From contig DAHXKX010000023.1 in the NCBI GenBank assembly GCA_027366165.1, forward strand, positions 1-34,724: a stretch of DNA of 34,724 nucleotides. The letters are read 5' to 3'. Source of the DNA: Actinomycetota bacterium (GTDB lineage Bacteria > Actinomycetota > Acidimicrobiia > Acidimicrobiales > Acidimicrobiaceae). Position 1 is the stretch's first letter. Each line of letters begins with the position of its first letter. Shown one piece after another: positions 1 through 34,724 of this stretch. The notes below the pieces were generated by a model that saw only the letters and a program-made list of their open reading frames with translations, was not told the origin of the DNA and did not search any database. A program made the translations under genes and the position numbers.

Positions 1-329
1 GCAGTCAACAGTTGATGTGACCTTAACTTTCAATCACAATGGAGTTGACCGACCATCTAAAGCGGCGTCGAACAATGTCGATGAATTCCGCTCGGACTGG
101 TCCGATAATCATGTCACGATATATGATTCTAATGACGGAACTACTCACGGTGAGGAGATCCGAAGATGCAGGTTGGGCGATATTCAAATGATTCTCATTG
201 ATTCGGGAACCACGGTGTCTACGGATAATCAATAAAATGACGTCCAATCTAATTCAAAGCTATCTGCTACGCTAAGAAAAGAGCAAACGATAGCATGAGC
301 AGGATCCACCACCAAATTCAGGGCAAGCC
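1..329. other. intergenic or window-edge region without a clear gene
   Basis: Short open frames exist on both strands (17-235 plus, 23-247 minus) but they overlap each other, resemble no family I know and have no convincing ribosome binding site. I see no gene here. The stretch may be the 5' regulatory region of the plus-strand gene that starts at 330, and it contains one sigma-28-like promoter match, listed separately. Confidence 0.5.
82..108 (+). promoter_or_regulatory. candidate FliA/WhiG-type (sigma-28) promoter
   Basis: TGAA at 82-85, a 15-base spacer and TCCGATAA at 101-108 match the sigma-28 consensus TAAA-N15-GCCGATAA at 3 of 4 and 7 of 8 positions with exact spacing. It points toward the RsiG-like gene and the flagellar-type sigma gene on the same strand, though the first start codon is more than 200 bases away. 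It is a match by eye only and could be chance. Confidence 0.3.
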
Positions 330-863
330 ATGACATACTCGATCGAAGATTTCGACGCCGTACTCAACCGGGCACGTCCTATTACTTTGTCGACCCCCGC
401 CTCCACGCTCAGACAGTGGCGAGTGGAACTAGTTCGAGCGTCGGTCTTTATATCCTACGCCATTGGGGTGTTGTCTCTGGATATCGAGATCCTCCACCAA
501 AGCATAGTGTCTACTAGCGAGAACGTCCTCCAATCACTCGTAGACGACCTTCCCGGCATACTTGCAGCCGGATGGGTTGGCGGTGGTTGGTCACTCTCCC
601 CTGACGCCTCCGTGTCCGTTGGCGCAGCGGCCGAACTGGCAGCAGATCAAGCTGACAGCCTGCTTGAATTGCACAGAGAAATGGTAACTAGCGACTTGGG
701 TGATCCCACTCTGGTTCGCGACCTTCTTAGCCGAATCGAGGAGCAACGAGAGTCCCTAGCCCTCAGGAGGGCGCAACTCGAAGACCGGATAAGACAAATT
801 CAACACATCGTTCGCGAACAGTATGCTGTCGGCGGTGCCTCGGTCGACGACTGGCTCGATTAA
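330..863 (+). CDS. RsiG-like putative anti-sigma factor
   Basis: A 177-residue helical protein with no signal peptide or membrane segment. I see two helices that align by eye, without gaps, with the two conserved helices of RsiG, the actinobacterial anti-sigma factor that binds WhiG through c-di-GMP. The first is residues 33-56 (core ISYAIGVLSLDIEIL). The second is residues 136-166 (core RRAQLEDRIRQIQ), followed by GGASVDDWL at 168-176, which resembles the RsiG tail. The RsiG ligand motif E(X)3S(X)2R(X)3Q(X)3D is degenerate in both helices: S-S-I-S-E in the first and R-A-R-E-R in the second. The next gene on the strand is a FliA/WhiG-type sigma factor, which fits a sigma/anti-sigma pair. The start ATG at 330 has only a weak GGGCAA upstream. 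The family assignment is inference from recalled consensus and gene context. Confidence 0.5.
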   Translation: MTYSIEDFDAVLNRARPITLSTPASTLRQWRVELVRASVFISYAIGVLSLDIEILHQSIVSTSENVLQSLVDDLPGILAAGWVGGGWSLSPDASVSVGAAAELAADQADSLLELHREMVTSDLGDPTLVRDLLSRIEEQRESLALRRAQLEDRIRQIQHIVREQYAVGGASVDDWLD

Positions 864-1276
864 GCCACGGCGAAACTTAGCCAGACAACACTTAGCCAAA
901 CTTTGTAAATTTTTCATCTCCTCGACCGCCGGTGATTTTCACGCCTGGGCTCATGGCATCGAAATTCCGCTATCGTGCACCATTTCATCTCCCAGCAAGT
1001 CAGCATCTGTCAATATCTCCATGCCAGATCAATCGCTCAAGTCGTGGCGAATGAAACCGCAGCCGTGGCGACCGTGTGCACCAAAACATGGATCCTCTCC
1101 CAATCCTATTCAGGCAGGAATATTCACGACCTTTGGAGGCATATGGATCCAACCGCATTCTTTCAATTCTGCTTGATTTCCTCCCAACAACTTGTGATAC
1201 CATAGCCATGGAATTTCGCTATCTATACTTATGGGGCGAGACCGGCTTCTGTGGCGGGGGCAAAAAGGTAGGAAGC
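864..1276. other. intergenic region between the RsiG-like gene and the sigma factor gene
   Basis: About 410 bases without a believable gene. An open frame at 823-1176 is rich in Ser, Pro and Trp and looks non-coding. The sigma-factor frame happens to stay open back to 1076, but those extra residues match no sigma domain. A TATACT at 1224-1229 could be a -10 element for the sigma gene, but I see no good -35 partner. Confidence 0.4.
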
Positions 1277-2071
1277 GTGTTTAGACAAGGCGAATTGGTC
1301 CCTGATGAATCCAATCGGGTCGACCGGATTGAGCAACTGTGGTCTCAGTACTTCGATAGTCGTTCAACTGAAGACAGAAATAGACTGGTACTGTTCTACG
1401 CCCCTTTGGTGAAATTAGTAGCCAACCGTGTCGCCAGGGGTGTCAGTTCGTTTCAATCAGTCGAAGAGATTTGCTCCAGTGGCCACCTTGGCTTGATAAA
1501 TGCCGTCGAGAGGTTTGACCCTACCGAGGGATTCCTTTTCGCCACTTATGCCACGATCAGAATCCAAGGGGCAATCATCGACGAATTGCGCCGAGACGAT
1601 ATGTTGCCTAAACGGATGCGGGCTAGGGTTCGAACATATCAAGTGGCACGCGAATCGCTTGAAGCAGACCTGCACCGCACACCAACGCTTCGTGAACTGG
1701 CTGCACATCTTGAGACAACGATGGCTGAAATCATGGAGATCGACGACTTGGCAATCCTATCAAGTTACCTCGTACCGTTGTCGATGGTCGGAGAGGACCA
1801 AACCCGATTTGCTGTCGGATCATCCGTTGAACCGGGCGAAGCAGCGGTCCGATCGTCCATGCGTGACACGATCAAGGCAGCACTGATGCGCATCACAGAA
1901 CGCCAGCGCCAAGTCTTGGTTCTGCACTATCTTGAGGGGTTTCATAAGAGCGAGATAGCAGAAACTCTTGGTATCGATCGATCGAGGGTAACCCAACTGA
2001 TCCAGCAGGGTTTGCGCAACCTGCGAACGCAACTCGAGGACCAGCATGGCTTGGGACGCGACCTCGAATAG
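1277..2071 (+). CDS. fliA: FliA/WhiG-type RNA polymerase sigma factor
   Basis: A sigma-70 group 3 factor that should direct RNA polymerase to late flagellar promoters. From the GTG at 1277 it has 264 residues, a normal FliA length. An AAAAGG lies nine bases upstream, and the longer upstream frame adds only non-homologous residues. Region 2 spans about residues 37-107, with the hallmark QGAIIDELRRDDMLPKRMR at 97-115. Region 3 follows at 118-175, with RTPTLRELAAHL. Region 4 at 195-255 contains the helix-turn-helix KSEIAETLGIDRSRVTQLIQ. It faces the csrA end of the flagellar operon and follows an RsiG-like gene that may encode its anti-sigma partner. FliA and WhiG are homologous. I favour the flagellar role because of the neighbours. 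Confidence 0.88.
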   Translation: MFRQGELVPDESNRVDRIEQLWSQYFDSRSTEDRNRLVLFYAPLVKLVANRVARGVSSFQSVEEICSSGHLGLINAVERFDPTEGFLFATYATIRIQGAIIDELRRDDMLPKRMRARVRTYQVARESLEADLHRTPTLRELAAHLETTMAEIMEIDDLAILSSYLVPLSMVGEDQTRFAVGSSVEPGEAAVRSSMRDTIKAALMRITERQRQVLVLHYLEGFHKSEIAETLGIDRSRVTQLIQQGLRNLRTQLEDQHGLGRDLE

Positions 2072-2250
2072 CTTCGACTCCGACTTTCCGTCAGAAACCG
2101 CCTTGGTTCACACACAGCTTCTGAAATCTGGGGATACTTGACCGCGCATTTCAAAGTTCAGTCAAATTTTGAATGGCTTCCAACATTTTCGAAGTGCACA
2201 GTGAGGACGAAGGTGCGGTCGTCACGACAACTTTTGGCGAAACTGCGATG

Positions 2251-2274
2251 ATCCGGCGACGGGTATTGCCGGAT
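2251..2274 (-). terminator. possible hairpin downstream of csrA
   Basis: ATCCGGC and GCCGGAT form a perfect 7-bp stem with a 10-base loop, 13 bases past the csrA stop. No T-tract follows on the minus strand, so it is at best a weak or factor-dependent terminator between the convergent csrA and sigma genes. Confidence 0.3.
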
Positions 2275-2286
2275 TCTAGCGATACC

Positions 2287-2571
2287 TTATTCAGGAGGTT
2301 TTGCAGTTGGAGACTTTGCCATGGCATTAGCCCGACGAGCACCAAACGAGGCCCAGTTCGCCGCATCCACTGCGAGCGACGGGGCAGCATTGGCCGATTC
2401 CATGTTTTCCTGACGAATCCGGTCGAGTACCTCCTGTCGATCGATACGCACGTGCTTTGGCGCCTCAATGCCGAGCCTGACGCGACCATTTGGCGAAACC
2501 GACAGGACGGTGACCACTATGTCATCCCCTATGAGGATCTTTTGACCAATTTCGCGGGTAAGTGCCAGCAT
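2287..2571 (-). CDS. csrA: carbon storage/translational regulator CsrA
   Basis: A small RNA-binding protein that represses translation by binding GGA-containing hairpins in mRNA leaders; in many flagellated bacteria it controls flagellin and is antagonised by FliW. The N-terminus MLALTREIGQKILIGDDI and the segment VRLGIEAPKHVRIDR are diagnostic, including the RNA-binding Leu4 and the Arg of the VRIDR segment. At 94 residues it is longer than the usual 60-75; the last 30 or so residues (Ala- and Pro-rich) form a tail of unknown role. It lies six bases after fliW in the same operon, the classical partner-switch pair. Confidence 0.93.
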   Translation of the reverse strand: MLALTREIGQKILIGDDIVVTVLSVSPNGRVRLGIEAPKHVRIDRQEVLDRIRQENMESANAAPSLAVDAANWASFGARRANAMAKSPTAKPPE

Positions 2572-2577
2572 GGCTCT

Positions 2578-3045
2578 TCAGTCATCTCCTTCGCTGGGAA
2601 ACGGAGTCCTGACACTCCATCCAATCTCCCGCTCACTAAAAAGAGGTACAAGTTGATCCGCGATGCCGGTTCGGCGATTTATCACGATCGGTGAATACAA
2701 ATTCGCCGTCGAACGGGTGAGTGGCTCCTGGGGATGAACAATCACGAGAAGCATCACGTCTTCCGAACTGGACAGACCCAGATTTTCCGCAATTACCTCA
2801 TCAATCTCAACTTCGTACTCCCGCCACAGGATCCAAGGCGACATCACTAGCAGGGCGAGATTGCTCAAGGCGCCACCAGCTTGCATCTGCACGGTGTCGG
2901 TGCAAATGAGACGTCCGAAGACACCTTCCGGCCCTTCTCCAACGGGCTCAACTACAAAATGTCTTGCGCCGTCGAATCCAGGCATATCACGTTTGAAGGT
3001 TAGCTCCATTCTCGTGATAAGAATGGGGTCCATTACCATATACAT
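2578..3045 (-). CDS. fliW: flagellar assembly factor FliW
   Basis: A cytoplasmic protein of 155 residues that in Bacillus binds flagellin and CsrA alternately, so that flagellin export releases FliW to inhibit CsrA. Diagnostic features are the early DMPGFDGARHF segment (compare F-x-x-GxPGF in the family), SPWILWREYEVEI and the late NLYSPIVINRRTGIADQLV. GGGAGAG lies 8-9 bases before the ATG at 3045. Several in-frame Met codons follow within 13 residues, so the exact start is uncertain. It sits between flgL and csrA on the same strand. Confidence 0.92.
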   Translation of the reverse strand: MYMVMDPILITRMELTFKRDMPGFDGARHFVVEPVGEGPEGVFGRLICTDTVQMQAGGALSNLALLVMSPWILWREYEVEIDEVIAENLGLSSSEDVMLLVIVHPQEPLTRSTANLYSPIVINRRTGIADQLVPLFSEREIGWSVRTPFPSEGDD

Positions 3046-3128
3046 GAGCCGTGCTCTCCCTCGCGTTCAGTCAGATGGATATCAATTTGGTTCGATTTCA
3101 AAGGGTATCATTTGGAAGCCCAATTCTA

Positions 3129-4031
3129 TCAAGGTGCGATGAACTGTTGGAGCGTTTCGGGGATGGCCCGCGAGGCCGCCCAGAGTGCCGCCTGATAATT
3201 GGCCATCTCTGCATTCAACTGCGTCGTCGTCGAAGCCACGTTAATATCCAGGAGGTTAGCCTGGTTGGCTTGAACGTTGGAAATCTGAGCGGTTAGGGCA
3301 GTCGAGATACCCGAAACCTGCTCAGATGCCGTTCCCATAATGGCGCTGGCCTGCTGCGCAACAGAGAGGTTGGCATCAAGCGCAGTTAGGGCGGTCGAGA
3401 TCTCCGTGGAGGTAGGTACTCCTGTCTGAAGAGCTGTAGCCACCGCAGTCAGAGTAGCGAATACATTGGAGGCGCCAACCCCGAACATCGAGGGCCCCGG
3501 CACCGAGATGCCCACCGTATGTCCCACGCCTGGTCCAGGCCCCAAGACAACGGTGGGAACATCAGTGTTGCCAAGGTAATTGCCACTTGAGTCATATGCT
3601 TGCACCGAAGCAGAGGTCCCCCCAAAGAGGGGCCTACCCTCGAACTGAGTGTTAGAAAGCGAAAGAAGGTTGGATATCACCCCCCGCAACTGGGTTCCAA
3701 TCGCCTGATATGAAGTGGAGTTTTGCGCACCTTGATTTGCCGCCTGGAGCAACAACGTATGCGCCGATTGCATTGATTCGATGACGTCATTGGCTGTACT
3801 GGTAGCAGTGCTCAACCATGTGGTGGCCAACGCCGCGTTCGATTGCCAACTACTCAGCTGACTCGCCTGACTCGACAGGCCCAGCACCTGGGTGACCGCC
3901 GCAGGATTGTCCGATGGCAGGTTAAGCTGCTGACCCGAAGCGAGTTGTGTCTGGAGCTGCGAGATACTGTTTTCCTGCAGCGAGAGCTGGTTGGACAGCA
4001 TCTGGGTTAGCGCAGCAGTAGTAATTGACAT
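3129..4031 (-). CDS. flgL: flagellar hook-filament junction protein FlgL
   Basis: The 300-residue hook-associated protein 3, which joins the hook (through FlgK) to the filament. The N-terminal helix (ITTAALTQMLSNQLSLQ, then LQTQLASGQQLNLPSDNP) has the flagellin-like pattern seen in FlgL: SGxxxxxPSDNP near residues 33-43. The C-terminal helix (residues about 260-297) is the matching coiled-coil half. It starts one base after the flgK stop, so the two are co-transcribed and probably co-translated. Flagellin itself would have a longer variable domain and different termini, so FlgL is preferred. Confidence 0.9.
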   Translation of the reverse strand: MSITTAALTQMLSNQLSLQENSISQLQTQLASGQQLNLPSDNPAAVTQVLGLSSQASQLSSWQSNAALATTWLSTATSTANDVIESMQSAHTLLLQAANQGAQNSTSYQAIGTQLRGVISNLLSLSNTQFEGRPLFGGTSASVQAYDSSGNYLGNTDVPTVVLGPGPGVGHTVGISVPGPSMFGVGASNVFATLTAVATALQTGVPTSTEISTALTALDANLSVAQQASAIMGTASEQVSGISTALTAQISNVQANQANLLDINVASTTTQLNAEMANYQAALWAASRAIPETLQQFIAP

Positions 4032-4032
4032 T

Positions 4033-5490
4033 TCACACCGCCTGCATCAAAGCCTGAAGGTTTGCGGTTATGACATTGACCACCTTCGAAACTGCTTGAA
4101 AGGCATTCTGGGCGGACAGTATCTTGAGCTCCTGGTTGTTCATGTCGACTCCTGATATCGTCGACATATTGTTAGACGCCGTGGTTGCCAGGCTCGATGC
4201 TGCTGCCGCCACTGTGGATGCGTTTGAGGCCTGCGTCCCAAGTGCACCGATCATCATCTGATAGAGAGCATCGGGACCGGTGGCAGAAGAAGCGAGAGCA
4301 GCCATCGCCTGCGCATTTGATCCATCGAATGTCGGGGTGCCGATCACGTTGCTGTTATTCGGACCTGGTGCAGACGCGGTTGCTATCAATGTCGGATCGG
4401 CAACCAAAGCTGGGGAGACTAAAATCGTCTCAGCGGAGCCAAATCCGCCAGAACTGGTTGTGTAGCTGGTTGACGACCCGCCGTTAACGAAGACACTGGG
4501 CAATATTGTCCCAGTATAACCTCCAGCAATTCCAGATCCCGGATTGCCATTGACATTCAATCCGTTCGCCTGAAGCGAATTCAAATTTGTGGCCAAAGAG
4601 TCCGCTACCGAATTGAGCTTTGCCTCATAGCTTGGAATTGTCGAATTTACAGCTGTTATATTGGCGCCAATGGAACCTCTGACGTCCACAGCAACACCAT
4701 TGGAAGTGCTAATCCCGAGATTTGTGTTAACAGCTGATCCAGTGGATGAGAGCGTCTGAGCCACATCTCCGGCAACCAACTGAACTCCATCGAGATACAC
4801 CGAAACTGAACCATTGGGTGCAGTAGTGCTCGTGACGCCCATCAAACCAGCCAGCTTGTTGACGGCGGCCGTGCTCTGATCGATCAGTGAATTCACGTTC
4901 TGGCTCCCGGCCGCCCCTGCCACGATGCCGGCGTTCAACTGCGCCACCTGCGATAGGAGCGCGTTCGATTGAGCAAGCCATCCGCCATCATTGGCACCTG
5001 AACCTACTTGGCTTTGCAGTGAGGAAGACAGCTGGCTGAGTTCCGAGTAGCCACTGCTGATTGACGCTGCCACCGTCTGAGCAGCACCCACAAAAGCCTG
5101 TTGAACTCCAGCCTGATTCGGATTGGAGGCGAGAGCAGATAGATCAGACCAAAATGTGGACAACTGTGATGAGATCCCCGAGCTACTGGGCTCGGGGAAG
5201 ACCGACTCAATCGATTTCATCACCTGGTTCATCTGACCGGCCGCTCCTTGTACACCCTGGGCCGCGATATTCGCAGCCACATAGACTGCGTCAGTCAGTC
5301 GGGTCACCGACCCGATAAGGACCCCCTGACCTGATCCAGATGGTCCTTTCCCCGCTTCAGGAGAAAGATTCACCTGCTCTGCGGCGTACCCTGGGGTGTT
5401 GATATTGGCTAGATTGTTCGAAGCTGTATTTAGGTCAGCAGTATCCGCAGCGAGCCCACTGGCAACGATTGAAAGGCCCATGTCGCTCAT
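4033..5490 (-). CDS. flgK: flagellar hook-associated protein FlgK
   Basis: Hook-associated protein 1, 485 residues, which forms the first junction ring on the hook after export through the flagellar gate. The N-terminus has the rod/hook-family motif LNTASNNLANINTPGYAAEQ. The C-terminus ends with SGVDMNNQELKILSAQNAFQ and a helix containing VSKVVNVITANLQALM, as in FlgK. The middle is Ser-, Ala- and Asn-rich, as expected for a secreted surface subunit. Its ATG overlaps the stop of the upstream FlgN-like chaperone gene (ATGA), which fits chaperone and client being made together. Confidence 0.93.
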   Translation of the reverse strand: MSDMGLSIVASGLAADTADLNTASNNLANINTPGYAAEQVNLSPEAGKGPSGSGQGVLIGSVTRLTDAVYVAANIAAQGVQGAAGQMNQVMKSIESVFPEPSSSGISSQLSTFWSDLSALASNPNQAGVQQAFVGAAQTVAASISSGYSELSQLSSSLQSQVGSGANDGGWLAQSNALLSQVAQLNAGIVAGAAGSQNVNSLIDQSTAAVNKLAGLMGVTSTTAPNGSVSVYLDGVQLVAGDVAQTLSSTGSAVNTNLGISTSNGVAVDVRGSIGANITAVNSTIPSYEAKLNSVADSLATNLNSLQANGLNVNGNPGSGIAGGYTGTILPSVFVNGGSSTSYTTSSGGFGSAETILVSPALVADPTLIATASAPGPNNSNVIGTPTFDGSNAQAMAALASSATGPDALYQMMIGALGTQASNASTVAAAASSLATTASNNMSTISGVDMNNQELKILSAQNAFQAVSKVVNVITANLQALMQAV

Positions 5491-5999
5491 ATCATACCCT
5501 CAACCAGCACACCGCCCCTTGGGGCGTTCCGTCCATATGTGCTCTGGCCGTCAGTTTGCAGGAACCTCAAAGCGTCTTGGCTCAAAGTCGCCCGACGACT
5601 AATCGCTTCAGTCAATGACCTTGCCACACCCTGGATCTCTGTCACGGCTTCAATAAGAGCCCTACGCCGATCTAGCAAAATCTCACCCCACCCACCATCA
5701 ACACAAGCAGCAACGTCGCCGATCCGGGGCATTGGGTCGAGGTTGAGCTCATCGGCCAATCGAACGGTTGCAGAGGCACGAACCAACTCTGACAGTCGTA
5801 GAGCCTCGAACGCAATCTCAGCCTCATGGACAGCAGTTGGGATTGAACAGCCTTGATCACTGCTGGCAAGCGCTCCAAGTACGATCAATCGGTAACGAAT
5901 TGTCGCCAACAATTCAAGTTCACGATCCAGAGTCTCCACGAAATGTATAAGTAGGTCGTCAGTGTTCACCGACTGAATTAACGTCCCAGATGAGAACAA
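5487..5999 (-). CDS. flgN: FlgN-like export chaperone
   Basis: A predicted 170-residue all-helical protein. Similarity to FlgN, the cytoplasmic chaperone of FlgK and FlgL, is weak at sequence level. It rests on the helix pattern (LLIHFVETLDRELELLATI near the start, and long amphipathic helices at about 60-95 and 115-155) and above all on position directly before flgK with a 4-base overlap. The first codon of the open frame is TTG at 5999 with no clear Shine-Dalgarno. A GTG eleven codons later would begin just before the helix and is an alternative start. Confidence 0.6.
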   Translation of the reverse strand: MFSSGTLIQSVNTDDLLIHFVETLDRELELLATIRYRLIVLGALASSDQGCSIPTAVHEAEIAFEALRLSELVRASATVRLADELNLDPMPRIGDVAACVDGGWGEILLDRRRALIEAVTEIQGVARSLTEAISRRATLSQDALRFLQTDGQSTYGRNAPRGGVLVEGMI

Positions 6000-6022
6000 A
6001 ATTGAGGGGCACTAGGCAGAGA

Positions 6023-6295
6023 TCAAGCGTGGAATTCAGCTTGCGAATCGTTCACCCTCTCGGCCCTCGACTGAGTGCGAGCATAATGAAGCAGAACGGA
6101 CGAGACTAACCAAACCAGAATACTGTCGACGAACATAACTTCAGCCATACGGAAAAGCACGACCAGTATAGACAAGCTCTGCGTGAACATCTCATCAAAA
6201 GTTGGTAGCAGAACCAGGATCGAAATTACGACGACAGTCAGTGGACGGTACCTCTGAATATCCCCAATGAAAGCGTTGTAGTCTCTTCGTTTCAT
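6023..6295 (-). CDS. small two-helix membrane protein of unknown function
   Basis: Ninety residues starting at the ATG 6295, which overlaps the stop of the preceding FlhF-like gene as ATGA. A longer frame extends to 6466 but would lie inside that gene, so the coupled start is preferred. Two hydrophobic segments are visible: about residues 17-32 (PLTVVVISILVLLP) and 40-70 (SLSILVVLFRMAEVMFVDSILVWLVSSVLL). A charged tail follows. I recognise no family. Its place between the FlhF-like gene and flgN suggests a role in flagellar assembly or placement, but that is only context. Confidence 0.6.
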   Translation of the reverse strand: MKRRDYNAFIGDIQRYRPLTVVVISILVLLPTFDEMFTQSLSILVVLFRMAEVMFVDSILVWLVSSVLLHYARTQSRAERVNDSQAEFHA

Positions 6296-7398
6296 CTTCC
6301 ACTCTCCATGATTGAACCGACCAAAGCAAGCACCCAGCGAAGAGCCGAAGCTGGCAGACCATCGATGTAGACAATAGGATGTACTCCGAGAAGTTCGCCT
6401 GGGGCCGCGGTATCCGACAGAGACGACACTGCCAGAGCATCTATACATCCAAGCTGTCTTTGCCAACGATCTACATCTGATCGCTTATTGGTGGCTGACA
6501 CAGCACCCAGGACATAATCTGGCTTCAGCTTTTCCACCCAGGATGCCACCTCATTGAGACAGCGCGATCTCAACGGAGCGTCTACGACTATCACAGTCAC
6601 CTTCTTAGCACATTGGCGAAGAAGGATCTGCAATCGTGCCGAGTCACTGGGCTCAACAGCAAAAGGCTCAGACGATACGAGTCCCAGAGTGGCCACCACT
6701 TGCCTGGCCGCTGCAATGGCCTCATGACATTCGCCCACAACAACGATCACCGATCCACCGGAAATCGGAATGGGCCGTGCCTCCGGCAACTTTCTAAGGG
6801 AACGAAGCAGACCGTCAAGAGTGGCATCCGACTCACAGGGATGATACTGGCTGGGAACTCCGATACCGATTAGGCTCTCGATTAGTCCCTCGATCCTCTC
6901 GGGTTCAGCCACCACCGATTGCTCAAGATATTCTTGACGCCTTGTCTGAACTGAGCCTTCAGCTTTTGGAGTGCTTTGCCCATTGAGTGTCGCTTCCGCC
7001 TCAGAAAGCACACTACTGAAAACGTTTTCCGGGATCAAATCCAAACCCAAGACCACCTTGTCCTTGGTTCCTTCCACCAGATCGGACAGGGTAGTTCGCT
7101 CCGCGTACTTGAGCAGCTGATTTGCCCAGTCATCTGAGTCCGCGACAGCCTCGTCAGTGTGTGACCGATGAGACCATGGAGAACCAGCCTTTTCCTGCTT
7201 GGCCAAGCCTTCTGGCGGGGTAAGTCCAGCGATATAGGTCTCTCTTGCAAAGAAGCCGAAAAATCCGCCCCTTCTTGCCTTCCAGCACCGGATGGGTGCA
7301 CTGTCGCCCAGCTCTTGACGGGCACGCTGTATCGCCTCGTCGGATGTACGACCCTCGAACTCAAAGATTATCGGCTCACACGGCCGCAACAACTTCAC
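6292..7398 (-). CDS. degenerate FlhF-like protein
   Basis: A 368-residue protein directly downstream of flhA, the usual place of flhF (SRP-type GTPase that sets flagellar number and site). The N-terminus resembles FlhF domain N: FEGRTSDEAIQRARQELGD, then RRGGFFGFFARET. The middle (about 75-185) is charged and low in similarity. The C-terminal part (about 205-365) follows the alternating strand-helix pattern of an NG domain. Where the P-loop should be it reads GGSVIVVVGECHEAIAAA, with no GxxGxGK[ST]T. It therefore probably cannot hydrolyse GTP in the normal way. The start is GTG at 7398 with GGGAG nine bases upstream, and it overlaps flhA by 23 bases in another frame. Confidence 0.6.
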   Translation of the reverse strand: MKLLRPCEPIIFEFEGRTSDEAIQRARQELGDSAPIRCWKARRGGFFGFFARETYIAGLTPPEGLAKQEKAGSPWSHRSHTDEAVADSDDWANQLLKYAERTTLSDLVEGTKDKVVLGLDLIPENVFSSVLSEAEATLNGQSTPKAEGSVQTRRQEYLEQSVVAEPERIEGLIESLIGIGVPSQYHPCESDATLDGLLRSLRKLPEARPIPISGGSVIVVVGECHEAIAAARQVVATLGLVSSEPFAVEPSDSARLQILLRQCAKKVTVIVVDAPLRSRCLNEVASWVEKLKPDYVLGAVSATNKRSDVDRWQRQLGCIDALAVSSLSDTAAPGELLGVHPIVYIDGLPASALRWVLALVGSIMESGR

Positions 7399-9451
7399 GG
7401 TTCACACTCCCAACAGTCGCAATTTTCACGTTTAGTCCGATCTCGCCAACACCGAGCACCCCGATGCGAGGTAGGCTCGGTTTCAACAGGCGGTGGAGGG
7501 CTGGTCGAAGCTTGTTTGCGCACAGCACTACCGCAGTGTTGCCCTGCGCCTCGGCTTCATGTACTAGTCGTGCAACTTCCCTCACGATTGCCTCGGCCTC
7601 GCCCGCAGCGATCCCCAAACTCCTCCGGCCACGTTCACCACTACGCAGAAGGGTGAGTAGTCCTTGTTCCAAGACAGGGGAAAAGGTGACTGCCCAGATG
7701 GCGCCATCTTTCTCATACATGGAACCGATAGTGTTGGCAAGTGCTAGCCGGGCTGCCTCGACCAGGCTGTCAAGATCTTTTTGCTGGGTTCTTGCCTGCT
7801 CCGTCAGTGCCTCGACAATTCTCACAAGATCTCGCACGGGAATACCCTCTTCAAGAAGATCCCGGAGCACCCCCTGGACATCACCGAGCGTGAGGTTCGC
7901 TGACACCATTTCTTCCAACACAACGGGATTACTGCCCCTCAACGCGTCAAGCAGCAGCTTGGCATCCTGGCGCGAGACAAGACTTCCGGCGTACCCGCGC
8001 ACGATTTCCGCGAGATGAGTTGTCACGACCGCAGATCGATCGACAACTGTAACCCCAGCAACAGCCGCCTCGTGACTGAGCCCGATAGCGATCCACTTTG
8101 CGCGTCCACCGAAAGCTGGGTCACGAGTATCGATTCCGGTAAGGCCATCCAAATTCTCTCCAATGGCCAGTAGCTTCCCACGAGGTGCTTGCCCTCTGGC
8201 AACCTCGACCCCATGGACCTTGATGGCATATTCGGCGTTGGGGAGGTCAAGATTGTCTCGCGTATGAACCATGGGCATTACGAATCCGAGTTCATTGGCG
8301 ATATTTCGGCGCAATAGCTTCACCCGATCGAGCAGATCTCCGCCTCTGTCGGTCTGGACCAAGTCGATCAGCTCGACACCTAGCTCAAGGCTCAGGGGCT
8401 CCACCGCCATTCCGGCAGCCAGTGCTTCAGGAGACTCGTCGGGTACTTTGATCGACTTCACTTCGGTTTTGGCGGCCTCCTCAGCACCATCTTTTGGAAG
8501 CTTCCGTCCAAAGAAGAAGACCAGACCACCAATTATCAGAAATGGAAGCTTGGGCAAACCTGGCACTAAGGCGAGGACCATCATTATGAGACCGGCAGTC
8601 CGCACGACTCGCCTAAAACGCGAGAGCTGCTGTACCACGCTGTGGCCAAGGTCATGCTCGCCGGCTGCCCTCGTCACAATAATGCCGGTCGACAGCGAGA
8701 GTAGCAGAGCGGGTATTTGTGACACCAGCCCATCACCCACTGAGAGCAAGCTATAGGTGTCCACGGCCTGGTTCACCGCAAGGTGCCGTTGTACAATCCC
8801 GATCGTAAGACCACCAATCAAGTTGACCATCGTAATCACGATTGCCGCTATGGCGTCACCACGGACAAACTTTGACGAACCGTCCATAGCCCCATAGAAG
8901 TCGGCTTCATCAGCAATTTCCCGTCGACGGCGGCGTGCCTCTTGCTCGTCGATTGCCCCCGAGGCTCGATCAGCGTCTATGGCCATCTGCTTACCTGGCA
9001 TTGCATCCAGGGTGAACCGCGCGGCCACCTCGGCAACACGGCCCGAACCAGAGGTGATGACAACGAATTGGATAATGATCAGGATGAAGAACACCACCAA
9101 ACCAACAACGATGGAACCACCAATGACGAAGTGGCCAAAGCTCTCAACGACCACCCCGGCATAGCCATGCAGCAGCACCTGACGGGTCACCGCCACGTTG
9201 AGCGCAAGACGAAACATTGTGGCAATTAGAACCAAAGTTGGGAACACCGAAAAGTCGAGAGGCCGCTTAACCTGCATCGCAGTCAGCAATACCAAGACCG
9301 AGGCCGTAATGTTAGCCGTGATCAGCAAGTCGATCAGAAATGTTGGAAGTGGAATTATCAGCACTGCAACAACTGCCACGACAGAAAGCGGAACGGCCAT
9401 TGGAGACAGTCGCGCCCATCGGCCTACGTCAGCATTTGCGACCTCAGGCAT
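7376..9451 (-). CDS. flhA: flagellar biosynthesis protein FlhA
   Basis: The export-gate protein of the flagellar type III secretion system, 691 residues, full length. The N-terminal half has the usual eight or so membrane helices. Conserved blocks include FPTLVLIATMFRLALNVAVT, the cytoplasmic loop KFVRGDAIAAIVITMVNLIGG and DAMPGKQMAIDADRASGAID. The C-terminal half is the soluble nonameric-ring domain that docks export substrates and chaperones such as FlgN. The ATG at 9451 opens the standard FlhA N-terminus, although no strong Shine-Dalgarno is visible. It is separated from flhB by about 155 bases without a gene and overlaps the FlhF-like gene at its end. Confidence 0.97.
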   Translation of the reverse strand: MPEVANADVGRWARLSPMAVPLSVVAVVAVLIIPLPTFLIDLLITANITASVLVLLTAMQVKRPLDFSVFPTLVLIATMFRLALNVAVTRQVLLHGYAGVVVESFGHFVIGGSIVVGLVVFFILIIIQFVVITSGSGRVAEVAARFTLDAMPGKQMAIDADRASGAIDEQEARRRRREIADEADFYGAMDGSSKFVRGDAIAAIVITMVNLIGGLTIGIVQRHLAVNQAVDTYSLLSVGDGLVSQIPALLLSLSTGIIVTRAAGEHDLGHSVVQQLSRFRRVVRTAGLIMMVLALVPGLPKLPFLIIGGLVFFFGRKLPKDGAEEAAKTEVKSIKVPDESPEALAAGMAVEPLSLELGVELIDLVQTDRGGDLLDRVKLLRRNIANELGFVMPMVHTRDNLDLPNAEYAIKVHGVEVARGQAPRGKLLAIGENLDGLTGIDTRDPAFGGRAKWIAIGLSHEAAVAGVTVVDRSAVVTTHLAEIVRGYAGSLVSRQDAKLLLDALRGSNPVVLEEMVSANLTLGDVQGVLRDLLEEGIPVRDLVRIVEALTEQARTQQKDLDSLVEAARLALANTIGSMYEKDGAIWAVTFSPVLEQGLLTLLRSGERGRRSLGIAAGEAEAIVREVARLVHEAEAQGNTAVVLCANKLRPALHRLLKPSLPRIGVLGVGEIGLNVKIATVGSVNREVVAAV

Positions 9452-9607
9452 CGGGGAATCCGAAAAAATTGAACTTCATAACGCTCCCAGGGACGATTTT
9501 GTATCTTCACGTCCGTCCCTGGACATGCTTCGGCTTTCCTGCCACTAATCATAACGTCCCAATCCATCCCAAAATTGAGAGGCCTACCCGCAAATTACTG
9601 TTCATTT

Positions 9608-10690
9608 TCAACTCGGCATCCTGTGAACTTCGTTGAAGACTCGGGCGGTAGAAGAGAGGGAATACACGAAGGCCAGCAGCTGAGCCACGGCAGCGTAAAG
9701 CTTGGGAGGAATGATGTCGTCAACCTCGCACGACGCATACAGTGTTCGGGCAAGGGGAGGATTTTCCACAATAGCCACTCCGCAACCTCGGGCACGCTCC
9801 CTTATGGCAATGGCGTTGTAATCGGCACCTTTCGCGACCACCCTCGGTGCGCGGTCATTATCGCGGTCATAAACGATGGCAACAGCAAAGTGGGTGGGGT
9901 TGGCAACTACCACATCTGCTCGGGCCACTGCAGCCATTATCTGTTGTCGCGAAAGTTGACGAGCTTTGCTCCTCAGTGCCCTTCGCAGTTCCGGGGAGCC
10001 TTCGGTCTCACGAAACTCCTTTTTCACATCCTGTTTTGTCATCCGTAGGTCCTGCTGGTATTTACGACGCTCAAAGTAATAGTCGGCTCCGGCAATGGCT
10101 AATGCCAGCGCACCTATGACCCGCATGAGCGAGGCAACGGTGGATACTGCTGCCGTCAGAGTTGCCTGTATGGGAAGGGTGCTACCTCCGACCACGCTCT
10201 TCACGAGCCCATGAACGATCAAATAGCCAACGACCGCGAGAACCGAGAACTTGAGAAGAGTCTTACCCAGGGTCCAAATTCCCTGGCTCGAACCGAGTCG
10301 GCTCAGTCCAGCCTTCGGAGATATACGTGAAAACTTGACCAACGCCTTAGGAGTGAACCTCAGCCCAACCTGGGCCGCGGCAATTGCTATAGCGATGCCG
10401 CTTCCAACAAGCACGATCGGCAATGCCGCATATACCATTGTCTCGAGTCCCTTGCCCAATATGGCCACTGCCATTCCCGGGCTCGGGTGGCCCATCGCCC
10501 GTATGGTTTCTTGCAAGAATCCGCTGATTTGATTTTCCGCGAGACTCCCGAGCCGTGGCAGCATTGACCCGACCAGCAAGAGACTGGCCCACCCGCCAAG
10601 TTCAGCCGATCTGGCAACATTACCTTGCTCCCGCATCTCCTTTCGATGCTTGGGAGTCGCCTTTTCGGTATTCTGAGACTTATCAGCCAC
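9608..10690 (-). CDS. flhB: flagellar export switch protein FlhB
   Basis: The substrate-specificity switch of the flagellar export apparatus, 360 residues. The N-terminus KSQNTEKATPKHRKEMREQG is typical (EKAT-PKR-type). Four membrane helices follow, then the cytoplasmic domain with the autocleavage site NPTH at about residues 264-267. The downstream motifs VVAKGADYNAIAIRERA and PLARTLY are also present. Cleavage between Asn and Pro switches export from hook to filament subunits. Translation starts at GTG 10690, whose first base is the last base of the fliR stop codon, so the genes are coupled. Confidence 0.96.
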   Translation of the reverse strand: MADKSQNTEKATPKHRKEMREQGNVARSAELGGWASLLLVGSMLPRLGSLAENQISGFLQETIRAMGHPSPGMAVAILGKGLETMVYAALPIVLVGSGIAIAIAAAQVGLRFTPKALVKFSRISPKAGLSRLGSSQGIWTLGKTLLKFSVLAVVGYLIVHGLVKSVVGGSTLPIQATLTAAVSTVASLMRVIGALALAIAGADYYFERRKYQQDLRMTKQDVKKEFRETEGSPELRRALRSKARQLSRQQIMAAVARADVVVANPTHFAVAIVYDRDNDRAPRVVAKGADYNAIAIRERARGCGVAIVENPPLARTLYASCEVDDIIPPKLYAAVAQLLAFVYSLSSTARVFNEVHRMPS

Positions 10691-11454
10691 TAGATTGCTC
10701 CAAACAACTGAGTTATTGCCTTCCCGACAAGGTTGGTCACGTCACCCGGAAGAGCAATTAGTGCAACGCTCACCACCATAAGTGCCACGGCGACCTGGAG
10801 TGGCATCCCGAAGACGAACACGTTGATCTGTGGTACCGCCTTGGCAAGCAACGCAAGCAGAATTTCCGTACAAAAGAGGATTACAATAACCGGTGCAGCG
10901 ATCTCTATAGCCGCGGCGAAGAAAGTTGCCACGTCACCGGCCACGGTTTGGGCCAATGATCCCAATGTGGTCGAAGGAAAACTGGTTCCCACCGCCTGGA
11001 ACGACCTCACAAAGCCTTCCACAATTACAACCGCAGCACCGGTTGTGAAAAGCAGAGCCGTTAGCACAAGGTTGTAGAACTGACCGAAGAGCGGCGTCTG
11101 CTGTTGCGACAGGGGATCCATTGCCTGGGGTAGATTGAGTCCGGAGAACAGATCAATGAGACTGCCTGCAGCAACCACCGTGTTTACGAACAGAGAAACG
11201 ACAAATCCAAGCACAACCCCAACAAATGCTTGGACAACGACCTGAATCATCACCTGAGCATCACTTTGCGGAAGAACGTCATGCTGCAGGGTTCCAGCCG
11301 CAAAAAAGGCAACTGCACCGGCAAAACCAATCTTGACCTTCACAGGGATTGACACGTTCGAAAACGGGGGACAAACTACAACCCACGCAACCGAGCGAAC
11401 AAACGCCAGTATAAGAGCCGTGGCAAAAGCGGGAGAAAGTCCGAACGTGATCAT
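10690..11454 (-). CDS. fliR: flagellar export gate protein FliR
   Basis: An integral membrane protein of 254 residues and about six helices, part of the FliPQR gate. Visible family features are the N-terminal FVRSVAWVVVCPPFS, the central VVAAGSLIDLFSGLNLPQAM with DPLSQQQTPLFGQF, and a C-terminal hydrophobic stretch ending near VGKAITQLFG. The start overlaps the fliQ stop (ATGA) and the end overlaps flhB by one base. Confidence 0.94.
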   Translation of the reverse strand: MITFGLSPAFATALILAFVRSVAWVVVCPPFSNVSIPVKVKIGFAGAVAFFAAGTLQHDVLPQSDAQVMIQVVVQAFVGVVLGFVVSLFVNTVVAAGSLIDLFSGLNLPQAMDPLSQQQTPLFGQFYNLVLTALLFTTGAAVVIVEGFVRSFQAVGTSFPSTTLGSLAQTVAGDVATFFAAAIEIAAPVIVILFCTEILLALLAKAVPQINVFVFGMPLQVAVALMVVSVALIALPGDVTNLVGKAITQLFGAI

Positions 11455-11726
11455 TGCCCAGCTATGACCTGGGGTATCGAGTTGTATAAATGCTCGGTGT
11501 AGACCACTATGTTTCCCAACATCCAGTGGCCCAAAATCAGAATGATGACGGCTATTGCTGCCACCTTTGGCAAGAACGTCAGGGTGAACTCCTGAATTGA
11601 GGTGACAGCCTGGAAGATTGACACCAAGAATCCGACCACGAGACTCGCCACTAGTATCGGGCCCGCCAGCTCTAAAATCAGCACCATCGCCTGTGAGGCC
11701 AGGTTTATAACAGTGGTATCACTCAT
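11451..11726 (-). CDS. fliQ: flagellar export gate protein FliQ
   Basis: A 91-residue membrane protein with two helices, the normal size for FliQ. The conserved LILELAGPILVASLVVGFLV and the segment SIFQAVTSIQEFTLTFLPK mark the family. It lies four bases after fliP and overlaps fliR by four bases, as expected for subunits of one FliPQR complex. Confidence 0.95.
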   Translation of the reverse strand: MSDTTVINLASQAMVLILELAGPILVASLVVGFLVSIFQAVTSIQEFTLTFLPKVAAIAVIILILGHWMLGNIVVYTEHLYNSIPQVIAGQ

Positions 11727-11730
11727 GGAC

Positions 11731-12417
11731 TCAGTGATTGAACGAAATCAGGAGCGAATGTACCACCAGGGACCAGCCATCGACCAGGACGAAGAGCAGA
11801 ATCTTGAATGGAAGTGAGATCAGCGTGGGCGGAAGCATGTAAATTCCCATGGACATCATGATCGCTGATACAACCAGATCGATGATCATAAATGGAATGA
11901 AGATCATGAATCCAATGAGGAAAGCGGTCTCGATTTCCGACAGTACAAACGCTGGGATCACAGTCGTCATGGGCAGCGACGCAGGTTTGCTAACGTCCTG
12001 ATGGCTGTATGACGCAAAGAGGCTCAGCTCCTGTTGCTTGGTCTGTTTGAGCATCCAGACTTTTAAAGGCACTTCACCTTTGCCGATTGCTTGTGTAGCT
12101 GTTAGCGTTCCGTGCTCATATGGCTGGATCGCAACTTGATTGATAGTCGATATGACGGGTGACATTATGTACAAAGAAAGGATCAGCGCCAGACCAGCAA
12201 GCACTTGGTTCGGTGGGACGGTTTGGGTCCCCAAGGCATTGCGGGTGAGCGACAATACAATGAAGATGCGTGGAAAAGCCGTCATCAGCATGAGCACCGA
12301 GGGTGCTATGGCCAACACCGTCAGAACGACGATGATTAGGACCGAGGTTGAAGGACTCTTTAGCCCACTGATATTCACATTGACGCTCGAGGCAGCGACT
12401 AACAGCTCAGGAGTCAT
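11731..12417 (-). CDS. fliP: flagellar export gate protein FliP
   Basis: The core subunit of the FliPQR export gate, 228 residues. Conserved blocks are MLMTAFPRIFIVLSLTRNAL, PPNQVLAGLALILSLYIMSP, the C-terminal EIETAFLIGFMIFIPFMIID and MGIYMLPPTLISLPFKILLF. The N-terminus is short and has no clear cleavable signal peptide, unlike many proteobacterial FliP proteins. It follows fliO after about 70 bases. Confidence 0.96.
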   Translation of the reverse strand: MTPELLVAASSVNVNISGLKSPSTSVLIIVVLTVLAIAPSVLMLMTAFPRIFIVLSLTRNALGTQTVPPNQVLAGLALILSLYIMSPVISTINQVAIQPYEHGTLTATQAIGKGEVPLKVWMLKQTKQQELSLFASYSHQDVSKPASLPMTTVIPAFVLSEIETAFLIGFMIFIPFMIIDLVVSAIMMSMGIYMLPPTLISLPFKILLFVLVDGWSLVVHSLLISFNH

Positions 12418-12485
12418 TGCCTACCCCCCTGAGCTCTGGGTACGTTAACAGCATGAGTACTCCCATAGGAGCGTCAAGCACGACT

Positions 12486-12905
12486 TCAGTGCCGGACGGT
12501 CATCTCCCGTAGATGGTCTATGAAGGCATCCCATGCCCCTGGGTAACTGCCCCCAGAGCCTAACGCCGTCCCTGGCGTCAAGATTTGTTTCAAACCATTC
12601 TCTGACACCGCGGCGGAAGAGTCAGATTTCGCTCCTTCATCTCCCTCCAACTCGGCCAGCATCGTCATCTGCTGCGCACTCTGACCGACAAGGAATGTCC
12701 GACTCGCCACTCGAATGACCAGCAATGACACATGCTGGCCCAGCGAGCGACGAGATAGTACCTCAATGTGGCCAAACGGCATCTCCCCAAGGCGGTGACC
12801 ACCTAATTGACGCTTCTTCCCAATCCGGGCCAGCACTAAAAGCCCAACTATGATCAGTCCCAGCACCAGGATCATCCGCCCAAATGCCAGCAAAGAAGCG
12901 CCCAC
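12486..12905 (-). CDS. fliO: flagellar protein FliO
   Basis: A 139-residue protein with one N-terminal membrane helix (ILVLGLIIVGLLVLARI, about residues 12-28). A small cytoplasmic domain follows with the FliO pattern EVLSRRSLGQHVSLLVIRVASRTFLVG. FliO helps FliP assemble in the membrane. It starts at GTG 12905, with an AAGGAA near the end of fliN as ribosome binding site. The C-terminal 50 residues are variable. The family is poorly conserved, so the call rests on the central motif plus its place between fliN and fliP. Confidence 0.88.
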   Translation of the reverse strand: MGASLLAFGRMILVLGLIIVGLLVLARIGKKRQLGGHRLGEMPFGHIEVLSRRSLGQHVSLLVIRVASRTFLVGQSAQQMTMLAELEGDEGAKSDSSAAVSENGLKQILTPGTALGSGGSYPGAWDAFIDHLREMTVRH

Positions 12906-12908
12906 CGC

Positions 12909-13238
12909 CTAGAGTTCCTTCCCCGCAACTATTTCGGTGATGCGGATTCCATATTCGTCGCCCACTTCCACGACTTCACCACGAGCTAGTACGACCTCCC
13001 GATTGAGCACGATCTCAATCGGGGCGCCAACGGGCTGGTCCAGTTCAATGACCCGGCCAGGACGGAGTTCGCTCAGTTCGCCAAACGTTAGTTTCGTCTT
13101 ACCGATCCACGCCGACACCTCGACTGACACGTTACGGAACTGAGCCTCACGTACACGCTGTCTCTCTTCGTGACCGGCATCGCTTACCACCGCTTGGTGC
13201 GCCGCCGATGTGGAGTCAACACCTTCTGTGGTAGTCAC
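12909..13238 (-). CDS. fliN: flagellar motor switch protein FliN
   Basis: A 109-residue C-ring protein. The SpoA domain fills residues 38-107, with VSVEVSAWIGKTKLTFGELS, then LRPGRVIELDQPVG and RGEVVEVGDEYGIRITEI. The N-terminal 35 residues are polar and contain no CheC-like phosphatase domain. The GTG start overlaps the fliM stop as GTGA, so FliM and FliN should be made in a coupled way. It forms the base of the rotor with FliM. Confidence 0.95.
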   Translation of the reverse strand: MTTTEGVDSTSAAHQAVVSDAGHEERQRVREAQFRNVSVEVSAWIGKTKLTFGELSELRPGRVIELDQPVGAPIEIVLNREVVLARGEVVEVGDEYGIRITEIVAGKEL

Positions 13239-14128
13239 CTAAAAACCTCCTCCTTGATTTCACACGCCTTATGCACTCCAGAACTGCAGATTTCCGCCAA
13301 AGCAACGAGAAGCCCATCAGCACGGACCTCGAGAGGTCGACCTTTTGGGTGGCCGAGACCAAACATGTCCCCTACTCGAAGTGTGAGCAGTTCAGATGGT
13401 GTGGTCACAATACTTGGAAACTGGAACACAACGTCTAATGGGATTTCCAAAAGGCGTTGGTGGGTGCCAGCGGCGACAGAATCCATTTGGCCCTCGCCGA
13501 CTTGCAGCGTCTTCGACTGCAGACTGTCGATGAACATTCGCACCATTTGGAACGGTATGCATATTACCGCCTCTCGTGGGGATCGATCTGCTACCGAGAA
13601 TGAACACCGCGCTACCACGCACATTTCAGAAGGTGAAGCAACAGAGGCGAACAAGATGTTCCCTTCTTGTGCCTCCAGGCTCGGCGATGTGGCTTGAATC
13701 CTCGTAAAGGCATTTGCCAACTCTCCAATGAGATGCTCAACGATCGGCGCGAGAAAGGCCTGGTCAAGTTCACTAGGAATTCGCCCCGTGAAATCATCAT
13801 CACCTGAACCGGCGAGTCGTATATCGACGATGGCCAGAGCCTCGTCCGTTGGAATCGTCAACAGTGCCCGCCCGGCGATTGGGAGGAGCGAGAACATGAA
13901 GAAGTACATGCCAGTCTCTAGCTCTTTGGCCAAGTCACCCCACGTGAGTTGATCCAGCTGAACAATTTCAAACGTGCAATGTCTGTGCAAAATTGTAGTT
14001 AGCCTCTGTGTGGCCGAACGGGCAAACGCCTCCAAGAGCCCTTGTATCACCTGAAGGTTCACGCGTTCGATCACATCACCTCGGCGAAAATCGTGCATTC
14101 GAATATCTTTGGAGTCCTGAGACATCAC
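13235..14128 (-). CDS. fliM: flagellar motor switch protein FliM, without the CheY-binding N-terminus
   Basis: A C-ring rotor protein of about 297 residues. It begins essentially at the middle domain: HDFRRGDVIERVNLQVIQGL, then GMYFFMFSLLPIAGRALLTI. A SpoA-like C-terminal domain follows (about 205-290: RLLEIPLDVVFQFPSIVTT). Most FliM proteins open with LSQxEIDALL, the segment that binds phosphorylated CheY; here only SQDSKDIRM precedes the core. Translation may start at GTG 14128 or the ATG at 14125; neither adds the missing segment. It lies 25 bases after motB and overlaps fliN. Confidence 0.92.
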   Translation of the reverse strand: MMSQDSKDIRMHDFRRGDVIERVNLQVIQGLLEAFARSATQRLTTILHRHCTFEIVQLDQLTWGDLAKELETGMYFFMFSLLPIAGRALLTIPTDEALAIVDIRLAGSGDDDFTGRIPSELDQAFLAPIVEHLIGELANAFTRIQATSPSLEAQEGNILFASVASPSEMCVVARCSFSVADRSPREAVICIPFQMVRMFIDSLQSKTLQVGEGQMDSVAAGTHQRLLEIPLDVVFQFPSIVTTPSELLTLRVGDMFGLGHPKGRPLEVRADGLLVALAEICSSGVHKACEIKEEVFR

Positions 14129-14153
14129 GCACTCACATATCGAGCGCTAGCCA

Positions 14154-14930
14154 TCACGGCTTGAAGATACTCGAGGGACTGACGATAATGTTTACCCTGC
14201 GGTTCTCCGACTGGCCTGCGGCCGTGGCGTTTGTCGCCAATGGGTGATACTGGCCGTAACCGATCGAGGCTACCTGGCCTGGATTGACACCGTCGATTTG
14301 TGTCATACGCACGACGACCGAAGTAGCCCGGGCGGCCGACAATATCCAGTTGTTTGCATATGGCCCGCCTGTAATCGGCACATTGTCCGTATAACCTGCG
14401 ACTTCGATCGCATTCGGGTACACTTTGAGCACGCCGGCCGAGGTGTCGACCACCTCCATGCCCTGAGGGGTTAGATCCGCGACATCCGAACCAAAAAAGG
14501 TGGAGTCCGCCACCAAGCCAACAACCAGTCCTGCTGAAGTAATGGAAAAAGTCACGCTTCCCAACAGCCCCTTCGCATTCAGCGCTGACGCCAACTCCTG
14601 TTCGATCTGCAACAGTTGATTGGTCTGCTGATTGGCCTGGGTATTTTCGTTGGTCAGTTTTGCCGTCGAGTTCTGGTTCAGGTTTGTCGTACCATGCGGC
14701 GTGTGCGTTAACAACGCGCGTGTAACTGACTGCTTGAACTCTTGATACTTCGCCTGGTCGATTGTTGAAATCGCATACAGCACAATAAACAAGACGAGGA
14801 GTAGGGTGATCATGTCCGCATAGGTAAGGAGCCAGCGCTCCTGACTCGACTCTTGATGGTCGCGATCGCCATGGGAATTTCTGGCGCGTCTGCTTGAAAT
14901 GGTTCCATTCATGGTTCTTGCCTCTATCAC
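14154..14930 (-). CDS. motB: flagellar stator protein MotB
   Basis: The peptidoglycan-anchored stator subunit, 258 residues. A short cytoplasmic tail is followed by one membrane helix, LTYADMITLLLVLFIVLYAI, with the proton-binding Asp at residue 39. A Gln- and Asn-rich linker leads to the OmpA-like domain (about 150-255) with EVAGYTDNVPITGG, LSAARATSVV and ENRRVNIIV. The GTG start overlaps the motA stop (GTGA). The conserved Asp and absence of sodium-type PomB features suggest a proton-driven motor, but that cannot be proved from sequence. Confidence 0.95.
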   Translation of the reverse strand: MIEARTMNGTISSRRARNSHGDRDHQESSQERWLLTYADMITLLLVLFIVLYAISTIDQAKYQEFKQSVTRALLTHTPHGTTNLNQNSTAKLTNENTQANQQTNQLLQIEQELASALNAKGLLGSVTFSITSAGLVVGLVADSTFFGSDVADLTPQGMEVVDTSAGVLKVYPNAIEVAGYTDNVPITGGPYANNWILSAARATSVVVRMTQIDGVNPGQVASIGYGQYHPLATNATAAGQSENRRVNIIVSPSSIFKP

Positions 14931-15715
14931 GCGGCGGCATCCGGAGCCTCTCCAAGGTGTCCCCGAGTTGGCGTCTGCTCGCGTTCTGACGGTGAGAGGT
15001 ACGCATACAAGCGGTCTTTGAGCTCCGTCGTCGATGCATTCAACTGCATGGTTAGTAACCCTTCAACCACCATTTCCCGGAAAGCGACCTCCTCGTCCGA
15101 GAGGCGACGCAGCTTGTTGGAGATTGGCAGCCATACGGCATTCGCTAACAGAACCCCCCAGAGCGTGGCGGTGAATGCGGAGGCAATAGCCGGGCCGAGC
15201 TTGCCAGGGGAACTCAACTGACCAAGAACCCCGATTAAGCCAACTACAGTTCCCAGAATGCCGAATGTCGGTGAAAATCCCGCCATATCGGAAAAGAACT
15301 TTGTTGCCGTCTGGTGGCGGGCCCTAAGCCCCTCGATCTCTGTGGCCATCAGCTCTGCTACCCGTTCCGGCTCCGATGTAGAGATAATCAGGTCGATACC
15401 CTTTTTCAAGAATGCGTCATCGGTCTCCATTTCTTCAAGGACTAAGGGGTTGGTGCGGGCCTCCTTTGCAATTGCCAAAAGAGAATCGATCGTAGCGCGC
15501 GTGTCTGGGCCTTTACGCGGCTTGATTACCAACAGCAATGCCTTGGGAATTGCCCGGAGCCGACGAAGCTCAAACCCAGCCATTGAGGCACCAAGACTGC
15601 CCCCGACGACCAGGATCATCGAAGAAACCTTGAAGAGTGATCCAAGGTTGTCGTGATCCATAGTCATAGCGCCCAGCAGCGCTAATAGGCTGATGAGGAT
15701 TCCAATCGGGGTCAT
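14927..15715 (-). CDS. motA: flagellar stator protein MotA
   Basis: The membrane subunit of the MotA5B2 stator, 262 residues with four membrane helices. Family marks are the N-terminal LISLLALLGAM, VGGSLGASMAGFEL, the loop ERVAELMATEIEGLRARH and the block GFSPTFGILGTVVGLIGVLG, with the functionally important Pro. FTATLWGVLLANAVWLPI then leads into the last helix. Its ATG overlaps the flbD stop (ATGA). Confidence 0.96.
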   Translation of the reverse strand: MTPIGILISLLALLGAMTMDHDNLGSLFKVSSMILVVGGSLGASMAGFELRRLRAIPKALLLVIKPRKGPDTRATIDSLLAIAKEARTNPLVLEEMETDDAFLKKGIDLIISTSEPERVAELMATEIEGLRARHQTATKFFSDMAGFSPTFGILGTVVGLIGVLGQLSSPGKLGPAIASAFTATLWGVLLANAVWLPISNKLRRLSDEEVAFREMVVEGLLTMQLNASTTELKDRLYAYLSPSEREQTPTRGHLGEAPDAAA

Positions 15716-15993
15716 CGCTCTATCACCTGGCTCAATATCGGCACCTCGGAGACTGTCGTATGCGTGGGCGTCACCTTCAGCTGTTTGTGTGGACCCTGCC
15801 GAACCCTGAGGAGCTGGACCACCTTTTCTGAACGAATCTTCTCGACCACTTCAGCTGAGTCATTTGCCACTATGATGCGGCCGCCATTTATCAGGTAGAT
15901 CGCCGACTGCCCGTCTGCCCCATCTTCTACGCGCTCTATAAGATCCTGATTGAGATACATTACCGATCCGTCAAGCTTATGAACCGCTATCAC
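15712..15993 (-). CDS. flbD: FlbD/SwrD-family flagellar protein
   Basis: A 93-residue protein of the FlbD/SwrD family, known in Bacillus to support stator power and swarming. The N-terminal MIAVHKLDGSVMYLNQDLIE and INGGRIIVANDSAEVVEKI match the family core. The last 30 residues are an extension beyond the usual 60-70. It starts at GTG 15993 with GGAG six bases upstream and overlaps motA by four bases. It is the first visible gene of the long flagellar operon, although rod and hook genes normally found just upstream of flbD are not here. Confidence 0.88.
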   Translation of the reverse strand: MIAVHKLDGSVMYLNQDLIERVEDGADGQSAIYLINGGRIIVANDSAEVVEKIRSEKVVQLLRVRQGPHKQLKVTPTHTTVSEVPILSQVIER

Positions 15994-16036
15994 TTGGTCT
16001 CCGTTCCAAGAATGGGCTTATCACCATTTGATAACG

Positions 16037-16067
16037 GCCCATCGCCTCTCGAAATTGAGAGGTGGGC
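16037..16067 (-). promoter_or_regulatory. hairpin in the leader of the flagellar operon
   Basis: CCTCTC and GAGAGG enclose the loop GAAATT, and GCCCA/TGGGC extend the stem across a 3-base bulge. It lies about 45 bases upstream of the flbD start. Close by, on the minus strand, GCCGTTAT matches the sigma-28 -10 consensus at 6 of 8 positions with only a weak -35 (TCAA). It could be an operator or a leader structure; no function is proved. Confidence 0.35.
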
Positions 16068-17100
16068 GAGTTAACTGCGACTATTAAATAGAACGCATCA
16101 GAACACCTACCGAAACGACGACAAAACTCAAAACGATCACCCGAATCCCGCTTTTAGGATTCGCTACGGATGTGCGTTGACAGCCGCTCGCATGATCCAC
16201 GAAATAGGGATTTCTCTTGACTTCCTCCTCTCCTTATAAGAAGGCAATCCCCAAAGAACCGTGGCGCATGCCATTTCTTCTTCCAGGGGTTGCCGCTTCA
16301 TCGGGCCGCTGTGGCTAAGCGCGTGCGGTGGCCCTCTGGGTCCTACGACCCCCCCAAAAAAAAGGAGACCGATTCCTGCGCGGCGAAAATCTTGCATGCG
16401 GCGCATATGCCTGCATTGGCGGCAGCCACAGGCTACCCAGGCGAATACCGCCTAGCTCTCCCAAATTCCGATTCATGCTACGCACCGATTGGCCCCCGAG
16501 GTAGAAGCCTTCATTGCATCCGGCCTTGCGCCATGTTGAAGGCGGAAGTGCCCTGGGTTGTTCCCCCAGTTCCGAAATCCCCGGTCCAAGTCTCTAGGCG
16601 GCCCTTCGGAACTAAAGGTGTGCTATCAGCTGGCCAGGAGCAGGTTCTTTGGGATTCGGCCAATTCTCTGGCTTGGGTGAACCATGTCATCCTATGGAAG
16701 TGGCCAGATTGTCACAGGTTTCTTTGTCCGATACCCAAGCTGTAGACAAAACGCGCTTCCGAGCAGTGCCTGAGGGAGGTCTCCTCATTTGATGAGTCTC
16801 CGTACAGCCTCTATCGAATGCTCACAATATCAGATCAACTTTAGGGTGTGAATCTGGTATTCACCCAAAGCATCTACGGCTTCGTCGTTAGCGCTGTCCT
16901 TTCACGCCATCAGGGGAGGGGTTGGTCACGCAGACCGGTCGAAGACTCATTCCACTATTTAAGAGATCACAAGCCGGAGGCCTTGACGCAGGAACTTCTA
17001 TTGACCGAGACTCCAAGTCCCAGGATCACCCAAGTTGAATCCCTGGAAACCGTTATCATTTCGTCGTAGCTTTGCAATTGAGTGGTGCAGTCAAGTCTTG
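16068..17100. other. about 1 kb without a recognisable gene
   Basis: Open frames at 16290-16745 and 16848-17069 (plus) and 16164-16406 (minus) have odd composition (Trp-, Pro- and Cys-rich), no ribosome binding sites and no family I recognise. I looked for tRNA, tmRNA, RNase P, SRP RNA and CRISPR signatures and saw none. A bulged inverted repeat, GGGTGTGAAT and ATTCACCC, lies at about 16844-16866. The stretch may hold decayed coding DNA or an unannotated RNA. Confidence 0.4.
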
Positions 17101-17102
17101 GT

Positions 17103-17122
17103 CTATTTTAGTGATAAAATAG
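17103..17122 (+). promoter_or_regulatory. palindromic operator upstream of the MarR gene
   Basis: CTATTTTA-GTGA-TAAAATAG is a perfect 8-bp inverted repeat with a 4-base centre. It lies just upstream of a TATAAA (17130-17135) that could be the -10 element, so it covers the expected -35 position. MarR dimers bind such palindromes, so it is probably the autoregulatory operator of the marR-MMPL unit. Confidence 0.6.
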
Positions 17123-17163
17123 TCTAGGATATAAAATTATTTCGAAGTAGACGGGCTGTATCT

Positions 17164-17679
17164 ATGCCACAGGCGAATGATCAATACAATGCGGAGATCT
17201 CTGAGCACTCACAGAAGGTGCTGATGAGTCTATTTACGATATTCCGCCATCTGCGCCCTACCGGAATGAAAAATTTCTGGTTGCATGGCGAACCTCCAGC
17301 CCCACGTCACATTATGGCTCTCTTCCATCTAGCTACCACTGGTCCAATGTCAGTCAGCGAACTTGCAGCGAATCTGGGGGTCACACTTACCACGGCAAGT
17401 CTTTCGGTGACCCAGATGGCGGCCTCTGACCTTGTAATCAGAGAGGAAGACCCAACAGACCACCGGAGAACAATTGTCTCTATTTCGCCAAGAGTCGAAC
17501 CACTTGTAAGAGAGGTGTTCACCACCAAGGTTCACGCCCTCGAAAAGGGCCTTGCGGCGCTGGGGCCGGAGAAGTCTGAGACATTCATGCGAGACCTGGA
17601 AGTTCTCCTTAAAGCGATCGAATCCCACAATGACAACGACTCAGAAGAAGCGCCAAATTCAATGAAACTTGACGAATAG
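17164..17679 (+). CDS. MarR-family transcriptional regulator
   Basis: A 171-residue winged-helix regulator. Residues about 60-85 form the helix-turn-helix (SVSELAANLGVTLTTASLSV). The wing follows with EEDPTDHRRTIVSISPR, the DxRxxxVxLT-type motif of MarR proteins. N- and C-terminal helices would form the dimer. A perfect palindrome in its promoter suggests autoregulation. The exporter gene follows after 81 bases on the same strand, the common MarR-plus-efflux arrangement in which a ligand relieves repression of the pump. The ligand is unknown. Confidence 0.9.
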   Translation: MPQANDQYNAEISEHSQKVLMSLFTIFRHLRPTGMKNFWLHGEPPAPRHIMALFHLATTGPMSVSELAANLGVTLTTASLSVTQMAASDLVIREEDPTDHRRTIVSISPRVEPLVREVFTTKVHALEKGLAALGPEKSETFMRDLEVLLKAIESHNDNDSEEAPNSMKLDE

Positions 17680-17760
17680 ATCATCTAAACGAATCGGCAA
17701 AAGCCTCCAAGTTCATCCATCGCATCCGTACCCCCTCCACGATTACCAGAGGTTGACAAA

Positions 17761-20079
17761 GTGAACAGACTATTCACAAAAGTGGGACGCTACTCCGTCC
17801 AGTTCAGATGGCTTGTGGTAATCGTATGGATCATTGGATCCTTCGCTGCCCTTAGGTTCCTTCCCTCCATTTCTAGCGTTGTAAAGAATAACAACCAGGC
17901 TTTTTTGCCAACCAACTCGCCGAGCATAAAAGCAGCCGATCTTGCCAAGCCACTGCAAAATTACAACTACTCCCTGATAATCATGGTCGGCGCCAACGCC
18001 TCTGGGACCCTGACTAAAACAGATCTCAGCACCTTTGCCGCCATCAACCAGAAGATTGCCCAAGTGCCTACGGTACTGAGCGCGAAGGTAGCCGGAATCT
18101 CGCCGGACAACAAGGCTATTCAAACTGAGATTGTCTCGAGCACCTCGGCATTTGATGATGCGAAAGTCACCACGGTCGTGTCGGAAATTCGTGCCGCAAT
18201 GGCGTCAGTACATGCCCCGCCAGGCTTCTCCGTCCACCTTGCCGGCCAGGTTGCAACTACCGTTGACAGCGCCTCAAAGAACGGCAGCCAGTCGACGGCC
18301 ACTCAGGACTATTCGGTACTTATAATCGTCATAATTCTGGCTCTGGTGTTCCGGGCGGTTCTTGCCCCCATCGTTACACTTCTCCCGGCCCTCATCGTGG
18401 CGGTGGTTGCAGGACCCCTTGTCGCCGAAGCCTCGCACCTGGGTTTTCAGGTTTCATTCATCACCCAGCTACTTTTGATAGTGTTGGTTCTCGGAGCAGG
18501 CACCGATTATGGGCTATTCCTGGTGTTCAGGGTTCGTGAAGAGTTGAAACGGGGCAGCGCCCCCAAAGATGCGGTTTCACGTGCGCTGTCGAAAGTCGGA
18601 GAGTCGATCACCTTCTCTGCCGCAACGGTAATAGCCGCGCTGCTATCGCTGGCAACTGCCCAATTCGGGCTTTATCGCGGGCTTGGTTACCCGCTTGCTA
18701 TCGGAATCGCCCTGATGCTGTTGGCAGGCCTTACCCTTCTTCCTGCCCTTCTGGCGATATTGGGCAAGGCGGTATTCTGGCCGAGCAACGTAAAGGCGGG
18801 CTCTTACAAGATCGGTACCTGGGGCAGGCTTGCGAGTAGCATTGTCAAGAAGCCTCTACTTACGCTCATCGTCGGAGTCATATTCTTTGGCTCCCTTGCA
18901 GCAATGTCCCTCGGGAATCATTCGTCCGGATTTGCATCAGCCACCAGTTCGCCTAAAGGAACCGACAGCTATTACGGAAACCTTATCCTCAATGATCATT
19001 TTCCAGCTTCAAACTTCAATCCAACTCAGGTGGTTTATACCTTCAAACAACCAGTTTGGACTAACCTCAGCGACCTGTACAACCTGGAAAACGCCCTGAA
19101 GCAGTCACCACAGTTCAAGACGGTATCGGGACCATTCAACACCATCGGTACACAACTCACCCCGTCCCAACTGGGTGGACTACATACGCTTCTCGGAGAC
19201 CCCAAGCTGTTGCCGACCGTTCAGACAGCCTTACCATCCGGATCGACTGCCTCAATCAGCCCCACTTTGTACAACTCTTATAGAGCAGAGTTTAGATACG
19301 TTTCAACAGACGGCAAGACGGTGCTATTTGAAACCACCCTCACTGCCGGCAACCCCTCATCCACGCAAGCCCTCAATGCGGTCCCAGGTGTGCGAACCCA
19401 GGTGGCGACCCTTGGACAGCGCTACGGCGCCGTGGCAAACGGCGTCGCCGGAGAAGCCCCGGCAAGCTACGATATTTCATCTGCATCAAACTCGGATCTA
19501 ATAAGAATCGTTCCAATTGTTGTGATCATCATCGGGTTCCTACTTGCGATAGTCTTGCGCTCCTCTGTAGCGCCGCTTTATCTCGTCATTTCGGTCGTGC
19601 TCTCATACCTGGCAGCGCTGGGCCTGGATGTCTTGGTGTTCGTGCACATCCTTGGCCACAAGGGATTATCCTTCGTTCTTCCGTTCCTGCTGTTTCTGTT
19701 CTTACTTGCATTAGGTGAGGACTATAACATTCTGGTGATGACACGAATCCGGGAAGAGGCCCACCATATGAACCTCAGGGAGGCAGTGGCTGCCGCTTTG
19801 AATGCAACCGGATCCACCGTTACATCGGCTGGCCTTGTTCTCGCAGGCACCTTCGCTGTTCTGGGATTTTCTGGTGGTGGAAGCGCGCAGGTGCAGGAGA
19901 TCGGCTTCGGCCTTGCCTTGGGGATCCTTATGGATACCTTCCTAGTCCGGACGCTTCTGGTGCCATCGACTGTGGTGCTTCTTGGAAAGTACAACTGGTG
20001 GCCTTCAAAACTCGTGCAAACGCAGGAGGCATTCACCGCTGATTCGTCTGGAGCGGACTCTGGCGTGGCACAAAACTGA
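17761..20079 (+). CDS. MMPL-family (RND superfamily) exporter
   Basis: A 772-residue membrane exporter with two RND repeats, each with an external domain and about six helices. The first repeat has an N-terminal helix (residues 15-32), then helices from about 185 with GAGTDYGLFLVFRVREELKR. The second repeats this as ALGEDYNILVMTRIREEA. These Asp-Tyr pairs are the proton-relay sites of MMPL proteins. It starts at GTG 17761 and is probably co-transcribed with the MarR gene upstream. Family members export lipids, siderophores or drugs; the substrate here is unknown. It is close in size to the shorter YdfJ-like group rather than large mycobacterial MmpL proteins. Confidence 0.93.
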   Translation: MNRLFTKVGRYSVQFRWLVVIVWIIGSFAALRFLPSISSVVKNNNQAFLPTNSPSIKAADLAKPLQNYNYSLIIMVGANASGTLTKTDLSTFAAINQKIAQVPTVLSAKVAGISPDNKAIQTEIVSSTSAFDDAKVTTVVSEIRAAMASVHAPPGFSVHLAGQVATTVDSASKNGSQSTATQDYSVLIIVIILALVFRAVLAPIVTLLPALIVAVVAGPLVAEASHLGFQVSFITQLLLIVLVLGAGTDYGLFLVFRVREELKRGSAPKDAVSRALSKVGESITFSAATVIAALLSLATAQFGLYRGLGYPLAIGIALMLLAGLTLLPALLAILGKAVFWPSNVKAGSYKIGTWGRLASSIVKKPLLTLIVGVIFFGSLAAMSLGNHSSGFASATSSPKGTDSYYGNLILNDHFPASNFNPTQVVYTFKQPVWTNLSDLYNLENALKQSPQFKTVSGPFNTIGTQLTPSQLGGLHTLLGDPKLLPTVQTALPSGSTASISPTLYNSYRAEFRYVSTDGKTVLFETTLTAGNPSSTQALNAVPGVRTQVATLGQRYGAVANGVAGEAPASYDISSASNSDLIRIVPIVVIIIGFLLAIVLRSSVAPLYLVISVVLSYLAALGLDVLVFVHILGHKGLSFVLPFLLFLFLLALGEDYNILVMTRIREEAHHMNLREAVAAALNATGSTVTSAGLVLAGTFAVLGFSGGGSAQVQEIGFGLALGILMDTFLVRTLLVPSTVVLLGKYNWWPSKLVQTQEAFTADSSGADSGVAQN

Positions 20080-20230
20080 CGCAGTTCTCCGACGTGAAAG
20101 AAAAATCGACCATGAAAGTCTGGTAGAACTCATTTGCCAACAGCGATTTCTATGTTCGTCGCCTTTACCTCTCTTGGCCAAACCCTTGACATAGGTTCCA
20201 AACCACTTTCCATTTTCCCAAACAAATGAT

Positions 20231-20254
20231 ATTGTATACAGAAATGTATGCAAT
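20231..20254. promoter_or_regulatory. inverted repeat, possible regulator operator
   Basis: ATTGTATAC (20231-20239) and GTATGCAAT (20246-20254) form a 9-bp inverted repeat with one mismatch and a 6-base spacer. The GT-AT-AC core resembles operators of FadR-type GntR regulators, one of which is encoded about 470 bases downstream. The distance to that gene's apparent promoter weakens the link. Confidence 0.35.
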
Positions 20255-20703
20255 TATCAGACCAAGCGCCTAACGCTGTAAAGGGGGTCAGCACGTCGGG
20301 CTCATTCTGCGGAGATCCTTGGAGAGTTGGCGCCACGCAGCATTCACGGCACGTACTGTGCCCCATGCTGAAAATTAACGCCCAAAGGAATCGGCGACGC
20401 ACCACCAAACCAGCCACGCCACGAAATGCGCGGGCGACATCGAGAGGTCCACGAAGCAACCGATAGGGAAAACGCAGAATGAGGATCAGGACTGGATCTG
20501 AATATGCAGTGGAACAGTGTGCGACAAATTGTGGACTGATTTTCGAGTCGAAGGTCAAAATTAAGATGCCGAACCATCCACGGACCTTCGTTATATGGTA
20601 CTTGTTATTGCCAGAAAGTGAACGGGGCAGTGATCCGCACTTAGCTTATCGACCAAAGCACAACAATAAATCTCGATCCTTCAATCGAACTCCGCGAAGG
20701 CTC

Positions 20704-20709
20704 TATAAT
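20704..20709 (+). promoter_or_regulatory. -10 element of the GntR gene, giving a near-leaderless transcript
   Basis: A perfect TATAAT lies 11 bases before the ATG at 20721. Transcription would begin around 20716, only a few bases from the start codon, and would cut through the GAGGA at 20712-20716. No strong -35 is visible (TTCAAT at 20680-20685 is the best). Leaderless mRNAs are common in Actinobacteria. Confidence 0.5.
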
Positions 20710-20720
20710 GCGAGGAACTT

Positions 20721-21434
20721 ATGTCAGACAACGTAACGATCGACCAAATGCGGGACTTGATCTTGCGCCGCGTTCTAGTACCAGGACAACCTGTACGCCA
20801 GGCGGAGATCGCGGAGATGCTCAACGTCAGCCGAAGTCCAATACGCGAAGCTCTCCAGGGCCTCGAATCGGAGGGTTTAGTAACTTACCAGCGAAACAGG
20901 GGATACGTAGTGACCCGGTTGAGCGCTGCGCACCTGCAACAAGCCTACCGAATGCGGGAAATCCTCGAAACTGAGATCCTTCACAATGTGAACTGGCCCG
21001 ACACTGATGGCATGAACCGTCTCAAGGAACTACAGTCTGAGTTGATCTCCGCAAAAGACAGCGTAAACAACCTTGTCAGACTGAATCGGGAATTCCACTT
21101 TGCAATCTTTGCACTCGCAGAAATGAGTCTGTTCGAAGAGGAAGTGGGACGGCTTTGGCGGTTGACGGAACCATATCGGGCGGTGTATCTGGTAAGTGAG
21201 GCTACCCGTGAAGACATCATCCGCGAACACGAAATGATCCTTGAATGTCTTAGTCAATGCGACCGCGAACTGCTGCTGATACTTACAGCCCAGCACAGGA
21301 AAAAATCGGAGATATACCTTACCAAGTTCCTCGAAGAAGAAGCCGTAGAGCCTCTTCGCAGCAACGCCGGAGGCAAAGGTGGCGATGCCCAACTCAGCGA
21401 AGGTGCAGTTGCGCCAGCCCTGCAGGGTTTATGA
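20721..21434 (+). CDS. GntR-family transcriptional regulator, FadR (FCD) type
   Basis: A 237-residue regulator. Residues 1-65 are the winged helix-turn-helix (AEIAEMLNVSRSPIREALQG, then GLVTYQRNRGYVVTRL). Residues 75-210 form the helical FCD ligand domain, with LNREFHFAIFALAEM and the late HEMILECLSQCD and His-containing helix (AQHRKKSEIYL) that normally bind metal and an organic acid. The HTH is slightly shorter at the N-terminus than usual. FCD regulators often respond to carboxylic acids, so it is a candidate regulator of the CoA-dependent catabolic operon downstream. No shared operator was found to prove this. Confidence 0.9.
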   Translation: MSDNVTIDQMRDLILRRVLVPGQPVRQAEIAEMLNVSRSPIREALQGLESEGLVTYQRNRGYVVTRLSAAHLQQAYRMREILETEILHNVNWPDTDGMNRLKELQSELISAKDSVNNLVRLNREFHFAIFALAEMSLFEEEVGRLWRLTEPYRAVYLVSEATREDIIREHEMILECLSQCDRELLLILTAQHRKKSEIYLTKFLEEEAVEPLRSNAGGKGGDAQLSEGAVAPALQGL

Positions 21435-21498
21435 TTCCTACCTCCAAAACGTACTCAGCCCATACCTCAACCAAGACTCAAGCCGCGAGCATCCCACA

Positions 21499-22407
21499 TC
21501 AAGATCTCTGAGCTCCTATCACCAAATAGCTCAGTGCTCCAATGACCACCGCGGTTCCAACGACTTGAGCGACAGTTACAGATTCGCCCAACAATGGATA
21601 GGCTGCAAGCATGGTGGCAACCGGAGTCAAAAGAGTCAGGATGGATATAGTCGAGAGTTCAGTATGATAGTGAGCCCAATTTACCAGGTAGTGGCCGCCG
21701 CCCGGAACCGCAGCCATGAATAACACCAGCACCCAATCGTTAACAGTGCCATTTATCCCGGATCCGGTCAGCAAGACTATCGGAGTGACCAAGACGGCCG
21801 CGATTGCCATGATGGCAACCTGATATTCAATGGTTCCAACACGCCGTCGCGCCCTCTTCGATGTAACAAAGTAGGCGCAGTAGCTGAGCAATGCAAGGAA
21901 GGCGAGAAAGTCTCCAAACAGAGAATCATGGCCAGCGGCTGGAACGCCTAAAACGACAACCACGGCTCCCGCCAACGCCACGAGAGCTCCAATGACTGCC
22001 CTGGAACTAACCTTCTCACCAAAGAGTCCCCCGACCACCGTCAGTAAAAGTGCAGGCTGCAGAGTCTCGATGACCGTAGCGGCCGTAGGAGAGGTGTACT
22101 TGATGGCGGTGAAAAACAAGATGACATTTAGCCCGAAGGAAACGCCACCGGCCATTGACAATCGAAAATCCGACCAGTTGATTCTGCGTCCCGAAACATA
22201 CAACACTATGAGCGCAACGCCGGTACCAAGCCAAAGGCGCTGCATCGAAATAGTCGGTCCAGATAAGGGGATAACCTTGACGAGCACATTTCCGAAACCC
22301 CATGCCGTCACAGCGACAGTAGTGGCCGCTGCACCTAGCCGCGAATTCTCGTTCCGATCAGTCGCTCTCGTCAAGATATCCCTTTCACCTTCATCCTCAA
22401 TGATCAT
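21499..22407 (-). CDS. EamA/DMT-superfamily transporter
   Basis: A 302-residue membrane protein with about ten helices in two EamA repeats (roughly residues 28-160 and 165-298). Typical features are AWGFGNVLVKVIPLSGPTIS in the first helix, KYTSPTAATVIETLQPALLL at the end of repeat one, and the repeat-two block ISILTLLTPVATMLAAYPLL followed by GESVTVAQVVGTAVVIGALS. Such proteins export amino acids or other metabolites. It is convergent with the GntR gene and upstream of no obvious partner. No clear Shine-Dalgarno precedes the ATG at 22407. Confidence 0.9.
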   Translation of the reverse strand: MIIEDEGERDILTRATDRNENSRLGAAATTVAVTAWGFGNVLVKVIPLSGPTISMQRLWLGTGVALIVLYVSGRRINWSDFRLSMAGGVSFGLNVILFFTAIKYTSPTAATVIETLQPALLLTVVGGLFGEKVSSRAVIGALVALAGAVVVVLGVPAAGHDSLFGDFLAFLALLSYCAYFVTSKRARRRVGTIEYQVAIMAIAAVLVTPIVLLTGSGINGTVNDWVLVLFMAAVPGGGHYLVNWAHYHTELSTISILTLLTPVATMLAAYPLLGESVTVAQVVGTAVVIGALSYLVIGAQRS

Positions 22408-22554
22408 GGTTCACGAAATCACATGAGCACGAGATGGTCAATCTACCCAATCTTCGCTTGCCCACCTTCCACCATCTCATGGAGGGCACTAGCTTCAGAA
22501 ACTACCCGACAAAGTGCCGTAAACCGTAGATTCATATCCTTTCATGGCAGTGAC

Positions 22555-22914
22555 TTATTGAAAGAACTTGCTCGGCCGACCTTTCACCGCGATCCGAATA
22601 CTCAACAGATTGCCAGCAAGGGACTCGTTCATCCTTTTACAATCGCCAATTCCCTCCCACGCGGTTGGTAAAAAGGTCCGAAGGTCTGGACCGCTAAGAC
22701 ATGGACAAGTGGGGTTGGTAACCGGCACATGGTAGGTTTCAAGCAGTTGCCCGGAGGGTGAATCTGTTCGAACTTCGCAGCCACACCCGAATGCAACCCA
22801 TAGACAGCAATCGGAATCGACGATCAGTCCATCAGGCACTGCATCTGTCATCTCTGGGATTATCAGTTGCCTAGGCTCTATCAGATCAGGCGATATCCTA
22901 TCAAAATCAAAGGC
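22555..22914 (-). pseudogene. C-terminal remnant of an SMP-30/gluconolactonase-family gene
   Basis: The frame opens after a TGA at 22915-22917 and ends with a stop at 22555, giving about 119 residues. It reads like the last third of an SMP-30/gluconolactonase/LRE beta-propeller: FDFDRISPDL, then VPDGLIVDSDCCLWVAF (with the catalytic-type Asp of PDGxxxD), LLETYHVPVTNPTCPCLSGP and the tail AGNLLSIRIAVKGRPSKFF. The first two thirds, with the other metal ligands, are absent, and the crotonase gene ends only 36 bases upstream. It is therefore a truncated relic, perhaps of a lactonase once used with the neighbouring catabolic genes. Confidence 0.6.
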
Positions 22915-22949
22915 TCACAAAGAGATTGAAGGTGTCCAGGCTCATCATC

Positions 22950-23705
22950 TCAAGCCTTGCGCTTCTCCAAAAGAGCCTTTAGACGATCACGGTGGTCTGC
23001 GGTCCTAAACGACTCCAGCTGAGCCTCCGCCTCACCCTCGAGTAGGTCTGCCAGCGTCATAGTTGGAAGGTTGTTCAAGAGCTGCTTCGATAGGCGCAGC
23101 ACGTGGCGGGGTCTTTGTGAAAGCTTTTTGGCAAATTCCAATGTCTCTGACACCAACTGGTCGGGCTCGAAAATCTTATGGACAATTCCAACCCTTTGCG
23201 CTTCCTCTGCATCGATAGGTTCGCCCATCCACAACAAGATCTTTGCATAGTTCATGCCCGTAATACGGGGAAGAAAAAAATGAGCCCCCATGTCCGGAAC
23301 AAGACCAATGTCGCCGTGGACCATGGCCAACTTCGCATCGGATGCGGCAAACGCAATGTCGCTCGCAAGAACCAGACCAAAACCGCCTCCGTATGCGAGG
23401 CCATTGACCGCAGATATGATCACCGCGTCATGATTGGCAATTGTGCGAACAAGCCTGTTCATTCGCCGCATATAATCTTCGCCGGCCTCACCCCTCGCCA
23501 TCAATTTGATATCGCCTCCGGCGCAGTAGGCACGACCCACGCCAGTCATGACCACGACGGGCGTGAGCTCGGCGTCTGTGGACTCCAAAATTTCAACTAT
23601 TTCCTCGCCCATGACCACGTCAAGGGCGTTGAGCATTCCTGGATTATTGAACTCCAGCAAAATAACATCACCATGGCGAGATACTGTGGTCAGACTTTTG
23701 GTCAC
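22950..23705 (-). CDS. crotonase-family enzyme, probably enoyl-CoA isomerase rather than hydratase
   Basis: A 251-residue crotonase-fold protein. The oxyanion-hole segments CAGGDIKLM (about 61-69) and NGLAYGGGFG (101-110) are present. The two hydratase glutamates (Glu144 and Glu164 of rat crotonase) are replaced by Gly110 and His130. Instead it has IGLVPDMG with Asp138, the arrangement seen in PaaG-type and Delta3-Delta2 isomerases. It is the last gene of the catabolic operon and follows the CoA-transferase after 33 bases. A role in shifting a double bond during beta-oxidation of an unsaturated or cyclic acyl-CoA is likely but inferred. Confidence 0.85.
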   Translation of the reverse strand: MTKSLTTVSRHGDVILLEFNNPGMLNALDVVMGEEIVEILESTDAELTPVVVMTGVGRAYCAGGDIKLMARGEAGEDYMRRMNRLVRTIANHDAVIISAVNGLAYGGGFGLVLASDIAFAASDAKLAMVHGDIGLVPDMGAHFFLPRITGMNYAKILLWMGEPIDAEEAQRVGIVHKIFEPDQLVSETLEFAKKLSQRPRHVLRLSKQLLNNLPTMTLADLLEGEAEAQLESFRTADHRDRLKALLEKRKA

Positions 23706-23738
23706 TGGGTCCCTCCTTCTTTCGGTTTATTCTACGGA

Positions 23739-25001
23739 CTAATCGAGGGACAGGGCAAGGTCACGCCGAAAATCCGGATGGGCCACTTTGATCAGAGCCT
23801 TTGCCTGTTCGGAAGGCGTCAACAATCTTAAATCAGCCGCACCGAATTCGGTGACGACAAAATCAATCTGGCCTGGCGGTAGGGTTGCGGGAACTTCATC
23901 GGAAAGTTTCGACACAATGTTGCTGGATTTCCCATCCCTTGATGTCGCGCGAAGCGCCACGATGCTCAGACCCTTACTGGCCTCTCTTGCGGCTGGAGCA
24001 AAGTCAGGAAGACCCCCTGGAGCGGAGATGATCCTACCCTTTAGCTGCTCGGCATTTGCCCTCCCAGCCAAATCTATCTGCAATGCGCTGTTGATGGCGT
24101 AAAGGTGATCCATATCACGCAAAACCCGTGGGTTGTGGGTGAACGAACATGCCCTGAACTCAACCTCATCGTTGAGGTCAAGGTACTTGTATAGTGCGGG
24201 ACTTCCCCAAGCCATAGCGGTCACCATCTTGCGAAACGGAGCTGGCTTGGTCGCATTTGTGACGTTCCCGGTATTTACCAGCTCCACCACTCCGTCGGTA
24301 AAGACGCCGGTGTGGATTCCCAGGTCGCGTGGTGCATTGGTCGCCAGCTCCTGAAGCACTGCGTCAGGAATCGAACCCACGCCCGTCTGCAGTATGGCAC
24401 CATCGGTGACCAAGTCCGCCACAGTCTGGGCGATACGGCGCTCGCCTTCGTCAATTAACGGAGAAGAGACCTCAAGCGGGCCTTCTTCGGTAACAAACCA
24501 GTAGTCAACCTGATCCTCCGTTATTTTGGTTTCACCAAAAGTACGCGGCATTGTTGGATCCACCTCGGCCACAACGAGCGGATTAGTCGCCAAAACGGCT
24601 GGCATGTAGTCGACAGACACGCCTAAAGACATCTGTCCGTTTTGGTCAGGTGGCGATAGGTGCAGGAAGATCGCGTCTGCCCGATGTCGTCCACTCGCAT
24701 AGAGACCCGGTATCTCCGAGAGCGGAAACCTAAAATATTCGATACTGTCGGCTCCAGCCACACCCCTAAGCCCACGACCCGGCACCCAGGCATGGATCTT
24801 GAGATGGTCCGGTGCCAGTGGAGCAAAGGGTACAGAGTTCATCGGAGAAAGCATGTAAACATCAAGGTCACCAATGTCAGATCCATACAACGCGAGCTGA
24901 TCGCCCAGCCAACGGGGTTCCGCCGCCGCCGAGTGCATCACGATGTTGGAACCGCCCTTTAATTTCGGCAATAGCTCCTCGAAGCTGTCAAGCTGTTTCA
25001 T
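23739..25001 (-). CDS. acetyl-CoA hydrolase/4-hydroxybutyrate CoA-transferase family protein
   Basis: A 420-residue protein of the Cat1/Cat2-type family, which moves CoA between carboxylic acids through an enzyme-bound glutamyl thioester. Family features are SPPDQNGQMSLGVSVDY (117-132), LQTGVGSIPDAVL (204-216) and the late SAPGGLPDF and GKSSNIV segments. The catalytic Glu expected in the H-[ST]-E-x-x-x-D-G region appears as Gly232 (GIHTGVFTDG), so normal CoA-transfer chemistry is doubtful. The start overlaps the upstream dehydrogenase stop (ATGA). In the pathway it might activate a substrate or recycle CoA. Confidence 0.85.
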   Translation of the reverse strand: MKQLDSFEELLPKLKGGSNIVMHSAAAEPRWLGDQLALYGSDIGDLDVYMLSPMNSVPFAPLAPDHLKIHAWVPGRGLRGVAGADSIEYFRFPLSEIPGLYASGRHRADAIFLHLSPPDQNGQMSLGVSVDYMPAVLATNPLVVAEVDPTMPRTFGETKITEDQVDYWFVTEEGPLEVSSPLIDEGERRIAQTVADLVTDGAILQTGVGSIPDAVLQELATNAPRDLGIHTGVFTDGVVELVNTGNVTNATKPAPFRKMVTAMAWGSPALYKYLDLNDEVEFRACSFTHNPRVLRDMDHLYAINSALQIDLAGRANAEQLKGRIISAPGGLPDFAPAAREASKGLSIVALRATSRDGKSSNIVSKLSDEVPATLPPGQIDFVVTEFGAADLRLLTPSEQAKALIKVAHPDFRRDLALSLD

Positions 25002-25876
25002 TTGTTACCTACTGACTCACCAGAGTCTGGATAGTCGTAAAATCCATGTCCTACCTTCTTCCCCCAACGTCCGTCGCGATACAACCTTTCGAGGATCTCG
25101 TTTGGCTTCGCGGCCTCATTTCCCGTCTCCTGGTATTCGTCAAGCCTCGCAAGATATGTGACGTCCACACCGGCGACATCCATGAGATAAAAAGGTCCCA
25201 TTGGATGCCCAAGTCCCCTTGTCACCGCCAAATCAATGTCCTCGGCCGAGGCATAGCCACCTTCCAGAAGACTCATCGCCTCACGGGTCAAGGCCCTGAA
25301 TATCCGGTTCACAATAAATCCAGGAACCTCCCTGCGAACCAAGACTGACGTTCGGTCAATCACCTTGCAAAACTCAAGCGCCGCCGCCTCCACCTCGGGC
25401 GATACCGCTGGATGGACTACCACCTCGACGAGATCCATCACCAGGACAGGGTTGAAGAAATGGAGATTAATGACCCGTTCTGGTCCAGCAGTCACCTTTG
25501 CCAGTCGTGAACCCACAATATTTGAACTGTTGGATGCGAGTATTGCTGGCGCCGGACACAGCCTGCCGAGCCGCTCGAACAGTGCCGCCTTAGGCTCGAA
25601 CTTCTCTATGATCGCTTCGATCACCACGGAAGCGCCCTCGACACAGTTTTCAAGAGAGTCCGCAAATTTCAGCCTTTTTGCTGTCTCTATTTGCTGTTCA
25701 GCGCTGAGCTTGTTCTTCTTGACTCGCGACTTCAAGTACTCCACGGAGAACTCCGAGGCATTCGCAAGCACATCATCAGAAACGTCGTACAATGAGACCT
25801 CTAGGCCCTTAAGTGCACAGTGAACGGCTATTTGCCGACCCATGCTGCCGGCCCCAACAACGGCTACTCTATCCAT
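24998..25876 (-). CDS. 3-hydroxyacyl-CoA dehydrogenase
   Basis: An NAD-dependent dehydrogenase of 292 residues, normal for the short 3-hydroxybutyryl-CoA type. The N-terminal Rossmann motif is VAVVGAGSMGRQIAVHCAL. The catalytic region has ASNSSNIVGSRLAKV and NLHFFNPVLVMDLVEV (catalytic His in HFFNP). The C-terminal domain has VPGFIVNRIFRALTREAM and LGHPMGPFYLMDVAGVDV. It overlaps the upstream crotonase gene by eight bases and the CoA-transferase by four. It would oxidise the hydroxyl made by a hydratase of the same operon; a second paralogue lies at 28718-29572. Confidence 0.93.
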   Translation of the reverse strand: MDRVAVVGAGSMGRQIAVHCALKGLEVSLYDVSDDVLANASEFSVEYLKSRVKKNKLSAEQQIETAKRLKFADSLENCVEGASVVIEAIIEKFEPKAALFERLGRLCPAPAILASNSSNIVGSRLAKVTAGPERVINLHFFNPVLVMDLVEVVVHPAVSPEVEAAALEFCKVIDRTSVLVRREVPGFIVNRIFRALTREAMSLLEGGYASAEDIDLAVTRGLGHPMGPFYLMDVAGVDVTYLARLDEYQETGNEAAKPNEILERLYRDGRWGKKVGHGFYDYPDSGESVGNK

Positions 25877-26687
25877 TTCCTGTTCCTTCTACTCTCCCGG
25901 GTGGAGCCATTCTTTCTGATTGATCCCCAAACTTTCCCATGGCAGCCTGTCTCTCCGGAGAGAAGTAGCAGACATTTGAGATCTCGACATCAAACTGAAA
26001 TCCCTGTCGGAAACCGACCAAGTGATCGACCGACCGTTTCACCCCGCGTACCGCCGTCGGCACGTTAACGGCAATCATCTTGGCTATTTCCAACGCCTTG
26101 TCCAATAAGGCATCGTCTGGAACCAGGTAGGAAACCACGCCCATGGAAAAGGCTTCTGCGGCGCTGATTCGGCGTCCAGTCAACGCCAAATCCTTGGTCC
26201 GAAGCGGACCAATAATCCGAGTGAGCATTTGCAATGCCCCTCCAGCCGGTATCATGCCCCACCGTGCCTCTGGTAGCGCGAACTGCGCTGACTCACCGGC
26301 CACTATCACATCTGCCGCGAGAGCCAATTCAAATCCTCCACCGAGACAGTGCCCAGAAACCGCCGCAATCATCGGCTTGGAACGTTCGTGCACCGATAGA
26401 TAAAACGGGAACACCACGGACCGTCTGTAATCATCGGCTTCCTCGTCGCTAATGCTCTGACGCTCTTTCAAATCAACGCCTACACAAAACGCACCGGAGC
26501 CACTTCCTCGAATAACGGCCACTTTGATGGCGGGATCTGAGTCGATCTCTTCGACCACCCTTCGCAGGTCACTAAAAAGACCTCTGTTCAATGCGTTCAA
26601 GGCCTCGGGCCTGTTCAGGGTGACAAGTGCTACCCCATCAACAGTCTCATAAAGGACCAGTCCACTCATAGTAACCTCACCCGACAC
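25869..26687 (-). CDS. enoyl-CoA hydratase/isomerase family protein
   Basis: A 272-residue crotonase. Both hydratase glutamates are present, Glu120 in HCLGGGFELALAADV and Glu140 in FALPEARWGMIPAGG. The oxyanion-hole motif FCVGVDLKERQ is slightly unusual (V for the common AG). An in-frame ATG at codon 7 is an alternative start. The longer start at 26687 directly abuts the stop of the upstream crotonase gene. It probably hydrates an enoyl-CoA in the pathway, but the fold serves many reactions. Confidence 0.9.
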   Translation of the reverse strand: MSGEVTMSGLVLYETVDGVALVTLNRPEALNALNRGLFSDLRRVVEEIDSDPAIKVAVIRGSGSGAFCVGVDLKERQSISDEEADDYRRSVVFPFYLSVHERSKPMIAAVSGHCLGGGFELALAADVIVAGESAQFALPEARWGMIPAGGALQMLTRIIGPLRTKDLALTGRRISAAEAFSMGVVSYLVPDDALLDKALEIAKMIAVNVPTAVRGVKRSVDHLVGFRQGFQFDVEISNVCYFSPERQAAMGKFGDQSERMAPPGRVEGTGNG

Positions 26688-27467
26688 TTAGCGTCCGTGG
26701 AATGACGGGGAACGCTTTTCTCTGAATGCCGCGATTCCTTCACGAAGGTCTTCACTGGCGAACAATGTGGCGACTCCCATCCGTTCCAACGCCAGTCCCG
26801 TACTCAGAGGACTGTCATTCCCAAGATAAAAGACCTGAAGAAGGATTCGCATCGCCAGAGGGCTGAACCCCGCTAGGCGCTGCGCAAGTTCAGACGTCTT
26901 CGCCATAAGTTCATCTGCAGCGACTATCCGGTTAGCCAGACCCAGCTCATACGCCCTTGCAGCCGACATCAACTCGCCGGTAAGCAACATCTCGATCGCC
27001 AATCCCTGACCGATTGAATGAACTAATCGCTGAGTACCTCCATAACCGGGAATGGCTCCCAGGGTTATTTCTGGAAATCCAATCCGGGCCGTATCAGCCA
27101 TGATTCTCATGGTCGCCGCCAAACTCAGCTCAAAACCGGCACCGAGTGCCAGCCCGTTCACCGCGGCTATCACGGGTTTGCCGAGTGCCTCGATTCTTTG
27201 GTAGAGAGATTGAGCTCTTTCAGAAAGAGCCATCATTTCAGCGGAACTCTTGGACTCGAGTTCTTTCAAGTCTGCCCCTGCCGAAAACGCACGCTGCCCG
27301 CTACCCGTCACAACAACCACGCAAATTTCGTCCCGCGCTGCAATGTCGTAGAAGACCCTGTCGAGCGTCTCCAATGCTGCTTCGTTAAGAGTATTCATCG
27401 CCTCGGGACGATCAATTGTCACGTAGGCGACATTGCCTTCAACGGTCATGTCGATCGAGCTATCCAT
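26688..27467 (-). CDS. enoyl-CoA hydratase
   Basis: A 259-residue crotonase with every expected active-site feature: FSAGADLKELE (61-71), NGLALGAGFELSLAA with Glu113, and GFPEITLGAIPGYGGTQRL with Glu133. It is the most canonical hydratase of the three crotonases in the operon. It lies 12 bases downstream of the thiolase gene, and its stop abuts the next gene. Confidence 0.93.
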   Translation of the reverse strand: MDSSIDMTVEGNVAYVTIDRPEAMNTLNEAALETLDRVFYDIAARDEICVVVVTGSGQRAFSAGADLKELESKSSAEMMALSERAQSLYQRIEALGKPVIAAVNGLALGAGFELSLAATMRIMADTARIGFPEITLGAIPGYGGTQRLVHSIGQGLAIEMLLTGELMSAARAYELGLANRIVAADELMAKTSELAQRLAGFSPLAMRILLQVFYLGNDSPLSTGLALERMGVATLFASEDLREGIAAFREKRSPSFHGR

Positions 27468-27479
27468 TCAACTCTCCGA

Positions 27480-28670
27480 TCAACTTTCTCGACGGATTAT
27501 CATGGCTGTACTCACGCCGCCGCCACCACATATACTCGCGATACCCAGCTCACCTCCGCTTACGCGAAGAACGCTATACAAAGACATCAATATCCGCGCA
27601 CCGGAGATTCCCGTTGGATGGCTCATGGCAATAGCACCCCCGTGCACATTGACCCGGCTTCGATCCCAGCCCAACACTCGCTCGTTGGCAAGCATTTGCA
27701 CGGCAAATGCCTCGTTGACTTCAATGAACTCCATGTCATTGAGCGTCATTCCAGCCTTCTTTAGTGCCAAGGGCACCGAAACACCTGGACCCTCTCCCAT
27801 GAATGCGGGTTCCACCCCAGTCTGGGCAAACGACACCACCGAAAAGAGAGGTACCCAACCCCGCTCATTGGCCTGAGTACGGCTAGTCACCACCAACGCC
27901 ACCCCGCCATCACCCATGCTGCACGAATTCCCGGCGGTGACGCTGCCACCTTCTTCAAATGCCGGCTTCAGGCGACCGAGCCTTTCGAGCGAAGTGTCCC
28001 GTCTGATTGATTCATCATGGTCCAGTAGCTGTATCCGCTCATCGAGACCCGACAATGCCGACGATGAGACAATTTCCGACTTCAGAAAGCCACGGTCCTC
28101 GGCATTCGCAGCCTTTTGATGCGACTCCAAGGCAAATTCATCCTGCTCTTCACGGCTGATCCCGTACTTTTTCGCCAGATTTTCCGCAGTCTGACCCATT
28201 GCCATGTTGCATAGTGGATCAATCGTGTCGCTCCAAGCGTCCTCGATCACTCGGTTTCCCAGCTTGATACCTTCCCAACGCACATTTCTTACCATGAAAG
28301 GCATAGTGCTCATAGACTCCATACCGCCCGCGACAACAGTGCGCGACTCGCCGGTCAAAATGGACTGGCTCGCCAGCATAACGCTCTTCATTCCGGACGG
28401 GCAGGCCATATTAACCGTCGCCGCCGGTATCGAAATCGGAATCCCAGCCTTGACTGCGGCGGTTCGAACCGGATTCGGACCGTTGCCGGCTTGACGACAG
28501 TTACCAAGAAGCACAGCATCGACGTCCTCCGGAGCCACACTTCCATTCTCAAGAGCTCCTCGGATAGCTGCCGCCCCCAATTGAGCGGCGGGGACATCCC
28601 TAAGAGTCCCGCCAAAGCGTCCCAGAGGCGTACGCGCCATGCCGACAATCACAATTTCTTCCACCAACAC
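27480..28670 (-). CDS. thiolase (acetyl-CoA C-acyltransferase)
   Basis: A 396-residue thiolase that cleaves 3-ketoacyl-CoA with CoA. The nucleophilic Cys90 is in NMACPSGMKSVMLASQS. NEAFA, His351 (in AMSHPTGISG, usually GHP) and Cys381 in CGGGGVSTA complete the active site. The longest frame begins at GTG 28670, but AAGGAG is only two bases before it. A GTG two codons later (28664) has eight-base spacing and gives the normal N-terminus EEIVIVGMARTP, so it is the more likely start. Confidence 0.94.
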   Translation of the reverse strand: MLVEEIVIVGMARTPLGRFGGTLRDVPAAQLGAAAIRGALENGSVAPEDVDAVLLGNCRQAGNGPNPVRTAAVKAGIPISIPAATVNMACPSGMKSVMLASQSILTGESRTVVAGGMESMSTMPFMVRNVRWEGIKLGNRVIEDAWSDTIDPLCNMAMGQTAENLAKKYGISREEQDEFALESHQKAANAEDRGFLKSEIVSSSALSGLDERIQLLDHDESIRRDTSLERLGRLKPAFEEGGSVTAGNSCSMGDGGVALVVTSRTQANERGWVPLFSVVSFAQTGVEPAFMGEGPGVSVPLALKKAGMTLNDMEFIEVNEAFAVQMLANERVLGWDRSRVNVHGGAIAMSHPTGISGARILMSLYSVLRVSGGELGIASICGGGGVSTAMIIRRES

Positions 28671-28717
28671 CGCTCCTTAGTCACCGAGTCAGTGATCGTG
28701 CGAAACAAGCCTGCCGA

Positions 28718-29572
28718 TCACTCATAGACGTAGAAACCTCTGCCAGACTTCCTCCCGAGATATCCAGAGGCGACCAGTGATCGATGAAGTGGACAAGGCA
28801 GAAACTTGTTTCCTCCGCACTTCTCATTGAGGTCTTCCAAAATGTGCAACATGGTGTCGAGGCCGACAAAATCTCCCAACTGCAGCGGACCCATTGGGAA
28901 GTTGAACCCGTCGCGCATTGCCTGATCCACGTCCTCCGCGGTGGAAACGCCTTCATACACCGTCCATACGGCTTCGTTGAACATTGGCATGTAAACGCGG
29001 TTGGTAATGAATCCTGGCGAGTCCTTCTTTACCTCAACAGGCGACTTCTGCACCTTCTGCAGAAACTCCTGGACTGCGGCAAGAGTCTCGTCACTCGTTC
29101 TGAGACCGCGAATGACCTCCACAAGCCGCATCACCACTACGGGGCTATGAAAATGAACTCCTATAAACCTGTCAGGTCGCTGGGTAACCGCAGCCATCGG
29201 ACTGATAGGCAACGCGGAGGTGTTGGAGGCAAAGATCGTATGATCCGCCATGACCTTGTCAAGTGCCCGAAAGACTTCCCGCTTCAGATCCAAGTCCTCA
29301 AATACGGCCTCAATCACTAAGTCAGCCTTTTTGGCCTCTTCGAAACTTGACACCGGAACTATCAGATTCAGTATCCTCTGACCCTCCTCCTCCGTCAGCT
29401 TCCCCTTTTTGACCCGTCCTGTAATCTGCTCGGCGATCCTGGCCACGCCTCGGTTGCGCGATTCTTCGTTACTGTCATAGACATAAGTCGTGAAACCAGC
29501 CTGTGCCGAAGTCTGGGCAATTCCATGGCCCATCATTCCTAGGCCAACGACCAATACCTTTTCAATACTCAA
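28718..29572 (-). CDS. 3-hydroxyacyl-CoA (3-hydroxybutyryl-CoA) dehydrogenase
   Basis: A 284-residue NAD-dependent dehydrogenase, paralogous to 24998-25876. The Rossmann motif is VLVVGLGMMGHGIAQTSAQ. Other marks are ASNTSALPIS, GVHFHSPVVVMRLVEVI (catalytic His kept, but HFHSP instead of HFFNP), DSPGFITNRVYMPM and the C-terminal FNFPMGPLQLGDFVGLDTM. AAGGAT precedes the ATG. Two such dehydrogenases in one operon suggest two separate oxidation steps or two stereochemically distinct intermediates. Confidence 0.93.
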   Translation of the reverse strand: MSIEKVLVVGLGMMGHGIAQTSAQAGFTTYVYDSNEESRNRGVARIAEQITGRVKKGKLTEEEGQRILNLIVPVSSFEEAKKADLVIEAVFEDLDLKREVFRALDKVMADHTIFASNTSALPISPMAAVTQRPDRFIGVHFHSPVVVMRLVEVIRGLRTSDETLAAVQEFLQKVQKSPVEVKKDSPGFITNRVYMPMFNEAVWTVYEGVSTAEDVDQAMRDGFNFPMGPLQLGDFVGLDTMLHILEDLNEKCGGNKFLPCPLHRSLVASGYLGRKSGRGFYVYE

Positions 29573-29601
29573 TGCTCATCCTTTCCACTTGAAAATGGGT
29601 A

Positions 29602-30453
29602 CTAGTCAAGTCCGTAAACCTGGGCCGCGTTATCATGCAATATCATCTGGGCAACGTCTTCTTTTAGACCCATGCCTTGACGGATGTAGCTGACCGCGTC
29701 TTTGTGCACAACGGCCGGAAAATTGGTTCCCCAAAGCACTTTTTTCTTTCCCCGGCTCTTGATGAAGTTGACCAAGGTCTGCTCAAGGTATTGGGGTGCA
29801 TGTGCATCGATACCCAGATAGACATTCTCATGCTTCCAGGCAAGCGCAATCATCTCCTCGGTCCATGGCCACCCTGTGTGTGCGCCAATTATCTTGAGTT
29901 CGGGAAAATCAATTGCGATGTCGTCGAGCGCAATCGGACGACCCAACTCGCTCGGCATTCTCTCAGCCGAGTGTCCGACCTGCATTGACACTGGAACACC
30001 CAGCTCTGCGCACTTTGCATAGAGGGGATAGTAAAGACGATGGTTGAGAGGGATCCCAAATCCATAGGTATGAATATAGACTCCGCGAAATCCCCAGTCC
30101 TTTACCGCCCTCTCGACGTTTCGAACCCCCTCCAGTCGGGTGTAGGGGTTGTATCCTGCAATTCCGACAAACCGGTCCGGGTACCTCTCTACCACCGCAT
30201 TGACTTCCTCTTCGGTGATGTCCCAGATCATTCGATTCTTCTGTTCTGCCATCATACGCACAGCTGGAATCAAAACCTTGGAAACTCCGGCTTCGTCCAT
30301 CATCGCGACAAAGTCATCCACCGCGATTCCCTTTACCCGGTCTTCCATGTGCCACCACTTGATCAAATACTGAAACTCCGGTGGTCCATACCAGTTCTTC
30401 TGTATGCAATCCTCAGTGAAAAGGTTGCACAGTATGTCGATGGCACCTGTCAT
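29602..30453 (-). CDS. amidohydrolase-fold (COG2159-like) protein lacking most metal ligands
   Basis: A 283-residue TIM-barrel protein of the amidohydrolase/ACMSD group. GGAGG lies ten bases before the ATG at 30453; a longer frame to 30573 overlaps the upstream gene and is rejected. The barrel architecture is clear: IDILCNLF at the first strand, AGVSKVLIPAVRMM, RFVGIAGYNP, DWGFRGVYIHTYG, the GVPVSMQVGHSAE strand, IIGAHTGWPW and VLWGTNFPAVVHKD. Of the five usual metal ligands only His192 remains; the others read Leu8, Asn10, Gln158 and Asn244 (normally HxH, H, H, D). It may work without metal or as a lyase or isomerase. It sits between the ligase pair and the beta-oxidation genes. Confidence 0.85.
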   Translation of the reverse strand: MTGAIDILCNLFTEDCIQKNWYGPPEFQYLIKWWHMEDRVKGIAVDDFVAMMDEAGVSKVLIPAVRMMAEQKNRMIWDITEEEVNAVVERYPDRFVGIAGYNPYTRLEGVRNVERAVKDWGFRGVYIHTYGFGIPLNHRLYYPLYAKCAELGVPVSMQVGHSAERMPSELGRPIALDDIAIDFPELKIIGAHTGWPWTEEMIALAWKHENVYLGIDAHAPQYLEQTLVNFIKSRGKKKVLWGTNFPAVVHKDAVSYIRQGMGLKEDVAQMILHDNAAQVYGLD

Positions 30454-30458
30454 ATTCT

Positions 30459-30704
30459 TTAAACCTCCGCTGTTGTAGTTGAATTTCGAAGTTGAGTCTG
30501 CCCTAAGGCATCCTCGAGAGCTGGCTGTCTCTCCCCCTCCGGAGTCAACCCACGTACCTCCCCCAATAGCCATAACGCCGTGTGAAATTGAATGTCGGCA
30601 TCCTGCAACAGACGCTCTACCGCCGGTGAAGGCGCCTCTTGCAAAAGGACGCGAAGATCGTGGCGTATGCTGTCAATGCAGGCGACATACTTTTGGTGTT
30701 CCAT
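30459..30704 (-). CDS. 81-residue protein of unknown function
   Basis: A strong AGGAGGG lies seven bases before the ATG and the stop is five bases before the amidohydrolase start, so this looks like a real, co-transcribed gene. The protein is mostly helical and charged, without a signal peptide or membrane segment. Helices can be seen at about 2-21 (YVACIDSIRHDLRVLL) and 26-52 (AVERLLQDADIQFHTALWLL). I recognise no family. Position between a CoA ligase and an amidohydrolase-like gene suggests a small subunit or accessory factor of one of them. Confidence 0.75.
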   Translation of the reverse strand: MEHQKYVACIDSIRHDLRVLLQEAPSPAVERLLQDADIQFHTALWLLGEVRGLTPEGERQPALEDALGQTQLRNSTTTAEV

Positions 30705-30746
30705 GACAATCCCTCCTCGTACTCTGACCTAGTTTTACCGGCAGTC

Positions 30747-32126
30747 TTATACGGTCTTGGGCCGATGGTCGAAGAACCGCTTCGCTTTGAGCTCATAACG
30801 TGGAAGGTCTCCAGGGCTCACAACCTCGACCATGATGGTTACCCCAATCTTCGCCTTTATCACAGCCTGGAGATCCTTCTCCAGTCCGGAATAGCTGCTC
30901 GATGAGACTCCTGTCGCTGGTTCAACCTTTACCGTCACTTCATCGTTAAGACTTCCGGATGCCACGTGCAACTCGTAATGAGAGCTGAGTCCGGGCACAT
31001 CGCTCAGCAGATACTCGACCGCAGCTGGATAGACATTGGTCCCCTTTATGGTGATCATGTCGTCAGTTCGTCCAAGGACTCCACCTTCGTATAGAAGCCA
31101 GGACCGACCGCAACTGCATACGTCGTAGTGGGCACGGACCAAATCATGGGTCCGATACTTGATCACCGGCTGAGCCATTTGTATATAGCTGGTAACCACG
31201 TTCTCTCCCACCTCGCCAGGCCCCACAGGGTTCCCTGATGCATCGAGAATCGTAGCATACCCCTGATCCTCTCCAAAGTGACAACCGAGCTGTTCAGGGC
31301 AACCGGGGGCAATAGCGCCAACTTCACCCACCCCATAAAGTTCGTATGCCTTGGCACCCCATGCGGTCTCGATGGCTTGACGCGTGGTGGGAATTCCCGG
31401 GCCAGGCTCACCGGCATGGATGGTGTAACGAATTGCTGTTTCACTTGTGTTAATCCCAAGTTCCTTGGCCAGTTCTGCCAGATAAATGGCATACGTCGGA
31501 GTGGAGACCAAAACAGTGGGTTTCAACTGTTCTATCTGACGAAGCCGTTGCTCGGAGGTAAGTCCGCCACCACTCATCACCGTAGCGCCGAGGCATCTAA
31601 CCCCCCAATACGCACTCCAGAACCCCGTATACATGCCCCACGGAAACGCAAAGTAAAAGGTGTCACTGGGACGAATGCCCACACCCCAGTAAAGGTAGGC
31701 CCACTGCTCACCATACTGCAATTGCGTATGCAAAGAAAACGGGATCCTAAGTGGCGTACCCGTGGAACCGGACGTTTGAAAGTGATAGATGTAGTAGTCC
31801 GGGCTCAGTGCGACACTATCACCCCAGGGTGGATTCACCGCCTGTGCATTTACGAGATCCTTCTTATCGATGGTCGGAACATATCGGTTGAAGTCTTCCA
31901 GGCTGCGGATGTCCTCCGGAGCAAATCCGATCTCCCCATAAAGGTCGTGATAGAAAGGAACCCGGTCGTATGCGTAGCGCAATAAAGCCTGCAGCCGCTT
32001 TAGATGCAGTTGGTCCAATTGTTCACGGGGCATCGTCTCCGTATATTCGTTCCAAAATGCTCCCGATTGCGACCGGGAACTTAGCAAGGGCTGCGATCGC
32101 AGCGCGTTGACGTCTAGAAGTGTCAC
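30747..32126 (-). CDS. phenylacetate-CoA ligase (PaaK)-like acyl-CoA ligase
   Basis: A 459-residue AMP-forming enzyme, first gene of the catabolic operon. The phosphate-binding loop is FQTSGSTGTPLRIPFS (about 115-130). Downstream come LVSTPTYAIYLAELA, IHAGEPGP, ELYGVGEVGAIAPGC (A5-like), VIKYRTHDLV, the Cys-rich CSCGRSWLLYEGGVLGRTDD (A7/A8-like) and IKGTNVYPAAVEYLL. The C-terminal catalytic-Lys region is YELKAKRFF. These are the marks of PaaK-type ligases acting on aryl or arylacetic acids. It starts at GTG 32126 with GAGG five bases upstream. It should activate the acid to its CoA ester with ATP; the acid is not deducible from sequence. Confidence 0.9.
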   Translation of the reverse strand: MTLLDVNALRSQPLLSSRSQSGAFWNEYTETMPREQLDQLHLKRLQALLRYAYDRVPFYHDLYGEIGFAPEDIRSLEDFNRYVPTIDKKDLVNAQAVNPPWGDSVALSPDYYIYHFQTSGSTGTPLRIPFSLHTQLQYGEQWAYLYWGVGIRPSDTFYFAFPWGMYTGFWSAYWGVRCLGATVMSGGGLTSEQRLRQIEQLKPTVLVSTPTYAIYLAELAKELGINTSETAIRYTIHAGEPGPGIPTTRQAIETAWGAKAYELYGVGEVGAIAPGCPEQLGCHFGEDQGYATILDASGNPVGPGEVGENVVTSYIQMAQPVIKYRTHDLVRAHYDVCSCGRSWLLYEGGVLGRTDDMITIKGTNVYPAAVEYLLSDVPGLSSHYELHVASGSLNDEVTVKVEPATGVSSSSYSGLEKDLQAVIKAKIGVTIMVEVVSPGDLPRYELKAKRFFDHRPKTV

Positions 32127-32469
32127 GGTACCTCACTTTCTCATTCCGCCGTAACCCCTGACACAGCTGCTCAAGGTTGCGGTGGTTGCACAATTACACA
32201 TTCTCATCGGTCCGCTTGGGTGCGGGAACTCAGCCAAAGCGCACCACGGACTCCTCCAACATGATTCCAATTCCGATACCAATGTCTCGAAAGAGAGGAG
32301 AAACCCCCACGTCTGACCCCATTTCAGAAATTCTCCTCACTACACCCAACTCATTACCGAAAACTGCACCCACAAAGATCCAGCTCGAACTCTAGAGGAT
32401 CCTGAGCCCAAATCTCCAATCCCAAGCCTCCTTTGGCCGGACCAACCCTGCGATGGATGCTCCCTAAAC

Positions 32470-32498
32470 AAAATAATTGCATGCATTTATGTAGACAA
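32470..32498 (-). promoter_or_regulatory. candidate sigma-70-type promoter of the catabolic operon
   Basis: On the minus strand TTGTCT (32498-32493), a 17-base spacer and TATTTT (32475-32470) fit a housekeeping promoter at 4 of 6 positions each, in an AT-rich stretch. It would leave a leader of about 340 bases before the CoA ligase start, which is long, so confidence is low. Confidence 0.25.
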
Positions 32499-33156
32499 TA
32501 TGCTTTTTGTCTCAGCATTGCAAATGGAGAACCCGCCAATCTGAACCACAGGAGGTCGCAATCCTGTTCCCATGGGGTAGGGTCAGGCGTACTTGCCTCC
32601 TGGAGCGCTACCCCGGACACTTTAGGGATCGGCAGGTTCCCGATTTAGGTCTTGCTGGCCTCCAGTGCGCAAGGGCTGCTTATACGATAAGCCGCGAGGT
32701 TGACCAAGCTCCCGGTCAAGATTTTCCACCACGCTCTGAGACAAGTGGAATGCTGACATGGAACTCAACGACCACCTGCCTTCCATTCCAAGACTATGCC
32801 GCAATCACAGGAGACCGCTAAATGCGATCCTTTATAAGCGAACTCATCCACCAACATTGATTCGTCGGCTTAAGGCCTCCTTTTGTTTTCGGTGGCATGC
32901 TGGAGCCAACGCCAACCGCCCCCGACCAAGCTGAAGGAAGAAAGCCCCATGAGCAAGCTTTGGGAGGTTCAACGCACCACTTCTGGACGACTGGACTCCT
33001 TAATGCGATCATCTGACTACCCATGGACACACTGTTTCGTCGGCATTGCGTGAGTTGACGGCCAAGATAGCCAGGTATTGATCAAATTGGCAGATCACGC
33101 AGAGGTGGCGCCGGTACAAAAGCGAATCGACATAAACGATAAGTATCCTTCGCGGT

Positions 33157-33194
33157 ATACACCTAATGCCAAGAGTATTAGGTGTATCTTGGCA
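33157..33194. repeat. two overlapping inverted repeats
   Basis: ATACACCTAAT (33157-33167) and ATTAGGTGTAT (33177-33187) are perfect 11-bp inverted repeats. TGCCAAGA (33167-33174) and TCTTGGCA (33187-33194) form a second, perfect 8-bp pair that interleaves with the first. As RNA the two stems would exclude each other; as DNA they look like nested operator or recombination sites. Confidence 0.75.
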
Positions 33195-33247
33195 AAGACA
33201 GGCAGGCAAGCTGCCCTATGCGGCTCCAGCCACCGCTGAAAAAATTC

Positions 33248-33291
33248 GCATGCGGCCCGACGGCGACCAATCATTCGGGCCCTCTGCATGC
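33248..33291 (-). terminator. intrinsic terminator of the AAA ATPase gene
   Basis: On the minus strand a long stem of GCATGC plus GGGCCCGA-type pairing (GGCCCGA/TCGGGCC and GCATGC/GCATGC, with a 4-base bulge) is followed by GAATTTTTT. It lies 36 bases past the stop of the AAA gene. GC-rich stem plus T-run is the standard Rho-independent form. Confidence 0.8.
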
Positions 33292-33326
33292 GGTCACACT
33301 AAGCGTTACATAGCCAAGAGAGGGCG

Positions 33327-34532
33327 CTAAGCCCTATCAACCCGCCCAAACTTCCGTGCCGCATCAACCAGATGGTCATGGCGTATGGCAACCGGCTTGG
33401 TGAAATCACTCTCTGCAAATGCGTTCGTTTTTGCTGCCACCATCACCTCTGCAACTTCTGCACCTGACATGCCATCGGTGAGTCTGGAAACCAGTTCCGA
33501 GGCATCCTCCACGGTCAGCAGAGGATCAAGAGCGACAGATTTCAGGTGGATACTCGCGATAGCGGCGCGGTCAGCCGCTTCTGGAAGGCTCACATGCACC
33601 TTCGAGCCCAACCGACCCGGTCTTAGAACAGCTGAGTCGATCAGGTCAAGACGGTTGGTGGCGCCAATGACAATAATCTCGGGAATATCTTGGACGGAAT
33701 CGAGTTCGCCAAGGAGCTGGTTGACCACTCGCTCGGTAGTTTTCGAACCTTCATCGGATCCTCGTGGCGGCGCGATCGCATCGAGCTGATCCAAGAAGAT
33801 AATTGCTGGTGCCACCTGGCGTGCAACTTGGAAAATATGGCGAATCGCCTCTTCGGACTCACCGAGCCACTTAGAAAAAATTTCAGGGCCGTCGACGGGG
33901 ATAAAATTAACCTTTGCGCTCTGCGCTAATGCGTTTACCAGCATGGTCTTACCAGTTCCCGAGGGACCATGCAATAGGATCCCATTGCGCGGACGCAGTC
34001 CCATTGCCCTGTAGGCATCTCCATGTCGAAGGGGTCGGAGCACAAGATCCTCCAACTCCCGCTTCACTGCGTCAAGCCCGCCTATCTCATCCCAGCCCAC
34101 CCTCGGAGCAGTCACTAGAGCTTCACGCAATCCGGATGGACGGATCCTCGTAACTGCCAAATCGAAGTCCACAGCCTCGATAGTCAAATCAATTCCCTTT
34201 TCCAAACGAAAGGCATCGCGGTAATCGGCCAGTGCTCCGCCATGACGCCTCAGCGCACTCAGACCGGCCTCTCTACAGAGCTCCATCAGGTCAGCCCCCA
34301 CAAAACCATGTGTGATCGCTGCAATATGGCGAAGATGATCAAGGGCACCTCGGCCCATCGGCATTTCCCTGGAGTGGATCTGAAGGATTTCATAGCGACC
34401 CTCCTCACCTGGCGGCCCGATGAAGATCTCCCGGTCAAAACGGCCTGGCCGGCGCATGGCGACATCAATGGACTCCATACGGTTCGTGGTTCCTATCACA
34501 ACAACTCCGTCGACTGCCTCCAACCCGTCCAT
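33327..34532 (-). CDS. 5'-truncated Cdc48-like double AAA+ ATPase
   Basis: Four hundred and one residues from the first Met, but homology begins abruptly inside the first AAA module at its Walker-B-to-sensor stretch (MDGLEAVDGVVVIGTTNR). The N-domain and the first Walker A and B are missing. The second module is complete in outline: Walker A GPSGTGKT (189-196), pore region EIFSKWLGESEEAI, Walker B IIFLDQ (244-249), sensor IGATNR and Arg-finger segment LRPGR. The usual Walker B Glu is Gln249, a change that in engineered AAA proteins blocks ATP hydrolysis. No ribosome binding site precedes the Met, and AT-rich DNA begins at the break. It is most likely a disrupted gene, though a short functional form cannot be excluded. 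Confidence 0.75.
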   Translation of the reverse strand: MDGLEAVDGVVVIGTTNRMESIDVAMRRPGRFDREIFIGPPGEEGRYEILQIHSREMPMGRGALDHLRHIAAITHGFVGADLMELCREAGLSALRRHGGALADYRDAFRLEKGIDLTIEAVDFDLAVTRIRPSGLREALVTAPRVGWDEIGGLDAVKRELEDLVLRPLRHGDAYRAMGLRPRNGILLHGPSGTGKTMLVNALAQSAKVNFIPVDGPEIFSKWLGESEEAIRHIFQVARQVAPAIIFLDQLDAIAPPRGSDEGSKTTERVVNQLLGELDSVQDIPEIIVIGATNRLDLIDSAVLRPGRLGSKVHVSLPEAADRAAIASIHLKSVALDPLLTVEDASELVSRLTDGMSGAEVAEVMVAAKTNAFAESDFTKPVAIRHDHLVDAARKFGRVDRA

Positions 34533-34534
34533 CA

Positions 34535-34724
34535 GAATATAACTATAACAAGTACTATAATTCCGAATTAGATGTCGTATGTAAACAAGTTCCGCAATTA
34601 TCGTATATAAGTATCTGAATTGTTGAACTCTTTATAGCTAAAACTTTAAACCCAGTAAAATTCTGTCCGGCAGCACAGGTAAGAGTGTTATTACTCTGTG
34701 AATTTGTGGATAAAGAACAAGGCC
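34535..34724. other. AT-rich segment beyond the break in the Cdc48-like gene
   Basis: Composition changes sharply from the GC-balanced coding DNA to A/T-rich sequence exactly where AAA homology stops. Two ACTATAA direct repeats (34542-34548 and 34554-34560) and a small AGAGT/ACTCT hairpin (34682-34697) are visible. No gene is seen. It may be the edge of an inserted element or a replication or integration region; the window ends too soon to tell. Confidence 0.5.
34705..34713 (-). promoter_or_regulatory. consensus DnaA-box sequence
   Basis: TGTGGATAA is the exact reverse complement of the DnaA box TTATCCACA. Only one is visible, in the AT-rich edge of the window. A single 9-mer can occur by chance in a window of this size, so function is uncertain. 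Confidence 0.3.

Follow-up and report, generated by a model that had tools for sequence, protein, structure and literature searches.

An RsiG homologue without c-di-GMP motifs and a diverged WhiG/FliA-type sigma factor in a flagellar cluster of the Acidimicrobiales

We report that a 34,724-nucleotide stretch of DNA from a member of the Acidimicrobiaceae (contig DAHXKX010000023.1, analysed over its whole length and hereafter called the window) encodes a homologue of the anti-sigma factor RsiG that lacks both c-di-GMP motifs of that family, and that this gene stands beside the gene of a diverged WhiG/FliA-type sigma factor and a flagellar cluster. The reading that we consider probable, with some reserve, is that of an RsiG-type anti-sigma factor working without c-di-GMP on a flagellar sigma factor with promoters of its own. 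RsiG-WhiG is the only sigma/anti-sigma complex known to be targeted by c-di-GMP, and the RsiG motif is strikingly conserved among homologues, a twin-motif RsiG having been reported for three of four Acidimicrobiales (PMC8325347). A search of the openly available literature on RsiG/WhiG, flagella, Acidimicrobia and loss of c-di-GMP control, with subscription papers and preprints outside its scope, returned no description of an RsiG without the motif.

Homology and fold of the RsiG variant and its sigma factor

Two open reading frames on the plus strand concern us here, one at 330-863 (177 residues) and one at 1076-2071. The first is not recognised by plain searches: Pfam holds no family for the protein at E-values up to 5, a single-sequence phmmer search against PDB sequences returned chance coiled coils and no RsiG, and hmmsearch with a four-sequence variant profile ranked RsiG last (E=9.9). 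The homology is therefore visible only through a canonical profile, profile-profile comparison or structure. A canonical profile built from S. venezuelae RsiG and two homologues from other families of the order (L005 and L006), and containing no variant, retrieved the window protein (E=5.1e-7 in a search of its own genome) and the variant protein of G002 (E=1.5e-6). In hhalign, nine variants aligned to this profile collinearly and over nearly the full length (residues 21-176, P=7.2e-10). L005 and L006 are textbook twin-motif RsiGs (L005 against S. venezuelae RsiG, 6PFJ, E=2.9e-14) and match the window protein weakly, at 27-29% identity; its closest relatives, 64-70% identical, come from other species of the same genus.

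The AlphaFold2 model of the protein (pLDDT 76, pTM 0.72) has two long helices (residues 24-60 and 126-166), short helices between them and a C-terminal helix (172-176). Among 350,542 PDB chains compared with Foldseek, the four chains of S. venezuelae RsiG (6PFV/6PFJ) took ranks 1-4, each with a match probability of 1.00, although with modest E-values of 0.03-0.1, and the next match had a probability of 0.28. VIA-align superposed 153 of the 160 residues on RsiG with a Z of 10.8, against 7.6 for the second-best fold. Helical proteins reach structural scores easily, but the gap to the next match, the coverage and the agreement with the sequence profile together leave little doubt about the homology. 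That the protein is an unrelated coiled coil resembling RsiG by chance, as the missing Pfam match and the failed phmmer search might suggest, is contradicted by profile, profile-profile and structural comparisons that all rank RsiG first by a clear margin, and we hold it to be extremely improbable. The initial annotation had called the protein RsiG-like and had aligned its tail, GGASVDDWL, with that of RsiG; the assignment can now be made with confidence, and in our alignment too the tail corresponds to the RsiG C-terminus. Between the long helices lies a linker (residues 81-100, GWVGGGWSLSPDASVSVGAA; 570..629, plus strand) that is modelled with low confidence. The window's linker (GWVGGGWSLSPDAS) is nearly invariant across the variant family and unlike that of canonical RsiG.

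The neighbouring gene encodes the flagellar-type sigma factor that the initial annotation had recognised. The longest open reading frame begins at 1076, while comparison with relatives, together with a good ribosome-binding site, points to the GTG at 1277 as the start, giving a putative product of 264 residues (1277..2071, plus strand). Pfam places sigma regions 2, 3 and 4 in the protein, and the best match among solved structures is S. venezuelae WhiG (6PFJ, 1.2e-37), which outranks the entries for FliA. Of the NCBIfam models, FliA_WhiG (TIGR02479) scores highest, with 167.4 bits against a curated cut-off of 189.6. The WhiG-type sigmas among the matches listed from 395 genomes of the class are 34-41% identical to the window sigma, with the exception of those of G400, G637 and G687 (family f23, genus g76), at 63-70%. 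The other diverged sigmas are closer still, with 74% identity in G002 and in G421-G423 and 80% for a partial gene in G006. Residues K57, G61 and R62 of the sigma factor were considered as a marker of c-di-GMP contact and set aside, because the partners of canonical RsiGs also vary there.

Motif loss, selection and c-di-GMP signalling

In the RsiG motif, aspartates and arginines read guanine, the glutamine stacks on guanine, and the glutamate and serine bind the ribose (PMC8325347). The best register of the E(X)3S(X)2R(X)3[Q/H](X)3D motif in the window protein matches at most three of the five residues. At the place of the first motif in helix 1 (residues 38-53; 441..488, plus strand) the protein has S38-S42-I45-S49-E53 against the canonical E-S-R-Q-D, and at that of the second in helix 2 (residues 140-155; 747..794, plus strand) it has R140-A144-R147-E151-R155 against E-S-R-H/F-D, residue for residue as first annotated. 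Canonical helix 1 is E-S-R-Q-D in 56 of 57 distinct homologues of the order and E-S-R-Q-E in the remaining one, and canonical helix 2 is E-S-R-H/F-D in all but four. The second-motif glutamine or histidine, the residue that stacks on guanine, is a phenylalanine in 18 of these 57 otherwise canonical RsiGs (L082-L085, L089-L091, L101 and L102 of family f1, genus g4, and others).

None of the 11 distinct variant sequences, encoded in ten genomes and including two copies in G421, has the motif. Helix 1 reads S-S-(I/N/L)-(S/G)-(E/K/R/S/T) in these 11 sequences. Helix 2 is mostly R-x-R-E-R; it is C-V-K-T-A in G637, which weakens the case for R-x-R-E-R as a conserved replacement site, and one sequence ends before it. 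The two copies in the G421 assembly (L012 and L015) differ from each other and reflect either a strain mixture or a recent duplication. The initial annotation had described the motif as decayed. It is indeed lost, but decay is misleading as a description of the gene: dN/dS is about 0.04 (range 0.01-0.05) among the closest variants, those of G421-G423, and similar for the diverged sigma gene, which indicates that the variant RsiG gene is under purifying selection and is no relic.

One serine and usually one arginine of the motif survive in the variants, so that some residual or altered nucleotide binding may persist. The variant could be an RsiG-type switch for another ligand, or one with altered c-di-GMP binding, that uses the residues now standing at the motif positions (S-S-x-S in helix 1 and R-x-R-E-R in helix 2) and the conserved, tryptophan-containing linker. 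In favour of this, nine of the ten variants with a helix 2 largely keep these residues, and the linker hardly varies; yet the guanine-reading aspartates are lost throughout and helix 2 of G637 reads C-V-K-T-A, and we regard this explanation as rather unlikely.

Loss of c-di-GMP signalling itself is an unlikely cause of the motif loss. In the roughly one quarter of the window's own genome that was read, one protein carries PAS, GGDEF (1.5e-41) and EAL (1.5e-60) domains, and in G637 a GGDEF protein is encoded some 7 kb away from its RsiG gene. Given such proteins, c-di-GMP is probably made in the organism, yet the variant anti-sigma has no recognisable site for it. In G637 the GGDEF domain near the RsiG gene is joined to an antibiotic-biosynthesis-monooxygenase (ABM) domain (L158:7807-8951, minus strand), an unusual pairing.

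Flagellar context, co-occurrence and a promoter-like element

Beyond the pair and on the opposite strand, Pfam identifies csrA (2287..2571, minus), fliW (2578..3045, minus) and, within 3129..15993 (minus), flagellar operons with flgL, flgK, flgN, flhA, flhB, fliR, fliQ, fliP, fliO, fliN, fliM, motA and flbD, so that the initial placing of the pair in a flagellar locus stands. These operons are likely targets of the sigma factor. The cluster also holds two conserved genes without a Pfam match, one at 6292-7398 (minus; 36-53% identity) and one at 14125-15039 (minus; 30-33% identity) between motA and fliM, where motB is the expected gene. Farther along the window, a run of acyl-CoA genes at 22950-32126 (minus), comprising three enoyl-CoA hydratases, two 3-hydroxyacyl-CoA dehydrogenases, a thiolase, a CoA transferase, an AMP-binding ligase and an amidohydrolase, looks like a cluster for the degradation of aromatic compounds or fatty acids.

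FlgM is the anti-sigma factor of FliA, and the variant had been proposed to sit where FlgM would normally act. This fits the missing FlgM, for which the window's genome (86% complete) gave no match above cut-off, but FlgM is a short, divergent family and the negative is correspondingly weak evidence; the 177-residue protein itself has no match to PF04316 (FlgM). One could imagine a FlgM-like checkpoint, in which the sigma factor is held until the hook is finished and the variant is then exported, or captured by a partner on the flagellar or CsrA/FliW side. The variant does always occur with a flagellar cluster, in the window's case in a genome without a FlgM match, but its fold is that of RsiG and unlike FlgM's, and we judge such a checkpoint improbable.

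FlhA of the window is 79% identical to that of the f23 genomes and 53-58% identical to that of sibling genera of its own family, whereas RpsB is about equally close to both. This contrast suggests horizontal transfer, but the sigma tree has a very long and saturated stem. The whole flagellar cluster (3129-15993 in the window; G400:C45, G637:C27, G687:C106 and G421:C140) may possibly have been transferred.

The variant RsiG occurs in ten genomes (G000, that of the window, and G002, G005, G006, G421-G424, G400 and G637), and the diverged sigma factor occurs in nine of them. The check for the same gene pair in relatives that accompanied the initial annotation is therefore positive. The exception, G005, has its RsiG gene at a contig end of a fragmentary assembly. 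Only in the window and in G002 do the genes stand side by side. In G400, G637, G687/G424 (which share contig coordinates and are counted as one genome) and G421 they lie about 35 kb apart, at opposite ends of a flagellar cluster with the same gene order from flbD to csrA. Both genes are missing from G001, G003, G004, G007 and G008 of the same genus. The separation of the genes in several genomes, and the long divergence, would be consistent with a variant that no longer restrains the sigma factor and now serves elsewhere, perhaps as a flagellar assembly protein or a chaperone of the sigma, but the strict co-occurrence with the diverged sigma and the retained RsiG fold and tail speak against this, and we give it little credence.

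What became of the native pair can be followed in the same genomes. Each of the family's eight genera has an RsiG match. Those sibling genera that were inspected carry native whiG with a tyrosine recombinase gene on one side and rpsB-tsf on the other, and canonical RsiG is encoded elsewhere. In the window's genome, the whiG at this place is interrupted by several stops and is a pseudogene (L115; G000:C120, about 7060-7470, flanked by the recombinase gene and rpsB), and a whiG remnant is left in G003. In G002, G005, G006, G008, the f23 genomes and G421-G423, rpsB comes next after the recombinase gene, and the interval holds no whiG match. Searched with the canonical RsiG profile, the variant genomes yielded no further RsiG of canonical type. 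No RsiG/WhiG pair other than the diverged one was thus detected in these incomplete assemblies.

The cluster genomes share a further feature, a promoter-like element, CTCAA(C/T)T-N11-GG(T/G/C)CCGTA(A/G), that is conserved upstream of flagellin. A weight matrix built from the other genomes only found exactly three sites of at least 17 bits in the window, all on the minus strand: before flbD (16032..16059, CTCAATTTCGAGAGGCGATGGGCCGTTA), before flhA (9552..9579, CTCAATTTTGGGATGGATTGGGACGTTA) and at the start of the flgN-flgK-flgL operon (5979..6006, CTCAATTTTGTTCTCATCTGGGACGTTA). No such site arose in 60 Markov resamplings of the window, and elsewhere in this genome 538 kb of sequence held two sites of at least 15 bits. 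One more site in the window, at 2947 on the plus strand (16.0 bits), lies inside fliW and is probably due to chance. CTCAAyT-N11-GGtcCGTAA precedes the same flagellar operons in all cluster genomes examined (L154-L158, L164 and L184-L188), and it was not found in the flagellar-cluster stretches read from sibling genera with native WhiG. We infer from this co-occurrence that the diverged sigma factor may read the element. The standard flagellar promoter is TAAA-N15-GCCGATAA; as a candidate it was rejected, with no exact match in the window and three sites with two mismatches where 1.7 are expected.

A proposed mechanism and its place among known systems

In our preferred reading, that of an anti-sigma factor working without c-di-GMP, the variant retains the RsiG fold, an antiparallel coiled coil of two long helices with a linker and a C-terminal tail, and would bind the neighbouring sigma factor, most likely holding regions 2 and 4 by direct contacts independently of the nucleotide. 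In S. venezuelae RsiG a long loop shields the nucleotide dimer (PMC8325347). Because the linker of the variants is nearly invariant and unlike the canonical loop, it is the first candidate for a replacement contact and may stand in for the c-di-GMP bridge. Once released by some signal, the sigma factor would transcribe the flagellar operons from CTCAAyT-N11-GGtcCGTAA. The phosphodiesterase RmdB is reported to bind WhiG and to block its binding by RsiG (PMC13232838, published in 2026), and this precedent makes protein antagonists a realistic means of release; FlgM-like export would be another. The restricted adjacency of the two genes and the low confidence of the modelled linker count against the proposal. 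More tentatively, it is possible that the pair has left the c-di-GMP switch altogether, acquiring a new promoter type, a new linker and release by an assembly-linked signal or another ligand, within a cluster found in two families of one order.

The variant is best compared with S. venezuelae RsiG (6PFJ, 6PFV), the twin-motif, c-di-GMP-dependent anti-sigma factor of WhiG (PMC8325347). The two are alike in length, helix order, linker position, C-terminal tail, fold and a WhiG-type partner. Unlike the S. venezuelae protein, which acts in sporulation, the window protein has a different linker and neither E(X)3S(X)2R(X)3Q(X)3D motif, and belongs to a flagellar locus where it stands beside the sigma gene in two genomes. 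RsiG of Rubrobacter radiotolerans (7LQ2-7LQ4) is a single-motif homodimer that controls type IV pili (PMC8325347). It shares with the variant the RsiG family, a unicellular host and a partner of the flagellar-sigma clade, whereas in the window protein a single chain supplies both helices and the motif is absent. FlgM would be its counterpart in role, as the anti-sigma factor of a flagellar sigma within a flagellar locus, but the sequence and fold of the window protein show no relation to it. A further comparison lies within the genus: G008 encodes the same anti-sigma and sigma families, but its RsiG (L088) has E-S-R-Q-D and E-S-R-H-D intact, and its WhiG (L044) has K, G and R at the c-di-GMP-contact positions. 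FliF was not found in the G008 genome.

In summary, nature seems to have rewired a known c-di-GMP control circuit in some acidophile-type actinobacteria. The partner, the promoter-like element and the gene context have shifted in concert, while a species of the same genus retains the original. The lineage makes it possible to test directly whether an RsiG coiled coil can hold a sigma factor when no nucleotide is bound, and by what route a second-messenger switch comes to be escaped or replaced.
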